Source: Kordiimonas sp. SCSIO 12603
GTDB taxonomy: Bacteria; Pseudomonadota; Alphaproteobacteria; Sphingomonadales; Kordiimonadaceae
Length of the DNA stretch: 64,000 bases
Assembly (NCBI RefSeq): GCF_024398035.1
Contig: NZ_CP073748.1
Location: forward strand, 2,641,520-2,705,519
Direction of reading: 5' to 3'
Under the pieces are notes generated by a model that saw only the letters and a list, made by a program, of their open reading frames with translations, made no database searches and was not told the DNA's origin. Made by a program: the position numbers and the translations under genes. Shown in pieces: positions 1 to 64,000 of this stretch (its first letter is position 1; every line of letters starts with the position of its first letter).

Positions 1-964
1 TTTCAAACTGCCGCCAACAATGGGTGTTCAATTGCAAATCTGCGCGCCCGGTCACTCCCCAACGGGTGATATTATATTTACGTTGTTTCTTTACGGGAAC
101 TGGAACTGCTGGTGTTTCAAGCCTGATACTGGTTTCAGCGTTATCCAGCAAAGAGAGAGCTTTCGAAGGTAAAACAATTTCCATTTCATTTTGCGCCTCC
201 AAGGTTTTGAAAAGCATTTCTATACGAGCATGCTCAACTGCACCCGAAAGCTTACTTTCAGCTTCAAACCTACCTGGCCGATAATCAAACACTTCACCAT
301 CACTGGTATACAGGGGAAATGCCTGCACACCTTTTGCCAGCTGAAGATTGATAAATTCCAGATATTCATCAGCTTCTATCTCACCATGCGCATAGCGTTG
401 AAACTTCTGAAAAGAAATAGCATCAGACCATAAAACAGGCAGCAGAACATTATCCTGACCTTCAAGCATGGCCGGACGGTGCATAATAGAGGCTGGCCAT
501 TCCGGGTGATGGCTTGCGGGTTCTGCCCAATCCATCATAACTGCCTTAAAGCCAGCTTCTTTATAAAGAGGTAATATTCCAGATGAATATGCCTGTTCAT
601 TCACCAAGGCTATTTCAGGCGTAACACCTAATATTTCTTGATAATCTTCAAGGCCCAGTTTCAGGTTCCACCTTGTTACTTCCGCAGGCACAAGGGGAGC
701 AATCATTTGGGTGAAACCACTACCAATGAGTTCCGCCTTACCTTCGTTCAGCAATTGCTTAAAGGTGGCAATCCACGTCGGGTCGACACTCAAAATAGCT
801 TGTAGTGTATAACTTGTTGCCTCAATACCAATTGGTATTCCATTTTCAGCGAGCTTGAGTAAAGGCCAATAGCATTTCTGAATAACCGTATAGTGATCTT
901 TTTCCTCAATAGACGAGAAAGCCAAGTTCAGATGAAATGCTGTATAAAAATATGGGCTGCTCAT
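1..964 (-). CDS. GH57-like glycoside hydrolase/deacetylase-fold protein (3' end outside window)
   Basis: The reading frame starts at ATG 964 and runs off the left edge, so 321 codons are visible. The N-terminus (YFYTAFHLNLAFSSIEE) and the blocks LIGSGFTQMIAPLVPAEV (about residues 81-98) and ALVNEQAYSSGILPLYKEAGF (about 123-143) match the catalytic half of glycoside hydrolase family 57, a beta/alpha barrel acting on alpha-glucans or related sugars. Proteins of this type also occur in surface-polysaccharide loci, and this gene follows the ATP-grasp gene by 16 bases in a six-gene leftward operon. I infer a role in glycan synthesis or trimming; the substrate is unknown. No export signal is visible. 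Confidence 0.7.
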   Translation of the reverse strand, partial: MSSPYFYTAFHLNLAFSSIEEKDHYTVIQKCYWPLLKLAENGIPIGIEATSYTLQAILSVDPTWIATFKQLLNEGKAELIGSGFTQMIAPLVPAEVTRWNLKLGLEDYQEILGVTPEIALVNEQAYSSGILPLYKEAGFKAVMMDWAEPASHHPEWPASIMHRPAMLEGQDNVLLPVLWSDAISFQKFQRYAHGEIEADEYLEFINLQLAKGVQAFPLYTSDGEVFDYRPGRFEAESKLSGAVEHARIEMLFKTLEAQNEMEIVLPSKALSLLDNAETSIRLETPAVPVPVKKQRKYNITRWGVTGRADLQLNTHCWRQFE

Positions 965-980
965 ATAGCTGGATAAGCCG

Positions 981-2204
981 TTATTGTTTCTGAATAATCG
1001 GATTAAACTCTAATAACGCGTTTTCCGCATTTTTAACAGCTTCAGAATATGAAGCACCGGTTGCTTGTACCATAGCAATAGAAGCCGCTGCGTTTTGTGG
1101 CCTGCTAATATAATCTCCGGGTTTCGCCCATGTTTCGAAAGCCAATACATTTTCAAGGGCTCTAATTTTAGCAGGATCAACGAAACTCTCCAGAACTCCT
1201 TCATCTACTAAACACCAGCGCGTACTGACGGGTTGATTAGAGATCGCGCACCAATCTGCCGGGTTCAATTCTTCACCCAAAGCTGTTCTGGCCGCAGCTT
1301 CAACTAAATACACTCCAGTTGAAAACGGAATTTGATGAGTACAAAAATAGCCGCCCGATAACCTTGCCGCTAATTCAATAATATAAGGCTCCCCATCATG
1401 AACAACGATATCGCCTTTCACAATACCATTTTCCACTCCTAAACTCGCAGCTGCTTGAGAAACCAACGCCTCTATTTTTACAGTTACTTCCTCAGGTAGC
1501 GAAGAAGGCATAGTACCACCATTTTCCACGATAAATGGATGGTATTTTTCAAGAAACTCATAGCTTCTGTCAGATAACGCAGGAGTAATAGCCTGACCTT
1601 TAATAACGATAGATTCAGTACTAACCTGAGGCCCTTCTATGTACCTCTCCGCCATAACCCTGCCCGACGGCGAGTTGTCTCTAGCGTTTTCATATGCCCA
1701 CTGAGTACTGCCATTAGCATCAAGAACAGAAACTCCTTTAGAGCCCCTGCTATCAACTGGTTTGACAACCAGTTTACCCCACTCATTTCTCAAAGAAGAA
1801 AGAGCCTCATCATTAGCAATCAACTGATAATCAGGTACAGAAACACCATCTGCAACAAACTTATCCTTCATCGCAAGCTTATCAACAGCACGCCTTGCAG
1901 TCTCAAGAGAATTTCCTGGTAAATTCAGTTTATCTGCAATAACAGAAACAATATGTGGAACATCACAAGCTAAACACATTACTCCGCTAATTGGTTTTTT
2001 AGCATGATAAGCCACTATAGCAGGCAAACATTTCTCAATATGATAGACGCTCGCAAGGATACGATCTTCCGCATATTTAAAGCCGGGAGCATTTTCATCC
2101 ATATCACAAACAACAAGATGAAAGCCCTTTTGCCTCAAGGCTTTCAAACCTTCTGCTGCTTGTCGACTACCGCCTAAAACCAATAATCTTTGATCTCCTG
2201 ACAT
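981..2204 (-). CDS. ATP-grasp family ligase (carbamoyl-phosphate-synthase-like)
   Basis: The protein has an N-terminal Rossmann-like pre-ATP-grasp part (LLVLGGSRQAAEGLKAL) and a central ATP-grasp fold. Recognisable blocks are KLVVKPVDSRGSKGV (ATP-binding Lys and glycine-rich loop), VMAERYIEGPQVS, VKGDIVVHDGEPYIIELAAR (acidic metal ligands) and RLSGGYF. Such enzymes form amide or other C-N bonds through an acyl-phosphate. The ATG at 2204 is preferred; a TTG at 2222 would add six residues without a better ribosome site. It lies between neuB-like and GH57-like genes, so it may attach an amino-acid or other acyl group to a surface sugar. Neither substrate is predictable from sequence. Confidence 0.72.
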   Translation of the reverse strand: MSGDQRLLVLGGSRQAAEGLKALRQKGFHLVVCDMDENAPGFKYAEDRILASVYHIEKCLPAIVAYHAKKPISGVMCLACDVPHIVSVIADKLNLPGNSLETARRAVDKLAMKDKFVADGVSVPDYQLIANDEALSSLRNEWGKLVVKPVDSRGSKGVSVLDANGSTQWAYENARDNSPSGRVMAERYIEGPQVSTESIVIKGQAITPALSDRSYEFLEKYHPFIVENGGTMPSSLPEEVTVKIEALVSQAAASLGVENGIVKGDIVVHDGEPYIIELAARLSGGYFCTHQIPFSTGVYLVEAAARTALGEELNPADWCAISNQPVSTRWCLVDEGVLESFVDPAKIRALENVLAFETWAKPGDYISRPQNAAASIAMVQATGASYSEAVKNAENALLEFNPIIQKQ

Positions 2205-2229
2205 AGATCTAATTCTTCGCAACCGAATT

Positions 2230-3285
2230 CTAATCTAAATCAACGCGGGCAATGGCTTCTTCAACAGCAAGAGCGCGATTAAGCGTCTTCCCAACGAGGT
2301 TTCGATACTCAAGCCCGGTAAAGAACTCCCCTGAGTCTTTAAGAGGCTGCTTACACACCAAATCTTCTGCTGATATCACATGCCCTTTTTCCAGAGCAAC
2401 TGCCGCTCTAACGGCTACATGGTAGTTTGTTCGTGCAGCCATTTCAGCTTCAAGTACATCGCCAGAAACACCGGAAGCTGCTGCGATGCGTTTTGCGGCC
2501 ATTGAAAGTTCAGCAAACTCATGTGGCTCAAGTGAAATACCGTGATCAAGCCCTGGCATAGAGCGATTCAGTGTAAAATGACGTTCCACTACGCATGCCC
2601 CTTTTGCAATTGCAGCCATTGAAACAATAGTACCCACTTCATGACCAGAGAAACCAACAGGAAGATTATAGCGCTGCTTAAGCACATCAATAGTATCAAG
2701 CTTCACTTGATTATCAGGTGTTGGGTATGAACTTACACAGTGGAACAACAATAACGGATTTTTATCGAGGATACGAACAGCCTGATCTCTCTCCTCCCAT
2801 GAGGTTCCCCCAACACTCAGCATAACTGGACGGCCTGTCGCAGCAACGGCTTCGAGGAGCGGCCCATTTGTAAGGCTGTGAGAAGCAATTTTAATGACAG
2901 GCATATCAAGCGCTTCAGCAAGTTGTAATCCTGGAATATCAAAGATAGAAGCGAACCAGATCATTCCTAAATCATTCGCATGATCCCTTAGGGCCTTATG
3001 TTCGTCGAGTGTTAGCTCAAGCTTCTCTCGTACATGTCGTTGCGTACGTCCAAGAGTTGGGCATTTTTCAAACGGAGCATCTAGAAAATCTGCCACTGCA
3101 AGGGCATCTGGTGTACGTTTTTGGAATTTAACCATAGTGGCCCCGCTCTCAGCAGCGGCATCTATCATGCGATGGCCAAGCTCAACACTACCATTATGGT
3201 TAAGCCCAATTTCTGCAATCATCTGTGCAGGAAGGCCATCACCAATTTCCGTATTGTTAATCGTAATACGTTTCATATTTTTCAT
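2230..3285 (-). CDS. neuB: NeuB-family nonulosonate (sialic/legionaminic-type) synthase with SAF domain
   Basis: The family condenses phosphoenolpyruvate with a hexosamine-type sugar to give a nine-carbon acid. The TIM barrel shows IAEIGLNHNGS, VKFQKRTPD, FHCVSSYPTPD, and the probable metal-binding histidines in GFSGHEVG and VERHFTL. A C-terminal SAF/antifreeze-like domain follows (RAAVALEKGHVISAEDLV), so the chain has the normal NeuB layout and length (351 residues). The start at 3285 overlaps the preceding stop as TAATG, which implies translational coupling; ATG 3276 is an alternative. This is the more canonical of two NeuB homologues in the window. Which sugar it makes (Neu5Ac, legionaminate or another) cannot be read from the sequence. 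Confidence 0.85.
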   Translation of the reverse strand: MKNMKRITINNTEIGDGLPAQMIAEIGLNHNGSVELGHRMIDAAAESGATMVKFQKRTPDALAVADFLDAPFEKCPTLGRTQRHVREKLELTLDEHKALRDHANDLGMIWFASIFDIPGLQLAEALDMPVIKIASHSLTNGPLLEAVAATGRPVMLSVGGTSWEERDQAVRILDKNPLLLFHCVSSYPTPDNQVKLDTIDVLKQRYNLPVGFSGHEVGTIVSMAAIAKGACVVERHFTLNRSMPGLDHGISLEPHEFAELSMAAKRIAAASGVSGDVLEAEMAARTNYHVAVRAAVALEKGHVISAEDLVCKQPLKDSGEFFTGLEYRNLVGKTLNRALAVEEAIARVDLD

Positions 3286-3743
3286 TATTCTGTCCGCTTT
3301 TTTTCTAACCATTTGCTGAAACGGTCCATAATAAATTCCGGACCTGGAGGGTTTGGTGCGCCTATAGTTCCATTATCAATTGGTATAATATTCAACCATG
3401 GTGCTTTCACTGGTATTTCCGGTGTCTGTTGCTCACCTGTGGTTTCAAAACAGCGGTTATCCAGAACATACCATGTTAAATTCTCGATAGGCATCATTGC
3501 CGTTGCCGCGAGCCCCATCAGAGCGTTACCGTCTCCATCAACAACAACTATATGCAAATCTGGCCGAGACATCGCGAGGCCAATACCAACACTCAGCGCT
3601 TCTCCCATGGCATGAAGCATATAAAAATTATTTTCCTGATCGGCGACATGAGCAGCTTCTCTGGCGGTTAATCCATTTGAAAAAACAAAAGCAGCTTCAG
3701 GGTGTTTTTTAACCAGATTAGTAATCGCATCAGCCCGTTTCAT
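3285..3743 (-). CDS. Thiamine-diphosphate enzyme, beta half (phosphonopyruvate/sulfopyruvate decarboxylase-like)
   Basis: This short chain (152 residues) corresponds to the C-terminal, cofactor-binding half of ThDP decarboxylases. It has the Mg-ThDP signature starting at VDGDGNALMG and closing at NLTWYVLDN, followed by RCFETTGEQ, which matches the LDN...STGxQ block of phosphonopyruvate and sulfopyruvate decarboxylases. Its partner half is the gene just upstream, overlapping by 14 bases. ATG 3743 is chosen because a GGGGGA ribosome site lies 7 bases before it; a TTG at 3746 is less likely. The predicted reaction is decarboxylation of a 3-substituted pyruvate to the aldehyde. The phosphono or sulfo substrate is unresolved. 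Confidence 0.78.
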   Translation of the reverse strand: MKRADAITNLVKKHPEAAFVFSNGLTAREAAHVADQENNFYMLHAMGEALSVGIGLAMSRPDLHIVVVDGDGNALMGLAATAMMPIENLTWYVLDNRCFETTGEQQTPEIPVKAPWLNIIPIDNGTIGAPNPPGPEFIMDRFSKWLEKKRTE

Positions 3744-4266
3744 CAATATTCCCCCGATGGAACAAAACTGCGCACGTCTTATTTTGTTCGAAAGCTAAAT
3801 CGGCAGCCGCGTCTAAAGCGCCAAGCCCTTGTTTCCCGTAATCAAATGCTGGCATGTCAATCGCTTTAAGAAATTCAGAGGTTTTGTCACCCCAATGCTG
3901 ATGTTGAATTTCTTCCCAATCAAGTTCACCTCGATTAGAAATCAAAAGAACAAGCCCATTGTTATAGAGATACTGAAGGCCAAAAAGCCCGTCCACAAGG
4001 AACCCAAGGCCAGAGTTTTGGATAAAAATACAAGGTCGGGCGCCTCCCAACCTAGCACCAAACCCCATTGCAAGCGCATGGTTTTCCCTCATGGCCAAAA
4101 CCGTGTTATCAAGCCGTTTGTATAGAGGCTTAAAAACACTATCCGGCACACCGGAATACCAATCAAAAAGCGTATTCATCCTGTCAACTAAATCACCAAC
4201 AGGGGCTATTTCTGGAAAGTAGTGCCGCCCATTTTCATGAATAACCAATTCATCTGTATTCATCAT
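3730..4266 (-). CDS. Thiamine-diphosphate enzyme, alpha half (phosphonopyruvate/sulfopyruvate decarboxylase-like)
   Basis: This 178-residue chain is the pyrimidine-binding half of a ThDP decarboxylase. YSGVPDSVFKPLYKRL and RENHALAMGFGARLGG carry the conserved Glu expected to activate the cofactor, and FIQNSGLGF matches the QNSGLG block of phosphonopyruvate decarboxylases. In that family both halves are often one chain of about 380 residues. Here they are two overlapping genes, as in ComD/ComE sulfopyruvate decarboxylase. The gene begins one base after the stop of the iron alcohol dehydrogenase gene, which could reduce the aldehyde product. Confidence 0.76.
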   Translation of the reverse strand: MMNTDELVIHENGRHYFPEIAPVGDLVDRMNTLFDWYSGVPDSVFKPLYKRLDNTVLAMRENHALAMGFGARLGGARPCIFIQNSGLGFLVDGLFGLQYLYNNGLVLLISNRGELDWEEIQHQHWGDKTSEFLKAIDMPAFDYGKQGLGALDAAADLAFEQNKTCAVLFHRGNIDETG

Positions 4267-4267
4267 T

Positions 4268-5419
4268 TTAACCGTTAAAATCTGTCCCTAGAACTGAATG
4301 GATTATCCTATTCAAATCAGATGCCAAAAAAGGCTTTGGGTTCACATTAGGCAAGCCTTTATCCTGTTGTACTCTAGCTACTAAATCCTCAAACGAGAAT
4401 TTATCCATACTATATTCGGTTACTACTTCAGGAATATTTAAGCCACCAAGCCACTCCGCAATGAAGGCAACAGCTGCTTTATCGCTTTCATACCCTCTAC
4501 CACTCATGGCATGTGCCAATTCTTTAACGCTGCCACCATAGGCATCAACATTAAAGCGCAAAACATATGGTGTAATGATTGCATTCAATAACCCATGTGG
4601 CAATTCGCATATCTGGGATACAGCCACAGACACTGTATGTATCATACCTGTACGCCAATTTGATATAGCTTGCCCGGCAAGAAGCGAAGCATAGGCTAAA
4701 TTTTCCCGGTCCTTGAGACTAGCTTTATTTTCTAAAGCTTTTGGCAAAGAACGATAAATCAAATTCATTCCTTGTTTAGCCATGTTTCTCGCAATTTCAG
4801 TAGCGTGCGTGCCTGTCGCCGCTTCAAACAAATGAACCCAAGCATCGAGAGCCGTTGCTAATGTTTGATCATTTGGCAAAGATACAGTCAAACTAGGCTG
4901 AACGATAGCAAGCGCCGGGCTGATATTATCGTGTGCCAACGTAAATTTACGCTTAGTTTCATCATTGGTAATAACCGTATATGGTGTTACTTCACTTCCA
5001 CTTCCCGAAGTTGTCGGAATTGCAATAATATTTAATGCTCTATTCGGGATAAGCTCAGGATTGAATTCAAAATCGATTATCTTTCCTGAGTAATCAGCAA
5101 GCAACGCAATCGCTTTAGCTGTATCCATCACACTTCCACCGCCTATGGCAATAACGGTATCCACATTAGAATGCCTTACATATGTATCTGCTAAATCATC
5201 CACATGGCCACTTGAAGGTTCAGCAAGTACAGGCGGAGCAATTTGAACGGATATATCTTTTGCCTCTAGATCAGCCTTAATTTGGTGAACAATACCGCCT
5301 TCCTTTTGTGAATGCCCACCAGAAACTATCACAACAGAGCGTATGTTAACGTTCTTCATTGAAAGAACAATGTCCTCGCTGCCAAATACAACGGGAGTTT
5401 TCAGGGAAAAATCAGCCAT
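4268..5419 (-). CDS. Iron-containing alcohol dehydrogenase (possible phosphono-/sulfoacetaldehyde reductase)
   Basis: This is a group III, iron-type alcohol dehydrogenase of 383 residues. It shows the NAD(P)-binding block IAIGGGSVMDTAKAIA (about 91-106) and IPTTSGSGSEVTPYTVI. Iron ligands are visible as Asp and His in LDAWVHLFEAATG and two His spaced 14 apart in MIHTVSVAVSQICELPHG. In many family members a further His sits four residues after the first of these two; here it is Val. As first gene of the operon upstream of the split decarboxylase, it is a candidate for reducing the resulting aldehyde to an alcohol such as 2-hydroxyethylphosphonate or isethionate. That substrate is inferred from context only. 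Confidence 0.82.
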   Translation of the reverse strand: MADFSLKTPVVFGSEDIVLSMKNVNIRSVVIVSGGHSQKEGGIVHQIKADLEAKDISVQIAPPVLAEPSSGHVDDLADTYVRHSNVDTVIAIGGGSVMDTAKAIALLADYSGKIIDFEFNPELIPNRALNIIAIPTTSGSGSEVTPYTVITNDETKRKFTLAHDNISPALAIVQPSLTVSLPNDQTLATALDAWVHLFEAATGTHATEIARNMAKQGMNLIYRSLPKALENKASLKDRENLAYASLLAGQAISNWRTGMIHTVSVAVSQICELPHGLLNAIITPYVLRFNVDAYGGSVKELAHAMSGRGYESDKAAVAFIAEWLGGLNIPEVVTEYSMDKFSFEDLVARVQQDKGLPNVNPKPFLASDLNRIIHSVLGTDFNG

Positions 5420-5658
5420 TTTCAGAATATTTCATTCATCGTTTAGTGAGAGATTGAGAGCAACGGTATACATGATGCGATATTAATGCAATTGAATTAC
5501 TATAGAATTCCCAGCACTACAGTTAGCCCCAATTCATAGTGATACAGACGATACTTCTTGAAACCACAACAGTTTTTTAACATCTTGGCATGGATATTGA
5601 TTATTAGAATGTAAATTTAATCTACGCTCTCATGAGCTAAAATATTCAAGGATTTAAG

Positions 5659-6828
5659 ATGACAGAAAACGCAGTCGATCCGTGCATGGTTTGTAAATCC
5701 ACCAACTTTGATACTATGAAAAGTGTAAAATGGATCATCACTGGCTTAGGCCCACAGGACGTTCATTTTGGCGTTTGTAAAGATTGTGGCCATATCCAGC
5801 AAAATCCGCTGCCATCTATGGAAACTATTGAAGCTTTCTATCTTGAATATTCCAACTATTTTGTACTTGATGAAAACTATACTCCCCCACCCAAAGCACA
5901 ACTATTTACTACTAAGCATATGCTTTCTTCCGCAAATCGACTAATGCCGAATAAAGGCAAGCTGTACGAAATTGGCTGCGGTTCCGGTATTCACCTGCAC
6001 TATTTCAAACAAGACGGCTGGGACGTTGCAGGTTGTGAGCCATCTAGAGATACTGGGGCGCAAGCGCAAAAGCTTTTAGGTGATTGTATTTCATTAGGTT
6101 TCGCACACGAATGCTTAACTGGGCAGGAAAAATATGATGTAATTTTATTGAGCGGAGTACTGGAACATGTTCCTGCACCTCACGATTTAATAAAAATTGC
6201 CTACGACCACTTGAAAGATGATGGGTTGTTTATTTGCCAGGTACCATGCGCCAGACAACCCCATCTCTTCTGCCCCGGCTGGTTGGCCCTTGAACATCTT
6301 TCGTATTTCTCAACAGAGATATTGACACGAGTACTAGAGGAAAATGGTTTCCAGGCTCAGGAAGTTATTCTTGATGATACGCTTTCCGCTTACCCAAGCA
6401 TATCGGCTGCCTGCAGAAAGGCAGACCTTTATTCTGGTCCACAGCCGAAGCATCACAATATGTACTCGATGAATAAACAGATGATTGAAGATCACCTGAG
6501 CATTGATCAACAACACTGGTCAGCTGTTGAAAGTCGTTTCCAACATATTGACGAAGCCTATATTTGGGCCGCAGGTGTTCACACAGCACAGCTTTTCTCC
6601 GAAACAAACATTCTGGAAAAGATAACCATCAAAAATGTTATAGATAGCAGCCCTTTGAAAGTTGGCCACAAACAAGGTCCTTATGAAATTTTAAGTAAAG
6701 ATCAATTCGCAAGCAACTATAACGGCGAATATGTCATCATCTCCTCTCATCATTTTGAGCTGGAGATTGCGGCAGGCTTAAAAGAGATGGGAATTTCAGA
6801 AGACAAAATCATTCTCTTATATAATTAA
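5659..6828 (+). CDS. Zinc-ribbon SAM-dependent methyltransferase (C-methyltransferase type)
   Basis: The chain has an N-terminal Zn-ribbon (CMVCKS and CKDCGH, residues about 9-44), a class I methyltransferase core with SAM motif LYEIGCGSG (about 103-111) and acidic block DVILLSGVLEHV, and a C-terminal region (from about 285) resembling the C-terminal domain of sugar C-methyltransferases. Length 389 suits this three-part architecture. An AAGGA site precedes the ATG. Its 3' end overlaps the convergent gene by four bases. It lies between two nonulosonate operons on the opposite strand, so modification of a nucleotide sugar is plausible; the substrate is not known. Confidence 0.75.
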   Translation: MTENAVDPCMVCKSTNFDTMKSVKWIITGLGPQDVHFGVCKDCGHIQQNPLPSMETIEAFYLEYSNYFVLDENYTPPPKAQLFTTKHMLSSANRLMPNKGKLYEIGCGSGIHLHYFKQDGWDVAGCEPSRDTGAQAQKLLGDCISLGFAHECLTGQEKYDVILLSGVLEHVPAPHDLIKIAYDHLKDDGLFICQVPCARQPHLFCPGWLALEHLSYFSTEILTRVLEENGFQAQEVILDDTLSAYPSISAACRKADLYSGPQPKHHNMYSMNKQMIEDHLSIDQQHWSAVESRFQHIDEAYIWAAGVHTAQLFSETNILEKITIKNVIDSSPLKVGHKQGPYEILSKDQFASNYNGEYVIISSHHFELEIAAGLKEMGISEDKIILLYN

Positions 6829-8570
6829 GAGCTCGCCTTCAAAAGCATACTAATTTGATGAGCAAATCTCTCTGGAGCTTTGCTCATTTTGGTTGAATAG
6901 TTGATAAAACACTCACTCATTTCAGTGTTAGCCGACATGAAAGAAACAGCATTCACGGCCTCCTCAACTGAAGGATAGAATGTTTCAGGCATATGTGTTT
7001 TGAGATAGGTTTGCTCTTCATTAGTCGCCGCACCGATAACATCGAAACCTACTGTATTTACACCAGCTTTAATCGCTTCAAAGAAGCTCACTCCATATTG
7101 GCAAAGAACCATATCACTTGCTGATATCAATTGAGGGATATTCACCGGGGCTTTCAATATCTTAAAAACTGAGTTGTCTACTGCAGGCACAGATGGTGGT
7201 TGAGCATAACTTCCTTGCACCCACTGAATTTCAAATGTGTCACCAATCTTTCCAACAAGCAATTCAGGAAGCCATGCACTCAGCTTCGCAGGATCACTTC
7301 CTCCTGTAAGAACTAAGAGTTTCTTAACGCCACCTTCACGTTTCATCTTCGGGAAGGTGCGTAGTAAATATGTATCCCAACCATATGAAATGGCATCTGC
7401 ATTATTTTTCTGGCGGTCTTTAGGCAGGTAAAAAGAAGGAACCCAGTTATGATCAAACATATCTTCATAGTTCTTGCCAAAATCAACACCTACCAAAGGT
7501 TTCAATAGGCTTTTAGCTTTTAACAACTCAGCTAGATCATCACTTAAACTTTTAAGATCAAAGATACAAAGATCAGCTGCTTCCGATGTATTCAAAACTA
7601 CTGAGCTAGATAACCGTTGAACCCAAAGATGATCAATCAAATCCAAATCATCAAATTCAACTGGGTCTCCCTGAATAATCAATCGCACTTTCGCACTTAA
7701 TCGATCCTGTAAAATGGTAGCCGCAGCCATCATACGCGACAGATGCCCTAATCCGGCATCTTTCCCAGCTTCCGCATAAATACTAATGGACGGAGATTTA
7801 TCTTCTACACCTTTTTGTCGAACAAAACCGTTCATAGCTCGTAGATCGCCATCCTTGGATAACTGTTCAATCACCCATTTCAGGTCAACAATATCCTGCC
7901 CACGATCAAGAGAACTCCATCTAGAGTATACTTCTCGCATGAATCTGTAATCAGTTGGTGTATCTACTGAAATTCTATGCTGAATACTGCTGTATATCTC
8001 ATCCTCATCAACATAGGCGATCTGCTGGGGTGCAACTTTACCAAGGCTATGATACACAGCACCAATATGCTCTCGCTCAAAGGGCAACTCAGCACAAGCA
8101 ACCATTTGATCCCAGAAGGAACGACGATAAACATCAAACCCCTCATGGATATATTTTTGCTCAGGCGGCAAGGGAGAAAGCTGAACTAAATCAACAGAGT
8201 GTTTGTTCTTTATGGCTTTCAGTTTATTATTAATGGTTTCTGGCTCTATCAGCGGACAATCACCACAAACATAGAGCAACACATCAGCGTCAGCTTTTTG
8301 AACCACAGCATCTATACGTCCAACAAGATCATCCACATCGCCAGTGTGCGCATAACAATCAACGCCACTAGACAAAGCCCATTCTTTTAGAGGGATATTA
8401 TAATCGTCTGCGGTTGTTGCGATAATGATATCATCAATCAATTCAACCTGTTGCAATCTCTTTACAATATGGCTGATCATTGGCTCGCCAGCCAATGACA
8501 ACAAGTGTTTTCGGGGCAATCGTGAAGAATTTAACCGAGCACCAATAACTGCGATTATTTTTTCAGCCAT
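6825..8570 (-). CDS. Cytidylyltransferase (SpsF-like) fused to PseG-like glycosyltransferase/hydrolase domain
   Basis: Residues 1-240 are a nucleotidyltransferase of the CMP-KDO/SpsF type, with IAVIGARLNSSRLPRKHL at the N-terminus and YVCGDCPLIEP in the core. From about residue 262 a second domain begins (SISIYAEAGKDAGLGHLSRM), typical of PseG, the UDP-sugar hydrolase of pseudaminate synthesis; LVLTGGSDPAKLS and CQYGVSFFEAIKAG are also PseG-like. The fusion therefore combines release of a UDP-linked precursor and CMP activation of the acid, which flank the NeuB step. It overlaps the neuB-like gene by 16 bases. PseG normally has an N-terminal His in the GxGH block; this is present in GLGHLSR. 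The precise sugar is unresolved. Confidence 0.8.
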   Translation of the reverse strand: MAEKIIAVIGARLNSSRLPRKHLLSLAGEPMISHIVKRLQQVELIDDIIIATTADDYNIPLKEWALSSGVDCYAHTGDVDDLVGRIDAVVQKADADVLLYVCGDCPLIEPETINNKLKAIKNKHSVDLVQLSPLPPEQKYIHEGFDVYRRSFWDQMVACAELPFEREHIGAVYHSLGKVAPQQIAYVDEDEIYSSIQHRISVDTPTDYRFMREVYSRWSSLDRGQDIVDLKWVIEQLSKDGDLRAMNGFVRQKGVEDKSPSISIYAEAGKDAGLGHLSRMMAAATILQDRLSAKVRLIIQGDPVEFDDLDLIDHLWVQRLSSSVVLNTSEAADLCIFDLKSLSDDLAELLKAKSLLKPLVGVDFGKNYEDMFDHNWVPSFYLPKDRQKNNADAISYGWDTYLLRTFPKMKREGGVKKLLVLTGGSDPAKLSAWLPELLVGKIGDTFEIQWVQGSYAQPPSVPAVDNSVFKILKAPVNIPQLISASDMVLCQYGVSFFEAIKAGVNTVGFDVIGAATNEEQTYLKTHMPETFYPSVEEAVNAVSFMSANTEMSECFINYSTKMSKAPERFAHQISMLLKASS

Positions 8571-9421
8571 TCTTGCCTGACCTCTATTAAAGGGCGTAGC
8601 CCATCACTGGGATCAGCCCGCCAGGGCCGGTCACCTATCTCAGCGGCGGTTGGCTTCTTTTGGCCGTCTCCATCTGCAGCCTGTAGACGTTTGCGCCCAT
8701 CGATTACGGCTTTCATCTCGTGAGGCAACCAGCAATGTCCGGCTTTATACTCTGCTCCTTGTTCATCCAAATCTAGATGAAATTCAATAGCTGTGGCTTC
8801 ATATCTATCTATAGCACGATTAACAATCGCACTATCGCGGCTATGATCGGACCACCCCACAGGAAGCCCTGTTGCCTCGCGAATAGTTTCAATCGCTGCA
8901 AGATTACAGCTATCCGCTGGGGCCGGATACCCAGAAACACAGTGCAATAATGTTAAATGTGTTCCCCCGGCCTTTTGAAAAACTTCAACGGCATGTGAGA
9001 TCTCGCTTAAGTCTGCCATCCCTGTTGATAAAATAAGCGGCTTGCCAGTTCTCGCACACTCTGAAATCAAATCATCCCACAACAATTCGTATGAGGCTAT
9101 TTTGTAGAAATCGACATATGGCTCCAGAATGCCCACGGCATCCAGAAAAAAAGGCGTGCAGGAAAACTGGATGCCGCATTGCGTGCTAACACTCTTCAAT
9201 TCAGGCAAGAATTCTTCGGGTAACTCCCACTCAACACGCTTTCGGTGCTCCTCACTTCGTTCCAAAATTTCGGAGGCAAAAAGTTGATCAATCTTAAACA
9301 ATTGAAATTTAACCGCCTGGCAGCCCATTTCAGCAGAAGCTTGGATGAACTTGCGTGCTCTATCTATTGATTTAGCGTGATTACTGGATACTTCAGAAAT
9401 AAACAATGGCAGTGCAGACAT
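8555..9421 (-). CDS. NeuB/PseI-type nonulosonate synthase lacking the SAF domain
   Basis: A 288-residue NeuB-like TIM barrel: FISEVSSNHAKSIDRA, AVKFQLFKIDQLFA, LLHCVSGYPAPADSCNL, VGWSDHSRDSAIV and AIEFHLDLDEQGAEY. The chain ends with DPSDGLRPLIEVRQEWLKK, where canonical NeuB and PseI proteins (about 340-350 residues) would continue into a C-terminal SAF/antifreeze-like domain. The frame is intact and overlaps both neighbours (TAATG with the TPR gene, 16 bases with the fusion gene), so it is not an obvious truncation. By position it is the candidate synthase for the sugar put on flagellin. The missing SAF domain may change substrate choice or oligomer contacts. Confidence 0.8.
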   Translation of the reverse strand: MSALPLFISEVSSNHAKSIDRARKFIQASAEMGCQAVKFQLFKIDQLFASEILERSEEHRKRVEWELPEEFLPELKSVSTQCGIQFSCTPFFLDAVGILEPYVDFYKIASYELLWDDLISECARTGKPLILSTGMADLSEISHAVEVFQKAGGTHLTLLHCVSGYPAPADSCNLAAIETIREATGLPVGWSDHSRDSAIVNRAIDRYEATAIEFHLDLDEQGAEYKAGHCWLPHEMKAVIDGRKRLQAADGDGQKKPTAAEIGDRPWRADPSDGLRPLIEVRQEWLKK

Positions 9422-11277
9422 TACTTAAGCCCTAACTTATGCTGAATAACGCCAGATGTCTTTTCCACAATCTTGTACCAATCTTCGCCTTTCTCAGCGA
9501 CAACAGTATGCCCTGCCCGAACAAACGGTACTTTCCCACCTTCATTACCAAATAACCACCATGGTTCAGAAGTTGACATAATCAAGGTTTCAGTTCCTAG
9601 GGCCATTGCAAACATCGCGGGTGCAGATACACATGACAACACGAGATCACAATTCGCCATAATACCTAAGTTCGCTTCTATATCCTTTTTCAGATCAACA
9701 CCTTCAAGGTTATGTACCTTGATACCAAAACGGTCCTCAAATTCCTGTAATTCGTCAGAACACTCATCATATTGAAGATTGACGAAATCCACTTGATCTT
9801 TAAACGCTTCGAATGGTCTAAAATGTTTAACGGAGCTGTAGATATAGCTTCGTGTAAGACTCTTGTTACCACTACGCCAAGCGAAACCAATTTTTGGCTT
9901 ATCACTTATTTCATCAAGTTTTTCTTTAAATTTTTTCTTTAATTCAGGACACACAATCAAGTTATCTTCACCAGAAAACTTAACGTCTTCAGGTTTTTTC
10001 CAGAAAAACTTGGGAGCGCTGGCGAGTGGGATTGCGTAGTCTACATCCAACTCTCCATCTTTGATCATTTGTTGCGCCTTCGGGAAACTACGGTATCTAT
10101 ATCCTTGGCGAATGACATCCGACAGAGGGCTAACAATCGCCTCAGGATATGATCGTTCGTAAATACTGGTTAAACGAGGCTCACAGCCAATAACTAACTG
10201 TCCAGCTTCTTTTTCCAGTGAACGGAAGAAGTTACCCCACATGACTTCATCGCCAATTCCCTGCTCGGCTAAGAGAAGTACTTTTTTACCTTTTAGAGGC
10301 TGGCCATCCCAGATCGGTAGTTTATGTGTATATATCTGAGATTGATTATGGTGCCGTGAAGTATCCATACGATACTCATAGTGCTCCCAAGCCTCTTCTA
10401 ATTTACCTAGGAAAAAGTATAGCACACTGAGCCCCAGGCGTGGCTCTGGCGACTTAGGATTTAATTCAATGGACTTTAAATCTGCCTCAACAGCCAAATC
10501 CCACTCGCCCATCTGCGTATAACTCATGGCAAGATTGCTATAAATCTTAAAATCATTCGGGCTTAAACGTATCGCCTCTTTAAAAAAGACCACACTCTCT
10601 TCGGCACCGTCTCTAGCTCTTACTTGGGTCGCAAGCACATTCCACAGATCAGAGTTTTCCGGAAATACAGGAATAATACCCTGCAGCATCTGGATACTTT
10701 CATCATAGCGCTCCTCAGCTGAATATGCCGTTGCCAAATTTACATAATGGCGTGCCTCTCTAGGCTGCATGCTAATCAGAATATTTCCTATTTTAACAGC
10801 AACATCATAAATACGCATATTAAGTGCGAGATTCATAATAACAGACACAATGTCCGGTGTTGGTGCATGAAACTTAAGGGCGCGTTCAATAACCAATATC
10901 GCTTTATCGCGCACACCAACAGAATTCAGGCAGTGCGCCAGAACCGTCAATAAATCCAGATCGTTAGGTAAATATTCCCAAGCTTCTAAAAAATACGGCA
11001 GAGCTTTATCAAAGCTATCTTTTTCAACCAGCCTACGTCCTTTATTCAAGGATTTTTGTAACTCTTTTACCTGCTTACCTGTCAGTGATTTTTGCGGATT
11101 ATTGTGAAATTCCAAATCGGAAGATATACCATTTACAACTGATGACACATCTCTACCGTCCAACAGATCAGGCACTTGCAACCCATCAGCCGCGAGCGGA
11201 TCATCAGGCAATTTGACCGCCTCCTCGGTTATAATGATCTCATCCATGAGAGCTTCATCATTTTTCACAGGCTGCAT
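9421..11277 (-). CDS. TPR-repeat glycosyltransferase, FlmG-like flagellin glycosyltransferase candidate
   Basis: The first two thirds are tetratricopeptide repeats (for example LLTVLAHCLNSVGVRDKAI, SNLAMSYTQMGEWDLAV, SNLATAYSAEERYDES-type helices). After WDGQPLKGKKVLLLAEQGIGDEVMW the C-terminal third is GT-B-like, with GFAWRSGN and a final CDLVLSCVSAPAMFAMALG block as in TPR-linked sugar transferases. This architecture and size match Caulobacter FlmG, where TPRs bind flagellin and the GT domain adds pseudaminate. The neighbouring NeuB, the CMP-activating fusion and six flagellins support that job. ATG 11277 has a strong GGGAGA ribosome site; a TTG 54 bases further upstream is rejected as start. 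Confidence 0.72.
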   Translation of the reverse strand: MQPVKNDEALMDEIIITEEAVKLPDDPLAADGLQVPDLLDGRDVSSVVNGISSDLEFHNNPQKSLTGKQVKELQKSLNKGRRLVEKDSFDKALPYFLEAWEYLPNDLDLLTVLAHCLNSVGVRDKAILVIERALKFHAPTPDIVSVIMNLALNMRIYDVAVKIGNILISMQPREARHYVNLATAYSAEERYDESIQMLQGIIPVFPENSDLWNVLATQVRARDGAEESVVFFKEAIRLSPNDFKIYSNLAMSYTQMGEWDLAVEADLKSIELNPKSPEPRLGLSVLYFFLGKLEEAWEHYEYRMDTSRHHNQSQIYTHKLPIWDGQPLKGKKVLLLAEQGIGDEVMWGNFFRSLEKEAGQLVIGCEPRLTSIYERSYPEAIVSPLSDVIRQGYRYRSFPKAQQMIKDGELDVDYAIPLASAPKFFWKKPEDVKFSGEDNLIVCPELKKKFKEKLDEISDKPKIGFAWRSGNKSLTRSYIYSSVKHFRPFEAFKDQVDFVNLQYDECSDELQEFEDRFGIKVHNLEGVDLKKDIEANLGIMANCDLVLSCVSAPAMFAMALGTETLIMSTSEPWWLFGNEGGKVPFVRAGHTVVAEKGEDWYKIVEKTSGVIQHKLGLK

Positions 11278-11502
11278 ATTTTGTCTCCCTACCCGGTACA
11301 AATTACCAGCTAACCAGGTATTTTCTCCCAAACTTCGGCGGTTTGGTCACTATATTTGTATCTATCGAAGATTACTGCAAAGCAAATGCCAAGAAAATAC
11401 TAGCATTTTCAAATCATATTTCCTTATGATATAAAGACTTAGTTTACTTTATTCTGATTTATTGGAATTCTAACGGGCAGAATTAGCTCCGGGGAGGCAT
11501 GT

Positions 11503-11898
11503 ATGGCACTGAAGCTGTCGTTAAAACCAGACGAAAAACTCGTCATAAATGGCGCAGTTATTGCTAATGCAGATAGACGCACAACATTGATTGTCCATAA
11601 CAAGGCATCAATACTGCGGGAAAAAGATATTATGCAGGAGGATGAAGTAGACACACCGGCACGCCGTATCTACTTCCCTATCATGCTTATGTATATGGAT
11701 CAGCAGAAGACTGATACTTATTACGAAGAATTTATGAAGAGAATGACAGAGTTCATGGCAGTAATAACCACCCCTGAAGCTATCAATCTCTGTGTTAAGA
11801 TTAGCAAAGATGTGATGGAAAAGAACTTCTATCGCGCTTTAATGAACTGTAAAAAGCTGCTAGCTTTTGAAACAAGCAGATTGAATATGCAGGAATAA
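11503..11898 (+). CDS. flbT: Flagellin translation regulator FlbT
   Basis: At 131 residues the protein matches FlbT in length and sequence: MALKLSLKPDEKLVINGAV at the N-terminus, then an RTTLIVHNKASILREKDIM block and a helical C-terminal half. In Caulobacter FlbT acts after transcription on flagellin mRNA, through its 5' leader, and lowers its translation or stability until a basal body is made. Here it begins a plus-strand flagellar cluster, 33 bases upstream of flaF, with a GGGGAGG ribosome site. The six flagellin leaders downstream carry repeated hairpins that are candidate targets. Confidence 0.93.
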   Translation: MALKLSLKPDEKLVINGAVIANADRRTTLIVHNKASILREKDIMQEDEVDTPARRIYFPIMLMYMDQQKTDTYYEEFMKRMTEFMAVITTPEAINLCVKISKDVMEKNFYRALMNCKKLLAFETSRLNMQE

Positions 11899-11931
11899 GA
11901 ACCTGCGTTAGCAAACGAGTTCCGATGTAGT

Positions 11932-12342
11932 ATGTCATATCAAGCTTATAAAACAGCGCAAAACACGACAGAGTCAGCGAGTCAAACCGAGTACAGGCTT
12001 CTTGCGCAGGTTACTAATGCCCTTATGACAGCTAAAGATAAAGAATACAGCGGCGTCCAACTCGTAGAAGCTCTTGATTGGAACAGGAGAGTTTGGTCAG
12101 TTTTCGCTGCAGATTGTGGCGCTAAAGGCAACCAGCTCCCTCATCAACTACGCGCCAATATTATCTCGCTTTCTATCTGGGTTTCAAAACATTCTTCCAA
12201 AGTCATGCGCAAACAAGCCAAGCTGGATGATTTGATCAACATAAACCGCACGATTATGGAAGGCTTGGCGGATCAAGCTAAACTTCAAGCTAAAGCCAAC
12301 GCCGGCGCATCAGCCCCCACCAGCATTAATTCTACACTTTAA
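11932..12342 (+). CDS. flaF: Flagellin biosynthesis regulator FlaF
   Basis: The 136-residue protein is FlaF: YKTAQNTTESASQTEYRLLAQVTNAL, the LVEALDWNRRVWSVFAADC core and the LRANIISLSIWVSKHSSKVM helix are family hallmarks. FlaF is needed for flagellin synthesis or secretion in alphaproteobacteria and functionally opposes or partners FlbT. The Ala-rich tail after about residue 115 is probably unstructured. The gene follows flbT closely and is probably co-transcribed with it, while the flagellins that follow have their own promoters. Confidence 0.93.
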   Translation: MSYQAYKTAQNTTESASQTEYRLLAQVTNALMTAKDKEYSGVQLVEALDWNRRVWSVFAADCGAKGNQLPHQLRANIISLSIWVSKHSSKVMRKQAKLDDLININRTIMEGLADQAKLQAKANAGASAPTSINSTL

Positions 12343-12350
12343 CTCACTAG

Positions 12351-12433
12351 TAGGCACTTTTTTCCATTCAATGGGAAAATTATACCTTAAACACTCTAAT
12401 AACAACCACTCAAGCTAGGTAATTTTTACCTAG
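12351..12433 (+). promoter_or_regulatory. Upstream regulatory elements of flagellin gene 1 (GGNA-N7-CC motif, two copies)
   Basis: Two elements are present. TAGGCACTTTTTTCC is at 12351-12365. CTAGGTAATTTTTACCTAG is at 12415-12433 and is a perfect inverted repeat of 8-base arms around TTT. Both fit GGYA-N7-CC. They lie about 95-180 bases before the predicted transcription start, the usual range for an activator of a sigma-54 promoter. The protein that binds is unknown; FlbD-type enhancer-binding proteins are the obvious candidates. Confidence 0.55.
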
Positions 12434-12502
12434 TCAATTTTACATTAAACAAAAAGTTTAACCATATCAGACACTTAACAGAAGCGCGAAAAGACAACCA
12501 TA

Positions 12503-12518
12503 TGGCATAATTTATGCA
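12503..12518 (+). promoter_or_regulatory. Sigma-54 promoter of flagellin gene 1
   Basis: TGGCATAATTTATGCA has the -24 GG and -12 GC with the required ten bases between them. The predicted start of transcription is near 12529, about 60 bases before the ATG, which is normal for late flagellar genes. Confidence 0.75.
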
Positions 12519-12527
12519 TCTAATGGT

Positions 12528-12583
12528 TTGGCAGCAAAATGCAGCCAAGGACAAAATGTCCGCCAAAACTCTCAGAATGGAGA
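12528..12583 (+). promoter_or_regulatory. Structured 5' leader of flagellin gene 1 (two A-loop hairpins and a Shine-Dalgarno hairpin)
   Basis: The first hairpin (12528-12548) pairs TTGGC/GCCAA and GC/GC around loop AAAAT, with an A-A mismatch. The second (12549-12561) is GGAC-AAAAT-GTCC. The Shine-Dalgarno GGAG lies in TCTC-AGAATG-GAGA (12570-12583). The first hairpin begins at the predicted first transcribed base. Recurrence in all six flagellin leaders supports function; the ligand is unknown (FlbT is a candidate). Confidence 0.6.
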
Positions 12584-12589
12584 TGAAAA

Positions 12590-13417
12590 ATGGCGTTTTC
12601 TGTAAACACCAATGCAGGTGCCTTTGCCGCCCTGCAAAATTTGAATCAGACTCAATCAGAGCTGAGAACTACTCAAACACAGATTAATACTGGCCTACGG
12701 GTCGCCTCCGCTAAAGACGATGCTGCGACTTTTGCAATCGCACAAACTCTGCGCGGCGAGGTTTCAGGCCTTCAGGCAGTATCTTCTTCTCTTGACCGTG
12801 CACAATCCACACTAGATGTGGCAATCGCGGCAGGGGAAGCTGTGTCTGATCTATTAATCGAACTTAAAGAAAAAGCGGTTGCTGCGAAAGACTCCGGTCT
12901 CGACACATCAAGCCGAAATTCTTTGAACGATGACTTTAAGCAACTTCGCGATCAGATTACATCTATCGTGCAAAATGCTGAATTCAACGGCACTAACGTA
13001 GTAAATGCCGGTGGAGATGCTGTTGTCGCAATTACAAACGACACAGGCAGCAACACCATTACCATTGCTGCGCAAGACCTTTCTCTTTCGAGCACTAACG
13101 TCACAATTACCTCTTCGCAGGAAATTAGTACAGCTACGCTTGCAGCTGATGCAGTGACAAAAATCGAAGCCTCAATTGCGAATGTGAACACTTCACTTTC
13201 AGCTTTGGGTTCAGGCTCTAGTCGAATTGAACTTCAACAGAACTTTGTGAATTCTCTTTCTGACTCGATTGAAGTCGGCATCGGTAACCTTGTTGACGCC
13301 GATCTTGCAGAGACAAGTGCTAACTTGCAATCACTTCAGGTACGACAACAGCTCGGCCTGCAAGCGCTTTCGATTGCAAATCAGGCCCCATCAACAGTTC
13401 TAGGATTGTTCCGATAA
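12590..13417 (+). CDS. Flagellin 1
   Basis: A 275-residue short flagellin. N-terminal D0/D1 (MAFSVNTNAGAFAALQNLNQTQSEL) and C-terminal D1/D0 (GIGNLVDADLAETSANLQSLQVRQQLGLQALSIANQAPSTVLGLFR when joined) are the polymerising helices; the middle (about 135-185) is Ser/Thr-rich and variable, a likely glycosylation surface. Flagellins carry no cleaved signal and leave by the flagellar export apparatus. Residues 1-160 are nearly identical to flagellin 3, at DNA level too. The gene has its own sigma-54 promoter, structured leader and downstream terminator. Confidence 0.95.
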   Translation: MAFSVNTNAGAFAALQNLNQTQSELRTTQTQINTGLRVASAKDDAATFAIAQTLRGEVSGLQAVSSSLDRAQSTLDVAIAAGEAVSDLLIELKEKAVAAKDSGLDTSSRNSLNDDFKQLRDQITSIVQNAEFNGTNVVNAGGDAVVAITNDTGSNTITIAAQDLSLSSTNVTITSSQEISTATLAADAVTKIEASIANVNTSLSALGSGSSRIELQQNFVNSLSDSIEVGIGNLVDADLAETSANLQSLQVRQQLGLQALSIANQAPSTVLGLFR

Positions 13418-13441
13418 ACAATTCTTTAACGAACAAAGTAG

Positions 13442-13466
13442 AGAGCCCTACGGGGCTCTTTTTTTT
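13442..13466 (+). terminator. Intrinsic terminator of flagellin gene 1
   Basis: AGAGCCC-TACG-GGGCTCT is followed directly by a run of eight T. It closes the flagellin 1 transcript 25 bases after the stop codon. Confidence 0.9.
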
Positions 13467-13485
13467 ATGGTATTTACTTCCTCTA

Positions 13486-13512
13486 CGGCAACTATTTCCG
13501 GCACTTTTTACC
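13486..13512 (+). promoter_or_regulatory. Upstream regulatory elements of flagellin gene 2 (two GGCA-N7-CC copies)
   Basis: CGGCAACTATTTCCG (13486-13500) and GGCACTTTTTACC (13500-13512) lie next to each other, about 90-115 bases before the predicted start of transcription. They share the GGYA-N7-CC pattern of the other flagellin upstream regions. Confidence 0.5.
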
Positions 13513-13573
13513 GCTTCTCACTCAACGGGTGACCCAGCACTAAAATAAACCATACATTTCAATAAGTTAAGAC

Positions 13574-13589
13574 TGGCACATCAATTGCC
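13574..13589 (+). promoter_or_regulatory. Sigma-54 promoter of flagellin gene 2
   Basis: TGGCACATCAATTGCC is a near-perfect match to the TGGCAC-N5-TTGC consensus. Predicted start is near 13600, 42 bases before the ATG, shorter than for the other flagellins. Confidence 0.85.
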
Positions 13590-13602
13590 ATTAGGTGAGG
13601 CA

Positions 13603-13635
13603 GAGCAAAAGGCTCACGAAATTCTCAAAAGGAGA
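13603..13635 (+). promoter_or_regulatory. Structured 5' leader of flagellin gene 2 (A-loop hairpins)
   Basis: GAGC-AAAAG-GCTC (13603-13615) begins about three bases after the predicted start. A second hairpin, TCTC-AAAAG-GAGA (13623-13635), contains the Shine-Dalgarno GGAG. This leader has one 5' hairpin where most siblings have two. Confidence 0.55.
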
Positions 13636-13641
13636 CACCCA

Positions 13642-14469
13642 ATGGCTTTTTCAGTAAACACAAATGCCTCTGCATTATCAGCACTTCAAAACCTGAATGG
13701 CACTAATGCAAGGTTGAGTACTATTCAGACTCAAATTAACACAGGACTTAATGTGTCTAGCGCAAAAGACAATTCAGCAGTATATGCCATCGCGCAATCA
13801 TTGCGCGCTGAAAATGCTGGTCTGTCTGCCGCTAGCGCCTCTATTGATCGCGCACTATCTACTATTGATGTAGCGATCGCAGCAGGCGAAGCTGTTTCTG
13901 ATCTGTTGATCGAACTGAAAGAAAAAGCTGTTGCAGCCAAAGATGCTGGCCTCGACACTGCAAGTCGCGCGTCTCTGAACAACGACTTCATTCAACTACG
14001 TGATCAAATTACATCGATCGTAAACAACGCTGAATTTAACGGCACCAATGCCGTTGAAAACAACGGTGACCCGATCATTGCGATCACAAATGACGATGGC
14101 TCCAGCCAAATTAGCGTAGCACCTCAAAACCTATCGCTATCTGGCTCCAACGTTGCTCTTACAGTAGCTCAAGAGATCAACACAGCTGCACTTGCGTCCG
14201 CTGCTGTTGATAACATTGAAAGCTCCATTCAAAATGTGAACTCTGTTCTTTCTAATCTTGGCTCTAATGCAAATCGCCTAGAGCTACAGAAAAACTTTGT
14301 TTCACAACTGTCAGACACAATTGAAATTGGTATCGGTAACTTAGTTGATGCCGATCTTGCTGAATCTTCTGCTGAACTGCAGTCATTGCAGGTGCAGCAG
14401 CAGCTTGGTCTGCAGGCGCTTTCAATCGCCAACCAGGCTCCACAGTCTGTACTAAGCCTATTCCAGTAA
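13642..14469 (+). CDS. Flagellin 2 (most divergent copy)
   Basis: A 275-residue flagellin. ATG 13642 is chosen because it follows GGAGACACCCA and aligns with the N-termini of the five siblings; the open frame extends upstream to 13585 but that would start inside the promoter. It differs most from the others: N-terminus NASALSALQNLNGTNARLST, NAKDNSAVYAIAQSLRAE-type changes in D1, a variable middle SSQISVAPQNLSLSGSNV, and a final LFQ where the others end LFR. It may have a distinct place in the filament, for instance near the hook. Its 3' hairpin lacks a T-run. Confidence 0.95.
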   Translation: MAFSVNTNASALSALQNLNGTNARLSTIQTQINTGLNVSSAKDNSAVYAIAQSLRAENAGLSAASASIDRALSTIDVAIAAGEAVSDLLIELKEKAVAAKDAGLDTASRASLNNDFIQLRDQITSIVNNAEFNGTNAVENNGDPIIAITNDDGSSQISVAPQNLSLSGSNVALTVAQEINTAALASAAVDNIESSIQNVNSVLSNLGSNANRLELQKNFVSQLSDTIEIGIGNLVDADLAESSAELQSLQVQQQLGLQALSIANQAPQSVLSLFQ

Positions 14470-14480
14470 AATACTGGCCC

Positions 14481-14504
14481 ACCGAGCGGGTTCGCCCGCT
14501 CGGT
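14481..14504 (+). terminator. Strong hairpin after flagellin gene 2, no T-run
   Basis: ACCGAGCGGG-TTCG-CCCGCTCGGT forms a perfect ten-base stem with a UUCG tetraloop, 12 bases after the stop. It is followed by ACACCTGC, not T, so it is more likely an mRNA 3'-end stabiliser or a factor-dependent end than a classical intrinsic terminator. Confidence 0.55.
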
Positions 14505-14510
14505 ACACCT

Positions 14511-14565
14511 GCGCAAAAAATACCTACCCTGGCGGCATATTTTTCCATACCCTGCAAAAAATACC
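14511..14565 (+). promoter_or_regulatory. Upstream regulatory elements of flagellin gene 3
   Basis: GGCATATTTTTCC (14534-14546) fits GGYA-N7-CC. It is flanked by two near-identical copies of GCAAAAAATACCTACCC (from 14513 and 14554), whose reverse complement GGTATTTTTTGC is a variant of the same motif. The elements lie about 115-170 bases before the predicted start. Confidence 0.5.
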
Positions 14566-14653
14566 TACCCCAACCAGATATTACCGAAAGGTTAATATTG
14601 ATATTTATCATTACAAATCAAATACATAACTGAAAAACATCTGCAATACAAAA

Positions 14654-14669
14654 CGGCCTAATAATTGCA
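14654..14669 (+). promoter_or_regulatory. Sigma-54 promoter of flagellin gene 3
   Basis: CGGCCTAATAATTGCA keeps GG and GC ten bases apart. The -24 box is weaker (GGCCT instead of GGCAC). Predicted start is near 14680. Confidence 0.65.
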
Positions 14670-14681
14670 TTGATCATTTTC

Positions 14682-14735
14682 GAGGTGAAACCTCACCAGC
14701 AAAATGCTGGAAATTCATAATCTCAGAATGGAGAT
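14682..14735 (+). promoter_or_regulatory. Structured 5' leader of flagellin gene 3
   Basis: GAGG-TGAAA-CCTC (14682-14694) begins two bases after the predicted start. CCAGC-AAAAT-GCTGG follows at 14696-14710. The Shine-Dalgarno is in ATCTC-AGAATG-GAGAT (14720-14735), with five pairs. Confidence 0.6.
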
Positions 14736-14740
14736 GAAAA

Positions 14741-15568
14741 ATGGCGTTTTCCGTCAATACTAACGCAGGTGCTTTTGCTGCCCTGCAAAATTTGAATCAG
14801 ACTCAATCAGAGCTGAGAACAACTCAAACACAGATTAATACTGGCCTTCGGGTAAGTTCTGCTAAAGATGATGCGGCGACTTTCGCTATCGCGCAAACCC
14901 TGCGTGGTGAAGTTTCAGGTCTTCAGGCGGTATCTTCCTCTCTGGACCGCGCTCAGTCTACTTTGGACGTTGCGATCGCAGCCGGTGAAGCGGTATCTGA
15001 TCTATTGATTGAACTAAAAGAAAAAGCGGTTGCTGCGAAAGACTCCGGTCTCGATACATCAAGCCGTAACTCTCTGAACGATGACTTCCAACAGCTTCGT
15101 GACCAGATTACATCAATTGTACAGAATGCGGAATTCAACGGCACAAATGTTGTTGAAAACGGCGGCGATGCAGTTGTTGCAATTACAAACGACACAGGCA
15201 GTAACACCATTACAATTGCGGCACAGGATCTTTCCCTTGGTGGCGCAAACGTAACAATTGGTTCTGCACAGTCTATCGGCACGCAAGATGCAGCCTCTGT
15301 AGCAGTTGCTAACATCGAAAGCTCAATTCAAAATGTAAACACAGCTCTATCCGCACTTGGCTCAGGCTCAAGCCGGATTGAGTTGCAGCAAACATTCGTG
15401 AATCAGCTTTCAGATGCGATTGAAGTTGGTATTGGTAACCTTGTTGATGCAGATCTTGCTGAAACAAGTGCTAACCTGCAATCACTTCAGGTACGACAAC
15501 AGCTGGGCCTTCAGGCGCTTTCGATTGCCAACCAGGCTCCATCGACAGTACTTGGTCTATTCAGGTAA
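14741..15568 (+). CDS. Flagellin 3
   Basis: A 275-residue flagellin with the common D0/D1 ends. It is a mosaic: the first 160 residues are almost those of flagellin 1 (SSLDRAQSTLDVAIAAGEAV, SGLDTSSRNSLNDDF), whereas the variable block SLGGANVTIGSAQSIGTQDA is shared residue for residue with flagellin 4. The C-terminus returns to the flagellin 1 form (APSTVLGLFR). It has its own promoter, leader and terminator. As in all copies, no Cys is seen and the middle is rich in Ser, Thr and Asn. Confidence 0.95.
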   Translation: MAFSVNTNAGAFAALQNLNQTQSELRTTQTQINTGLRVSSAKDDAATFAIAQTLRGEVSGLQAVSSSLDRAQSTLDVAIAAGEAVSDLLIELKEKAVAAKDSGLDTSSRNSLNDDFQQLRDQITSIVQNAEFNGTNVVENGGDAVVAITNDTGSNTITIAAQDLSLGGANVTIGSAQSIGTQDAASVAVANIESSIQNVNTALSALGSGSSRIELQQTFVNQLSDAIEVGIGNLVDADLAETSANLQSLQVRQQLGLQALSIANQAPSTVLGLFR

Positions 15569-15594
15569 TCCAATTTAAATTGAGTAACACTAGT

Positions 15595-15616
15595 AAAGGC
15601 CCTGCGGGGCCTTTTT
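15595..15616 (+). terminator. Intrinsic terminator of flagellin gene 3
   Basis: AAAGGCCC-TGCG-GGGCCTTTTT follows the stop by 26 bases and ends in a short T-run. Confidence 0.85.
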
Positions 15617-15620
15617 CTAT

Positions 15621-15674
15621 GGAAAAAATTTCCTGCCATCTAGGCACTTTTTGCACCACCCGGCACTTTTTTCC
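15621..15674 (+). promoter_or_regulatory. Upstream regulatory elements of flagellin gene 4
   Basis: Three related elements are packed here: GGAAAAAATTTCC (15621-15633), TAGGCACTTTTTGCA (15641-15655, last base pair variant) and CGGCACTTTTTTCC (15661-15674). They lie about 105-160 bases before the predicted start of transcription. Confidence 0.5.
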
Positions 15675-15754
15675 CACCTGACCGTTAATTAAAATTTTAT
15701 CAAAATTATCTACAACTAATTGAAATATAATAATTTTATATCATTTTCTAAAGT

Positions 15755-15770
15755 TGGCACAACAAATGCT
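15755..15770 (+). promoter_or_regulatory. Sigma-54 promoter of flagellin gene 4
   Basis: TGGCACAACAAATGCT has the full TGGCAC box and GC at the right spacing. Predicted start is near 15781, 63 bases before the ATG. Confidence 0.8.
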
Positions 15771-15781
15771 AGTTTGTCCTC

Positions 15782-15837
15782 GAAGCAAAAGGCTTCCCCC
15801 AGCAAAAAGCTAGGGCAACATATTCTCAGAATGGAGA
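15782..15837 (+). promoter_or_regulatory. Structured 5' leader of flagellin gene 4
   Basis: GAAGC-AAAAG-GCTTC (15782-15796) begins one base after the predicted start. CCCAGC-AAAAA-GCT(A)GGG follows (15798-15815, one bulged A). The Shine-Dalgarno hairpin is TCTC-AGAATG-GAGA (15824-15837). Confidence 0.6.
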
Positions 15838-15843
15838 TACAAA

Positions 15844-16671
15844 ATGGCGTTTTCCGTAAACACCAATGCAGGTGCGTTTGCTGCACTGCAAAACCTTAAT
15901 CAGACTCAATCAGAGCTGAACACTACTCAAACACAGATTAACACTGGTCTTCGCGTAAGTTCTGCGAAAGATGACGCTGCGACTTTCGCCATTGCACAAA
16001 CACTGCGCGGTGAAGTTTCCGGTCTTCAGGCCGTATCAGCCTCTCTTGACCGTGCCCAATCATCCCTTGACGTAGCGATTGCAGCTGGTGAAGCTGTATC
16101 CGATCTTCTCATCGAACTGAAAGAGAAAGCTGTTGCAGCCAAGGATAACGGCCTTGATACTGCAAGCCGTACATCACTGAATGACGACTTCCAGCAGCTT
16201 CGTGATCAGATTACCTCTATCGTACAAAACGCTGAATTTAACGGCACAAATGCAGTTGAAAACGGCGGTGATGCAATTATTGCTATTACCAATGACACAG
16301 GCAGTAACACCATTACCATTGGCGCTCAGGATCTATCTCTAGGCGGTGCGAACGTAACAATTGGTTCTGCACAATCTATCGGCACTCAAGATGCCGCTTC
16401 TGTAGCAGTTGCCAACATCGAAAGCTCAATCCAGAATGTAAACACAGCCCTTTCTGCTCTTGGTTCCGGCGCGAACCGTGTTGAACTTCAGCAGAATTTT
16501 GTGAACTCACTTTCTGATTCAATTGAAGTTGGTATTGGTAACCTTGTTGATGCGGATCTCGCTGAAACAAGTGCGAACCTACAGTCACTTCAGGTACGTC
16601 AGCAGCTTGGCCTACAGGCGCTTTCAATCGCTAACCAGGCTCCACAGTCTGTACTATCACTCTTCCGATAG
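15844..16671 (+). CDS. Flagellin 4
   Basis: A 275-residue flagellin. Its variable middle (SLGGANVTIGSAQSIGTQDA) equals that of flagellin 3, while its C-terminal third (GANRVELQQNFVNSLSDS and APQSVLSLFR) equals flagellin 5. The N-terminal part has the SELNTTQTQINTGLRVSSAK form also found in flagellin 5. This patchwork suggests repeated exchange between copies. It is preceded by an intact sigma-54 promoter and three upstream elements. Confidence 0.95.
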   Translation: MAFSVNTNAGAFAALQNLNQTQSELNTTQTQINTGLRVSSAKDDAATFAIAQTLRGEVSGLQAVSASLDRAQSSLDVAIAAGEAVSDLLIELKEKAVAAKDNGLDTASRTSLNDDFQQLRDQITSIVQNAEFNGTNAVENGGDAIIAITNDTGSNTITIGAQDLSLGGANVTIGSAQSIGTQDAASVAVANIESSIQNVNTALSALGSGANRVELQQNFVNSLSDSIEVGIGNLVDADLAETSANLQSLQVRQQLGLQALSIANQAPQSVLSLFR

Positions 16672-16691
16672 TCTTTAAATCCAGCAAAATC

Positions 16692-16712
16692 AAAGGCCCT
16701 TTGGGGCCTTTT
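16692..16712 (+). terminator. Intrinsic terminator of flagellin gene 4
   Basis: AAAGGCCC-TTTG-GGGCCTTTT ends in four T and lies 21 bases after the stop. Confidence 0.8.
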
Positions 16713-16850
16713 CATAGAACAAGTAATCTGCTTATCCAGCTTAAGCTCTGTTTTCTTTTTGCTTCTTTCTTACTGCCTTCAAAAGCGGTCAAAAAAGAAC
16801 GAAAAAAAACAAAACGCTGGCAAAGTTATAGACATTTTTTATGTACATAA

Positions 16851-16866
16851 CTGCACATTACCTGTA
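16851..16866 (+). promoter_or_regulatory. Degenerate sigma-54 promoter position of flagellin gene 5
   Basis: Aligned on the ATG and on the shared leader, the promoter position reads CTGCACATTACCTGTA. The -24 GG is TG and the -12 GC is GT, so both invariant pairs are altered. The spacing to the ATG (74 bases) is the same as for flagellin 4. No GGNA-N7-CC element was found in 16672-16850. The gene is probably poorly served by sigma-54 or uses another sigma factor. Confidence 0.45.
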
Positions 16867-16877
16867 ATATAAAAGAT

Positions 16878-16934
16878 GAAGCAAAAGGCTTCCCCCGGCA
16901 AAAAGCCAGGGTCACATATTCTCAGAATGGAGAA
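16878..16934 (+). promoter_or_regulatory. Structured 5' leader of flagellin gene 5
   Basis: GAAGC-AAAAG-GCTTC (16878-16892) is identical to that of gene 4. CCCGGC-AAAAA-GCC(A)GGG follows (16894-16911), where a G-C pair change keeps the stem. The Shine-Dalgarno hairpin TTCTC-AGAATG-GAGAA is at 16919-16934. Compensating change in the stem (AGC/GCT to GGC/GCC) supports the RNA structure. Confidence 0.65.
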
Positions 16935-16939
16935 ACAAA

Positions 16940-17767
16940 ATGGCGTTTTCAGTAAACACCAATGCAGGTGCTTTTGCTGCCCTGCAAAACCTTAATCAGA
17001 CTCAATCAGAGCTGAACACTACCCAGACACAAATTAATACTGGCCTTCGCGTAAGTTCTGCGAAAGATGATGCAGCGACTTTCGCTATTGCACAAACTCT
17101 ACGCGGCGAAGTTTCTGGCCTTCAGGCGGTATCTTCGTCTCTGGACCGCGCCCAATCATCTCTTGATGTTGCGATTGCGGCTGGGGAAGCTGTATCTGAT
17201 CTTCTCATTGAACTTAAAGAGAAAGCGGTTGCCGCTAAGGATAACGGCCTTGACACTGCAAGCCGTACATCTCTGAACGATGATTTTGAACAGCTTCGTG
17301 ATCAGATCACATCGATTGTACAGAACGCTGAATTTAACGGCACAAATGCGGTTCAAAACAATGGTGACGCAATTATTGCCATCACCAACGATACAGGCAG
17401 CAACACAATTACAATTGCTGCGCAAGACTTGTCTCTAGCAGGTACAAATGTAGCCATTACCGCCACACAGGATATCTCTACGCAAGATCTTGCATCTGCT
17501 GCTGTTGCTGATATTGAATCCTCTATCGAAAATGTAAACACAGCTCTTTCTGCTCTTGGTTCCGGCGCGAACCGTGTTGAACTTCAGCAGAATTTTGTGA
17601 ACTCGCTTTCTGATTCAATTGAAGTTGGTATTGGTAACCTTGTTGATGCAGACCTCGCTGAAACAAGTGCGAACCTACAGTCACTTCAGGTACGTCAGCA
17701 GCTTGGTCTACAGGCGCTTTCAATCGCCAATCAGGCTCCACAGTCGGTGCTATCACTCTTCCGATAG
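16940..17767 (+). CDS. Flagellin 5
   Basis: A 275-residue flagellin, closest to flagellin 4 at both ends (SELNTTQTQINTGLRVSSAK, GANRVELQQNFVNSLSDS, APQSVLSLFR). The variable middle differs (SLAGTNVAITATQDISTQDL) and resembles that of flagellin 6 in its second half. The coding sequence looks fully functional, but its promoter has lost the sigma-54 consensus bases. It could be expressed under different conditions or be a silent donor for gene conversion. Confidence 0.95.
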   Translation: MAFSVNTNAGAFAALQNLNQTQSELNTTQTQINTGLRVSSAKDDAATFAIAQTLRGEVSGLQAVSSSLDRAQSSLDVAIAAGEAVSDLLIELKEKAVAAKDNGLDTASRTSLNDDFEQLRDQITSIVQNAEFNGTNAVQNNGDAIIAITNDTGSNTITIAAQDLSLAGTNVAITATQDISTQDLASAAVADIESSIENVNTALSALGSGANRVELQQNFVNSLSDSIEVGIGNLVDADLAETSANLQSLQVRQQLGLQALSIANQAPQSVLSLFR

Positions 17768-17789
17768 AAAGCAATTAGCCAAAATATAT

Positions 17790-17815
17790 GAGAGCCTTTC
17801 GAGGCTCTCCTTTTT
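17790..17815 (+). terminator. Intrinsic terminator of flagellin gene 5
   Basis: GAGAGCCT-TTCG-AGGCTCTC followed by CTTTTT, 22 bases after the stop. Confidence 0.85.
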
Positions 17816-17880
17816 AGGAATTTTTTTCCTAGCTAATGCACTTAGTAGGCAACTATGTGCTAATAAGGCAATTATTGCCT
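17816..17880 (+). promoter_or_regulatory. Upstream regulatory elements of flagellin gene 6
   Basis: AGGAATTTTTTTCCT (17816-17830) and AAGGCAATTATTGCCT (17865-17880) both fit GGNA-N7-CC and both are inverted repeats; AGGCAAT-T-ATTGCCT is perfect. They lie about 115-175 bases before the predicted start. Confidence 0.55.
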
Positions 17881-17966
17881 AGTTTTATTTTAGACCTAGT
17901 AATTGGAAAACATCAATTAAACCATAAGATTCAAAGCTTTATTTACCGACATTTTAATCAGCACTT

Positions 17967-17982
17967 TGGCTCATCTTTTGCA
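17967..17982 (+). promoter_or_regulatory. Sigma-54 promoter of flagellin gene 6
   Basis: TGGCTCATCTTTTGCA has GG and GC at ten-base spacing and the TTGCA -12 box. Predicted start is near 17993. Confidence 0.78.
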
Positions 17983-17993
17983 TAGTATTAGGT

Positions 17994-18044
17994 GGACAAA
18001 AAGTCCTGCAGGCAAAATGCCTGACATAATACTCCAAAAAGGAG
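17994..18044 (+). promoter_or_regulatory. Structured 5' leader of flagellin gene 6 (three A-loop hairpins)
   Basis: GGAC-AAAAA-GTCC (17994-18006) begins one base after the predicted start. CAGGC-AAAAT-GCCTG is at 18009-18023. The Shine-Dalgarno itself is in CTCC-AAAAA-GGAG (18032-18044), so all three hairpins share the A-loop form. Confidence 0.62.
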
Positions 18045-18051
18045 AAGCAAA

Positions 18052-18879
18052 ATGGCTTTTTCGGTAAATACCAATGCAGGCGCTTTTGCAGCCCTGCAGA
18101 ACTTGAATCAGACTTCGTCTGAATTGACGACGACGCAAAACCGGATTAACACTGGTTTACGCGTTAGCTCGTCCAAGGATGATGCAGCAACATTCGCTAT
18201 CGCACAAACATTGCGTGGCGAAGTAGCTGGTCTTTCAGCGGTATCTGCCTCGCTCGATCGTGCACAATCCACTTTGGATGTTGCAATTGCGGCCGGTGAA
18301 GCAGTATCGGACCTCCTAATTGAGCTCAAAGAAAAAGCGGTTGCTGCAAAAGACTCTGGTCTTGATACAGCAAGCCGTAGTTCTTTGAATGATGATTTCG
18401 AGCAACTACGTGATCAAATTACCTCTATTGTACAGAACGCTGAATTTAACGGCACCAATGCTGTTGAAAACAACGGTGATGCAATTGTTGCTATTACAAG
18501 CGATGACGGCGGTAATACCATTACGGTTGCAGCTCAGAACTTGTCACTTTCAGGCTCCAATGTCGCACTAACGTCGTCGCAAGATATCTCTACACAGGCT
18601 CTTGCTTCTGCGGCGGTAACGGACATTGAAAACTCAATCGCAAACGTTAACACTTCGCTTTCTCAACTTGGTTCCGGTGCGGCTCGTATCGAACTCCAAA
18701 AAGAGTTTGTGAACCAGCTATCAGATACCATTGAAGTCGGTATCGGTAACTTGGTGGATGCAGACCTTGCAAGTGAATCTGCAAACCTGCAGGCCTTGCA
18801 GGTAAGACAACAGCTTGGTTTACAAGCCTTGTCGATCGCAAATCAGGCACCATCAACGGTTCTTGGTCTATTCCGATAG
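18052..18879 (+). CDS. Flagellin 6
   Basis: A 275-residue flagellin, with more private changes than copies 1, 3, 4 and 5: SSELTTTQNRINTGLRVSSSK near the N-terminus, SLSGSNVALTSSQDISTQAL in the variable middle (start shared with flagellin 2), and DLASESANLQALQ in D1-C. It ends APSTVLGLFR like copies 1 and 3. It is the last flagellin before flaG. Its 3' hairpin has no T-run, so transcription may continue into flaG. Confidence 0.95.
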   Translation: MAFSVNTNAGAFAALQNLNQTSSELTTTQNRINTGLRVSSSKDDAATFAIAQTLRGEVAGLSAVSASLDRAQSTLDVAIAAGEAVSDLLIELKEKAVAAKDSGLDTASRSSLNDDFEQLRDQITSIVQNAEFNGTNAVENNGDAIVAITSDDGGNTITVAAQNLSLSGSNVALTSSQDISTQALASAAVTDIENSIANVNTSLSQLGSGAARIELQKEFVNQLSDTIEVGIGNLVDADLASESANLQALQVRQQLGLQALSIANQAPSTVLGLFR

Positions 18880-18897
18880 AACTACTGAGACTATGGC

Positions 18898-18917
18898 TGA
18901 ACCGGTTCGCCGGTTCA
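18898..18917 (+). terminator. UUCG hairpin between flagellin 6 and flaG, no T-run
   Basis: TGAACCGG-TTCG-CCGGTTCA starts 18 bases after the flagellin 6 stop and is followed by CCGCTC. Without a T-run it is better read as a 3' stabiliser or processing site that lets some transcripts extend to flaG. Confidence 0.5.
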
Positions 18918-18990
18918 CCGCTCAAAGAGTTAGCAGTTTAATAATCGATGGAGATTGAAGCGAAAGGGAATTTCGCACGGAGTAAGAACA

Positions 18991-19398
18991 ATGGCAGAGA
19001 TTAGCAACATAAATGCAAGAGTTCAGGTTCCTGAACCTAGACAGACAAATGCTTCCCGGGTTGCCCCGCAGGATAACAATAGCTCTGTACTTGCAACAGA
19101 TCAGGCGCCCTCTACCAACGAAGTAACCGCAAACACAATTGTAAGCGTGGACTTCACAGGAGAACAAGGTAGCCCTCTCGAACAAGCTGCTCGAGCAATT
19201 GAAGAAATTATTCCAGAGGAACAGACCACTAACACTCGTTTGCGCATTGACAGAGACGAAGAAACTGGACGTTTTATCTACAAAAACATCGACACCGACA
19301 CAGGTGAAGTTGTTAGCCAGTTTCCGTTAGAGTCTATCTTGGAAATTGTTTCCCAATTCAGAGAGCCTGAGGGATTGATCCTAGACGACGAAGCTTAG
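18991..19398 (+). CDS. flaG: FlaG family protein
   Basis: The C-terminal half (RLRIDRDEETGRFIYKNID and GEVVSQFPLESILEIVSQF) is the FlaG domain, including the typical ETG-FIYK and SQFP blocks. The N-terminal part is low-complexity and probably disordered. FlaG proteins affect filament length and are usually encoded after flagellin. ATG 18991 follows GGAGTAAGAACA, a good ribosome site, and is preferred over an in-frame ATG at 18955. A small hairpin GCGAAA-GGGAA-TTTCGC lies in its leader at 18959-18975. Final length is 135 residues. Confidence 0.88.
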   Translation: MAEISNINARVQVPEPRQTNASRVAPQDNNSSVLATDQAPSTNEVTANTIVSVDFTGEQGSPLEQAARAIEEIIPEEQTTNTRLRIDRDEETGRFIYKNIDTDTGEVVSQFPLESILEIVSQFREPEGLILDDEA

Positions 19399-19443
19399 TG
19401 CCACACCAGATAGAACTGGTACTAAGCTTATATAAATTGCCGT

Positions 19444-19488
19444 GACCGGTTATGGCCTAAGCATATGCTTCGGTTATACGGTCTTTTT
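19444..19488 (+). terminator. Probable terminator of flaG
   Basis: GACCG near 19444 pairs with CGGTC at 19479-19483, enclosing the palindrome AAGCATATGCTT, and is followed by TTTTTGTGTTTG. The stem is imperfect. Confidence 0.45.
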
Positions 19489-19592
19489 GTGTTTGTATAA
19501 TGTATCACAAGTGATTTTATAGGTTGGACTTTATGCCCCTCTGCACTATCTCATCTTTCTAATTAAAGTTTGTTTAACAGGAGATACGTCCG

Positions 19593-20438
19593 ATGAAATT
19601 TACGGGCACTGATCAGTATGTCGCTACCGAAGACCTGAAAGTAGCAGTGAACGCAGCTGCCACACTGCGTCGCCCTCTTCTTATTAAGGGCGAACCCGGC
19701 ACAGGCAAAACAGTGCTTGCAAATGAAGTTGCAGAAGCTTTTGGTATGGAACTGATTGAATGGCATATCAAATCCACTACCAAAGCCCAGCAAGGCCTTT
19801 ATGAATATGATGCAGTTTCTCGCCTGCGAGATAGCCAACTTGGTGATGAAAAAGTAAAAGACATCAAAAATTACATTAAAAAAGGCAAACTCTGGGAAGC
19901 ATTTGAGCGTGACAAAACGCCTGTGCTGCTAATTGATGAAATTGATAAAGCAGATATTGAATTCCCGAATGATCTTCTTCTTGAGCTAGATCGCATGGAA
20001 TTTCATGTTTATGAAACTGGCGAAACCATCAAGGCGAAAAACCGGCCTATTGTTATCATCACGTCAAACAATGAAAAAGAACTACCCGATGCTTTTCTGC
20101 GCCGCTGTTTCTTCCACTTCATCAAGTTTCCCGAGCCTGAAACCATGAAAGATATCATTCAGGTACACTATCCTGATATCCAGCAGGCTCTTGTTAAGGA
20201 AGCACTCAGTGTTTTCTTTGATCTCAGAGAAGTTCCTGGCCTCAAGAAAAAGCCTTCAACAAGTGAACTCCTTGATTGGCTAAAGCTCCTAATGGCAGAA
20301 GAACTCCCGCTTGAGGTCCTCAAATCCAAAGACCCGAACAAACTGATACCACCGCTGCATGGCGCTCTACTGAAAAACGAGCAGGATGTTCATCTATTTG
20401 AACGTCTAGCCTTCATGAACCGCCGCCAAAACGGATAA
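19593..20438 (+). CDS. MoxR-type AAA+ ATPase
   Basis: A 281-residue AAA+ ATPase of the MoxR/CbbQ type. Walker A is GEPGTGKT (about 32-39), Walker B is VLLIDEIDKAD (about 110-120), and sensor 1 is IVIITSNNEKELPDAFLRRCFF with the arginine finger pair. MoxR ATPases act with a partner carrying a von Willebrand A domain as a chaperone that activates metal enzymes or large complexes. That partner is the next gene, three bases on. An AGGAGA ribosome site precedes the ATG. The target complex is not encoded nearby. Confidence 0.9.
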   Translation: MKFTGTDQYVATEDLKVAVNAAATLRRPLLIKGEPGTGKTVLANEVAEAFGMELIEWHIKSTTKAQQGLYEYDAVSRLRDSQLGDEKVKDIKNYIKKGKLWEAFERDKTPVLLIDEIDKADIEFPNDLLLELDRMEFHVYETGETIKAKNRPIVIITSNNEKELPDAFLRRCFFHFIKFPEPETMKDIIQVHYPDIQQALVKEALSVFFDLREVPGLKKKPSTSELLDWLKLLMAEELPLEVLKSKDPNKLIPPLHGALLKNEQDVHLFERLAFMNRRQNG

Positions 20439-20441
20439 AGC

Positions 20442-21614
20442 ATGTTTGTTAAGTTCTTCTACGCACTCAAAGAAAGCGGCTTACCTGTCAGCATCAAGGA
20501 ATATCTTACCTTGATGGAAGCCTTAAAGGCAGGCTGCTCAAATTACAGTGTGGATGACTTCTATTATCTTTCCCGATCCGTTTTTGTGAAAGACGAAACC
20601 AAACTGGATAAATTTGATCGTGTCTTTGGCAAAACTTTCGAAGGCATTGAATTTATCGCTGACGATGAAACCGCTGAAATTCCAGAAGAATGGCTCAAAA
20701 AAATGGCTGAGCTATATCTGACACCGGAAGAGATGGAAGAAATTCAATCTCTTGGTGATTGGGATGAGATTATGGAAACTCTCAAGAAACGGCTTGAGGA
20801 GCAGGAAAAACGCCATCAAGGCGGTAATAAATGGATTGGTACTGCAGGCAAAAGCCCCTTTGGTGCTTACGGCTATAACCCTGAAGGTGTGCGTATTGGT
20901 CAGAAAGAAGGCCGGCACGGAAAAGCGCTCAAAGTGTGGGATAAACGGGAATATAAAAACCTTGATGATAGCGTTGAGTTAGGCACACGAAACATCAAAG
21001 TAGCCCTCAAAAAACTACGACAGTTTGCAAGACAAGGCGAAGCCAGCGAGCTTGATCTAGATGGGACTATCAGGTCCACAGCTCATAATGGTTTTCTGGA
21101 TATTAAAATGGTCCCAGAACGCCATAACGCCGTTAAGGTTCTTATCTTTTTTGATGTTGGCGGTTCTATGGACCCATATATCAAATTATGTGAAGAACTA
21201 TTTTCCGCAGCCCGCACTGAATTTAAACACCTAGAATTCTTCTACTTCCATAACTGTCTCTATGAGCGAGTATGGAAGGATAACGTCCGCAGGCATAATG
21301 AAACCACACCAACCATGGATGTTCTGCATAAATACCCACATGACTATAAGATCATATTCGTGGGGGATGCATCTATGAGCCCATATGAAATCACCTACCC
21401 TGGCGGTTCAGTTGAGCATTGGAATGAAGAAGCAGGCGATGTTTGGATGAAACGGGTTACCAATATCTACCAAAAAGCTGTGTGGTTAAACCCAGTACCT
21501 GAAGAACACTGGCAATACAGCCAATCCATTCAACTACTTAAAGAATTGATGGATAACCGTATGTACCCACTGAACTTAGGCGGCATTGACCAGGCAGTGA
21601 AAGCTTTAAGATAA
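20442..21614 (+). CDS. VWA-domain protein, CoxE-like partner of MoxR
   Basis: A 390-residue protein of the CoxE type. It starts MFVKFFYALKESGLPVSIKEYLTLMEALKAG-like, a signature of this family, and has a VWA domain from about residue 220 with the metal site FFDVGGSMDPYIK and a second acidic loop FVGDASMSPYEI. A charged region (about 70-130) lies between. With the preceding MoxR ATPase it forms the usual two-gene chaperone module, often linked to maturation of molybdenum or other metalloenzymes. Cytoplasmic; no signal or membrane helix is seen. Confidence 0.85.
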   Translation: MFVKFFYALKESGLPVSIKEYLTLMEALKAGCSNYSVDDFYYLSRSVFVKDETKLDKFDRVFGKTFEGIEFIADDETAEIPEEWLKKMAELYLTPEEMEEIQSLGDWDEIMETLKKRLEEQEKRHQGGNKWIGTAGKSPFGAYGYNPEGVRIGQKEGRHGKALKVWDKREYKNLDDSVELGTRNIKVALKKLRQFARQGEASELDLDGTIRSTAHNGFLDIKMVPERHNAVKVLIFFDVGGSMDPYIKLCEELFSAARTEFKHLEFFYFHNCLYERVWKDNVRRHNETTPTMDVLHKYPHDYKIIFVGDASMSPYEITYPGGSVEHWNEEAGDVWMKRVTNIYQKAVWLNPVPEEHWQYSQSIQLLKELMDNRMYPLNLGGIDQAVKALR

Positions 21615-21644
21615 AAAAAAGAGAGGCATTTCGCCTCTCTTTTC
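21615..21644. terminator. Bidirectional intrinsic terminator
   Basis: AAAAGAGAGGC-ATTTC-GCCTCTCTTTT has A-rich and T-rich flanks, so it can end both the MoxR/VWA operon and the convergent TonB-C-like gene. Confidence 0.85.
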
Positions 21645-21668
21645 CTTGAAACTAATCTATCTGCTAAA

Positions 21669-22148
21669 TTAGTTGATATTTTGCGCAACCACGCGAATTG
21701 TATCTGAATTCTGTGCAATTTGTTGGCTAGTTACGTAGCCTTGGCGAAGGAATTTTTCGGCCTGTTCATCAGATGTTGCATAGCTTAACTGTAGAACAAA
21801 CGTCAGCTTATCCTGGTTATATGATGCAGGAAGATCCGGGAAATCTACCTTTCTCAAGACTTTTCTAGCCGCAGCGCGAATGCCCATATCACTTGGCTTC
21901 TTAACTCTGATTGCATCAACAACATCGCCGTCACGGTCGATTGTTACCTGATAAAGAGCAAGGCCAGCACCTGAGCCTGTAGCTGAATAAAGAGTTGGCG
22001 CATTCATTACTGTGTTCACAGCTTCACCAGCTTCTTGCGCCCAATCTTTAAGCCCGTTCGAACCGCTATCGCCTGCCTGCGCTGCCACCGCAGCAAAAGG
22101 TAGTGAACAAGCCAATGCCAATTTCAAAAATGTCTTATTCGATTTCAT
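21669..22148 (-). CDS. Exported TonB-C-like protein (paralogue 1 flanking alkaline phosphatase)
   Basis: After a signal peptide (MKSNKTFLKLALACSLPFAAVAAQA) comes a compact domain with YQVTIDRDGDVVDAIRVKKPS, AARKVLRKVDFPDLPASY and LTFVLQLSY. This is the pattern of a TonB C-terminal domain: VxIxxDGxVxxxxVxxSS followed by a PxxP-type turn and a last beta strand. It has no membrane anchor plus Pro-rich linker, so it is not a normal TonB. ATG 22148 has an AGGAG site and is preferred over the upstream ATG at 22175. It is clearly related to the protein at 24004-24444. Confidence 0.65.
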   Translation of the reverse strand: MKSNKTFLKLALACSLPFAAVAAQAGDSGSNGLKDWAQEAGEAVNTVMNAPTLYSATGSGAGLALYQVTIDRDGDVVDAIRVKKPSDMGIRAAARKVLRKVDFPDLPASYNQDKLTFVLQLSYATSDEQAEKFLRQGYVTSQQIAQNSDTIRVVAQNIN

Positions 22149-22446
22149 AGTGTTTCTCCTCGCTATCATAGCCACTTGTATCTGTCGTAATTTATTTTAA
22201 GTGCAGTTTTCTGCTGTATTGAACATAATCACTCAGATAAGGATTTTAAGGGCCAATGCGACGAATGGGTGGAAATTCAGGCTGTATAGATAAACCCTAA
22301 ACGTGCGTTTATAACGATATGGTCAAAATCGAAACAAGACCTTCATAAAAGCTCCTTAGAAGAAGCATGAACAACCTTATTGCAGGCACTCTCAAGCTGT
22401 GTCATAGGTCTAAATTAAACAATAAAGAGTATAGAGGGGAGCAATC

Positions 22447-23940
22447 ATGCGCGTTAAATCGCTTCTTATAGCATCAGCTTTATCAAGCAGCCTGCTAATC
22501 ACATCTGCATCAATAGCACAGGAAGTAACTAAAGATCATATTGGGACTACTCAATCCTGGCTTGAGCAAGGGGAAAAAGCAATCGCTGATCGTCTCGCCC
22601 AAAAACCAAACACAAACCGTGCGAAAAACGTTATTCTGTTTGTAGGTGATGGCATGGGTATTTCCACACTCACTGCCGGTCGTATTCTAGAAGGTCAATT
22701 GAACGGACAACCTGGCGAGGAAAACTATTTAAGCTTCGAACGCTTCCCGAATACCGCCCTTGTAAAAACATATAATGTAAATGCTCAGGTAGCAGATTCA
22801 GCTGGGACAGCCTCAGCACTGAATACCGGTACCAAAACTGAAATTGGTGTCATTAACACCGCTCCCAATCACCCGAATGGTATCTGCAAAGGCATGGAAA
22901 AAGATGCCCCTAAAACGCTGGCTTACTTCGCCGAACAAGCTGGCATGAGCACAGGTATTGTGAGCACAGCACGCCTCACACACGCAACGCCAGCGGCCGT
23001 TTTCGCTATTAGCCCAAGCCGGGGCTGGGAAAATGATACTGAACTTACCGAAGAAGCCATTGAGAACAAATGCACAGACATCGCGAGCCAGATTACGACA
23101 GACCTAGGCGGTAATGGTCTTGAAGTAGCCCTTGGTGGAGGTGCTCGCAATTTCCTTCCTTCTTCAGAAGGAGGTAAACGTGAAGATGGCCGCAATATAG
23201 TTACAGAATGGCAAAATAAATTCGAAAAATCAGCGTATGTAACAAACCGAGCAGAACTTCAGGCGACAGATATTTCTGGCATCGACCATCTTTTTGGTTT
23301 GTTCAGCAGCTCGCATATGTCTTTCACTCTTGAAGAAGTTCAAAATGAGCCAACTTTGGCAGAAATGACAGAAACAGCCATTAAAATGCTATCCAAGAAT
23401 GACAATGGCTATTATCTCATGATTGAAGCTGGTCGCATTGACCACGGTCATCATGGCGGTAATGCTAACGCAGCGCTGAATGATACTGTTGCTCTTTCAT
23501 CAGCCGTTAAAAAAGCGTTAGAACTTGTAGATACAGAAGAAACGCTCATTCTGGTAACTGCTGATCACAGCCACACATTTACCATGGCGGGTTACCCAAA
23601 GCGGGGTAATCCTATACTCGGACTCGTGTCTGGCCCTGGTCAGAAGGACGGTGAATATACGATGGCTAAGGATGGTAAGCCATACACAACAGTTGGATAC
23701 CAAAATGGCCCGGGCGCTATTGAGGGCGAACGCGCGCATCTTACAAATGAAGATACGCATCACCCTGAGTTCCAGCAGCAAGCCGCAATTCCTCTTTGGT
23801 CAGAGACCCATGGCGGGGAAGACGTCGCTCTTTTTGGAATAGGCCCTTGGTCCCATCTGGTAAAAGGTACAATGGAGCAGAACGTAGTATTCCATATTAT
23901 GAACCATGCACTAGGGCTGAAAGATCGCACCCAAAATTAG
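22447..23940 (+). CDS. phoA: Alkaline phosphatase (PhoA family)
   Basis: A 497-residue secreted alkaline phosphatase with signal peptide MRVKSLLIASALSSSLLITSASIAQ. The metal site FVGDGMG and the nucleophile block VADSAGTASALNTGTKT, with the catalytic Ser, are intact, as are the metal ligands in EAGRIDHGHHGG, VTADHSHTF and the C-terminal SETHGGEDV. The enzyme releases phosphate from monoesters in the periplasm. GAGGGGAG precedes the ATG. Weak Pho-box-like sequence (GCTGTGTCATAGG near 22396) lies upstream but is not convincing. It is flanked by two related exported TonB-C-like genes. Confidence 0.93.
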   Translation: MRVKSLLIASALSSSLLITSASIAQEVTKDHIGTTQSWLEQGEKAIADRLAQKPNTNRAKNVILFVGDGMGISTLTAGRILEGQLNGQPGEENYLSFERFPNTALVKTYNVNAQVADSAGTASALNTGTKTEIGVINTAPNHPNGICKGMEKDAPKTLAYFAEQAGMSTGIVSTARLTHATPAAVFAISPSRGWENDTELTEEAIENKCTDIASQITTDLGGNGLEVALGGGARNFLPSSEGGKREDGRNIVTEWQNKFEKSAYVTNRAELQATDISGIDHLFGLFSSSHMSFTLEEVQNEPTLAEMTETAIKMLSKNDNGYYLMIEAGRIDHGHHGGNANAALNDTVALSSAVKKALELVDTEETLILVTADHSHTFTMAGYPKRGNPILGLVSGPGQKDGEYTMAKDGKPYTTVGYQNGPGAIEGERAHLTNEDTHHPEFQQQAAIPLWSETHGGEDVALFGIGPWSHLVKGTMEQNVVFHIMNHALGLKDRTQN

Positions 23941-23947
23941 AAACGAA

Positions 23948-23972
23948 AAAGCCCCGCTTTTAGCGGGGCTTT
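23948..23972. terminator. Intrinsic terminator after alkaline phosphatase
   Basis: AAAGCCCCGCT-TT-AGCGGGGCTTT is symmetrical and sits between two convergent genes. Confidence 0.85.
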
Positions 23973-24003
23973 CCATTGCAACCATTAACTCAAAACGAAA
24001 ATC

Positions 24004-24444
24004 TTAGTTTACTGATTCAAGCTGGCTCTTGAGTGTTGTCAGAACTGCACCAGCACCAACAGCCCCTTCTCTATCTGCGGAATAAATCAACGCTAGAGAG
24101 AAAGTCATTTGATCAGCTTTATAGCTCTCCGGTAAAGCAGGATAATCTGTAGAAGCTACCAGATTAGTTGCAACGGCATTTAGTCCCTGTTCTTCAGATT
24201 TCCCTTTTTGCACATATGAAACCAGATCACCAGAACGGTCCACAGTAACGTTAAACTGAACAACGCTGCTTTTATCTACATCACTATCCAATCTTGATGG
24301 CAAAAGCGCAGATTGAACAATCACACTAGCTTCTCGTGTCCATTCTTTCATTGTATCAGGGGTATCTGCTGATGCAGTTTGAGACAGCATCGAAGCCGTC
24401 ATCGCAGCAGCTACTACCGGAATAGCCTTCCAATTCTTCTTCAT
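24004..24444 (-). CDS. Exported TonB-C-like protein (paralogue 2 flanking alkaline phosphatase)
   Basis: A 146-residue exported protein with signal peptide MKKNWKAIPVVAAAMTASMLSQTASA. Its body, MKEWTREASVIVQSALL, FNVTVDRSGDLVSYVQKGKS and YPALPESYKADQMTFSLALIYS, aligns along its length with the protein at 21669-22148. Both resemble a free TonB C-terminal domain. Such domains bind TonB boxes of outer-membrane receptors or occur as periplasmic accessory proteins. Function unknown; position next to phosphatase suggests a nutrient link but nothing more. Confidence 0.65.
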   Translation of the reverse strand: MKKNWKAIPVVAAAMTASMLSQTASADTPDTMKEWTREASVIVQSALLPSRLDSDVDKSSVVQFNVTVDRSGDLVSYVQKGKSEEQGLNAVATNLVASTDYPALPESYKADQMTFSLALIYSADREGAVGAGAVLTTLKSQLESVN

Positions 24445-24643
24445 TTCTCATCCTCATTGTCGCGGCCTTATGTGACTATTATTTTTTATGTCACGGCTAT
24501 CTTTAGAATGTAGATATAAGAAGAATTTTAGGAATTAAAACGGTCAACTGTAGAAATTTTGCGACCAAAAGATAAACTTTAAAACTTTAGTTTACAAAAC
24601 AAGCCTACACCCAGCTATATAGACCTGTGTTTGTTACAAAGTT

Positions 24644-25153
24644 CTATGCAGTTTGTTGATACTTCTCGATAGCTTCATTCAAGCTATCAGTAAGCTTCTT
24701 ACCAATTTCACCACCGTCACCGCTTACACGGCCTTTAATAACGGCACGCATGGCATCGAGGTGGCTCTTCACCAACTCAATCTGATTATCGGTAATCTCA
24801 CCTGAACGCTTCACAGTGAAACCATAAAGGCTATCAGCGAAAGAAGTTATAAGCGGATACCCAAAGGTGCCACCTTGCCCCTTCATATCATGGGCGATAT
24901 GATTGATTTCTTCAAAGCAATCATGGCGCATTTCTGGGCTATCTACACAGCGGCCATGCTGTTCTTGTAATTTAACAACAAGACCAGACACCCAATCAGG
25001 GTAATCTTCAGACATCTTGGTAAGCGCTTGCTCAGCGGCTTCTAGCGCTTCTCTGGATATACCAGTGTTTCCAGGAGCCAAACCCGCGGTTTTTTCCTTC
25101 AAACGGTTTTGAAAACGATAAAAACGGACAATAACTGGTTTATTACTAGCCAC
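24644..25153 (-). CDS. HPt-like protein
   Basis: A 169-residue helical protein with the block INHIAHDMKGQGGTFGYPLITSF (about 87-109; here split, key residues H-D-M-K-G), matching the histidine phosphotransfer motif HxxKG. The His in AHDMKG is the predicted phosphoacceptor. It begins with GTG at 25153, with GGAG seven bases before, and overlaps the receiver gene by eight bases. This pair, an HPt-like protein plus a receiver ending in FGPDRRR, recurs in alphaproteobacteria. Its kinase is not in the window. Confidence 0.72.
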   Translation of the reverse strand: MASNKPVIVRFYRFQNRLKEKTAGLAPGNTGISREALEAAEQALTKMSEDYPDWVSGLVVKLQEQHGRCVDSPEMRHDCFEEINHIAHDMKGQGGTFGYPLITSFADSLYGFTVKRSGEITDNQIELVKSHLDAMRAVIKGRVSGDGGEIGKKLTDSLNEAIEKYQQTA

Positions 25154-25700
25154 GGATAATCTCCACGCCTTCGCTCTTATCTTTCAACACACGCCTCTCA
25201 ACGCCACCAGGAACATCACCCTTCATTCGCCTGCGATCTGGACCAAAGTAATCCTTTGTATGAACAAACTGCCTCGGCCGTTCAATAATCGACATAAGCT
25301 TTTCGCCAATACCGTTAATTGTGAAAGGCTTTGCGAGCATTTCAGTAACGCCCATTTCCCGCGCCTGAAGTACACGTTCAGGCTCAGTATAACTGGTAAT
25401 CATTACAAATGGAGTAAACCTATCAGGGCTATCTTTATGACGGCGTACCCAGCGAAGAAACATCATGCCATCAATCGGATGCATATCCCAATTAGAGATA
25501 ATTAAATCAATCTGCTGAACACCAATTTTCATTGGCTCATTTTTCACGCGTTGGAGAAAATGGATAGCATCGCCACCATGTTCAACGGCGAATACGTTAC
25601 CAACACCAAGTACTTTCAGTGAATTCACCAACAAAGACCGAATAAAAGGACTGTCTTCAGCCAGAAGAACATTCACTCGGTCAAAATCATAGTCGCTCAT
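25146..25700 (-). CDS. Response-regulator receiver protein with Asn at the phosphorylation site
   Basis: A single receiver domain (about 8-130) with a short tail containing DYFGPDRRR. The acidic pair (LLAEDSP), the Thr/Ser (VMITSYTE) and the Lys (MLAKPF) are in place. The phosphoacceptor block reads IISNWDMHPIDG; in CheY and in relatives of this protein it is xSDWxMxPxDG, so the Asp is Asn and the residue two places later is Asp. Phosphorylation at the normal site is therefore unlikely. It is co-transcribed with an HPt-like gene. It may act as a phosphorylation-independent output or use the displaced Asp. Confidence 0.85.
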   Translation of the reverse strand: MSDYDFDRVNVLLAEDSPFIRSLLVNSLKVLGVGNVFAVEHGGDAIHFLQRVKNEPMKIGVQQIDLIISNWDMHPIDGMMFLRWVRRHKDSPDRFTPFVMITSYTEPERVLQAREMGVTEMLAKPFTINGIGEKLMSIIERPRQFVHTKDYFGPDRRRMKGDVPGGVERRVLKDKSEGVEIIRG

Positions 25701-25793
25701 ATACCCATCGCCCTGCTATAATAGGCTAATTCTATTAGATTATTGAAACTACTACCTTAAAGCAGGCTATAGCGTCAAACAATACGGTTGATT

Positions 25794-26174
25794 TTATATA
25801 AGCAAACCGTCTTCATCTTTGGGAAGTTCCGCGATATAGGCGAGCAATTCTTCCATCCGTACATTCAAACAAGCACACACGCCGCTAGAGATTTCTTCTG
25901 TTAGCATACTGTTTTCCATAAGTTCCGCGCGTTCTGATGCTCTTGCAAGGCGCCATGCCCCAATACCTCTTGCAGCTCCTTTAAGTTTATGAGCGAGCGC
26001 TGACCAATCATCAACAGAAGCTTGTGACAGTTCCTCTAGATACCCTGGGGCATTCTGAACGAAAATATCCAGAACCTGTTTTTCAAAAAAGGGATCGCCG
26101 CTGGTAAATGCTTTCAGGTGATCACGGTCGAAAACAACATCTTCATCCCAATTAGATTCCTGCACTCTGCACAC
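25794..26174 (-). CDS. HPt domain protein
   Basis: A small HPt protein (126 residues). FTSGDPFFEKQVLDIFVQNAP and the phosphotransfer block ALAHKLKGAARGIGAWRLA carry the expected His. It starts with GTG (26174, or an in-frame GTG at 26165) inside the end of the upstream gene, which implies coupled translation. It may relay phosphate to or from receivers such as the one at 25146-25700. No histidine kinase lies in the window. Confidence 0.8.
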   Translation of the reverse strand: MCRVQESNWDEDVVFDRDHLKAFTSGDPFFEKQVLDIFVQNAPGYLEELSQASVDDWSALAHKLKGAARGIGAWRLARASERAELMENSMLTEEISSGVCACLNVRMEELLAYIAELPKDEDGLLI

Positions 26175-26412
26175 CCCGTTTTACCGCTTCTCGTCCTGTT
26201 TTCGTGAGCTTGCAAACAAGCCAATTCGTTTTAACAGGATTCCTACGCCATTCTTTACACCAACCATTTTTAAGGCAAGATCGAATCGTTTGTTCATTGA
26301 TTCGTTGACCATCCCGATCAAACAAAGGGAGCTTACCTCCTGGCTCATTAACGCCACGGAGAAGATAACGCAATTGCGTTGCACTCGGTTTTTTCTCAGA
26401 AACAGACGCCAT
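26152..26412 (-). CDS. Small conserved protein, winged-helix-like
   Basis: An 86-residue protein: QLRYLLRGVNEPGGKLPLFDRDG, then INEQTIRSCLKNGWCKEW and a VCKLTKTGREAVKRG ending. The layout (short helix-turn-helix-like unit, then LTxxGR) resembles a winged-helix fold found in small alphaproteobacterial proteins. ATG 26412 with AAGGCGGGAA before it is preferred over an upstream ATG at 26529, which would add 39 residues of low quality. It overlaps the HPt gene by 23 bases. DNA binding is a guess. Confidence 0.6.
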   Translation of the reverse strand: MASVSEKKPSATQLRYLLRGVNEPGGKLPLFDRDGQRINEQTIRSCLKNGWCKEWRRNPVKTNWLVCKLTKTGREAVKRGVQSAGI

Positions 26413-26568
26413 TTCCCGCCTTTCGTTCCAGCAAATATAGCAAAATCCCATATTTTTGCCACAGGAATAGCTATTATCATTCTTGTCATTATAAACTTGT
26501 GGTGCATTCCTCTGAAAATGTCGTAACAATTATGACAAGCATATGAATAGGGTGGCCAAGGGGGCGAC

Positions 26569-29334
26569 ATGTCGAAAGCTGAACTTGATTTTCCAAACGT
26601 AACAAAAACTGAAGGCGAGCCTCTGCCGCCCTCAGAGCCGCAAAAAGGGAAATCTCGAAACATCAGGCGACTGGCCCCGGTAATCATTGCAGCTTCACTA
26701 AGCCTTATCTGGTCAACGCTTACAGTTTATTTTCTTGTTACATCGCAACATACTTTTGCTGACATCTCGGTCACAACACTTGCTACCCTTATCGCAGGAT
26801 ACGCCACACCAGTAGCAATTTTCTGGCTCGTTGCTTTAGCTTTCCAGCGTACAGACCCTCTTCTAGAGCGCCGTCTAGCTATGGCGCAAAATCTGGATAA
26901 AGCTTTGTCTCCCGTTGAAATGGCTGAACAACGTATAAAATCTTTAAACAAAAACCTACGGAAAGAACTTGAAAGCATCGATGCTGTCGCAGATCTGGCT
27001 GCTGACCGCATTGAAAACCTCGAAAATCGTTTTCAGGAACAAATCAGCAATCTATTTTCCGCAACAGCCGATACCGAAGCCCGCACCACAAGCATTCGAG
27101 ATACGCTTGCTAGAGAACGAGAAGCCATTGGCACGACTACACAAGATGTCGAAGAGCGGTTTACACGCCTTGAGGAACTAGTCACATCAATTGCCGCCAG
27201 CCTTGATAATGCGGGGCACACATTCGCCTCAACAGCCGACAGCGCCAGAGACCGTATTGATGAAAGCCTTGATAACATCAGTTCCATGGCAGAAAATTTT
27301 GAAGCACGACTTGATAAGGCAACAGAAACAGTAACTGAACGCGCCAGCCAAGTTCAGGATATAGCAGAAAACGTTGAACTCCGTCTTCACACAGCAACAG
27401 AAAGTGCACTCGCAGGCATGGAACGTTTCCGGCATGATGTGGAAGGCCTGGAAGGACGCTCAGCAGAGCTTTCAGAACATATGAAAACTCAAGGAACTGT
27501 TCTTCATGATCTTGCTGAGTTAGCTGCTGCAGAGTCTGCTAAAATTGAAGAAAGCCTGCGTACACATGTAGGTGAAGTACGCTTGGCCGCTACAGAAGCA
27601 CTTGAGCGCACAAGTGATGTAAGTGACTTATTCTCCGACAAAGCAACAGCTATGTCTGAACAGGTTATCGAAACTGTAGAAAATGCAAAACAACTTCTTG
27701 AAGAAGCCGGTCAATCGCTCGAAGCGCACTGTCAATCTGCCCTTTCAACAAGTGAACGTGTAAACGAACAAACACTTGAAACCACAAAAGCAACTGGTGA
27801 AGCCGTGCTGGAGCATGCGGCTAAAGCAGATGATATTTTAATAAGCGGTCTCGAACGTGCCAAAACCGCCCTTGAAAACACTATGGCTGCCATATCTGAT
27901 CATTCCAACTCCGCCGTTCAGGAAGCCGAAGATACAGCCACACGCACGCTTCAACATATCAGACAGCTTCGCGCAGGTGTTGAAGAACAAATAGCTGAAC
28001 TCGCACAGGCAAGCCAAAATGCATATGAACTTTCAAACGATGCAGCGGGCAAAATTTCTGAAAAAACTGCAGAACTGAGACAGGAATCTGAAGATACAGT
28101 TCAGGAGCTTACATCCGTACGTGCGCAAATGGATGTTCAAAGCGATCTTATCGGTGAAGTTCTCAATGAAACCCGTATGAAACTTGCCCGTCTTGAAGAT
28201 GATCTTTCAAGTCAGCGTGACGCCTTGAGCAGCGCATCAAATGAAGCGGCTGAAAAGGTAATCGAAGCCGCAGAGCGATTTGCAACCAACAGCCTTAATC
28301 TCCAGAACACTGCTTCCGTTGTTGAAGAACAACTCAGCAGTAAATCGGGGGAACTCGTTTCACTGATTGACCGTGTGGGTGATACATCTGCACAAACTTC
28401 TGAACGGTTAGAAAAAGCTGTTGGTGAACTAAGTGAACAAACCACTGGCCTTCGGGAAGAATTAACAGATTCAGGTGGTGCGCTTGGGCAAGCCGCAGAA
28501 GCTTTTGCCGGTGAGCGCCACCGCATCAAGGAAGAAACCGAGAGTGTTATCAGTGAACTGAACCGAGCCTCCGATAACATGGGTACGGAAGTAACGCGTT
28601 TTACTGACAGTTCCATGGAAGCTGCAAATCGCCTCGATGCTGCCAGCCAAGTACTGATGGACCAGACACAGCGTGCACAAGACCAGATGCATAAATCTGT
28701 TGATGAAACTAGGTCTGAACTCTCTCAAACCATGGATGAAATCGGCAACAAAGCAACTGAGCGTATCACATACCTGCAAGAAGAGATGCAGGCCACCCTT
28801 GCCCGTGTTCTTTCTGAGTATCAAGAAACCGCTGATCAAGCAGAAAAAGAAAGCGCTCTACTAGCTATGCGTCTTGGTAATGAAGCAGAGAAAATCAACC
28901 AAACAACTGAGCAGTTTATCTCTAAAACTGAAGAGATTGAAAAACGTATTGCTTCAGCCACAAAGAATGATTTCGCACGTACCTCTGCTCTCTTGATGGA
29001 AAGCCTTCAATCTAATTCAATCGAAATTAATAAAGCTCTGTCTGACGACCTCCCAGATACTGTTTGGGAGGACTATCTTGCTGGCGATAAATCCGTCTTT
29101 ATCCGCCGGACACTTAAGGTTGGCAGTCGAAAGAGCCGCAAAATTATCGGTGAAAAATTTGCATCAGATCCAGAATTCCGTGAAGCAGTTAGCCGCTACT
29201 GTCGGGATTTCGAAGGCATGATGGAACGAGCAATGATGGGCGACAAAGGCAGTGCCATGTCTGTCACTTTGATTTCAAGTGACATGGGCAAGCTCTATGT
29301 GCTTCTTGGGCAAGCACTGAAGAAATTTAGTTAA
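26569..29334 (+). CDS. Large membrane-anchored coiled-coil protein
   Basis: A 921-residue protein. Residues 1-35 are a charged cytoplasmic tail, then two hydrophobic helices (about 36-60 and 70-92) form a hairpin anchor. From about 105 to 850 it is almost pure alpha-helical coiled coil with repeated Ala/Glu/Thr heptads, of the apolipoprotein/kinesin-like kind. A compact C-terminal region follows (DLPDTVWEDYLAGDKSVFIRRTL onward; GSRKSRKIIGEKF). Similar large proteins occur in alphaproteobacteria with unknown function, perhaps in envelope or polar organisation. The ATG follows AAGGGGGCGAC. Confidence 0.65.
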   Translation: MSKAELDFPNVTKTEGEPLPPSEPQKGKSRNIRRLAPVIIAASLSLIWSTLTVYFLVTSQHTFADISVTTLATLIAGYATPVAIFWLVALAFQRTDPLLERRLAMAQNLDKALSPVEMAEQRIKSLNKNLRKELESIDAVADLAADRIENLENRFQEQISNLFSATADTEARTTSIRDTLAREREAIGTTTQDVEERFTRLEELVTSIAASLDNAGHTFASTADSARDRIDESLDNISSMAENFEARLDKATETVTERASQVQDIAENVELRLHTATESALAGMERFRHDVEGLEGRSAELSEHMKTQGTVLHDLAELAAAESAKIEESLRTHVGEVRLAATEALERTSDVSDLFSDKATAMSEQVIETVENAKQLLEEAGQSLEAHCQSALSTSERVNEQTLETTKATGEAVLEHAAKADDILISGLERAKTALENTMAAISDHSNSAVQEAEDTATRTLQHIRQLRAGVEEQIAELAQASQNAYELSNDAAGKISEKTAELRQESEDTVQELTSVRAQMDVQSDLIGEVLNETRMKLARLEDDLSSQRDALSSASNEAAEKVIEAAERFATNSLNLQNTASVVEEQLSSKSGELVSLIDRVGDTSAQTSERLEKAVGELSEQTTGLREELTDSGGALGQAAEAFAGERHRIKEETESVISELNRASDNMGTEVTRFTDSSMEAANRLDAASQVLMDQTQRAQDQMHKSVDETRSELSQTMDEIGNKATERITYLQEEMQATLARVLSEYQETADQAEKESALLAMRLGNEAEKINQTTEQFISKTEEIEKRIASATKNDFARTSALLMESLQSNSIEINKALSDDLPDTVWEDYLAGDKSVFIRRTLKVGSRKSRKIIGEKFASDPEFREAVSRYCRDFEGMMERAMMGDKGSAMSVTLISSDMGKLYVLLGQALKKFS

Positions 29335-29366
29335 GATTACGCGGCGGGGGCCGCAAGGGGAGGAAC

Positions 29367-30446
29367 ATGGGTATCAAACGTTCACTGGCCACTGGTTTGG
29401 CCATTTCTGCCGTTATGCTGGTTGCAGCATGTGGTAGCAACGAACAGGCTACTGAAAAGGAAACACAAGAAAGTAAACCTGTGAACTGGCGCATGACCAG
29501 TACCTATCCTTCTACACTCCTGCAAATTGGCACTATGGGTAAAAAAATCACCGAAGAAGTAGATAAAATCTCTGGTGGATCCATGAAGTTTGAGTTTTTT
29601 GAGCCTGGTGTTCTTGCCCCACCCTTCGAAACATTTGATGCTGTGAGCTACGGCGCTGTGGAAGCTGGTTGGTCTACCCCCGGATACTGGGCAGGCAAAG
29701 AACCTGCACTTCAACTTTTTGCTTCTGTACCCTTTGGCCCTTCTGCCCCAGAATATCTCGCATGGTTCGATTATGGTGGTGGCCGCGAACTGTTTGAAGA
29801 GATCTACCATAAGCACAACATCCACAGCATTATCTGCGGCATGACCCCGCCAGAAGCTTCAGGCTGGTTTAAAAAAGAAATGAAAACTATTGAAGACTTC
29901 AAAGGTCTGAAAATTCGTTTCTTCGGCTTGGGCGGTAAAGTTCTTCAGGAAGTAGGTGCTGCCCCACAGCTCATCGCAGGGGGAGAGATCTATCAAGCGC
30001 TCGAGTTAGGCACCATTGATGCTACTGAATATGCCATGCCTGCAGTTGATCTGAAGATGGGCTTCTATGAAGTAGCAAAGCATTATTATTTTCCCGGCTG
30101 GCATCAGCAGTCCACCTTCTTCGAGCTGATGATCAATCTGGACAAATGGAACAGCCTATCTGAAACACAGAAGTATCAGATTACCACGGCATGCGCGGCT
30201 AACGTACGGTACGGTGTTTCTGAAGGTGAAGCCCTGCAGCCTGATGCTATAGCAAAACTTGAAGCCGAAGGTGTGCAAATCCACACATGGCCACCAGAAA
30301 TTCTAGCAGAACTAAAAGCAGCCTGGGACAAGGTCTCCACTGAGCTTGCAGCAGACGATGAGAACTTCGCCCGGGCTTGGGAAAGCCTGCAAACCTTCCG
30401 AGCCAAATATAAAGGCTGGGCTGATCGTGGTTACCTGAAGGATTAA
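29367..30446 (+). CDS. dctP: TRAP transporter solute-binding lipoprotein (DctP/TakP-like)
   Basis: The signal ends in a lipobox (MLVAACGS), so this is a lipid-anchored periplasmic binding protein of 359 residues. WRMTSTYP, GLKIRFFGLGGKVLQEVG and EYAMPAVDLKMGFYEVAKHYYFPGWHQQ match the DctP family, close to TakP-type receptors for 2-oxo or other monocarboxylates; the Arg in LKIRFFG is the carboxylate ligand. GGGGAGG precedes the ATG. It is the first gene of a dctPQM operon. The substrate is likely a monocarboxylate, not certain. Confidence 0.88.
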   Translation: MGIKRSLATGLAISAVMLVAACGSNEQATEKETQESKPVNWRMTSTYPSTLLQIGTMGKKITEEVDKISGGSMKFEFFEPGVLAPPFETFDAVSYGAVEAGWSTPGYWAGKEPALQLFASVPFGPSAPEYLAWFDYGGGRELFEEIYHKHNIHSIICGMTPPEASGWFKKEMKTIEDFKGLKIRFFGLGGKVLQEVGAAPQLIAGGEIYQALELGTIDATEYAMPAVDLKMGFYEVAKHYYFPGWHQQSTFFELMINLDKWNSLSETQKYQITTACAANVRYGVSEGEALQPDAIAKLEAEGVQIHTWPPEILAELKAAWDKVSTELAADDENFARAWESLQTFRAKYKGWADRGYLKD

Positions 30447-30450
30447 GTCT

Positions 30451-31014
30451 GTGCAGTCTCTGTATTCGCTTTCAAAAAAGCTGGAGAGCATCAGCACAGC
30501 TGTGGGACGCCTATCCGTTTGGCTGATCCTTGTTTTGATGCTTGTTATCGTTACAGACGTAACTCTCCGCCACTGGTTTGTAATTGGCTCCACTAAATTG
30601 CAGGAACTTGAATGGCATTTGCACGGCGCTTTGTTTCTTCTATGCCTAGGCTGGGCCTATACCAAAAACGCCCATGTGCGTATTGAGCTTCTTTCTGAAA
30701 AACTCAACCCTAAAGCTGGCGCAGTAGTAGAAGCTCTCGGCTGTCTCCTGTTCCTATTGCCGTATACTTTTGCCGTGATCAGTTTCGGTATCGATTATGT
30801 GAGCTACAGTATTGAATATAATGAAGCTTCTGCCTCAGCCACCGGCCTGCCCAACCGCTGGATTATCAAATCCGTGATCATTGTTGGCTTTGGTTTTCTT
30901 GTAATTGCTGCTTTTGCACGTTTGCTGGAAAGTATTGTTTTCCTATTCGGAGATAAAACGCTCGCGGACCAAACATTCTTCGCGACCGATCATGCACAGA
31001 AGGGAGAAAGCTGA
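30451..31014 (+). CDS. dctQ: TRAP transporter small membrane subunit DctQ
   Basis: A 187-residue membrane protein with four hydrophobic segments (about 20-40, 52-72, 90-112, 132-155), as expected for DctQ. It begins with GTG after GAAGGATTAAGTCT. It ends TGATG with the DctM start, so the two are coupled. DctQ joins the binding protein to the large permease; import is driven by sodium. Confidence 0.85.
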   Translation: MQSLYSLSKKLESISTAVGRLSVWLILVLMLVIVTDVTLRHWFVIGSTKLQELEWHLHGALFLLCLGWAYTKNAHVRIELLSEKLNPKAGAVVEALGCLLFLLPYTFAVISFGIDYVSYSIEYNEASASATGLPNRWIIKSVIIVGFGFLVIAAFARLLESIVFLFGDKTLADQTFFATDHAQKGES

Positions 31015-32375
31015 TGGAGGCCTTCATCGACTTCCTACCCTTCCTGATGTTCCTGGTATTAATGCCTCTTTTGTTTTCAGGTTTTCCTGTAGCCTTTGTA
31101 CTTGGTGGTGTTGGCCTTGGTTTCTGGTTACTGGCCGTGGCGCTCGGCATTGAAAATTCAAACAGCTTCTTCCTTGTGGTCAGCCGCATCTTTGGAGGTG
31201 TTGTCAGCAAGTTAGTGCTTGTGGCAATCCCAATGTTCATCTTTATGGGAACCATGCTGGAGCGTAGCGGTGTTGCCAAAGACCTGCTCCATACGCTCCA
31301 ACTGATGACAAGACGTGTGCCTGGCGGACTTGCACTTTCAGTAACTATCCTTGGCGTTATTCTCGCGGCAACAACAGGCATTATCGGCGCAAGCGTAGTG
31401 ATGATGACCCTGCTCGCGCTGCCAGTGATGCTGGAGCGCGGCTATCATTCACCACTGGCGACAGGTACTATTGCTGCATCAGGTACGCTTGGTATCCTTC
31501 TGCCACCATCTATTATGCTTGTGGTAATGGCGGACCTTTTGTCTACGTCCGCTGGTAGCCTCTTTATGGCGGCGATCGGCCCAAGCCTTCTGCTCGCTCT
31601 GCTATATTTGCTCTATATTTTCATTACCACATGGCGCAATCCATCACTTGCGCCGCCTCTCGAGGTAACTGAAAATACAGAAAAACTATCTATCATGATG
31701 GTGATCCGCAGCTTTGCGCCTCCCGTGCTACTTATTATTGCTGTGCTTGGTTCTATCTTCGGCGGTTTTGCGACCCCAACAGAAGCGAGCGGTGTTGGCG
31801 CCTTAGGTGCGCTTTTACTTGCTGCCTTCAAGGGTAAACTAAATATCAACATGCTACAGGATGTTATGGAACGTTCTGCGCTGACTACGGCTATGCTATT
31901 TGGCCTTTTTGTTGGAGCTACTGCCTTTTCATACGTATTTGCGCTCCTTGGCGGTCATGAAGCTATTATTCATTTAATGGAAAGCACAGGCACGGGACCA
32001 TGGGCTATCCTCACCCTCTTGATGATTGTTGTATTTATCTTGGGCTTCTTCTTTGACTGGATCGAGATCACCTTGATCATTTTGCCTGTATTTGCCCCAG
32101 TCATTGCCAAGCTAGATTTCGGCGCTCATCTCTTTGATCCAAGCCTAACGGTGCACTGGTTCGCAATCCTGATGGCAGTGAACCTGCAAACAAGTTTCCT
32201 TACGCCTCCATTTGGCTTTGCTCTGTTCTATATGAAAGGCGCAGCGCCAAAAAGCGTGAAACTGGCACATATATACAAGGGCATTGTGCCGTTCGTGCTA
32301 CTACAGCTTCTTGGGCTTGTACTCTTACTCATCTGGCCAGAAATTGCTTTGTGGCTGCCATCTGTCAGCAAATAA
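31014..32375 (+). CDS. dctM: TRAP transporter large permease DctM
   Basis: A 453-residue polytopic membrane protein with about twelve hydrophobic segments. Typical DctM blocks are visible: AIPMFIFMGTMLERSGVAKDL, GVILAATTGIIGASVVMM, ASGTLGILLPPSIMLV and the C-terminal LQTSFLTPPFGFALFYMKG. It forms the sodium-coupled channel of the TRAP system with DctQ. It is the last gene of the operon; an inverted repeat follows at 32382-32404. Confidence 0.92.
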   Translation: MEAFIDFLPFLMFLVLMPLLFSGFPVAFVLGGVGLGFWLLAVALGIENSNSFFLVVSRIFGGVVSKLVLVAIPMFIFMGTMLERSGVAKDLLHTLQLMTRRVPGGLALSVTILGVILAATTGIIGASVVMMTLLALPVMLERGYHSPLATGTIAASGTLGILLPPSIMLVVMADLLSTSAGSLFMAAIGPSLLLALLYLLYIFITTWRNPSLAPPLEVTENTEKLSIMMVIRSFAPPVLLIIAVLGSIFGGFATPTEASGVGALGALLLAAFKGKLNINMLQDVMERSALTTAMLFGLFVGATAFSYVFALLGGHEAIIHLMESTGTGPWAILTLLMIVVFILGFFFDWIEITLIILPVFAPVIAKLDFGAHLFDPSLTVHWFAILMAVNLQTSFLTPPFGFALFYMKGAAPKSVKLAHIYKGIVPFVLLQLLGLVLLLIWPEIALWLPSVSK

Positions 32376-32381
32376 CAGCCG

Positions 32382-32404
32382 GCCTGAGAGCTATACTCTC
32401 AGGC
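32382..32404. terminator. Inverted repeat between dctM and merT-like gene
   Basis: GCCTGAGAG-CTATA-CTCTCAGGC, seven bases after the dctM stop and overlapping the last codons of the convergent gene. No clear T-run, so termination is uncertain. Confidence 0.5.
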
Positions 32405-32803
32405 TTCAAAATATTCCCAGACAGGAAGGGCCAGATAAGCCGCAGCAAAGCCAATAAACCAAACAGCAATTGAAGCCCACCATAGCCTAACATTCCAGAG
32501 ATGCGCCTTTTCACATTGCTCTGCCAATCTTTGGTCTGCAGGGCATACTCTACCACTGCGGAACAAGAACCAACCACTGAACGCCAGCAAAAGCGCTGAG
32601 CCAGTAAACATCCAGATCTTATGCTGAGCAAGCTCAACAAGAAATGGAAATGTTGCAAACATGGAGGCGGAAACCGCCCCCATACCCAGTGTTACAAGTA
32701 AAATAGGCAGCGCACAGCATATCAGTGTCGATGATGAGCTAAAGAGGATAAGCCACCCCCATCTGCCCTGCTCCAACCTACTGGGTGTATCACCAACCCT
32801 CAT
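32399..32803 (-). CDS. MerT-like heavy-metal transport membrane protein
   Basis: A 134-residue membrane protein with three to four hydrophobic helices. The first contains LICCALPILLVTLGMGAV, the vicinal Cys pair of mercury importer MerT. CPADQRLAEQCEKA in the loop after helix 3 supplies a second Cys pair. It overlaps the MerP-like gene by four bases (ATGA). MerT takes metal from MerP and brings it to the cytoplasm, normally for MerA, but no MerA is here. Copper or another soft metal is also possible. Confidence 0.7.
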   Translation of the reverse strand: MRVGDTPSRLEQGRWGWLILFSSSSTLICCALPILLVTLGMGAVSASMFATFPFLVELAQHKIWMFTGSALLLAFSGWFLFRSGRVCPADQRLAEQCEKAHLWNVRLWWASIAVWFIGFAAAYLALPVWEYFEA

Positions 32804-33141
32804 TTATCGGCATCCTTCTTCATCGCCTTACTATGCTCCGAAGAACAACTGTTTGATTTCTTGAACTCTCGGTAGGTAAAACCCTTTTTACGGAAAAGCT
32901 TCCGTAGCTGCTCTTCCGTCAATTCTAAATCTTCAACACCACACACTGAAATAATACCAGTTTCAAGATTTGCAGTTACAGAACGCACACCCTCAATTTT
33001 CTTCAATGCTTTTTCTGATGTAGCCACACAGAAAGGGCATGTAATACCGTCTACTTTGATATCATATTGCACATCTTCAGCTATCGCAGGGACGAAGGTT
33101 CCAGCCACTAAAAGGCCTAATGCTGTGATAGTATTTTTCAT
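32800..33141 (-). CDS. MerP-like periplasmic metal-binding (HMA) protein
   Basis: Signal peptide (MKNTITALGLLVAGTFVPAIA) then a heavy-metal-associated domain with YDIKVDGITCPFCVATSEKAL; the CPFC pair is the metal site of MerP, CopZ and related proteins. An added C-terminal tail KKSNSCSSEHSKAMKKD holds one more Cys and a His. AAAAGG precedes the ATG. It hands metal to the MerT-like protein encoded next. Confidence 0.78.
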   Translation of the reverse strand: MKNTITALGLLVAGTFVPAIAEDVQYDIKVDGITCPFCVATSEKALKKIEGVRSVTANLETGIISVCGVEDLELTEEQLRKLFRKKGFTYREFKKSNSCSSEHSKAMKKDADK

Positions 33142-33153
33142 TGTCTTTTCCTT

Positions 33154-34005
33154 TTAGAAGTTGAAACGCATGCCAGCAAAGAGGGAATAATCCGCCTCCA
33201 GAAGCGCGCCATTTGTGTCATTGATAAGTGGAATTTTAATACCCAGATCGGCAACCCAGCGCCGCGCGGTATATTGTAAACCCGGAGTAATCGAGACCTG
33301 TGTACCGCCAGAGTTCACATCATCAATTCCACCAAACTGGTTCTGCTCACTATAGGTAACGTTCGCTTCCAGTACGCCAAAGAAAAATCCTTTGGTTGAT
33401 GTGGTAATTTCAGAAGGTAATAAGCGTTTTTGATAAGATGCATCAAAACTAATGCTGTTACCTCTATCAAAACCACCATGTTCACCATTTACGTTCCAGC
33501 GTATTTGCGCATCAAAGTTTCCTTTGATGGATGCAGAGGTAAGGATCAGTCCTCCGAAATAATCGGTGGACCCATCACCTGTTTCGCCTTCTTCTCCAGA
33601 AGGCACGCGAATACCTGCAAAAGGCGAGATACGAAATGTTCTTCCTTGCCCATCTAATCTGAGCAACTCAAACCGGGCAAAAAGCTCTGCATCCCCGATA
33701 CCAAAATCATTCTGCTGATTAGAAGAAAGCTCCCTATCAATATACCGAGTTGGCAATATACCAAATACAGCAAGACGAGGTGTAATCCCGTATCCCGCAA
33801 CGGACTGAACAGTATAACTTGTAACGCTTTCGTCGACTTGTGCGCCGTCGCTAGATTGCTTATTAATGATCAACAAACTACGCAAAAGTAATTCATCTTC
33901 ACTTAGAGGCAGTGCGGTATTGAAGGTTATTGGTGAAGCAGAAACATCGCCTGCCATTATACAAAAAGCAGTAGCTGTTACCGCTTTTAAAACTATCATT
34001 TTCAT
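33154..34005 (-). CDS. Outer-membrane beta-barrel transporter-like protein
   Basis: An exported protein of 283 residues: signal peptide MKMIVLKAVTATAFCIMAGDVSAS, then alternating amphipathic strands ending in YSLFAGMRFNF, the C-terminal Phe of outer-membrane barrels. The order and motifs (GYGITPRLAVFGILPTRY, ISPFAGIRVPSGEEG) resemble the MetA-pathway-of-phenol-degradation/transporter family. ATG 34005 is used; the longer TTG frame to 34053 lacks support. It lies 12 bases before the MerP-like gene, so it may be an outer-membrane part of the metal system. Confidence 0.65.
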   Translation of the reverse strand: MKMIVLKAVTATAFCIMAGDVSASPITFNTALPLSEDELLLRSLLIINKQSSDGAQVDESVTSYTVQSVAGYGITPRLAVFGILPTRYIDRELSSNQQNDFGIGDAELFARFELLRLDGQGRTFRISPFAGIRVPSGEEGETGDGSTDYFGGLILTSASIKGNFDAQIRWNVNGEHGGFDRGNSISFDASYQKRLLPSEITTSTKGFFFGVLEANVTYSEQNQFGGIDDVNSGGTQVSITPGLQYTARRWVADLGIKIPLINDTNGALLEADYSLFAGMRFNF

Positions 34006-34062
34006 TGGTTTAATCGCTTGATTGTTAAGATAAAACTGGGCCCAAGTGGCCAACGGTTACCT

Positions 34063-34416
34063 TCAAGCGTTCGGTGGTGGTGAAGACAGGCCCGGTAACG
34101 TGCCTTCAAGGAAGTATTCCTGAATATCAATATGCTCCGAAATCACTATGGCTTCAGGCGCGACCTGGTAGCTTAAAACCAATGCCGTATTCAGATGCAT
34201 TTTGGACTGACAACAATCGAGACATGATTGTCCATTGAAACCACAATCATTGGGGCACTCCTTCATGTCATCCATCTCAGAGTTTCCCATATACATGGTG
34301 GCCATTTCCATTACCGTACAGCAAGATTGGTTAAGGCGTAAATCCGCCGCAGCACTAGCTTGGGCAAAAACAGCCCACAACAAAATGCATAAACCAATTT
34401 TCTTTAAGTACGTCAT
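34063..34416 (-). CDS. Small exported Cys-rich protein of the metal cluster
   Basis: Signal peptide MTYLKKIGLCILLWAVFAQASA, then a Cys/Met-rich segment: QSCCTVMEMATMYMGN, then MKECPNDCGFNGQSCLDCCQSKMHL. Nine Cys and several Met in about 50 residues suggest soft-metal binding (copper, silver or mercury). First gene of a four-gene leftward cluster with barrel, MerP-like and MerT-like genes. Family not recognised with certainty. ATG 34416 is preferred over GTG 34434. Confidence 0.6.
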   Translation of the reverse strand: MTYLKKIGLCILLWAVFAQASAAADLRLNQSCCTVMEMATMYMGNSEMDDMKECPNDCGFNGQSCLDCCQSKMHLNTALVLSYQVAPEAIVISEHIDIQEYFLEGTLPGLSSPPPNA

Positions 34417-34500
34417 AAAACCAGATAGACACACAGCCTTCCGTGGAGCAACGATAAAACCTCAGCCTGACACACTCGTGAAACTCCGTGAACCATCAAG

Positions 34501-34524
34501 AAAAAAGGCGCCCAAAAGCGCCTT
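34501..34524 (-). terminator. Terminator of the DUF2336 gene
   Basis: Read leftward: AAGGCGC-TTTTGG-GCGCCTT followed by TTTTC. It lies 29 bases after the DUF2336 stop. Confidence 0.8.
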
Positions 34525-34552
34525 CCATTATTCAACATAAAGATTTTAACGT

Positions 34553-35671
34553 TTAACCAACGTGATTATCAGCTTGCACGCCGTGAAGCTTACCAATCAG
34601 ATAATCAAGGTTATCTGTGTCAATTTCGTCTTCCACCGCGGTTAGAACCCGTTCAATCATCAACTGTTTGAACATATCCTGATCATCACCAGCTGTTTCC
34701 AGCATCTCATCAAACAAATCAAGTGCTGAACGAGCTACCAACAATAACTGAGGAGGCATTTTTGCAGCCTCGAACAAACGTTGAAGCCCCATACCTCCCT
34801 TATCGTGTACAAGTTTATATGCATTCACCACTGGGATATTCACGCGCTTAGCAAGTGCAACTTCGAAGAAGGTGACATCACCCATGACAAGCGCTCGCAA
34901 CATAAGTGTTGGTGTAAGGCGACCATTCGCATGAAGCTGGTCCACCAAAGCCTGTACGGTGTTTTCGTCACCGTCTAGTAGTGAAACTGTTGCTTTCTCT
35001 CGGCTTTCAAGAAGCAGATCGCTTGCCATGCCGGGCGATACTTCATGGTGCGTAAGAATATGGTCTTTAAGTTGCTCTGACACGAGAGTAACCAACCGCT
35101 CAGCTACAGCAACTGGTAGTTCCTGACGGTTAGCCATTGGCCCCTGCACCAGTTCGCTATCCCCGTGTTTATCCAAGACTTTGCCAAAGGTAGCATCACT
35201 GATAGCTGCACTATTATTGCCCACAAGTGCCGCAACTGCTTCTTCGCTACCCTCTTCTGCAATAACATCAGATAAATTCTCTGAAACATCATCTCGGCCA
35301 GCAACTGCCTTCTGAACATCAGAGCCACGTGTTTTAACAAGTTCTATTAAATCGGCATCTGTAAGAACTACCGAGCTTTCAATCAGCGGCATCGCCACTT
35401 CATCAACATCTTTGGCAAGTGCACTCGCAACATCATGAGGAACTTCGGGGTTTTCTTTCAGGCTTTCAGATAAGGCCTGCCTTACCCTTACTTCCGCATC
35501 CTTAAGCATATGACGGAAAATACTTTCCGCAATTTCACGTTCTTTATCGGATAAGGAATCGGCACTAAAAGTGGAAGCAACTTTAGAAGCCGCGACAGCT
35601 CTGTTTTCGCCACTTGGATCCTGCAGAAGTTTTGCAACATCAGCACTAGATAGGGTTGTTTTCTCAGCCAA
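34553..35671 (-). CDS. DUF2336 protein
   Basis: A 372-residue cytoplasmic protein made of HEAT-like helical pairs: IFRHMLKDAEVRVRQALSESL, DVASALAKDVDEVAMPLIESS, and LTPTLMLRALVMGDVTFFEVALAKR in the second half. These blocks are typical of DUF2336 proteins, common in alphaproteobacteria and of unknown function; some lie near flagellar or signalling genes. The start is TTG at 35671, since no ATG occurs before residue 54 and the N-terminus (VAKLLQDPSGENRAVAASKVA) belongs to the fold. Confidence 0.75.
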   Translation of the reverse strand: MAEKTTLSSADVAKLLQDPSGENRAVAASKVASTFSADSLSDKEREIAESIFRHMLKDAEVRVRQALSESLKENPEVPHDVASALAKDVDEVAMPLIESSVVLTDADLIELVKTRGSDVQKAVAGRDDVSENLSDVIAEEGSEEAVAALVGNNSAAISDATFGKVLDKHGDSELVQGPMANRQELPVAVAERLVTLVSEQLKDHILTHHEVSPGMASDLLLESREKATVSLLDGDENTVQALVDQLHANGRLTPTLMLRALVMGDVTFFEVALAKRVNIPVVNAYKLVHDKGGMGLQRLFEAAKMPPQLLLVARSALDLFDEMLETAGDDQDMFKQLMIERVLTAVEDEIDTDNLDYLIGKLHGVQADNHVG

Positions 35672-35920
35672 GGTAAAATCTCACAATTAGTCTCACCTTC
35701 CTACGCTAGGAGAAACTGGTTAATCGGTCGTTAAAAATCTTCCAGCATTTTAGCTGTTTGATCAAGTTTTCTGGAGCATACCACATGTTTCCATTGAGGA
35801 TTTCACTTTTTATGGCTAGCATGCGTGGAATTTTGACCAGAGTGGGGGCAAGCTCTGGCTAAAGAAAACGATAATCATTCAGCTAGTTTTGCTGATAAAA
35901 CAAGAACTTGGGGAGTCTCC

Positions 35921-37474
35921 ATGAAACGCCTTCTGGCTGTATTGGCCTCTGTGTGCTTCGCCACGCAAGCCGCTCTTGCACAAGATTCTGGGAAAACTTT
36001 CTCAGATATGATCAATGATTTCATGACACCTATTAGTAAAGCTATTTCTTCGGTCGTATTTTATGCCGTTGACATGAGCTGGCTATATGATGGTGCTCCG
36101 GCACTGCCGCTTATCGTAGTATGGCTGCTTGGTGGTGGTATTTTCTTCACATTTTATATGGGTTTCCCAAACATTCGCGGCTTCAAACAGTCCATGCGTA
36201 TTGTCAAGGGTACATATGATGACCCTGAAGACCCGGGCGAAGTAACTCACTTCCAAGCGCTATCTGCTGCGGTTTCCGGTACGGTAGGCCTCGGTAACAT
36301 CGCAGGGGTTGCTCTTGCAATTTCAGTGGGGGGTGCAGGCGCTACCTTCTGGATGATTATTGCAGGCCTCTTCGGCATGACATCAAAATTTGTGGAATGT
36401 ACACTCGGTGTTAAATACCGTGAGATCGATGAAAATGGTGTGGTTTCTGGCGGCCCTATGCATTACCTGAGTAAAGGTCTCGCTAACATGGGTTTGGCTG
36501 GCCTTGGTAAAGTACTTGCTGTAGCTGCTGCGATGATTTGTATCGGCGGTGCTTTCGGTGCTGGCGCTATTTTCCAAGTAAACCAGTCTGCAATGCAGTT
36601 CACCAACGAAGTATCAGCGCTTACAGGCGGCACGGAGAGCTTCTTCTACGGCAAGGGTTGGATTTTCGGTATTATCTTTGCGTCTGTCGTAGGCCTTGTG
36701 ATTATCGGCGGTATTAAAAAGATTACACACGTAACCGAGTTCCTAGTACCTATTATGGCGATTGTCTATGTCAGCGCCTCGATGATTATTATCTTCAGTA
36801 ACATTTCGATGTTACCAGATGCTCTTAGCCAAATCTTCATTGGTGCATTTACAGCTGAAGGTGTTCAGGGCGGCATCCTAGGCGTGCTTATTCAAGGTTT
36901 ACGCCGTGCATCATTCTCTAACGAAGCTGGTCTTGGTTCCGCATCTATTGCACATGCTGCTGCGAAAACAAAAGAACCAGTGGCGGAAGGTCTTGTTGCC
37001 CTTCTTGAGCCGTTTATTGATACAGTGGTGATCTGTACGATTACAGCACTTGTAATCATCATCACAGGCTCTGTTGATGCATCGGCTTCAGGCAATGCGG
37101 CAGGTATTGCATTGACATCAAAAGCATTTGCTTCTGTGATTGATTGGTTCCCATATGTTCTGACTGTAGCCGTTATTATGTTTGCATTCTCAACATCCAT
37201 TACATGGTTCTATTACGGACAACGTTCTTTCTTGTGGTTAGTTGGTGACAAACCAATGGCTGACTTACTGTTCAAGATCGCTTACCTGAGTGCACTTATT
37301 GTCGGTTCCGCAATGTCACTTGGAGCAGTAGTGGATATTGCCGATGCACTTCTACTGGCAATGGGTGTTCCAAACATTCTTGGCCTCTTCCTTCTTCGTA
37401 AGGAAGTAAAAGGTATGCTGACTGATTATTTCGCCCGTGTTAAGTCAGGTGAAATCAGACCATACGAAGGCTAA
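35921..37474 (+). CDS. Sodium:alanine/glycine symporter (AGCS family)
   Basis: A 517-residue transporter. It starts with a signal-like segment (MKRLLAVLASVCFATQAALAQ) and then about eleven hydrophobic helices. FPNIRGFKQSMRIVKG, LSAAVSGTVGLGNIAGVALAI, GGPMHYLSKGL and SNEAGLGSASIAHAAAKT are AGCS hallmarks. The family imports alanine or glycine with sodium. GGGGAG precedes the ATG. No riboswitch was recognised in the 249-base upstream gap. Confidence 0.92.
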   Translation: MKRLLAVLASVCFATQAALAQDSGKTFSDMINDFMTPISKAISSVVFYAVDMSWLYDGAPALPLIVVWLLGGGIFFTFYMGFPNIRGFKQSMRIVKGTYDDPEDPGEVTHFQALSAAVSGTVGLGNIAGVALAISVGGAGATFWMIIAGLFGMTSKFVECTLGVKYREIDENGVVSGGPMHYLSKGLANMGLAGLGKVLAVAAAMICIGGAFGAGAIFQVNQSAMQFTNEVSALTGGTESFFYGKGWIFGIIFASVVGLVIIGGIKKITHVTEFLVPIMAIVYVSASMIIIFSNISMLPDALSQIFIGAFTAEGVQGGILGVLIQGLRRASFSNEAGLGSASIAHAAAKTKEPVAEGLVALLEPFIDTVVICTITALVIIITGSVDASASGNAAGIALTSKAFASVIDWFPYVLTVAVIMFAFSTSITWFYYGQRSFLWLVGDKPMADLLFKIAYLSALIVGSAMSLGAVVDIADALLLAMGVPNILGLFLLRKEVKGMLTDYFARVKSGEIRPYEG

Positions 37475-37598
37475 TACCGCAGGAACCTGCCGTTGACTAT
37501 AAAAGTTGATTGCAAATTGTTCATGCTACATTAAGTATAGAAAACCATGATATGGCGGGCTCAGGCCCGCCAATTTGTTTAGAAGGACTATAAGTTTT

Positions 37599-38018
37599 AT
37601 GCCGATGCTGTTGAAAGTTTGTACGCTTGCGCTGATGACGACATTTTCAGGAACAGTCGTAAACGCGGTTGATGCAACAGATACTAGCCTTTCAAGCCTT
37701 GGTGATGCGGCAAAAGGCAAGCGTGTCTTTAATCGTTGCAAAGCTTGTCATAACCTTACACCAGCTAAGCGTACACGACTTGGCCCTAACCTGGACGAGC
37801 TATTTGGCCGTAAAGCAGGTTCGGCTGAAAATTATAAATATTCAAAAGCCATGCTGGATACAGATATTGTGTGGACGGAAAGCACAATCAATGAATGGCT
37901 AACCAAACCAAATGCCTTCTTGCCGGGTAATAAAATGGCCTTCGCAGGCATTCGTAAAGAGCAAGATCGCAAAGATTTGATAGCCTTTTTACGACAGTCC
38001 ACAGCAAAAACAGAATAA
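37599..38018 (+). CDS. Class I cytochrome c
   Basis: A small exported c-type cytochrome (139 residues): signal peptide MPMLLKVCTLALMTTFSGTVVNA, heme-binding CKACH (about 47-51) and a C-terminal axial Met in FLPGNKMAFAGI. GPNLDELFGRKAG is also typical of class I cytochromes. The ATG at 37599 follows AGAAGGA with a long spacer; ATG 37605 is an alternative, TTG 37575 is unlikely. Periplasmic electron carrier. Confidence 0.88.
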   Translation: MPMLLKVCTLALMTTFSGTVVNAVDATDTSLSSLGDAAKGKRVFNRCKACHNLTPAKRTRLGPNLDELFGRKAGSAENYKYSKAMLDTDIVWTESTINEWLTKPNAFLPGNKMAFAGIRKEQDRKDLIAFLRQSTAKTE

Positions 38019-38042
38019 TACTCGGGAAAGAGTGAGGATACT

Positions 38043-38687
38043 ATGATGAAGAAATTGATTGCCGCATGTGTGCTTTTCCTGTTTGCACCTCTAAATATTG
38101 TTGCTGCCCAAGACAAGGCGGTAGATGATCCAAAAGGTGCTATTGAATTCATCGAAAGACTATCTTCTGAAACAGTTGCTGTTTGGAGCGACGCGAAGAT
38201 GAATGAGATGGAACGTGATACAGCGTTCAAAGCTATCTTTGCGGAAGCAACAGATATCAACCTTCTTGCCCGCGGCATGCTTGGTCGTCATTACCGCTCC
38301 CTAACCTCGGATCAGCGTACACAATATATGGCTGCAATGCGGGATTATATTCTGGCTGAATTCGACAGCAACATGTCTGAAATCGGCTTCAAAAACCTTG
38401 ATGTAGTAGGCACCAAGCCAGCATCCGGTAAGCGTGGCCACCTCTACGTACGCACAGAAATTCTGCGTGACGAAGGCGCAGCTATCCTTGCTAACTGGCG
38501 TGTCCGCAAGAAAAACGGTCAGTTCCATATTGTTAACCTGGAATTTGAAGGTATCAATCTGATGATCACAAACCGCGACGTGTTTTCATCAAAGATTAAA
38601 CGCGACGGTATTGATGGGTTAATTGCATGGCTACACAGGCGCGCGGCTGAAGCGGCAGCTGAAGCCGAAGCAGCTTCAGCTTCTTAA
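38043..38687 (+). CDS. mlaC: MlaC-like phospholipid-binding protein
   Basis: Signal peptide MMKKLIAACVLFLFAPLNIVAA, then the Tol-tolerance/MlaC fold: INLLARGMLGRHYRSLTSDQR, MRDYILAEFDSN, and WRVRKKNGQFHIVNLEFEGINLMITNR. MlaC moves phospholipids across the periplasm between outer and inner membranes. The other mla genes are not adjacent. An Ala/Glu-rich tail ends the chain. Its stop abuts the stop of the convergent ACT-domain gene. Confidence 0.87.
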   Translation: MMKKLIAACVLFLFAPLNIVAAQDKAVDDPKGAIEFIERLSSETVAVWSDAKMNEMERDTAFKAIFAEATDINLLARGMLGRHYRSLTSDQRTQYMAAMRDYILAEFDSNMSEIGFKNLDVVGTKPASGKRGHLYVRTEILRDEGAAILANWRVRKKNGQFHIVNLEFEGINLMITNRDVFSSKIKRDGIDGLIAWLHRRAAEAAAEAEAASAS

Positions 38688-39224
38688 TCACACAGCCTCG
38701 ACTGTAAGGTCGAGGCGCATGCTCCCAGCGGTGTTAAACAAAGCCGCTTCCAAAAGCTTTAAATCTTCATCAGCAATATTCACTGCAAAACGGGTTCTAT
38801 AATCAGCGCCATGATTTGTTGAAATACGGCGACTGTTCATCCGAACAATATTGGCGCCGTGATTGACGAGCACTTCACTGATCCGCGCAACAAGGCCCGG
38901 CCTATCACCTCCAGTGATTTCCACCGTATGGCTAACTGTCCCCCTGTCATCTCTCATTAACTCAAACGGAAACGCACAAGCAGTGATTCTCGCACCCTTA
39001 AGTAAATCTAGGGCAGCAAGACCTTCTTCAAGTTCCCTAGCCTCTGTAGCGCCTTCAAGTTCTGCCACACACGAAAATTCAAACCCTTCACCCAGCACAG
39101 CAAAGGCAGAATCCGCCAAATTTGCCCCAGTATCAAATAGATAACTGGTAACAGCGGAAACAATTCCAACCCTGTCTTTACCCATGATTGTTAGCAATAC
39201 GGCATTAGATTGCGAGCCAGTCAT
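38688..39224 (-). CDS. Double ACT-domain protein, GcvR-like
   Basis: A 178-residue protein with two ACT domains: LLTIMGKDRVGIVSAVTSYL (about 9-28) and VEITGGDRPGLVARISEVL (about 96-114). This is the layout of the glycine-cleavage regulator GcvR and relatives, which sense amino acids. ATG 39224 has an ideal AGGAG site; a longer frame to 39293 is rejected. No glycine-cleavage genes are nearby, so the controlled process is unknown. Confidence 0.83.
   Translation of the reverse strand: MTGSQSNAVLLTIMGKDRVGIVSAVTSYLFDTGANLADSAFAVLGEGFEFSCVAELEGATEARELEEGLAALDLLKGARITACAFPFELMRDDRGTVSHTVEITGGDRPGLVARISEVLVNHGANIVRMNSRRISTNHGADYRTRFAVNIADEDLKLLEAALFNTAGSMRLDLTVEAV
38695..38716. terminator. Hairpin at the mlaC/ACT-gene convergence
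   Basis: GCCTCGAC-TGTAAG-GTCGAGGC lies inside the last codons of the minus-strand gene, seven bases after the mlaC stop. No T-run; it may still end or protect the mlaC mRNA. Confidence 0.4.
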
Positions 39225-39314
39225 ACAAGTCTCCTGAGAAAAAGGTGGTGTTTTCAAATAAGTTTGATAAATAATCGCCGCGCACACAATCACATTTTAA
39301 TATGGAAAGAGACT

Positions 39315-39536
39315 ATGGCGGACGAACAGCTTCTTCATCTTGTTTTTGGCGGTCAGGTAAAAAACCCGCAAGAGCTTACTTTCGCAGATATCCAAAAGCT
39401 TGATATCGTAGGCATCTATCCTTCGTATCAGGAAGCCGAAGCGGCTTGGCGTAGTGTTAGCCAGGCAAATGTGGATGACGCTATGACCAAATACGTTATT
39501 GTTCACTTGCACAAGCTTCTACAGCCTAGCGAATAA
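39315..39536 (+). CDS. DUF4170 protein
   Basis: A 73-residue protein (LLHLVFGGQVKNPQE, LDIVGIYPSYQEAEAAWRS, KYVIVHLHKLLQP) matching DUF4170, a small alphaproteobacterial family of unknown function. ATG 39315 follows GGAAAGAG. The frame is open back to 39210 but the extra residues are not part of the family. Confidence 0.82.
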   Translation: MADEQLLHLVFGGQVKNPQELTFADIQKLDIVGIYPSYQEAEAAWRSVSQANVDDAMTKYVIVHLHKLLQPSE

Positions 39537-39541
39537 GATAC

Positions 39542-39582
39542 AAAAAAAGCCTCAAGCATCATGCGCTTGGGGCTTTTTCTTT
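39542..39582. terminator. Intrinsic terminator after the DUF4170 gene
   Basis: AAAAAAAGCCTCAAGC and GCGCTTGGGGCTTTTT pair over about 13 bases with A and T flanks, so it can serve both directions. Confidence 0.8.
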
Positions 39583-39596
39583 AAGGATACACAAGA

Positions 39597-39785
39597 TTAG
39601 TTAGCAATCTTGCGCCCCGAAAAATAGCTATTGATGCCTGCCTCAATAGCTGCACCGCTTTTATCGTACGCACCAACGCGGCCATACATTACCCGCGAAG
39701 CTTCTTCCCGCGTTGAAGGAACGAGCCTGTTCAGCTCTAATTTTACAAGTCTTGTCAGACCATCATGATTTACTAACTGGTTCAT
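39597..39785 (-). CDS. Small protein of unknown function
   Basis: A 62-residue protein: MNQLVNHDGLTRLVKLELN, then REEASRVMYGRVGAYDKSG and a Lys/Arg-ending tail. Two starts are possible. ATG 39785 has AGGTGG five bases upstream and is chosen; ATG 39821 would add 12 residues with no ribosome site. Soluble, mixed charge, no recognised family. Confidence 0.5.
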   Translation of the reverse strand: MNQLVNHDGLTRLVKLELNRLVPSTREEASRVMYGRVGAYDKSGAAIEAGINSYFSGRKIAN

Positions 39786-39947
39786 ATAACCACCTACATT
39801 TTCTAAATTCACATTTGTCATACTGAATTTTTAACAGCTGCTTGCTGCAGTGCCATGTAGGTTTCATGACAAAAAAAATACAGTAGCAAAGGCTTTACTT
39901 CGCTACTGTATCAATTATTTCGGCCTTTAGCCCTTCAACTTAGCAAC

Positions 39948-41762
39948 CTAGGCATTCACGTTTTCTTCAAGTATCGAGAGCGGTACGGCGCCATTTGCAA
40001 GCACAACCGAATGGAAACCACGCCAATCAAATTTATCGCCAAGCTCTGCTCTGGCTTTCTCACGCAGTTCCATGATTTTAAGCTTGCCAACCATATAGGC
40101 AGTCGCCTGGCCTGGCATAACTATGTAGCGTTCAATTGCTGCAATGTTATCACCGAGAGGATTTGGTGTATTATCACTCAGATACTGAATTGCCTGCTCA
40201 CGTGTCCATTTCTTATGGTGAAGGCCTGTATCTACCACCAAACGACACGCGCGCCACAGTTCCATCGCCAGGCGTCCAAAATCAGAGTATGGATCAGCAT
40301 AAAAGCCCATGTCCTTACCCAGTTCTTCGGTATATAAACCCCATCCTTCAGAGAAAGCAGTGAAACGCGCTGTACGCTGGAAGAGCGGTACACCATCAAG
40401 CTCCTGCGAAATTGCAATCTGGAAGTGGTGCCCAGGAATACCTTCATGATAGGCAAGTGCTTCAAGCTGATATGTTGGCATCAGGCGCGTATCACGGAGG
40501 TTCGCATAGAAAATACCTGGGCGTGAACCATCAGGTGCTGAGCGTTGATAAAAAGCCTTACCGGCGGAATTTTCACGGAATTTTTCTACCGCACGTACTT
40601 CCATCGGTGCTTTAGGCATCAGATCAAAATACTCAGGCACCTTAGTGCGCATTGCATCAACATATTCGTTGGCTTTTGCGATATATTCTTCTTTGCCTGC
40701 GTCTGTATTTTCATAATAAAAACGAGGGTCATCACGCGTAAAGGCAAAGAAGTCCTGCAAGCTGCCTTCAAACTCCACCTGCTTCATGATCTCTTTCATA
40801 GCACCGTGGATACGTTCAACATTATCGAGACCTAGTTGATGAATTTCATCCGCAGACATATCAGTCGTAGTGTTATTCTTCAGCGCTTGCGCATAGAAAG
40901 CTTCACCGTCCGGGAACTTCCAGGCACCATCATCAGTAGTCGCTATCCCCTGTTCACGCTTTAATTCAGCAATCAACATATCATAGCCACTTTTAAAACC
41001 ACCAAGCAGGGCAGCGGTCGCAGCTTCAACAAGTTCTGCCTCTTCACCATCAGGCAAGTTCAAAGTTCCAACTTTGCGCTTAAAGTTCGCGAGGATAATA
41101 CCATCCTCACCTTCTTCAAATGGCGCGCCCTTAAAGAGATTTTCAGAAGCTGTAATAACGTACGGGTAAACGAACTGGGGTGCCATCACCCCCATATCAG
41201 CACGTACCTTCATATCCGCAGCTACTTGCCCAAGGAATGTTTCAACCCGCTCAAGACGCTTAACATAAGCTTCAGCATCAGCTTTATTGGAAACGCTGTG
41301 AACAGTCATCAAATGTGATGGTACTGTAGTTTGCCACCCGAACATCTGGTTTACCGGATATCCGTGATGACGCCATTGATGGTTTGCAAGGAAACGTTCT
41401 GCAGTAATTTCAAAAATACGGTAAGATAGCTGTGTCTTTGCATCCAGCGCATTAAAGTCAAACGTTCTAAGGGCAGCTAACTGCTCCTTATAAAGAGCCA
41501 GCATCTTTTCAGCGGCAGCATCTGTCACTTCCGGCCACTTATCATTGTTTGATTTATCACCTAAACGTTCTGCCTGAAGCGGGTTTAGAGCAAGGCGCTC
41601 TGCCATAGCTTCATCGAAAAACTCCATAATCGCGGCATTCTGATTTACTTCAGACATCTCCGGCGCGGCTTGAGTCGTTTCATTTTTGTTTGTTTGGTTA
41701 CCTGCATCACAGGCTGCAAGAGCAAGCACAAGTGCAATAGTTGAGATAGATTTTTGTATCAT
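39948..41762 (-). CDS. DUF885 lipoprotein, putative metallopeptidase
   Basis: A 604-residue lipoprotein (lipobox LALAACDAG). The DUF885 domain fills the rest, with the zinc-type motif ALAYHEGIPGHHFQIAI (about 459-475) and a downstream SEGWGLYTEELG that supplies another acidic ligand. Members are predicted zinc peptidases anchored at the membrane facing the periplasm. AGGGGA precedes the ATG. Monocistronic. Confidence 0.88.
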   Translation of the reverse strand: MIQKSISTIALVLALAACDAGNQTNKNETTQAAPEMSEVNQNAAIMEFFDEAMAERLALNPLQAERLGDKSNNDKWPEVTDAAAEKMLALYKEQLAALRTFDFNALDAKTQLSYRIFEITAERFLANHQWRHHGYPVNQMFGWQTTVPSHLMTVHSVSNKADAEAYVKRLERVETFLGQVAADMKVRADMGVMAPQFVYPYVITASENLFKGAPFEEGEDGIILANFKRKVGTLNLPDGEEAELVEAATAALLGGFKSGYDMLIAELKREQGIATTDDGAWKFPDGEAFYAQALKNNTTTDMSADEIHQLGLDNVERIHGAMKEIMKQVEFEGSLQDFFAFTRDDPRFYYENTDAGKEEYIAKANEYVDAMRTKVPEYFDLMPKAPMEVRAVEKFRENSAGKAFYQRSAPDGSRPGIFYANLRDTRLMPTYQLEALAYHEGIPGHHFQIAISQELDGVPLFQRTARFTAFSEGWGLYTEELGKDMGFYADPYSDFGRLAMELWRACRLVVDTGLHHKKWTREQAIQYLSDNTPNPLGDNIAAIERYIVMPGQATAYMVGKLKIMELREKARAELGDKFDWRGFHSVVLANGAVPLSILEENVNA

Positions 41763-41941
41763 TTGTAATCCCCTGACCTCTAGCGAACTTTCAAAAGTTC
41801 AGCCCCTATCAAATATTTATCTGCCTTCCTTAAGAGTTTGCCAACCCCTTTAGCGCTATTGTGATGCACTAGAGCGCTCAGTGGTTATCTTGACAAAACT
41901 GTCAGTGGTGATTATTTGACGCGTGAGTAAAGGAGTTTTCC

Positions 41942-42286
41942 ATGCAAGAACCGTTAAATATTACAAAAGATCCTATATTCACGATTGGCCAGGTGGTGAA
42001 ACACCGGGTGTTCTCGTTTCGTGGTGTAATATTTGATGTGGATCCAGAGTTTTCTAATTCTGAGGAATGGTGGGAATCTATCCCTGCGGAAATTCGTCCG
42101 GCGAAAGATCAACCTTTCTACCATATTTTCGCTGAAAACGAGGAAACAAGCTATGAGGCTTATGTTTCTCAACAAAATTTGCTTGCGGACGATTCAGATG
42201 AACCGGTTAACCACCCGGATGTAAGTGAGTTGTTTGGTAACCTTGTTGAAGGTAAATACGAACTGGGATCATTCCCACACCACTAA
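41942..42286 (+). CDS. hspQ: HspQ (hemimethylated-DNA-binding-fold) protein
   Basis: A 114-residue protein: FTIGQVVKHRVFSFRGVIFDVDPEF, QPFYHIFAENEE and TSYEAYVSQQNLLADDS are the HspQ/YccV fold. In enterobacteria HspQ is a heat-shock protein that affects Lon proteolysis. AAAGGAG is seen upstream of the ATG. Followed by a strong bidirectional terminator. Confidence 0.9.
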   Translation: MQEPLNITKDPIFTIGQVVKHRVFSFRGVIFDVDPEFSNSEEWWESIPAEIRPAKDQPFYHIFAENEETSYEAYVSQQNLLADDSDEPVNHPDVSELFGNLVEGKYELGSFPHH

Positions 42287-42310
42287 ATCTCTGCAGTGAT
42301 TTAGATACAA

Positions 42311-42339
42311 AAAAAGCGGCGCCTCACACGCCGCTTTTT
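42311..42339. terminator. Bidirectional intrinsic terminator
   Basis: AAAAAGCGGCG-CCTCACA-CGCCGCTTTTT lies between hspQ and the convergent COX IV gene. Confidence 0.88.
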
Positions 42340-42363
42340 GTTTTGGCAAATACTGTTTTGTGC

Positions 42364-42474
42364 TTACGCAACAAACATTGCCAGAAAAGCTACAACAGCC
42401 AAGATAGCTACGGTCGCACGGACACCGATTTTCAGAAAACCCGTATATGTATCTTCCTGATCTTTGATTTCCAT
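42364..42474 (-). CDS. aa3-type cytochrome c oxidase subunit IV (36 residues)
   Basis: A very short gene: a hydrophilic start (MEIKDQEDTYTGFLKIG) and one membrane helix (TVAILAVVAFLAMFVA). This is the small subunit IV of alphaproteobacterial aa3 oxidase, a single helix bound to the oxidase core. GGAGTGGGAAAA precedes the ATG, and length and layout fit the family. The main oxidase genes are not nearby. Confidence 0.75.
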   Translation of the reverse strand: MEIKDQEDTYTGFLKIGVRATVAILAVVAFLAMFVA

Positions 42475-42547
42475 TTTTCCCACTCCAGGAGTTAGAATTA
42501 TTTTTTTCTAACTAATATATAGCGAAACAAAGTTTCGCCGCCAAGTG

Positions 42548-43516
42548 TTAATGCGCCAAGCATTCGATTAACATTGCAGGGTCAATATTTCCTCCACTGA
42601 TCACACAAACAGTGGTTTTATCCTTCGCATCCAGCTTACCCGCCAGCACCGCAGCGAGAGAAACCACACCACCCGGTTCCCCCACGATTTTAAGTGTTCG
42701 AGCTGCATAACCAACGGCAGCCTTAGCTTCGTCATCAGTAACCGTTAGCCCTTTAATACCAAGACTTTTCAAAACAGGAAAAGTCAGGCTTCCAGCACTT
42801 GGCGTGAGGAGCGCATCACATATAGAACGCGCACCAAAATCAACCGTTTGAATCTCGCCACTTTCAAGGGACCGCATAACATCATCAAATTCATTTGGCT
42901 CAACTGCATATCCATCAAGGCTGGGGAAAGCCTTATAAAGAGATGTGAATGTACCTGAGCACAAACCGCCGCCACCACAATTCACTAGCACTTGATCCGG
43001 TGTAGTCCCTAGTGCTTTCAGGTCTTCAGCAATTTCAAGCCCAACAGTCCCCTGCCCAGCCATGATGTATTCATTGTTATACGGAGGTACGATAACTGCA
43101 CCACTATCCCCTGCTACACGTTTAGCAACTTCTTCGCGATCCTCATTATACCGATCATAGAATACCACCTCAGCGCCATACCCTCGCGTGCCGTCCACCT
43201 TCAATTGTGGTGCATCTGCAGGCATAATAATCGTTGCCTTGATACCCAGCATTTGTGCTGCACGAGCAATACCTTGAGCGTGGTTACCACTGGAGAACGC
43301 AAGCACACCCGCCGCTTTCTCATCATCAGATAACCTTGAGAGACGATTATAAGCGCCGCGAAACTTAAAAGAACCCGTATGCTGCAGGTTTTCACACTTC
43401 AGAAATACACGCCCACCAACACGTTCATTAAGTAGCGGACTTTCAATAAGAGGTGTCCTGACAGCAACACCTTTAAGTTGCTCCGCAGCATTCTGAACCA
43501 TATCGTAAGAAAACAT
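42548..43516 (-). CDS. PLP-dependent serine/threonine dehydratase
   Basis: A 322-residue fold-type II PLP enzyme. The Schiff-base Lys is in HTGSFKFRGA (about 50), the phosphate cup is CGGGGLCSG (about 180-188), and FSSGNHAQGIA is the Asn-bearing substrate loop. There is no C-terminal ACT domain, so it is the short, catabolic form: threonine or serine deamination, or serine racemase-like activity. It precedes nothing in the same operon but follows a small membrane protein gene by six bases. Confidence 0.88.
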   Translation of the reverse strand: MFSYDMVQNAAEQLKGVAVRTPLIESPLLNERVGGRVFLKCENLQHTGSFKFRGAYNRLSRLSDDEKAAGVLAFSSGNHAQGIARAAQMLGIKATIIMPADAPQLKVDGTRGYGAEVVFYDRYNEDREEVAKRVAGDSGAVIVPPYNNEYIMAGQGTVGLEIAEDLKALGTTPDQVLVNCGGGGLCSGTFTSLYKAFPSLDGYAVEPNEFDDVMRSLESGEIQTVDFGARSICDALLTPSAGSLTFPVLKSLGIKGLTVTDDEAKAAVGYAARTLKIVGEPGGVVSLAAVLAGKLDAKDKTTVCVISGGNIDPAMLIECLAH

Positions 43517-43522
43517 ACCGGT

Positions 43523-43762
43523 TTATCTTTCTTTTTTCTTTTTACGTTCCTGCCACCAGCGACCAAGCTTAACTTCCTGCTTGCGGCGGAAACGGCGAAC
43601 AAAAGGGAAATCAACGGAGAGGATAATCAACCCCACAGGGATCATCCAGAAGCCAAGTACAGGTAAAAACCCTAGAAACCCGCCGAGGATACATAATACC
43701 CCAACTATTATCCTGCCAATTCGGGAAGCTGGCATAATCTTATTAACTGCGTCTTTAACCAT
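43523..43762 (-). CDS. Small membrane protein (PGPGW-like)
   Basis: A 79-residue protein with two hydrophobic helices (RIIVGVLCILGGFLGFLPVLGFW and IPVGLIILSVDFPF; read as two spans), then a strongly basic tail (RRFRRKQEV, KKKKER). It resembles PGPGW-type small transmembrane proteins. Function unknown. Probably in one transcript with neighbouring genes (gap 16 and 6 bases). Confidence 0.6.
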   Translation of the reverse strand: MVKDAVNKIMPASRIGRIIVGVLCILGGFLGFLPVLGFWMIPVGLIILSVDFPFVRRFRRKQEVKLGRWWQERKKKKER

Positions 43763-43778
43763 AAGGTGTGAACTTTTC

Positions 43779-45077
43779 TTATCGTTTAAATATATTCACT
43801 GCTGTCCCTATGGCAGATAAGGTCTCTCGCACCGATTGCCAACCAGAATTTTTACCATTCACAGAATTTGACAATGTTTCAAATCGATCACTTTCTCCCG
43901 TTACTGCCTCAGCAATCAATTCAGCAACTACGTGGGCTGATGCAATGCCTTGCCCTTCATATGCATGGGCAAAAAGAATATTGTCACTCACTCTCCCTAA
44001 CTGAGGGAAAGGCTGCGTTCCAGCTCCATAATAACCACCCCATTCAAACTCTACCTTCACACCTGACAGATCGGGAAAATAATGAGCAAGTTTTGGTTGA
44101 AGATGCTCTCTAATACTGGATGGATGAGAACCTGCCACCATATCTCCTCCTGCAAAAAGAAGGCGATTGTCGGCACTCTTTGATATGATTTCCGTATTAT
44201 CGCCGCAGAAAGAAAGTGAAGAAGCATATTTAAAAATATCAGGCACTCGGCCTTCGCCAAGCTGTTCAGTTGCTATTACATACCGGCCTACGGCCTTAAC
44301 GGATTTCCCAAGCTCTGGTACCAGATCTCCAAGGTAAGCATTTCCGGCGAGAATAACCTTGTCAGCGGTTACACGGCCATAACCGGTATCAACTACAAGT
44401 TTTTCACCGCGGTCGATGTGCTGTACCCGTGCATCTTCGAATATTTTTACACCCTGGTTTTCGGCAGCCCGGGCTTCTCCCCTGATCAAGTTCATAGGAT
44501 GACAGCTAAACCAGTTTTTATGGGCATACCCGGCAACAGCGGTTTGAATACCGCCTGCCTGTGCAATCATATCCTCACCTAACAATTCCGCATGGTTATG
44601 AAGGCCATGCCTTGCCATCACCTCGATAGATTGCTGTAATTGCTCAACGTGTTTGTCTGACTGATACAGCTCAACAACTCCGCCTTGCGGCGCACATTCT
44701 ATGCCGTACTTGCGGATAGTATCTTTGACATAATTCAAACCTTCACGACCAAGCGCCCATACGGCTGGAGCAACATCTTCCCAAAATTCACTATATTTAG
44801 GGTAATCAAGTGCTGCAGGGCCATATGTACCCTGTATTATGCCAACACTACGCCCACTTGCCCCCCAACCAATATAATTTTGCTCTACAAGGACAACATT
44901 CTTACCCCGTTCCGCTAAAGCTAGTGCAGTGGCAACACCGGTGAAACCACCACCAATAACACACACTTCAGCGCGAACATTGCCTTCTAGCCTTCTAAAG
45001 ACATCAAGATCATTACATGTCGCAGTGAAATAGCTATGTGGTAGCTGATCTTCATGAATGCTGTCGCGAACGCGCAT
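43779..45077 (-). CDS. FAD-dependent amine oxidase, PuuB-like
   Basis: A 432-residue DAO-family flavoenzyme with the FAD Rossmann motif VCVIGGGFTGVATALAL (about 36-52) and the QNYIGWGASGRSVG block, as in gamma-glutamylputrescine oxidase PuuB and related amine oxidases. C-terminal EFEWGGYYGAGTQPFPQLGR matches the DAO end. It oxidises an amine to an aldehyde with peroxide; the dehydrogenase gene 13 bases upstream could take the aldehyde. Together they suggest putrescine/GABA breakdown. Confidence 0.82.
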   Translation of the reverse strand: MRVRDSIHEDQLPHSYFTATCNDLDVFRRLEGNVRAEVCVIGGGFTGVATALALAERGKNVVLVEQNYIGWGASGRSVGIIQGTYGPAALDYPKYSEFWEDVAPAVWALGREGLNYVKDTIRKYGIECAPQGGVVELYQSDKHVEQLQQSIEVMARHGLHNHAELLGEDMIAQAGGIQTAVAGYAHKNWFSCHPMNLIRGEARAAENQGVKIFEDARVQHIDRGEKLVVDTGYGRVTADKVILAGNAYLGDLVPELGKSVKAVGRYVIATEQLGEGRVPDIFKYASSLSFCGDNTEIISKSADNRLLFAGGDMVAGSHPSSIREHLQPKLAHYFPDLSGVKVEFEWGGYYGAGTQPFPQLGRVSDNILFAHAYEGQGIASAHVVAELIAEAVTGESDRFETLSNSVNGKNSGWQSVRETLSAIGTAVNIFKR

Positions 45078-45090
45078 AAACCTACCTGAA

Positions 45091-46539
45091 TTAAATCCCT
45101 GACATGCAGAGATACTTCATTTCAATATAATCTTCGATACCGTACTTTGAGCCTTCACGACCAAGGCCGGACTGTTTAACCCCACCAAACGGCGCAACCT
45201 CTGTTGAAAGAATGCCCGTGTTGATACCCACCATACCATATTCAAGCGCCTCCGCCACTCTCCAAACGCGAGAGAGATTATTGGCATAAAAGTATGAGGC
45301 TAGACCAAATTCCGTATCATTGGCTTGAGCAATAACATCTGCTTCATCATCAAATTTAAAGATTGGCGCCAGTGGGCCAAAAGTTTCTTCTCTGGCTACC
45401 TTCATTTCTCTGGTTACACCACGAAGAATTGTTGGTTCAAAAAAAGTACGGCCTGAAGCATGCCGTCTGCCACCCAATACAACTTCAGCGCCCTTGGAGA
45501 CAGCATCTTCAATATGCTCTTCAACCTTTTCAACGGCGCTTTCACTGATGAGTGGTCCTTGTACGACACCAGCTTCCATACCGTTACCTACTTTCATTTC
45601 AGCAACAGCTTTAGTGTATTTTTCAAGGAACTCCTCATATACGCCAGATTGTACATAAATGCGGTTTGCACACACACAGGTTTGGCCGCTATTTCGGTAT
45701 TTGGAAGCAATTGCACCGTCAATCGCTGCATCTATATCTGCGTCATCAAACACAATGAATGGTGCATTCCCACCAAGTTCCAGCGATACCTTTTTAATAT
45801 CATCAGCACATTGGCGCATCAGAATACGGCCAACACCAGTTGAGCCCGTAAAGGTAATTTTACGCACTGTTTGATTTTCACAGAGCTCGGCACCAATCGC
45901 TCGTGCGTCCGTACCTGTTACCACACTCATGATACCTTTCGGCAATCCAGCCTCTTCACCGAGCACCGCTAGAGCAAGTGCTGAAAGCGGTGTTTCTGAA
46001 GCAGGTTTCACAACAACGCCACATCCAACGGCAAGCGCAGGGCCTACTTTACGGGTAATCATAGCGTTCGGGAAATTCCAGGGGGTGATGGCACCCACAA
46101 CGCCGATTGGCTGCTTCAGCACCACAATACGACTGTTAGCGTTATGCTGAGGGATAACATCCCCATACACACGCTTACCTTCTTCGGCGAACCATTCAAT
46201 AAAACTGGCACCGTAAGCAATTTCGCCTGTCGCTTCGGCAAGGGGTTTACCCATTTCTGCTGTCAGTATTTGCGCCAGGTCAGCTTGATTTGCCATGATG
46301 AGCTCATACCAGCGGCGAAGAATAGCTGCGCGTTCTTTTGCTGTTCGTGCGGCCCAGCCCTTCATTGCTTCTTCTGCGGCATCAATTGCAGATTTTGTTT
46401 CTTCTCTGCCAAGGCTAGGAAGAGTAGCAAGCTTTTCCCCCGTCGCAGGATTGAACACATCAAAGGTATCCGGTGAAGAAACCCATTCACCGCCAATATA
46501 AGCTTCATTTTTCAGAAGGTTGGTGTTGCGCAGTTCCAT
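45091..46539 (-). CDS. gabD: NAD(P)-dependent succinate-semialdehyde dehydrogenase
   Basis: A 482-residue aldehyde dehydrogenase. Catalytic residues are visible: Asn in TPWNFPNAM, Glu in VSLELGGNAPFIVFDDAD and Cys in NSGQTCVCANRI. The Cys-Val-Cys arrangement and the C-terminal EVAPFGGVKQSGLGREGSKYG-type block are those of GabD. It converts succinate semialdehyde to succinate. It precedes the PuuB-like gene, consistent with one catabolic operon. Confidence 0.88.
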   Translation of the reverse strand: MELRNTNLLKNEAYIGGEWVSSPDTFDVFNPATGEKLATLPSLGREETKSAIDAAEEAMKGWAARTAKERAAILRRWYELIMANQADLAQILTAEMGKPLAEATGEIAYGASFIEWFAEEGKRVYGDVIPQHNANSRIVVLKQPIGVVGAITPWNFPNAMITRKVGPALAVGCGVVVKPASETPLSALALAVLGEEAGLPKGIMSVVTGTDARAIGAELCENQTVRKITFTGSTGVGRILMRQCADDIKKVSLELGGNAPFIVFDDADIDAAIDGAIASKYRNSGQTCVCANRIYVQSGVYEEFLEKYTKAVAEMKVGNGMEAGVVQGPLISESAVEKVEEHIEDAVSKGAEVVLGGRRHASGRTFFEPTILRGVTREMKVAREETFGPLAPIFKFDDEADVIAQANDTEFGLASYFYANNLSRVWRVAEALEYGMVGINTGILSTEVAPFGGVKQSGLGREGSKYGIEDYIEMKYLCMSGI

Positions 46540-46620
46540 TTCTGGCTCCCCCGAGTAGCTGGCACAATTAACTTGTTGTAATTGGTGCCAGATTTTAAGA
46601 AGTCAGACAATGGAGAAGTG

Positions 46621-47454
46621 TTAAAAGAGCCAAACAACACCGAAGAAAGAAGAAAATTGTACACGCTCACCAACTTCACTGCGAGTGATTGTGCTGTCCG
46701 CTGCACTATTTTTAAGATCAGACAGGCGCACGGTACCTTTGATAAGCCAGTTTTTCCCTAGTCGTTGTTCAACAGCGGCTTCAGCATACAGTTCGTATAT
46801 ACCGGCTTTCGCACGGAACGGTTCGAAAAGAACACTATCTTCCTCAACACCAAAAAACACCTGATTAAATTTCTGGGAACCCCAGTTCGCGCCCACAATA
46901 GGAGTAACCCTCAAACCTGAATTCAGCTCGAAAGTGTATCCCATTTCGGCTTCGATATTGGAACCACGGTGTGCACCGCTTACTCCCCAATAGGCTTCTG
47001 CACTTAGGAACAATTTATAAAATGAGGTCCCTGCGAAAGCACCTAATTCAAATGTATCCAGTGTTTCGCCAGAATTAATATCAGCAACCAGATCATTAGC
47101 GCGCCCCAAATTCCAACGAGCAATAGGCCCAGCCCTTAAAAAGCGGCTTTTATAGAGCGCAACACCTGCTCTGTCGCCTTCGATAAAAACCGTATCATTC
47201 CAGGTTACATTAATATCTAATGTTGCTTGAACATCATATCTGCTTGAGCCGATAAACTGCGGAGCCAGACCAAGACCAAAACCGATCTGCCCACCCCAAC
47301 GATCTTTTTTTCGTTCCGTTTCCAGTTCAACAGATTCTATGTAATTAGGTTTACCAATAGTGGTAGATGCTGTCTGCCCATAAGCAGATGTACTCAAGAA
47401 AACCAAAACCACCAGCACACAAACGTGCCACAGGGTTGATCTTACCGGCTCCAT
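46621..47454 (-). CDS. MipA/OmpV family outer-membrane protein
   Basis: A 277-residue exported barrel: signal (ending TSAYGQ), then WGGQIGFGLGLAPQFIGSSRYDV, RAGPIARWNLGRAND, and AYWGVSGAHRG, with final FSSFFGVVWLF. These are MipA/OmpV traits; members include scaffold proteins for murein hydrolases and adhesins. Its start overlaps the end of the phosphodiesterase gene by 13 bases, so they are co-translated. Confidence 0.82.
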   Translation of the reverse strand: MEPVRSTLWHVCVLVVLVFLSTSAYGQTASTTIGKPNYIESVELETERKKDRWGGQIGFGLGLAPQFIGSSRYDVQATLDINVTWNDTVFIEGDRAGVALYKSRFLRAGPIARWNLGRANDLVADINSGETLDTFELGAFAGTSFYKLFLSAEAYWGVSGAHRGSNIEAEMGYTFELNSGLRVTPIVGANWGSQKFNQVFFGVEEDSVLFEPFRAKAGIYELYAEAAVEQRLGKNWLIKGTVRLSDLKNSAADSTITRSEVGERVQFSSFFGVVWLF

Positions 47455-48473
47455 ACAGCTTCCCTCTCACCTTGAACTGATGCACCCAATTTATAGTGCA
47501 CTTCATATCCTAAGTGATCGGAAAGTGGTTTTCCATCAAGAAGTTCGGTAAAATTCCGAGTAATATAAATTGGCTTCATGCCAATCCCTGCCCCATCATA
47601 ATAGAACTGCTTATCATTGGTTTTATAGAGAATTTCTTCAACCCGCGTTTCTGCACTCAGCGCACAGTCCATAGTGCCACGTACACAGATTTCAGCAGAG
47701 TCTTCTGCCTTAATCGCATTTCGGAAATATTCATAACGTGGTGTATATTTCGTATTAAAATCGCCCGCAATAATCTGGGAGTTTCCCTGATCGGTCTTTT
47801 CAAGGAACCACTGCAAAGTTTCCACTTGCGCCTTATGTGCCTTTGTCTTTGTTTTTGTTGGCGCCACCGCTGCACGGTGAGAATTGAAGTGGGAATTAAT
47901 AACATCCACAGGGCTATCAACACCGGGTACTTTAACCCTAGCCAACAAGATTGATTTGTTCGAGAGGCAATCAAAACCCGCACACATATCTGAATCAAAG
48001 GCTTTGTGTGTTGCTTCTATAATCGGGAAATCAGAAAGAATATAAAGGCCGCTTCCCAACAACTTCTGAGGGTCAGAAAAGCTTGTATAGGTTTTCCGTG
48101 TGTTCGTTGACCAATGACTTTTACCGCGCTTTGAAGTATCCTTCCGCCCCGGTCCTTTAAGCACATATTTGTAGCCAGTGTTTTCTGCAATGATTGATAC
48201 ATCGCTCACGAAGGCTTCTTGAAGCAATACAATATGGGGTTGAGTACCTTCTTCCCGGCGTTCACGTAAAATCTCCGCAATCCGCTCAAAATATGGCTCT
48301 TTGCCGCCCCTCAGCATATTCGGCAAACCCTGAACGTTATAAGACAAGACACGAAGTGAACGAACATGTGCATCTTCAACAACAGCTTGCGGAGCTATTG
48401 GATCAGCAACATCACTCGCTGCTGCCTCTCCAGAAATAAATGCCAAAAGGCCTGCAAAAATAAATGGTTTCAT
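47442..48473 (-). CDS. Exported endonuclease/exonuclease/phosphatase-family protein (sphingomyelinase-like)
   Basis: A 343-residue protein with a signal peptide (MKPFIFAGLLAFISGEAAAS). The EEP fold shows LRVLSYNVQGLP, VLLQEAFVS (metal Glu), VINSHFNSH, IIAGDFNTKY (catalytic Asp and Asn) and LSDHLGYEV (final His). Secreted members are neutral sphingomyelinases or phospholipases C and DNases; the layout with an LGSGLYILSDFPI block is closest to sphingomyelinase. Followed in the same operon by an OmpV-like protein. Confidence 0.82.
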   Translation of the reverse strand: MKPFIFAGLLAFISGEAAASDVADPIAPQAVVEDAHVRSLRVLSYNVQGLPNMLRGGKEPYFERIAEILRERREEGTQPHIVLLQEAFVSDVSIIAENTGYKYVLKGPGRKDTSKRGKSHWSTNTRKTYTSFSDPQKLLGSGLYILSDFPIIEATHKAFDSDMCAGFDCLSNKSILLARVKVPGVDSPVDVINSHFNSHRAAVAPTKTKTKAHKAQVETLQWFLEKTDQGNSQIIAGDFNTKYTPRYEYFRNAIKAEDSAEICVRGTMDCALSAETRVEEILYKTNDKQFYYDGAGIGMKPIYITRNFTELLDGKPLSDHLGYEVHYKLGASVQGEREAVWSR

Positions 48474-49082
48474 AACTCTACCTATTAAACTGCATATCTT
48501 AATAAACAGAAAATTTGGACCCTAAATGACAGTTACATGGCAGAAATAAGACAGTCATCATCAAATTCGTAAACCGCTCACACAAAGAGCAAAACCACAC
48601 TAACGCAAAACTAATGTATATAATAAAGAGTGTTAAGGCGTAACCCAGGCAGTGGTCCTACAGGTATTAAAACTGATAACTACACCAAGCCATCAACCTG
48701 CGCTGTCATCAAAATTTCATATTCCAACTGATCATTACTGTATGAACATTTTCATAACATTCACGCCAACAATCTATACTATGTTGCATTTAGAATAAAT
48801 GCTGGAAATCTTGGATAATACTGATCCAAAACTTACCTACCAGGTATATCAATTGAGAGCCTAATAACAATCTTGCTCCGTAATCCGGAAGCTCCCAAGC
48901 GCACCCACGCAAAGCCTTATTAAATTAATACTGCAACAATTTTATCTAAATCTCACTGATAAAAGAGAATTATTTTGCAAGATTATGAAGCCGCGAAAGT
49001 GAGAGGTGCTGCCCTTCTCCACCATTTTCACCCACCTTCAATGTACAGGAGTGCATCAAAATTCAGTAAAATTCTTCTTGAC
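48474..49082. other. Intergenic region without recognised gene
   Basis: About 600 bases upstream of the phosphodiesterase gene. No convincing frame, repeat or RNA was found; it is A+T-rich and may hold the promoter of the leftward operon near 48,500. A candidate small RNA begins after it. Confidence 0.5.
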
Positions 49083-49104
49083 TCAAATGCGAGAATCACT
49101 CCAT

Positions 49105-49330
49105 ATGGTCGCAGAGGCAGATAGGGGTCGACTTCGGAAATAGCCGTGGATGTTGTTGATCGTAAGAGAGCTTCTATAGCTTTCATTACTCTCCACTGCT
49201 TCTGCCATAAGTAGATATTCTACTCGGGTGCAGGAACCCTCGATTGGATTGCAGTCATTTCTGCACCCACACTTTATATACTTTTTTATAATTTCTATTT
49301 CCACTCTAACTCGCTATTTGCGAGTTTTTT
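49105..49330 (+). ncRNA. Candidate structured small RNA ending in an intrinsic terminator
   Basis: No protein gene is convincing here, but the plus strand holds several hairpins. A long-range stem pairs GCAGAGGCAG (49111-49120) with CTGCTTCTGC (49196-49205) with one G-U. GTAGA-TAT-TCTAC follows at 49211-49223. GGGTGCAG (49226-49233) pairs with CTGCACCC (49261-49268). AACTCGC-TATTT-GCGAGTT plus a T-run (49308-49330) is a terminator. A weak -35 TTGACT lies at 49078. The terminator ends just before the RTX gene promoter, so something transcribed from the left must stop here. No known RNA family was recognised. Confidence 0.45.
49308..49330 (+). terminator. Intrinsic terminator upstream of the RTX gene
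   Basis: AACTCGC-TATTT-GCGAGTT followed by TTTTT. It is placed directly before the TTGACA box of the RTX promoter. Confidence 0.8.
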
Positions 49331-49332
49331 TA

Positions 49333-49361
49333 TTGACATCACCGCTATTTAGTTCTTTATA
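49333..49361 (+). promoter_or_regulatory. Sigma-70-type promoter of the RTX gene
   Basis: Consensus -35 TTGACA at 49333-49338 with a TTTATA/TTATAT -10 seventeen to eighteen bases on. The start would be near 49368, leaving a leader of about 58 bases with an AAGGA ribosome site before ATG 49426. Confidence 0.65.
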
Positions 49362-49425
49362 TGTCCGCGTAAGGGGGTGACTGCACCCGCTTCGGTAACA
49401 AATCATTATTATAAGGATTTAAATA

Positions 49426-52400
49426 ATGGCTAATGAAAGATTTGGTACTAGCGGAAACGACGTTTTTGAGGGTACTGAAAACAACGATCTGCTTACTGGT
49501 GCTGCAGGCGATGACAGCCTTGTTGGTGCAGGCGGTAACGATACACTCAGAGGCGACGAAGGTAATGACACGCTAGACGGCGGCGCTGGCAATGACCTAG
49601 TTAACGGTGGTGACGGTAACGACGAAGTTACTCTAGGCGACGGTGACGATACATTCTTCGCTGGCCCAACAGACACAGGTGCTGATACTGTAGATGGCGG
49701 TAACGGCGACGATACAATTTTCACAAGCGCAGGCGACGACGTTGTAACTGGTGGTGACGGTAACGACGAAATCGGTACAGGCGAAGGTGACGACAACATC
49801 GATGCTGGCGCTGGTAATGATGCGGCGTTCGCAGGTGCAGGCGATGACGTTCTAACTGGTGGTGCTGGTAACGATACACTTGGTGTTGGTACTGGTAACG
49901 ATGAAGTTGATGCTGGTGAAGGCGATGACATCGTATTCGCAAACACTGGTGACGACACTGTAGAAGGCGGCGCTGGCGACGACACACTATTCGGTGGTGC
50001 TGGTGACGACGTTGTAAACGGTGGCGAAGGTAACGATGAGCTATTCGCTGGCGCTGGCGACGACACACTAACTGGTGGCGCTGGTGATGACTTCTACGGT
50101 CTTGGTACTGGCGAAGGTTCAAACACAATCGTTCTTTCTGGTGAGTTTGGTGACGACACAGTTGCTAACTTCGGTGAAGGCGATCAGCTTGTTATTGAAG
50201 GCCTAACATTCGGTGACGGTCAGCTTGTAACAGGTCTTACAGACATTTCTGACTTTGCTACAGCAAACGACGATGGTGTACTTCTTACTTTCGACCAAGG
50301 TACAGTACAGCTAAACGGTGCTAGCCTTGACGACCTATCTGCTGCTAGCTTCGTTACATCTGCTGCTGGTACAGTTGGTACAATCACAGACGCTAACGGC
50401 TTCTTCGATTCTGCGACTGCAAATGGTCAGGTAGTAGAAGATGCATCTGTTGGTACAGTTGTTGGTCTAACAGCAAGCGCTACACACAGCGACGGCAACG
50501 ACATTACATACAGCCTTTCTGACGATGCTGGCGGCCTGTTCGCTATTAACGCAGAAACTGGTGTTGTAACTGTAGCTGGTGGTCTAGACTTCGAAACAGC
50601 AACTAGCCACACTATTGAAGTAACAGCTACTGCAAACGGTGGTGCTACATCTACTCAATCGTTCACAATTAACGTGACAAACGATAGCGCTAACCTAAGC
50701 GACACAGATGGTACTAACGACCGTGCTGATAATCCAGCTACAGATGCTAATGAAGCAAGAGACGGTGCAGTAACAGAAGGCGCAAGCTTTGGTACAACAG
50801 TTGGTATTACAGCGGACTTCCGTGAAGGTACAACTGACGTTGCAGGCGTAACTTACTCACTATCTGACGATGCTGGTGGTCGCTTCACAATCAACCCATC
50901 AACTGGTGTTGTTTCTGTTGCAAGTACTATCAACTTCGACGAAGGCGCAAGCCACACAATCACTGTAGTTGGTACAGCTCCAGATGGTCGTACAGAATCT
51001 GAAGAGTTCACAATCACAGTTGCTGATGATGGTGATCGTCTTGTTGATACTGACGCTACTGGTGACGTTTCTAACAACACTGAAACAGACGAAGATGAGA
51101 CAAGAAACGGTGTAATCGGTGAAAACGATGCATTCGGTTCAACAGTTGGTATTGATGCAAACTACATTGATAACTCTGGCTCAATCACAGGCGCTACATA
51201 CAGCCTGTCTGATAGCGCTGGTGGTCTATTCACTATCGATACAGTAACTGGTGTTGTTCGTCTTGCTGGTGATGTTGACGCTCTTGATAGCGACGATGTA
51301 ACTCACAGCATTACTGTTGTAGCTACTGCGCCAGACGGCCGTACAGCTGAAGCAACATACACTATTGACGTAACAGACGATGGTGATCGTATCATCGATG
51401 CTGACGCTACTGGTAACGTTGCAGAAAACACAGCTACTACAGCAATTGAACTAAGAAACGGTTCTGTTGATGAGAACGCTACTTCTGGTACAGTTGGTAT
51501 TACAGCTGATTATGTTGATGGTACTGGTGGTGCTACTAACCAGATTACTCCAGCAACATACTCTCTAACTAACAGTGCTGGTGGTCGTTTCACTATCGAC
51601 TCTACAACAGGTGTTGTGTCTGTTGCTTCTGGTGCAAACATTGACTTTGAAACAGATCAAACACACACAATTACTGTTCGTGCTACTACAACAGACGGTC
51701 GTTCTGCTACTCAGGACTACATCATTCAGGTTAACAACCTTAATGACAACACACGTAGCGCAATCACTGACTCTAACTCTGCTGCTAACACAATCAGCGA
51801 AGCTGCTACAGCAGGTACAGTTGTTGGTCTGACAGCAAGTGCAACTGACGGTGACGGCGGTCTTGAGTACAGCCTAACTGACAATGCTGGTGGTCGCTTC
51901 ACTATCGACGAAGATACAGGTGTTGTAACAGTTGCAAACGGTGCAGTGTTTGACTTCGCTAGCGCGACATCTCACACAATTACTGTACAGGTTGAAGATG
52001 CTGCTGGTGAAACATCAGTTCAGAACTTCTCAATTGCTGTAACAGACTCTGCTTCTGTTGGTGCTGCTGTAGGCGATAACTTCGTTGGCACAGGCAACAG
52101 TGAAGTGTTCGACGGTCGCGGCGGTGACGATACAATCAACGGCGGCGCTGGTGACGATACACTAAGCGGTGGTGCTGATGTTGATATCATCAACGGTGGT
52201 AACGGCGATGACGTTATCAACGGCGGTGACGGTGCCGAAGCGGTAGTTACTGGCGGTAACGGCGATGACGTTATCAACGGTGACGGCGGTAACGATACGC
52301 TACAAGGCGATGCTGGTAACGACGCTCTAAACGGCGGTACTGGTGATGACTCTCTAGTTGGTGGTTCTGGTAACGATACGCTAACTGGTGGTGCTGGTAA

Positions 52401-52725
52401 CGATGTCCTTAATGGTGGCGGGAACGACGATACATTCGTATTCTCTGGTTCTTCAAACTTCGGTAACGACACTGTTGAAGACTTCGTATCTGGTACAGAC
52501 CAGCTATCACTACAAGGTCTAACGGTTACTAACGCGACAACAGGTCTTGTTACAGAAATTACCGCTTCTAACTTCGCAACTCTAGCAGGTGCAAGTAACG
52601 GTTCTTTCGTAGCTGGTGACCTAATCCGCATCAGTGGTGGTAATACAACAATCATCACAGACCAAGGTCAGATCGTTCTAACAGGTACAGGCCTGAATGC
52701 TGCTACAGACCTAGTATTCGGTTAA
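49426..52725 (+). CDS. Large RTX/cadherin-like surface protein without Lys, Cys or Trp
   Basis: A 1099-residue, very acidic protein. Residues about 1-222 and 898-1005 are RTX calcium-binding nonapeptides (GGAGDDTLxG type). Between them are about five cadherin-like repeats with YSLSDDAGG near residues 360, 475, 591, 711 and 813, each with FxIxxxTGVV and HTIxV strands; linkers carry DDGDRxxDxDATG. Reading the chain, no Lys, Cys or Trp was found, and Met only at the start. There is no N-terminal signal, so type I secretion through the C-terminus is expected. An S-layer or adhesin role is inferred. Codon use is strongly biased to GGT, GCT, GAC and AAC, which suggests high expression. Confidence 0.85.
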   Translation: MANERFGTSGNDVFEGTENNDLLTGAAGDDSLVGAGGNDTLRGDEGNDTLDGGAGNDLVNGGDGNDEVTLGDGDDTFFAGPTDTGADTVDGGNGDDTIFTSAGDDVVTGGDGNDEIGTGEGDDNIDAGAGNDAAFAGAGDDVLTGGAGNDTLGVGTGNDEVDAGEGDDIVFANTGDDTVEGGAGDDTLFGGAGDDVVNGGEGNDELFAGAGDDTLTGGAGDDFYGLGTGEGSNTIVLSGEFGDDTVANFGEGDQLVIEGLTFGDGQLVTGLTDISDFATANDDGVLLTFDQGTVQLNGASLDDLSAASFVTSAAGTVGTITDANGFFDSATANGQVVEDASVGTVVGLTASATHSDGNDITYSLSDDAGGLFAINAETGVVTVAGGLDFETATSHTIEVTATANGGATSTQSFTINVTNDSANLSDTDGTNDRADNPATDANEARDGAVTEGASFGTTVGITADFREGTTDVAGVTYSLSDDAGGRFTINPSTGVVSVASTINFDEGASHTITVVGTAPDGRTESEEFTITVADDGDRLVDTDATGDVSNNTETDEDETRNGVIGENDAFGSTVGIDANYIDNSGSITGATYSLSDSAGGLFTIDTVTGVVRLAGDVDALDSDDVTHSITVVATAPDGRTAEATYTIDVTDDGDRIIDADATGNVAENTATTAIELRNGSVDENATSGTVGITADYVDGTGGATNQITPATYSLTNSAGGRFTIDSTTGVVSVASGANIDFETDQTHTITVRATTTDGRSATQDYIIQVNNLNDNTRSAITDSNSAANTISEAATAGTVVGLTASATDGDGGLEYSLTDNAGGRFTIDEDTGVVTVANGAVFDFASATSHTITVQVEDAAGETSVQNFSIAVTDSASVGAAVGDNFVGTGNSEVFDGRGGDDTINGGAGDDTLSGGADVDIINGGNGDDVINGGDGAEAVVTGGNGDDVINGDGGNDTLQGDAGNDALNGGTGDDSLVGGSGNDTLTGGAGNDVLNGGGNDDTFVFSGSSNFGNDTVEDFVSGTDQLSLQGLTVTNATTGLVTEITASNFATLAGASNGSFVAGDLIRISGGNTTIITDQGQIVLTGTGLNAATDLVFG

Positions 52726-52747
52726 TCCTGATACGAAAAACAAATTT

Positions 52748-52773
52748 AAAGGGGCCTCACGGCCCCTTTTTTT
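52748..52773 (+). terminator. Intrinsic terminator of the RTX gene
   Basis: AAAGGGGCC-TCAC-GGCCCC and seven T, 23 bases after the stop. Confidence 0.9.
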
Positions 52774-52825
52774 ATGCCTGATGTATATGCCTATCTGTCA
52801 TCGGTAGATTGATCTATAGAAGTAT

Positions 52826-53058
52826 CTAAACCTTCATATAATAGATCGATCGCCATAGCCCTCTGGACGCCTGCAAATACTCAGGCTTAACACTCTCCAC
52901 ACCGAACAACCTGCTTAAAGCAATGCCAGGACCAGGACCACATCCTGGTACGTTTTGTCCCCTGCCCCTCAAGCTCAATTTAGCCAAAGCCACAAGGGCT
53001 ATTATTTCCAATATGATAAAAAACGAAGTGTAAGAGATAGGCTGGTAACTCTTTCATA
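52826..53058 (-). pseudogene. Possible frameshifted small membrane-protein gene
   Basis: The 495-base gap after the RTX gene holds one suggestive frame: LEIIALVALAKLSLRG, GPGPGIALSRLFGVES and PEYLQASRGLWRSIYY, ending at 52826. It has no ATG; a TTG at 53011 lacks a ribosome site. An ATG at 53058 (MKELPAYLLHFV) opens a different frame that would join it by a one-base shift in a T-run near 53024. It could be a decayed gene or chance. The rest of the gap shows nothing. Confidence 0.2.
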
Positions 53059-53174
53059 TGCATAGGCATGAGGGATTGATTTCGCAGCTCGAGGGCCATC
53101 AGCGCTCTGCATTGGAGCTTCAACGCTAAAGTGCTTCAAAAACATAAGTGAGGTAAATAGATAAAAGCAGATAA

Positions 53175-53211
53175 CAAAAAAGCACCGTGCCAGAAGGCAA
53201 CGGTGCTTTTT
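53175..53211 (-). terminator. Terminator of the tRNA-Glu transcript
   Basis: Read leftward: AAAAAGCACCGTTGCC pairs with GGCACGGTGC and is followed by TTTTTT. It lies just after the last tRNA-Glu. Confidence 0.88.
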
Positions 53212-53220
53212 GTTTTTAAC

Positions 53221-53296
53221 TGGTGATCCCTACGGGACTCGAACCCGTGTTTCCGCCGTGAAAGGGCAGCGTCCTAGGCCACTAGACGAAGGGACC
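53221..53296 (-). tRNA. tRNA-Glu (anticodon TTC), copy 3 in transcription order
   Basis: On the minus strand the 76-base gene has a 7-base acceptor stem GGTCCCT/GGGATCA-type, anticodon loop CTTTCAC (anticodon TTC), T-arm GGTTCGAGTCC and encoded CCA end. It is identical to the two copies to its right. Confidence 0.95.
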
Positions 53297-53328
53297 TTAC
53301 CAGTATATTCAAACTTAAGACCATTGCT

Positions 53329-53404
53329 TGGTGATCCCTACGGGACTCGAACCCGTGTTTCCGCCGTGAAAGGGCAGCGTCCTAGGCCACTAGACGAAGG
53401 GACC
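53329..53404 (-). tRNA. tRNA-Glu (anticodon TTC), copy 2
   Basis: Identical 76-base sequence to its neighbours, with encoded CCA and anticodon TTC. Spacer to copy 3 is 32 bases, so the three are probably one transcript. Confidence 0.95.
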
Positions 53405-53429
53405 ATTCAAGCAATCAGGTCAAAGACTT

Positions 53430-53505
53430 TGGTGATCCCTACGGGACTCGAACCCGTGTTTCCGCCGTGAAAGGGCAGCGTCCTAGGCCACTAGACGAAG
53501 GGACC
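53430..53505 (-). tRNA. tRNA-Glu (anticodon TTC), copy 1
   Basis: Identical to the other two copies. The spacer to copy 2 is 25 bases. It lies 70 bases after the recJ stop on the same strand. Confidence 0.95.
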
Positions 53506-53575
53506 AAAAGTCTGTCTGACGGGGGGTTAGATACTCACCCAGCCCGCCGCGGTCAACCACTTTTTTACATATTTC

Positions 53576-55390
53576 TTAAACAGGGCCAATTATTGCAACG
53601 TCATCAAGCATGAATTCAGCTTTGGGTGTTCCTCCCCAGGTATCTTTCTTAAGCTTTCCAGCTATATGAAACCGCCTGCCAGTGCCAGTTTGAAGCATTT
53701 CGCCCATGGGTTCATCCGCCATACGGAAGGCCATAGCCTTAATTGACTTTCCGTCCCGTGATTTAAAGATACAGCGCAGGTGATTTTGCCCAACACGGTC
53801 CGCTTTTATGAGATCGACCTCGGGAATCACAAACCTAGGGCCAGGATTACCTGCACCAAATGGCCCCACCTGTTCAATTTGATCAATCAAATCCGGTGTC
53901 GCACCGCTAAGCGCGATAACACCATCAATCTTTAAGGAACGATTCTGCTTCGCCAGCTCCACCTGTTTACGCAAGTGGTCCCGTAGAAACTCTGAAAACT
54001 CATCGAGCTGGCCTTTGGCAATGCTGAGCCCAGCAGCCATTGCGTGCCCGCCGCCTTTAATCAGCAACCCTTGTTGTACGGCCTCGATAACAGCGGCTCC
54101 CAGATCAACACCAGAAATCGAACGAGCGGAGCCTTTACCTTCGTCACCTTCGAAACCAATCACCAGCGTTGGCAGGCCGTATTTATCTTTAAGCCGACTG
54201 GCTACAATGCCAATCACCCCAGCATGCCAACCATCACCAGCCGCAATCACCACTGTATCCGAGCTACCAGTTATGCCGACGCTTTCTTCTACCTGTGTTA
54301 AGGCTGCTTCCAGTACTTCAGCTTCTATATGACGCCGTTCTTCATTATATTTATCCAGTCGCTCAGCAATCTGGACCGCTTCAGCCGGGCTATCAGATGT
54401 TAAAAGCTTAGCCCCCAAATGAGATTCACCCACACGGCCACCAGCATTCACCCTAGGCCCCAATACAAAGCCTGCATGATATGCATTAGGCGCTTCGCTC
54501 ACACGGCCAACATCTGCAAGAGCAGTGATACCTGCATTACGGCGCTGGGCCATAATTTTCAGACCTTGCTTTACAAAAGCCCTATTCGCGCCTGTAAGGG
54601 GTACTACATCCGCAACTGTACCAAGCGCGACCAAATCCAGCAGAAGACGCAAGTCGGGCGCTCTACGGCCTTCAGAATAGTATCCAGCATCACGTAGCAG
54701 TCTGTTAATTTCCACAACAAGCAGAAAAGCAACCCCCACCGCTGCTAATTGCCCCTGCCCGCTTTCATCATCAAGCCTGTTTGGGTTAATCGCGGCAACC
54801 GCCTCAGGTAAGTCCGCTTCCGCTTTGTGGTGATCTACGATAATCACTTCAAGCCCTGCGTCTTTTGCAGCCCTCAGAGGGTCATAAGAAAGAATTCCGC
54901 AGTCCACGGTAATGACAACATCAACTCCGGCCTTCCTGAGGCCTAAGAGAGCATTTGTGTTGGGACCATACCCCTCCGTCATACGGTCAGGGATATAAAT
55001 GCGCACCTTGGCACCAATTGTGGTGAGAAAACGGTATAAAACCGCGCTTGAAGTTGCCCCGTCCACATCATAATCGCCAAAGATGGCAATTTCTTCGCTT
55101 TGCTCTAATGCTCGAACAATACGGCGTGCGCCTTTTTCCATATCCAGCAAGCTCGACGGATCAGGCATACATTCTTTAAGGGAGGGATTATAAAAAGTCG
55201 AAGCATCTTCAATGGAAATACCACGCGCTGAAATAAGCTGGCCCACAATAGGCGGTACACCAAGCCTGTCAGCAATTGCTTCTGCTTCCCGATTTACAAA
55301 GGAGCGCTGTTCCCACATTTGCCCCAAAGCAGAACGGCGCACCCCCAAAAGAGGGTCCGCCGCCATATCTTGTTCAACTGTAGACGCCAA
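53576..55390 (-). CDS. recJ: Single-stranded-DNA-specific exonuclease RecJ
   Basis: A 604-residue DHH-family nuclease. IAIFGDYDVDGATSSAVLYRFL (motif I), DVVITVDCGI (motif II), VIIVDHHKAE (DHH) and the DHHA1 block IKGGGHAMAAGLSIAKG are present, followed by an OB-type end. RecJ degrades 5' single strands in recombination and repair. The TTG start at 55390 has AAGGA eight bases upstream; ATG 55366 is possible but lacks a ribosome site. It lies 11 bases after glpX. Confidence 0.94.
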   Translation of the reverse strand: MASTVEQDMAADPLLGVRRSALGQMWEQRSFVNREAEAIADRLGVPPIVGQLISARGISIEDASTFYNPSLKECMPDPSSLLDMEKGARRIVRALEQSEEIAIFGDYDVDGATSSAVLYRFLTTIGAKVRIYIPDRMTEGYGPNTNALLGLRKAGVDVVITVDCGILSYDPLRAAKDAGLEVIIVDHHKAEADLPEAVAAINPNRLDDESGQGQLAAVGVAFLLVVEINRLLRDAGYYSEGRRAPDLRLLLDLVALGTVADVVPLTGANRAFVKQGLKIMAQRRNAGITALADVGRVSEAPNAYHAGFVLGPRVNAGGRVGESHLGAKLLTSDSPAEAVQIAERLDKYNEERRHIEAEVLEAALTQVEESVGITGSSDTVVIAAGDGWHAGVIGIVASRLKDKYGLPTLVIGFEGDEGKGSARSISGVDLGAAVIEAVQQGLLIKGGGHAMAAGLSIAKGQLDEFSEFLRDHLRKQVELAKQNRSLKIDGVIALSGATPDLIDQIEQVGPFGAGNPGPRFVIPEVDLIKADRVGQNHLRCIFKSRDGKSIKAMAFRMADEPMGEMLQTGTGRRFHIAGKLKKDTWGGTPKAEFMLDDVAIIGPV

Positions 55391-55401
55391 AGCGCCAATC
55401 C

Positions 55402-56358
55402 TTATTTCTTGCCGTGAAGCGTGTGCACGCGGCGGATTGTTTTTGTTTTAGAACGCATTGTGATGGTTTCAGTTGTGATGCCTTCTGGTGTGTAGTGAAC
55501 ACCTTCAAGCATGGAACCATCTGTAACACCGGTTGCGGCAAAGATAACATCGCCCGGTGCCATTTCCATCATGCTGTATTTACGGTCGAGGTCTTCGATA
55601 CCCCATTTTTTCGCACGAGCGCGTTCGTCATCATTGCGGAACAACAAACGACCCTGCATCTGACCACCTGTACAGCGAAGCGCTGCAGATGCCAGAACGC
55701 CTTCTGGAGCACCACCAGAACCCATATACATATCAATACCAGTTTTCGGGTCAGTTGTTGCGATAACACCAGCAACATCACCATCACCAATAAGGATAAC
55801 TGGGCAACCCAGCTCACGCAGCTCAGCAATAAGCTCAGCATGGCGTGGGCGATCCAGCACACACACAGTTACATGGTGTATGGGCTTGCCTTTAGCTTCA
55901 GCAACAGCTTTCACGTTTTCTGTTGGTGATTTATCTAGATCGATCACGCCTTCAGGAAGACCGCCACCGACGGCAATTTTATCCATATACACATCAGGGG
56001 CGTTCAGAAGGCCGCCATCAACGGATACAGCAAGAACTGCTAGAGAGTTTGGGCCAGCCTTTGCACAGATTGTTGTCCCTTCAAGCGGGTCAAGCGCGAT
56101 ATCCACTTTCGGGCCACCAGAACCCACTTTTTCACCAATATACAGCATTGGTGCTTCATCGCGTTCACCTTCACCAATTACAACAGTTCCGTCGATTGGC
56201 AGTTCATTGAACGCAAGGCGCATCGCCTCAACCGCAGCAGCGTCAGCCGCTTTTTCATCACCGTGGCCGGTAAGACGGCTTGCAGCAATTGCAGCTGCTT
56301 CCGTCACACGTACCATTTCCAGTACAAACAGGCGGCTTAGGTTCTCTTCTGATGACAT
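55402..56358 (-). CDS. glpX: Class II fructose-1,6-bisphosphatase GlpX
   Basis: A 318-residue sugar phosphatase. VVIGEGERDEAPMLYIGE carries the metal Glu, VDIALDPLEGTTICA is the DPLEGT metal loop, and YMGSGGAPEGVLASAALRC and DVIFAATGVTDGSML complete the GlpX signature. It removes phosphate in gluconeogenesis. GGGAGCG precedes the ATG. Operon order is aminotransferase, homoserine dehydrogenase, glpX, recJ. Confidence 0.95.
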   Translation of the reverse strand: MSSEENLSRLFVLEMVRVTEAAAIAASRLTGHGDEKAADAAAVEAMRLAFNELPIDGTVVIGEGERDEAPMLYIGEKVGSGGPKVDIALDPLEGTTICAKAGPNSLAVLAVSVDGGLLNAPDVYMDKIAVGGGLPEGVIDLDKSPTENVKAVAEAKGKPIHHVTVCVLDRPRHAELIAELRELGCPVILIGDGDVAGVIATTDPKTGIDMYMGSGGAPEGVLASAALRCTGGQMQGRLLFRNDDERARAKKWGIEDLDRKYSMMEMAPGDVIFAATGVTDGSMLEGVHYTPEGITTETITMRSKTKTIRRVHTLHGKK

Positions 56359-56374
56359 GTATCACGCTCCCACA

Positions 56375-57676
56375 TCAGGCTTCAATTCGTAGCATTGTGG
56401 GGGTCTCTAGCACACATTCAAGATTTGTGAAATGGTTGAGTGTTTTTGCAATACAGGCTTCAACAGTCTCATGCGTAGTAAGAACGATATAAACACCGCC
56501 CTCATCGCATTTTCCGCGTTGTAGCATGCTCTTAATAGAAACATTATTTTCGGCAAGTACCGATGTGATATCTGCCATCACACCAGGGCGATCCTCCACG
56601 CGGAGCCGGATATAATATGTACCTAAGTGTTTTTCTGCAGGAATCGCAGGAAGTTCCTGTAGGTCGGCAACTGGGATACCGAGCGGTGCGTATGTATTAC
56701 CGCGAGCAATATCAATTATGTCCGCTACAACAGATGACGCTGTAGGTCCTTCGCCGGCTCCTGCGCCTTCATAAACAGTCTGTCCCACGAAATCACCATT
56801 GATAACCACTGCATTGATCGCATCCATCACTTTTGCAAGCGGCGCAGAAAGAGAAACCATTGCCGGATGAACACGTGTTTCAATACCATCATCGGTGCGA
56901 CGCGCCACACCAAGCAATTTGATTCGGTAACCAAGCTCTTTGGCGTAATCGATATCAACTGGTGCAATATTTCGAATGCCCTCTGTTGGCAAATTATCCA
57001 TATCCGGTGCCGTACCAAACGCGAGCGCTGCTAGAATTGCTGTCTTATGGGCCGTATCAATACCGTCGATATCAAAGGTTGGATCCGCTTCCGCGTAGCC
57101 AAGGCGCTGCGCATCTTCCAGCACTTCAGCAAAACCAAGACCTTCGCGCTCCATACGCGTGAGAATATAATTACATGTACCGTTCAAGATACCGTAAAGG
57201 CCCGATACATCATTCCCGACAAGTCCCTCAGCGAGCGCTTTAATAACAGGAATACCACCAGCAACAGCAGCTTCATAACGAAGCGAGGCACCACTTTCTT
57301 CAGCAAGGCTAGCCAGTTCTTTACCGTGACATGCAATCAACGCTTTATTAGCCGTTACAAAGCTTTTACCGCGAGAAAGTGTTTCCTTTGCAAGAGCGTA
57401 GGCCGGACCATCGCTGCCACCGATAAGTTCGATGATAAGATCAACATCATCTCGGCTTGCCAGCTCAACTGGATTATCGCACCAAGCATAAGGCGTTAGA
57501 TCAACGCCACGTTCGCGACCTCTGTCTCTCGCAGAAACAGCAGAAATTTCAATCGTTCGTCCACCCCGTGCGGCTAACATGGCATTATGGGTTTCCATAA
57601 TTTTGATAACCCCAACACCAACTGTACCCAGACCAGCTATGCCTACCTTAAGAGGCTCCTTAGATGATGAACTCAT
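56375..57676 (-). CDS. hom: Homoserine dehydrogenase
   Basis: A 433-residue enzyme. KVGIAGLGTVGVGVIKIM is the NAD(P) fold, the catalytic region has TANKALIACHGKELA, AAVAGGIPVIKAL and GILNGTCNYILTRM, and a C-terminal ACT domain (YYIRLRVEDRPGVMADI) probably senses threonine. It reduces aspartate semialdehyde to homoserine for Thr and Met. ATG 57676 has GGAAAG before it and is used in place of TTG 57688. Confidence 0.95.
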   Translation of the reverse strand: MSSSSKEPLKVGIAGLGTVGVGVIKIMETHNAMLAARGGRTIEISAVSARDRGRERGVDLTPYAWCDNPVELASRDDVDLIIELIGGSDGPAYALAKETLSRGKSFVTANKALIACHGKELASLAEESGASLRYEAAVAGGIPVIKALAEGLVGNDVSGLYGILNGTCNYILTRMEREGLGFAEVLEDAQRLGYAEADPTFDIDGIDTAHKTAILAALAFGTAPDMDNLPTEGIRNIAPVDIDYAKELGYRIKLLGVARRTDDGIETRVHPAMVSLSAPLAKVMDAINAVVINGDFVGQTVYEGAGAGEGPTASSVVADIIDIARGNTYAPLGIPVADLQELPAIPAEKHLGTYYIRLRVEDRPGVMADITSVLAENNVSIKSMLQRGKCDEGGVYIVLTTHETVEACIAKTLNHFTNLECVLETPTMLRIEA

Positions 57677-57690
57677 TGAACTTTCCAATT

Positions 57691-58923
57691 TTACTTTGAT
57701 TTACTGTTGTTACGTTTTCGCCATGCCTCAAGGTGCATGTCTTTATCTGTCATAAATTTCTTGATATTTCGGATAGCCTGCCGAATGCGTTGCTCGTTTT
57801 CCACAAGGCCAATACGCACATAACCTTCACCATATTCACCAAAACCAACGCCTGGTGATACGGCCACTTTTGCATGTTGCATCAATAATTTAGCAAATTC
57901 CATCGAACCCATCTCTATAAAGTCGTCAGGAAGCGGTGCCCAGGCAAACATGGTCGCCTTTGGGCTCGGCACATCCCAACCTGCTGCTGCTAAACCTGAG
58001 ATCAATGTATCTCGGCGGGCTTTATAGATTTGACGATATTCTTCAACACAATCCTGCGGGCCGTTCAGTGCGGCAACGGCTGCCACCTGGATAGGTGTGA
58101 AAGCACCATAATCCAGATAGCTTTTCACACGAGTAAGTGCCTCAATCAGCTTCTTATTACCCGCCGCAAAACCTACGCGCCAACCAGCCATCGAATATGT
58201 TTTCGACAAACTTGTAAATTCAACCGCAATATCCTTAGCGCCTTCCACCTGTAGAATGGACGGCGGAGGATTATCATCATCAAAATAGATTTCTGAATAG
58301 GCTAAATCGGAAAGTATCCAGATCCCTTTCTCTTTACAGAAATCAACAACTTCCTTGTAGAAATCTAAATCAACAACTTCAGCCGTTGGATTTGAAGGAT
58401 AACATAGAATAACAGCACTTGGTGTAGGTACACTGTGCTGAACTGCATGTTTGAGTTCTGTCATAAAATCCAGATCTGGCCCAAGCGGCATATGGCGGAT
58501 AGAAGCACCAGCAATCATAAATCCGTATGGGTGGATTGGATAACTTGGATTTGGCGAAAGAATCACATCTCCCGGTGCAGTAATCGCCTGAGCAAGGTTC
58601 GCGAGCCCCTCTTTCGAGCCTAGTGTTACAATATTTTCGCTATCAGGATCGATATCAACACCAAATCGGCGTTTATAATATGCTGCGTGAGCTTTTCTTA
58701 AGCCGGGGATACCTTTGGACATTGAATAACGGTGTGTAGATTTATCATCCACCGTTTCCTTAAGTTTTTCCACGATATGTTGAGGGGTTGGCAAATCGGG
58801 ATTTCCCATCCCAAGATCAATAATATCCTCACCACGGGCTCGAGCCTCTGCTTTCATTGCATTAATTTCTGCAAACAAATAAGGCGGCAAGCGGCGGGTA
58901 CGATAAAATTCTTCTTTAGTCAT
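57691..58923 (-). CDS. Class I aminotransferase, AlaC-like
   Basis: A fold-type I PLP aminotransferase of about 410 residues. RRLPPYLFAEINAMKAEARARG near the start, DLGMGNPDLPTP, the PLP Lys in TSLSKTYSMAGWRVGF and the final FGEYGEGYVRIGLVENEQRI match the AlaC/aspartate-transaminase group. In alphaproteobacteria this gene commonly precedes homoserine dehydrogenase, as here (gap 14). ATG 58923 matches the usual N-terminus; ATG 58941 would add six residues and has its own AGGG site. Confidence 0.88.
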   Translation of the reverse strand: MTKEEFYRTRRLPPYLFAEINAMKAEARARGEDIIDLGMGNPDLPTPQHIVEKLKETVDDKSTHRYSMSKGIPGLRKAHAAYYKRRFGVDIDPDSENIVTLGSKEGLANLAQAITAPGDVILSPNPSYPIHPYGFMIAGASIRHMPLGPDLDFMTELKHAVQHSVPTPSAVILCYPSNPTAEVVDLDFYKEVVDFCKEKGIWILSDLAYSEIYFDDDNPPPSILQVEGAKDIAVEFTSLSKTYSMAGWRVGFAAGNKKLIEALTRVKSYLDYGAFTPIQVAAVAALNGPQDCVEEYRQIYKARRDTLISGLAAAGWDVPSPKATMFAWAPLPDDFIEMGSMEFAKLLMQHAKVAVSPGVGFGEYGEGYVRIGLVENEQRIRQAIRNIKKFMTDKDMHLEAWRKRNNSKSK

Positions 58924-59119
58924 GGTGCACTCAATTAACATTGTAGCCCTAAGGCAAATTCAGGATTACTTCCTACGTGTTCTCTCTAAGCTATGCAAAC
59001 TCAAAGAGCAACGATAGGAATGATTTTATTTATTTTTTGAAATTATATTACCTTATCTGATCCAAAGATACAGATACACTGCACCTGTTAAGCAGGCAGT
59101 AATACTAGTTTTTGAGAAA

Positions 59120-59608
59120 TTACTTAGCCGCGCGCAAGGCGGCATCGGCGATTGCAAGCGCGGCTTCAACCTGCTGCATAATTGCCATATCGAAATCAGA
59201 CCGCACTTCCTGAACCGCACTCTTTGACTGCTGGCGCAGCGTTGCAAGCTTATAGGCAGTGTCCATACGAGCTTTTTGAATGTTTGCTAACTGCATTTCC
59301 GCTTTAACAAGTTCATTACGAACACTTTCAACAGCCTGCACATCACCAATCTTGCTGGTAATCGAATCAATACGCTGCATGTTAAAGGTATATTGCTCAG
59401 TAAGCTCAACAAGACGTTCCTGAAGATGTTCTTCAGATGCAGAGCATTCAGATTTAGCTGCTTTACGCTCCGCCGCTAAACGGTTTGATTCGGAAAGAAC
59501 AAAGCTTGTTGTATCAAACAAAACATCTTGATCTTGAGACGCAGTAAGGGAAGTTCCCGCTGTGAACAGCAGGCTGGACGCGATAGCAATTTTACCAATC
59601 GTGCGCAC
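59120..59608 (-). CDS. Exported coiled-coil protein, unknown function
   Basis: A 162-residue protein with a signal peptide (MRTIGKIAIASSLLFTAGTSLTAS) and then long helices with heptads (QERLVELTEQYTFNM, ESVRNELVKAEMQLANIQKAR, LRQQSKSAVQEVRSDFDM). It begins with GTG preceded by GGGGAAATACC. Family not recognised. It may be periplasmic and is next to another exported coiled-coil gene. Confidence 0.6.
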   Translation of the reverse strand: MRTIGKIAIASSLLFTAGTSLTASQDQDVLFDTTSFVLSESNRLAAERKAAKSECSASEEHLQERLVELTEQYTFNMQRIDSITSKIGDVQAVESVRNELVKAEMQLANIQKARMDTAYKLATLRQQSKSAVQEVRSDFDMAIMQQVEAALAIADAALRAAK

Positions 59609-59706
59609 GGTATTTCCCCATGTGAGTGCGTTTACAACCTGATAATGCTACACAATTACATAAATTACAAGCGACAATTACATACTAAACTAATTACTTA
59701 GAAAAT

Positions 59707-59733
59707 AAAAAGCGCCCCAATAGAGCGCTTTTT
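59707..59733 (-). terminator. Intrinsic terminator downstream of the second coiled-coil gene
   Basis: Read leftward: AAAAAGCGC-TCTATTGGG-GCGCTTTTT. It lies 20 bases past the stop of the gene at 59753. Confidence 0.8.
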
Positions 59734-59752
59734 AAAAATTGATGCCAAGAAC

Positions 59753-60580
59753 TTATTTATCTTTGTTCTTTTGCTTCTGTTTCCGCTTTTCTTTTTCAGC
59801 GAGTTCTTTCTCTAGTCGTGCTCGGGTCTTTGCTAATTCTTTTTCCGCCTGCTTGATAGCTTTCAATTGATGCTTTTCAATATCCTCAAGCTCACGCTCA
59901 GCATCCTTTAGAGCACGAAGGCGAATTGCCCTAATCTCACCGTCAGTTTGAATATCAAGTTCAATATCAAGCTCTTCAAGTGCTTCTGCCAATTCTTCAC
60001 GCGCTTCATTGATATCTTCAATCACCTCAATACGCATTTCAGAAAGATCACCTTCCTGCTCATGCAAATCGCTCAAAGCTTCATGGAGAGCTTCTGTATG
60101 TGCGCGTTCAATTTCAATACGGTGACGACTTGTGAAAACGTTCTGCACATGCTCTTCAACCATCGCTTCCTTCGCAGTCATCAATCCCTCAAGGGCCTGC
60201 TCAAGTGCCTCGCGTTCAGCTTTGCTTTTAGTTTTCTCAAGGCGTTTCTCAACCTTGGCAATAGACTTTTCAAGCTTTTCAAGTGCTTCTTTCTTTTCCT
60301 GCGGGTTACTTACCCAGCGGCGCACTTGAATGTTTGGCGATTTCCGTTCAACCACCACATGAATATCACTGTCCGTATCTACGACAACCGGACGCCCAGT
60401 CTGGATGATTTTAATGGTCTTTTTATGCTTGGCTTTTTTTTCAGCCTTTTCCTCTTTGACCTTTTTATTATCATCATCACCGTAATAGATACCAGCTGCT
60501 CCTGCTGTTGATGCAAGAGCAAAGGCAGACACTGTCAAGCCTGCGATCAAACCAGCTTTTCGTGTAAAATTCTTAACCAC
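59753..60580 (-). CDS. Exported, highly charged coiled-coil protein
   Basis: A 275-residue protein. Signal peptide (MVKNFTRKAGLIAGLTVSAFALASTAGAA), a Lys-rich stretch, then a beta-type segment (VVVDTDSDIHVVVERKS) and a long helix of Glu/Lys heptads to the end (KEALEKLEKSIAKVEKRLEK onward), closing in a Lys/Gln tail. It begins with GTG after an ideal GGAGG. Unknown family; an envelope-spanning or metal-sensing role can only be guessed. Confidence 0.6.
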   Translation of the reverse strand: MVKNFTRKAGLIAGLTVSAFALASTAGAAGIYYGDDDNKKVKEEKAEKKAKHKKTIKIIQTGRPVVVDTDSDIHVVVERKSPNIQVRRWVSNPQEKKEALEKLEKSIAKVEKRLEKTKSKAEREALEQALEGLMTAKEAMVEEHVQNVFTSRHRIEIERAHTEALHEALSDLHEQEGDLSEMRIEVIEDINEAREELAEALEELDIELDIQTDGEIRAIRLRALKDAERELEDIEKHQLKAIKQAEKELAKTRARLEKELAEKEKRKQKQKNKDK

Positions 60581-60738
60581 TTCAAACCTCCATATGCTGT
60601 CAAACCGCTGCCTCGCTTATTTCGTTATTCAGCATCACGGCTTTGTGAATTTACCTTGCACCCACGCAAAAAAATATCACACTGAATAGCGACAAACAGT
60701 GTGATACTTGCGGTAAATAGCCATTTAACAGGCTTTTA

Positions 60739-61143
60739 TCAGCTAACAGCCAATAAAAGTGCAGCTACACGCCTATCTTCCATTCGTAGAACATTAAACG
60801 TACGAGCGGCAGCGCCAGTATCCATCAGTTCGTATGGATACCCTTTTTCCTCAAGATATTTTCGCAGAGTAGCGGGGAGCAGGTTCATTCGCTCCCCCGT
60901 TCCTATAAGAATAAATTCTGGTTTATTCGGTGCAGCAAGAACTGAAGCAAAATCATCTTCCGCCAGATCAAGCAAGGATGTTGCTGTTACAGGATGAAAA
61001 CCATCCTCGAGCACAACCACACTGCCTGCCACCTTAACGCCTTGTAAGCGGAAGCCGCCATCTCCATAACCATCTACAAGGAGAAGGTCTTCCTCTCCTT
61101 GTAGTTCCATATGAACACCACCGGATTGAAACTTATCAACCAC
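60739..61143 (-). CDS. Mth938-domain protein
   Basis: A 134-residue protein of the Mth938/DUF498 (NDUFAF3-like) family: LVDGYGDGGFRLQGVKVAGSVVVL, then FILIGTGERMNLLPATLRKYLEEKG and MDTGAAARTFNVLRMEDRRVAALLLA. Function in bacteria unknown; in mitochondria the relative helps complex I assembly. It starts with GTG after AAAGGAAAAGGC, 14 bases past secF, and in alphaproteobacteria it regularly follows secDF. Confidence 0.87.
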   Translation of the reverse strand: MVDKFQSGGVHMELQGEEDLLLVDGYGDGGFRLQGVKVAGSVVVLEDGFHPVTATSLLDLAEDDFASVLAAPNKPEFILIGTGERMNLLPATLRKYLEEKGYPYELMDTGAAARTFNVLRMEDRRVAALLLAVS

Positions 61144-61157
61144 GCCTTTTCCTTTAA

Positions 61158-62132
61158 CTAGAATTGTTCAAATGGGCTTGGACGAGATTTATCTACCGTT
61201 GGGTCATTATCATCATCGTCATGGATCAACGTTTCGCTACGCACTTTAAGGAATACCAGCATTGGTGAAGCTACGAATACAGAGCTGTATGTACCTACAA
61301 ACACACCCCAGATCATCGCTGCAGTGAAACCACTGATGGATGGCCCACCGAAGAAGAACAGAGCAAACAATGCAAGAAGTGTTGTCACACTTGTCATGAT
61401 CGTACGCGCCAGTGTTTGGTTGAGCGACATATCAATAACATCTTCAAGTTCTCTCTTGCGGAACTTACGAATATTCTCACGCACGCGGTCATAAACCACA
61501 ACTGTATCGTTCAAGCTGTAACCAACAATAGTTAGAAGCGCTGCGATAATAGAAAGGTTAAATTCAAGCTGTGTGATAGAGAAGAAACCAATTGTCAGCA
61601 ATACGTCGTGAACAAGCGCAATTACAGCACCAAGGCCAAACTGCCATTCAAAGCGGAACCAGATGTAAATCAAAACCATAAGAACAGCGATCGTTACCGC
61701 GATCGTGCCTTTTTGTTTCAATTCACCCGAAACACTTGGGCCGATAACATCAGCTTCACCCATCTTAAGCGTTGGGATCTCTTTTGAAAGTGTATCACGT
61801 ACAAGGTTCAACGCATTATTTTGCGCTTCAGAACCGCCTGGCTGGCGAACAATACTGATCATTGCATCTGTTGGATCACCAAATTCCTTTACCTTGATAT
61901 CACCAAGGCCAAGGCTAGACAGCGTTGAACGAATCTTTGGAATATCCGCATTACCTTCTTGGGATTGAACCAGCAGGTCGACGCCACCCTGGAAATCAAT
62001 TCCGTAGTTCAGGCCACGTATGAAAAATAGTAATGCAGAAGCAAGGATCATTACCATTGAGAAGGCGAGTGCAACCTTACGCATTCCCAGAAATTTAATG
62101 TTCGTGTTATCTGGAACGAGACGTAAATTCAT
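61158..62132 (-). CDS. secF: Protein translocase subunit SecF
   Basis: A 324-residue membrane protein: one N-terminal helix, the periplasmic start GLNYGIDFQGGVDLLVQ, then five helices with VIALVHDVLLTIGFFSI and TIVGYSLNDTVVVYDRVREN. These are SecF signatures. With SecD it uses the proton gradient to pull proteins across the inner membrane. AAGGAGGGGA precedes the ATG. Confidence 0.96.
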   Translation of the reverse strand: MNLRLVPDNTNIKFLGMRKVALAFSMVMILASALLFFIRGLNYGIDFQGGVDLLVQSQEGNADIPKIRSTLSSLGLGDIKVKEFGDPTDAMISIVRQPGGSEAQNNALNLVRDTLSKEIPTLKMGEADVIGPSVSGELKQKGTIAVTIAVLMVLIYIWFRFEWQFGLGAVIALVHDVLLTIGFFSITQLEFNLSIIAALLTIVGYSLNDTVVVYDRVRENIRKFRKRELEDVIDMSLNQTLARTIMTSVTTLLALFALFFFGGPSISGFTAAMIWGVFVGTYSSVFVASPMLVFLKVRSETLIHDDDDNDPTVDKSRPSPFEQF

Positions 62133-62143
62133 CAGTCCCCTCC

Positions 62144-63742
62144 TTAAATTGGCAATCTGGCTGGGCGCGCGCGCTTAAGCCAGAGCGATAGAATAAAGCG
62201 AGTAAGAACAATCGCTGTAAACATGGATGTAAGAATACCTACAGCCAGTGTTACCGCGAAGCCTTGCACAGGCCCTGAACCGAGAAGGTAAAGAACCGCA
62301 GCCGCAATAAACGTGGTGATGTTTGCATCAATGATAGTAGAGAACGCTTGACCATACCCCTGCTCCATGGATTGGAAAGGGTTCTTGCCCATAGTTTGTT
62401 CTTCCCGGATACGCTCGAACACAAGCACGTTCGCATCCACCGCCATACCAATTGTCAGTACAATACCTGCAATACCAGGCAACGTAAGTGTTGCCTGAAA
62501 TAGGCTAAGTGCACCCATAATAAGGATAAGGTTAGTGATCAGCGCCACATTAGCTGCAAGACCAAAGCGGCCATAACTCACGACCATGTAAACGATAACT
62601 GCAATGAAACCAATCATAGAAGCAAGCTTACCGGCAGCAACACCATCAGCACCAATATCAGCACCGACAGTCTTCTGCCGCTCCACCTGCAATTTCACAG
62701 GCAGTGCACCGGATTTCAGAAGCGTCGCTAATTCTTGAGCAGCAGTAATATCACCCATATTGGTAATTTGGCCAGAACCACCCAGAATTGGGCTTACAAT
62801 GCGTGGAGCACTAATTACCAAGTCATCAAGCACAATTGCAAAAGGACGACCAATGTTATCCTGCGTGTGCTTGGCGAAACGTTTTGAACCAGATGTATTA
62901 AAAGCAAATGAAACTGCAGGCTGGCCACGATCATCAAATGCTGGAGCTGCATTGGTAAGATCATCACCAGCGACAATTTCGCGCTCAAACACTACGATAG
63001 AGCCGCCATCTTTCATCGGCAAAATCTTCTGATTTGATCGAATACGTCCAGCTTCAATATCTGTAGCAGAAATATTTGTCGCCACATCATGGAAGGACAG
63101 TTTGGCTGTTTTACCAACAAGATCAATAATCGCTTTAGGATCATCAGCTCCCGGTACTTCAAGGATAATACGGTTATTACCTTGTGGCTTCAGGGTGATC
63201 TCCTTTACACCTTCAGGGTCAACACGCTTGCGAATTACCTCTATAGAGCGTGCGATTGCGTCACGCTGCTGTGCAATAACACCTTGCTCGGTAAGTGTAA
63301 GACGGAAAGAAGCACCATTATTTTCCATGGTTACTTCTTGAACGCCACCACCAAGAGGGCTGGTACCAATTTGCGCTTGTGTAAGTGGGCGTAGTTTCTG
63401 TTTTGCCAGTTCGATCATATCATCGTTAGCAACATCAAAAACCACTGAGTTATTATTGGTTTTAATCCGACGGAAGGAAAGTCCTCGCTCGGCAGAACGA
63501 ACCGCACGCACTTCATCAGCAAGCTTTGTAAGCCTTGCTTTCACAACATCTTCGGTCTTCGCTTCAAAAAGAATATAAACCCCGCCTCTTAGATCAAGGC
63601 CAAGGCTTAGTGCTTTCGAGGGCATATAGTCTGGCAAGCTTGCTCGCTGCTCTTCCGAAAGAAAGTTCGGAACAGAGGTAAGAATGCCCAGGAATACTAC
63701 AGCCAAAATCATCAGCACTTTCCATTTTGGAAAGTTTAGCAT
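62144..63742 (-). CDS. secD: Protein translocase subunit SecD
   Basis: A 532-residue membrane protein with an N-terminal helix, LGLDLRGGVYILFEA, a large periplasmic domain, and a C-terminal six-helix part with GMAVDANVLVFERIREE and ANITTFIAAAVLYLLGSGPVQGFA. It is SecD; gap to secF is 11 bases. A GGGGACACGTC site precedes the ATG. A strong hairpin separates it from yajC upstream. Confidence 0.96.
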   Translation of the reverse strand: MLNFPKWKVLMILAVVFLGILTSVPNFLSEEQRASLPDYMPSKALSLGLDLRGGVYILFEAKTEDVVKARLTKLADEVRAVRSAERGLSFRRIKTNNNSVVFDVANDDMIELAKQKLRPLTQAQIGTSPLGGGVQEVTMENNGASFRLTLTEQGVIAQQRDAIARSIEVIRKRVDPEGVKEITLKPQGNNRIILEVPGADDPKAIIDLVGKTAKLSFHDVATNISATDIEAGRIRSNQKILPMKDGGSIVVFEREIVAGDDLTNAAPAFDDRGQPAVSFAFNTSGSKRFAKHTQDNIGRPFAIVLDDLVISAPRIVSPILGGSGQITNMGDITAAQELATLLKSGALPVKLQVERQKTVGADIGADGVAAGKLASMIGFIAVIVYMVVSYGRFGLAANVALITNLILIMGALSLFQATLTLPGIAGIVLTIGMAVDANVLVFERIREEQTMGKNPFQSMEQGYGQAFSTIIDANITTFIAAAVLYLLGSGPVQGFAVTLAVGILTSMFTAIVLTRFILSLWLKRARPARLPI

Positions 63743-63762
63743 GACGTGTCCCCTAAATACTT

Positions 63763-63787
63763 CAAGCCCGGTACTAGACCGGGCTTG
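63763..63787 (-). promoter_or_regulatory. Hairpin between yajC and secD
   Basis: CAAGCCCGG-TCTAGTA-CCGGGCTTG (leftward) is a perfect nine-base stem with no T-run, 10 bases after yajC and 20 bases before secD. It may set the yajC/secD ratio by RNA processing. Confidence 0.5.
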
Positions 63788-63797
63788 GTAACTTCAA

Positions 63798-64000
63798 TTA
63801 CTTGCTGTCAGTTTTCACTGGCTCGTTTTTGCTGCGCACTTCTGTAAGCGTGCTTTTCACAACACGCACGCGCACATCATTTGCCAGTTCAACTTCAATT
63901 TCATTCTCATCTTTTACTTTAGTAACCTTACCAATAAGACCACCAGCAGTTACTACTGTATCACCACGAGAAACATTGTTCACCATTTCACGGTGATCTT
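63798..64000 (-). CDS. yajC: Sec translocon accessory protein YajC (5' end outside window)
   Basis: The frame enters from the right edge and shows EMVNNVSRGDTVVTAGGLIGKVTKV followed by a beta-rich end and a Lys/Ser tail. GDTVVTAGGLIGKV is the YajC hallmark. The membrane helix lies outside the window. Position upstream of secD-secF is the standard arrangement. An internal ATG at 63986 is not the start. Confidence 0.9.
   Translation of the reverse strand, partial: DHREMVNNVSRGDTVVTAGGLIGKVTKVKDENEIEVELANDVRVRVVKSTLTEVRSKNEPVKTDSK

Follow-up and report, generated by a model that had tools for sequence, protein, structure and literature searches.

Leader hairpins of a six-flagellin array in Kordiimonas as a candidate target of the regulator FlbT

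The flagellin array and its leaders

In the 64,000-nucleotide stretch of Kordiimonas sp. SCSIO 12603 DNA analysed here (the window), flbT lies directly upstream of an array of six flagellin genes with three leader types, and flaF is placed between flbT and the first flagellin gene (Table 1). The genome encodes a single FlbT (E 2.4e-45). An initial annotation, made from the sequence alone, had described short stems closing five-base A-rich loops in all the leaders, and this held in 6/6: the loop has five bases and is nearly always C-AAAAN-G. With at least 4 unbroken pairs and an ARAAN loop required, 9 hairpins are found in the 75-nt segments preceding the six ATGs, and every leader (6/6) has at least one; 200 dinucleotide shuffles gave 0.24 on average and at most 2. 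Departures from a perfect hairpin are the A.A mismatch in the first stem of gene 1 and the TGAAA first loop of gene 3; in hairpin 2 of both gene 4 and gene 5, three inner and three outer pairs flank a bulged A. The compensated change from AGC/GCT to GGC/GCC between genes 4 and 5, also claimed by the annotation, is present in the sequence, and the sister strain K. laminariae carries GGC/GCT there, a wobble intermediate. By sequence, a small stem enclosing the Shine-Dalgarno is present in 6/6, but not every minimum free energy (MFE) fold contains it. This stem is only 4 bp long, is missing from some single-sequence MFE folds of the leaders, and is the weakest part of the observation.

Table 1. 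Positions in the window of the genes, promoter boxes and predicted leader hairpins of the flagellin locus.
Feature	Position	Strand	Evidence
flbT, proposed RNA-binding regulator	11503..11898	+	Pfam PF07378, E 7e-46
flaF, FlbT partner	11932..12342	+	Pfam PF07309, E 4.4e-36
Sigma-54 box, gene 1, TGGCATAATTTATGC	12503..12517	+	
Gene 1 hairpin 1, loop AAAAT, one A.A mismatch in stem	12528..12548	+	
Gene 1 hairpin 2, GGAC-AAAAT-GTCC	12549..12561	+	
Gene 1 Shine-Dalgarno hairpin, TCTC/GAGA	12570..12583	+	
Flagellin gene 1	12590..13417	+	Pfam Flagellin_N + Flagellin_C
Sigma-54 box, gene 2	13574..13588	+	
Gene 2 hairpin, GAGC-AAAAG-GCTC, sole upstream hairpin of gene 2	13603..13615	+	
Gene 2 Shine-Dalgarno hairpin, TCTC-AAAAG-GAGA	13623..13635	+	
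Flagellin gene 2, divergent paralogue with own leader type	13642..14469	+	Pfam
Sigma-54 box, gene 3, weaker, CGGCC..TTGC	14654..14668	+	
Gene 3 hairpin 1, GAGG-TGAAA-CCTC	14682..14694	+	
Gene 3 hairpin 2, CCAGC-AAAAT-GCTGG	14696..14710	+	
Gene 3 Shine-Dalgarno hairpin, TCTC/GAGA	14721..14734	+	
Flagellin gene 3	14741..15568	+	Pfam
Sigma-54 box, gene 4	15755..15769	+	
Gene 4 hairpin 1, GAAGC-AAAAG-GCTTC	15782..15796	+	
Gene 4 hairpin 2, CCCAGC-AAAAA-GCT(A)GGG	15798..15815	+	
Gene 4 Shine-Dalgarno hairpin, TCTC/GAGA	15824..15837	+	
Flagellin gene 4	15844..16671	+	Pfam
Gene 5 hairpin 1, GAAGC-AAAAG-GCTTC	16878..16892	+	
Gene 5 hairpin 2, CCCGGC-AAAAA-GCC(A)GGG	16894..16911	+	
Gene 5 Shine-Dalgarno hairpin, TCTC/GAGA	16920..16933	+	
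Flagellin gene 5	16940..17767	+	Pfam
Sigma-54 box, gene 6	17967..17981	+	
Gene 6 hairpin 1, GGAC-AAAAA-GTCC	17994..18006	+	
Gene 6 hairpin 2, CAGGC-AAAAT-GCCTG	18009..18023	+	
Gene 6 Shine-Dalgarno hairpin, CTCC-AAAAA-GGAG	18032..18044	+	
Flagellin gene 6	18052..18879	+	Pfam

Scanning the window with Rfam (cmscan, gathering thresholds) returned three tRNAs only and no known RNA family for the leaders. Look-alikes of the C-ARAAN-G hairpin occur at 23161 and 23337, inside a 497-aa ORF, and at 33674, within an ORF on the other strand; because they lie inside ORFs, they are not leaders.

A sigma-54 box of the form GG-N10-GC precedes five of the six flagellin genes. None was found for gene 5 (ATG at 16940), where a degenerate TG-N10-GT, read by eye, stands in the sigma-54 register. 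The annotation placed the first stem of every gene 0-3 bases after the sigma-54-predicted start. Measured from the +1 that the box predicts, first stems do begin at about 0-3 nt, those of genes 1 and 3 having been read by eye in the same register. Across Kordiimonadales, the start of the first loop falls between +5 and +8, counted from the predicted 5′ end, in 61/72 leaders, and this position holds over leader lengths of 42 to 91 nt. Could the hairpins simply stabilise the message against 5′-end-dependent decay, without any protein reading the loop? Having the first hairpin at the extreme 5′ end at any leader length speaks for this view. Nevertheless, stabilisation needs neither fixed loop letters, nor a fixed C-G closing pair, nor second and third copies, nor loop letters that change according to which protein the genome encodes, as described below. 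We consider this explanation unlikely as a full account, and 5′-end stabilisation remains possible as an added effect.

An RNA element in Kordiimonadales leaders

In 85 Kordiimonadales leaders the loop is kept while the stem letters change in pairs. A loop-anchored test without any stem requirement found 125 motifs in 76/85 leaders, and 437 of their 500 stem cells pair, compared with an average of 311.8 and a maximum of 334 for shuffled partners (500 shuffles). The 82 N-free leaders contain 144 hairpins, whereas shuffling gives a mean of 2.85 and a maximum of 7 in 60. The motif is found 140 times in the sense and 0 times in the antisense strand, and with respect to the sigma-54 box 131 hairpins are located downstream and 0 upstream. 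In alignment A1, two further measures did not exceed shuffles: further pair types (472/500 shuffles as high) and pairs in which both partners have changed (32/500 as high). Because the rows of A1 had been selected for stem lengths of 4 bp or more, the loop-anchored test is the fairer one; alignment A2 is biased towards the model, to which it was fitted. Searching the organism's own genome with the model at E<=5, with 150 of 1733 first-look candidates scored, gave six matches, which are the six flagellin leaders only. The Kordiimonadales flagellin tree did not place the third Caulobacter flagellin, the sequences of which were cut by locus ends. The leader hairpins are a real RNA element, and its paired stem changes and strand specificity are shown by these data.

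The same inverted repeats could be read as DNA dyads, ftr-like enhancer sites for the sigma-54 activator FlbD, rather than as RNA hairpins. In favour are their dyad symmetry close to sigma-54 promoters, the action of FlbD on ftr sites in Caulobacter, where these belong to middle and late flagellar genes (PMC3930126, PMC3096577), and downstream ftr elements cited by title in the same papers. Against it, i) the loops are a sense-strand feature (140 vs 0 and 50 vs 1), ii) 131/131 hairpins lie downstream of the box, iii) 28/49 hairpin-bearing leaders of FlbT-positive genomes from other parts of the class lack a sigma-54 box, and iv) stem letters vary with pairing kept, unlike a DNA half-site, though no comparison with the ftr consensus was made. 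The strand and position tests disfavour such dyads, and we regard this reading as very unlikely.

Distribution across Alphaproteobacteria and association with FlbT

A class-wide model search gave matches in 18/386 genomes other than our own, of which 17/18 encode FlbT, compared with 142/387 overall. Among the 20 match sites in these genomes, 17 lie before a flagellin start, 2 before a small ORF-flbT operon and 1 before neither. The phylum control gave one further match (G692, E 0.007), whose flagellin neighbourhood is unconfirmed. Hairpins of the C-ARAA-G type occur in 41/69 genomes with FlbT and without CsrA versus 1/36 with CsrA and without FlbT; for C-AGGA-G, the CsrA loop, the figures are 4/69 and 15/36, respectively. 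In held-out genomes the element is present in 11/18 with FlbT and 0/17 with CsrA only. This co-occurrence with FlbT is shown, even if Fisher values overstate it because lineages are not independent. Two observations count against a reading of the loops by FlbT: 28/69 genomes with FlbT and no CsrA lack a C-ARAA-G hairpin under the definition used, and G186, with FlbT and no CsrA, has C-AGGA-G loops in 3/3 leaders. Binding of the A-rich loops by Hfq or a small RNA is supported by the resemblance of A-R-N triplets to the distal-face motif, a 2015 review giving Poly(A)/ARN for Hfq (PMC4347634). However, the loops are just five bases long, with a constant ARAAN pattern and C-G pair, and they track FlbT, which Hfq is not expected to do (an expectation only, without Hfq distribution data); this alternative is very improbable.

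The element is found again in lineages across the Alphaproteobacteria, among them Caulobacter, where it lies in an fljK leader, an assignment that rests on similarity to FljK. Leaders L194-L198 carry tandem C-AAAAN-G hairpins, and we take their genes to be of the fljK type, 98% and 84–91% identical to the FljK N-terminus. The Caulobacter crescentus fljK leader shares with Kordiimonas its place before a flagellin, a genome encoding both flbT and flaF, and the tandem C-AAAAN-G hairpins; Kordiimonas differs in its six-flagellin array, in having leaders of three types and in the similar loop of its Shine-Dalgarno hairpin. FlbT is reported to act on Caulobacter fljK RNA. A class-wide motif shared by FlbT leaders was not described in the literature searched, which did not cover the primary fljK paper, and the 2015 review leaves the binding motif and mechanism of FlbT unresolved and gives no motif (PMC4347634). 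In Brucella, FlbT has been proposed to be an activator (PMC4347634), which counts against a repressor-type reading.

FlbT, CsrA and the reading of the loops

The initial annotation had suggested a repeated RNA element, perhaps the target of FlbT. This is supported by the paired stem changes, the strand specificity, the co-occurrence with FlbT and the Caulobacter-type fljK element, FlbT binding itself being inferred. We propose, with a probability of about 0.72 and without binding or expression data, that FlbT recognises the leader hairpins and holds flagellin translation off. In this model, each leader would be a cis-acting RNA element in which one or two 5′-terminal hairpins display the loop C-ARAAN-G, in most cases C-AAAAN-G. 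A further, weak hairpin built along the same lines, with ARAAN, ARAANN or a similar loop, would come next and contain the Shine-Dalgarno in its 3′ arm. FlbT, encoded just upstream, would recognise the loops, probably with several copies per leader, and may close the ribosome site or steer the message to decay; release would follow on completion of the hook-basal body, when export of flagellin becomes possible. Binding, the direction of regulation and release are all inferred, the last two from the Caulobacter model. The leader would work as a CsrA leader does, except that FlbT takes the place of CsrA and the loop reads ARAAN rather than AGGAN.

CsrA itself had been named as an alternative; on this reading it would bind GGA at the ribosome site, and the hairpins would assist. 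AxGGA is indeed present there, and relatives with CsrA have C-AGGA-G hairpins at the same place. Nevertheless, the alternative fails because the complete genome has no CsrA (PF02599, 0 matches; the search detected it in E. coli, B. subtilis and T. maritima). Moreover, few genomes with FlbT also encode CsrA (5/106 in the sample), and the upstream loops (AAAAT, AAAAG, AAAAA, TGAAA) contain no GGA. Barring an unrecognised CsrA, a CsrA site is all but excluded in this genome.

Recognition by FlbT remains our preferred reading. The leader hairpins resemble CsrA/RsmE sites, A(N)GGAX loops on a C-G-closed stem (PMC4005645). Both have short C-G-closed stems, loops of 5 or 6 nt with similar ends (A..AX) and several copies per leader, one of them at the ribosome site; the Kordiimonas loops differ in having A instead of G at the third base (ARAAX for AGGAX) and FlbT, CsrA being absent, as the protein. 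A more speculative extension, which we consider less likely than not, derives FlbT from CsrA by remodelling. Residues ~3-43 of FlbT would be an ancient beta domain of CsrA type to which a helical part was added, and the preferred loop would have shifted from C-AGGAX-G to C-ARAAX-G. Alphaproteobacteria would then employ one protein or the other for a single task at one site in their flagellin leaders, and a change of protein would have been accompanied by a change of loop letters. Support for common descent is only weak. In a single hhalign comparison FlbT 3-40 aligned with CsrA 2-45 (E 0.0077-0.016), a score reached by 7/200, 6/250 and 3/250 column shuffles. Sequence searches of Pfam and PDB with FlbT gave no CsrA match, and a Foldseek search of the FlbT models against PDB returned nothing at E<=0.001. 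Both AlphaFold models of FlbT are of low confidence in residues 1-48; the strand order of CsrA resembles that in these models.

Should FlbT prove to be related to CsrA, the best-studied bacterial translation repressors would gain a family so far regarded as unrelated. The near-exclusive presence of one protein or the other, together with loop letters to match, would represent two RNA-binding regulators trading places while the shape of the target is kept. How does FlbT pick flagellin messages? The question is open, and because the loop is short, sharply delimited and rich in natural variants, it can be put to the test in one organism.

The flagellin leaders of Kordiimonas and its order

The Kordiimonas genome holding the window is complete (3.85 Mb) and its FlbT is 98% identical to that of K. 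laminariae. Downstream of flbT and flaF lie six flagellin genes and one FlaG-family gene, and in the window one or two hairpins, each closing a loop of five bases, stand before every flagellin ATG, together with a short stem that bears the Shine-Dalgarno. The six leaders hold 9 such hairpins, against a mean of 0.24 and a maximum of 2 in 200 shuffles. The initial annotation had read them as a repeated RNA element, perhaps the FlbT target, with CsrA as an alternative; the repeated element held, and CsrA is absent from this genome. No consensus sigma-54 box precedes gene 5 or its K. laminariae copy; gene 5 carries a degenerate TG-N10-GT in the same register. The genes adjoining flbT (NeuB-family, cytidylyltransferase and TPR protein, by Pfam) resemble the Caulobacter flagellin glycosylation genes neuB and flmG, the FlmG likeness being inferred.

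Features of the flagellin locus (positions in the window)
Feature	Position	Strand
NeuB-family, cytidylyltransferase and TPR protein genes	6825-11331	-
flbT	11503-11898	
flaF	11932-12342	
Flagellin genes 1-6	12590-18879	+
Region before gene 5 without a consensus sigma-54 box (degenerate TG-N10-GT)	16855-16880	

We collected 85 flagellin leaders from the window and 28 Kordiimonadales loci (locus L046 yielded no flagellin). The 82 leaders free of N contained 144 hairpins with at least 4 bp and an ARAAN loop, present in 77 leaders, when the same criterion gave a mean of 2.85 and a maximum of 7 in 60 runs of shuffled leaders. Requiring the C-ARAAN-G loop alone and leaving the stem unconstrained, 125 motifs were found in 76 of the 85 leaders and 437 of 500 stem cells were paired, against a mean of 311.8 and a maximum of 334 when the 3′ arms were redealt 500 times. 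An alignment of 33 two-hairpin leaders, whose rows were picked for stems of at least 4 pairs and are hence biased, showed two-sided changes in 4 of the 5 pairs of each upstream stem, 94.6% pairing in register versus at most 54.4% in slid controls, and covariation of 0.551 versus 0.297; two of five pairing measures were no better than in shuffles. Both upstream loops kept AAAA and the closing C-G pair invariant. The stem at the Shine-Dalgarno is weaker, with 86.7% pairing and a two-sided change in 1 of 4 pairs (3 of 4 in a wider alignment of 28 distinct class-wide rows fitted to the covariance model made from the 33 leaders).

In many genomes (window and loci L029-L057) flagellin coding sequences group by genome, a sign of concerted evolution, unlike leader types, which follow gene position; the second flagellin gene is an orthologous group by itself, and its leader has a single hairpin. 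A separate clade comprises flagellins that lie upstream of the flbT cluster (L036:2772, L039:927, L051:8939) and have a sigma-54 box without a hairpin of the element type. A divergent extra flagellin of our genome, MAFSVLTNAGAFAA (L129:2265, G000:C1 near 1480264), has a C-AGAAC-G hairpin at -62, yet gives no model match.

Does the element act as RNA or as DNA? C-ARAAN-G occurred 140 times in sense and never in antisense in the 85 Kordiimonadales leaders, and 50 times versus once in 140 leaders of FlbT-positive genomes elsewhere in the class. Relative to the sigma-54 -12 box, 131 hairpins lay downstream and none upstream, and 28 of the 49 class leaders that bear hairpins had no box within 150 nt. 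Strand bias and position relative to the box make it likely that the element acts as RNA and not as DNA. Among the 72 Kordiimonadales leaders that have both a box and an upstream hairpin, the first loop starts 5-8 nt after the predicted +1 in 61 (at about 21-26 in the remaining 11); elsewhere in the class it lies at +5 to +8 in 14 of 21 leaders. Because this position is largely constant while leader length varies (42-99 nt in 79 Kordiimonadales leaders with a box), the element is anchored to the 5′ end, not to the start codon.

Distribution of the element

In our own genome, from which 150 of the 1733 first-look candidates went on to scoring, the model found precisely the six flagellin leaders at E values up to 5, that of gene 2 being a weak match (E 0.059). 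Among 387 Alphaproteobacteria it matched 18 genomes besides our own (E≤0.01), 17 of them with FlbT, versus 142 of the 387 overall. Seventeen of the 20 non-own match places precede a flagellin start (that of L072 was read from the sequence, the contig ending there; L077 is likewise cut), two (genomes G190 and G270) precede an ORF of 81 aa that at its end overlaps the flbT start, and one, in G344, has neither downstream. The G190 and G270 copies (L080:1500-1803 and L076) are accompanied by a sigma-54 box. A sample of 299 genomes of the phylum gave one match (E 0.007) apart from our own genome and one family member.

For Caulobacter, we searched the order of genome G080 with the N-terminus of FljK; one genome matched at 98% identity and others at 84-91%. 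What we take to be fljK-type leaders carry GAGC-AAAAT-GCTC and then a second stem with an identical loop, and the neighbouring gene (L195-L197) has CGGGC-AAAAC-GCCCG and CCGGC-AAAAY-GCCGG. The divergent third, downstream flagellin (L194-L223), which we take, by gene order, to stand at the fljJ place, had a hairpin at -66 to -34 in 1 of 21 leaders of this order, versus 39 of 47 other leaders. Since FljJ has been reported to be the regulatory flagellin acting with FlbT (PMC7591256), its leader may possibly be exempt. Azospirillum and Cereibacter plasmid leaders have C-AGAAA-G and C-AGAAC-G hairpins and a Methylobacterium leader has a GAAAAT loop instead; the Sinorhizobium and Sulfitobacter stretches contained no complete flagellin to judge.

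Loop type and the regulator present

Among 177 flagellin-bearing genomes, drawn from a sample of 289 (by its totals, inferred to be G000 plus G029-G316), 97 have FlbT only, 53 CsrA only, 5 both and 22 neither. In a discovery set (loops of 4-6 nt permitted), 52 of 68 FlbT-positive genomes yielded 104 leaders around flbT, and 29 FlbT-negative genomes yielded 54. C-ARAA..-G hairpins occurred in 38 of the 104 leaders (30 of 52 genomes); once known model-match genomes were set aside, 27 hairpins remained (shuffle mean 0.75), spread over 22 of 72 leaders and 18 of 37 genomes. FlbT-negative leaders had C-ARAA..-G in 1 of 54 (shuffle mean 0.82). Inspection of these leaders revealed a C-AGGA-G loop, with 15 hairpins where shuffles gave a mean of 0.28 and at most 2; they lie in 13 of 54 leaders, from 10 of 29 genomes. 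FlbT-positive leaders had 5, in 5 of 104 leaders and 3 of 52 genomes. As A(N)GGAX on a C-G-closed stem, with a five-base form lacking N, has been described for RsmE (PMC4005645), C-AGGA-G is the CsrA loop.

In a held-out set, picked before its leaders were inspected (2 of 20 FlbT-positive regions yielded no flagellin), C-ARAA-G was found in 11 of 18 FlbT-positive genomes (11 of 36 leaders) versus 0 of 17 FlbT-negative, CsrA-positive ones, and C-AGGA-G in 1 of 18 versus 6 of 17, one of the six (G120) having its hairpin far upstream, at -114. With no loop named beforehand, the most frequent five-base loops on stems of at least 5 pairs were C-AGAAA-G, C-AAAAT-G, C-AAAAC-G and C-AAAAA-G (the last tied with T-AGGAA-A) in leaders with FlbT and no CsrA, and C-AGGAA-G, C-AGGAT-G, C-AGGTA-G and C-AGGAC-G (the last tied with two others) in the converse leaders; ARAAN made up 33/127 versus 0/66 and AGGAN 3/127 versus 15/66. 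By genome, over both sets, ARAA was present in 41/69 versus 1/36 and AGGA in 4/69 versus 15/36. Against the pattern, 28 of the 69 FlbT-positive genomes lack a C-ARAA-G hairpin under the definition used, and G186, with FlbT and without CsrA, has C-AGGA-G in all three leaders. Related genomes are not independent, so co-occurrence tests overstate. The leader element and its co-occurrence with FlbT are shown.

FlbT action on flagellin leaders is already known. Rfam has no match to the element, and searches of open-access literature brought up no paper on the motif or the FlbT-CsrA loop switch, though parts may be in print and two primary FlbT papers were not covered. What is probably new is the element as a class-wide feature, its tie to the 5′ end and the change of loop that goes with CsrA.

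FlbT, CsrA and a proposed mechanism

FlbT residues 3-40 align with CsrA 2-45, from the start as far as the LRE/HRE motif. This alignment has a modest score (E 0.0077-0.016, a single comparison), which 7/200, 6/250 and 3/250 column shuffles also reached; against 88 other families, FlbT was the best match of CsrA, and CsrA the second best of FlbT. Pfam, PDB sequence and fold searches gave no FlbT-CsrA link, and AlphaFold models of FlbT are weak in the aligned N-terminal part. Common descent, the bolder reading, is possible and not shown; a 2016 paper called FlaF/FlbT possibly ‘analogous’ to CsrA-FliW (PMC4894983).

The G190 and G270 elements before the small ORF-flbT operon would fit FlbT controlling its own operon, a possibility only; Brucella FlbT has been termed self-regulating (PMC8781033). 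FlbT binding, repression and release are inferred steps, without binding data. In the reading that we favour (probability about 0.72 as a whole), FlbT would read the 5′-terminal hairpins and a similar loop at the Shine-Dalgarno, and several FlbT units per leader would then shut the ribosome site.
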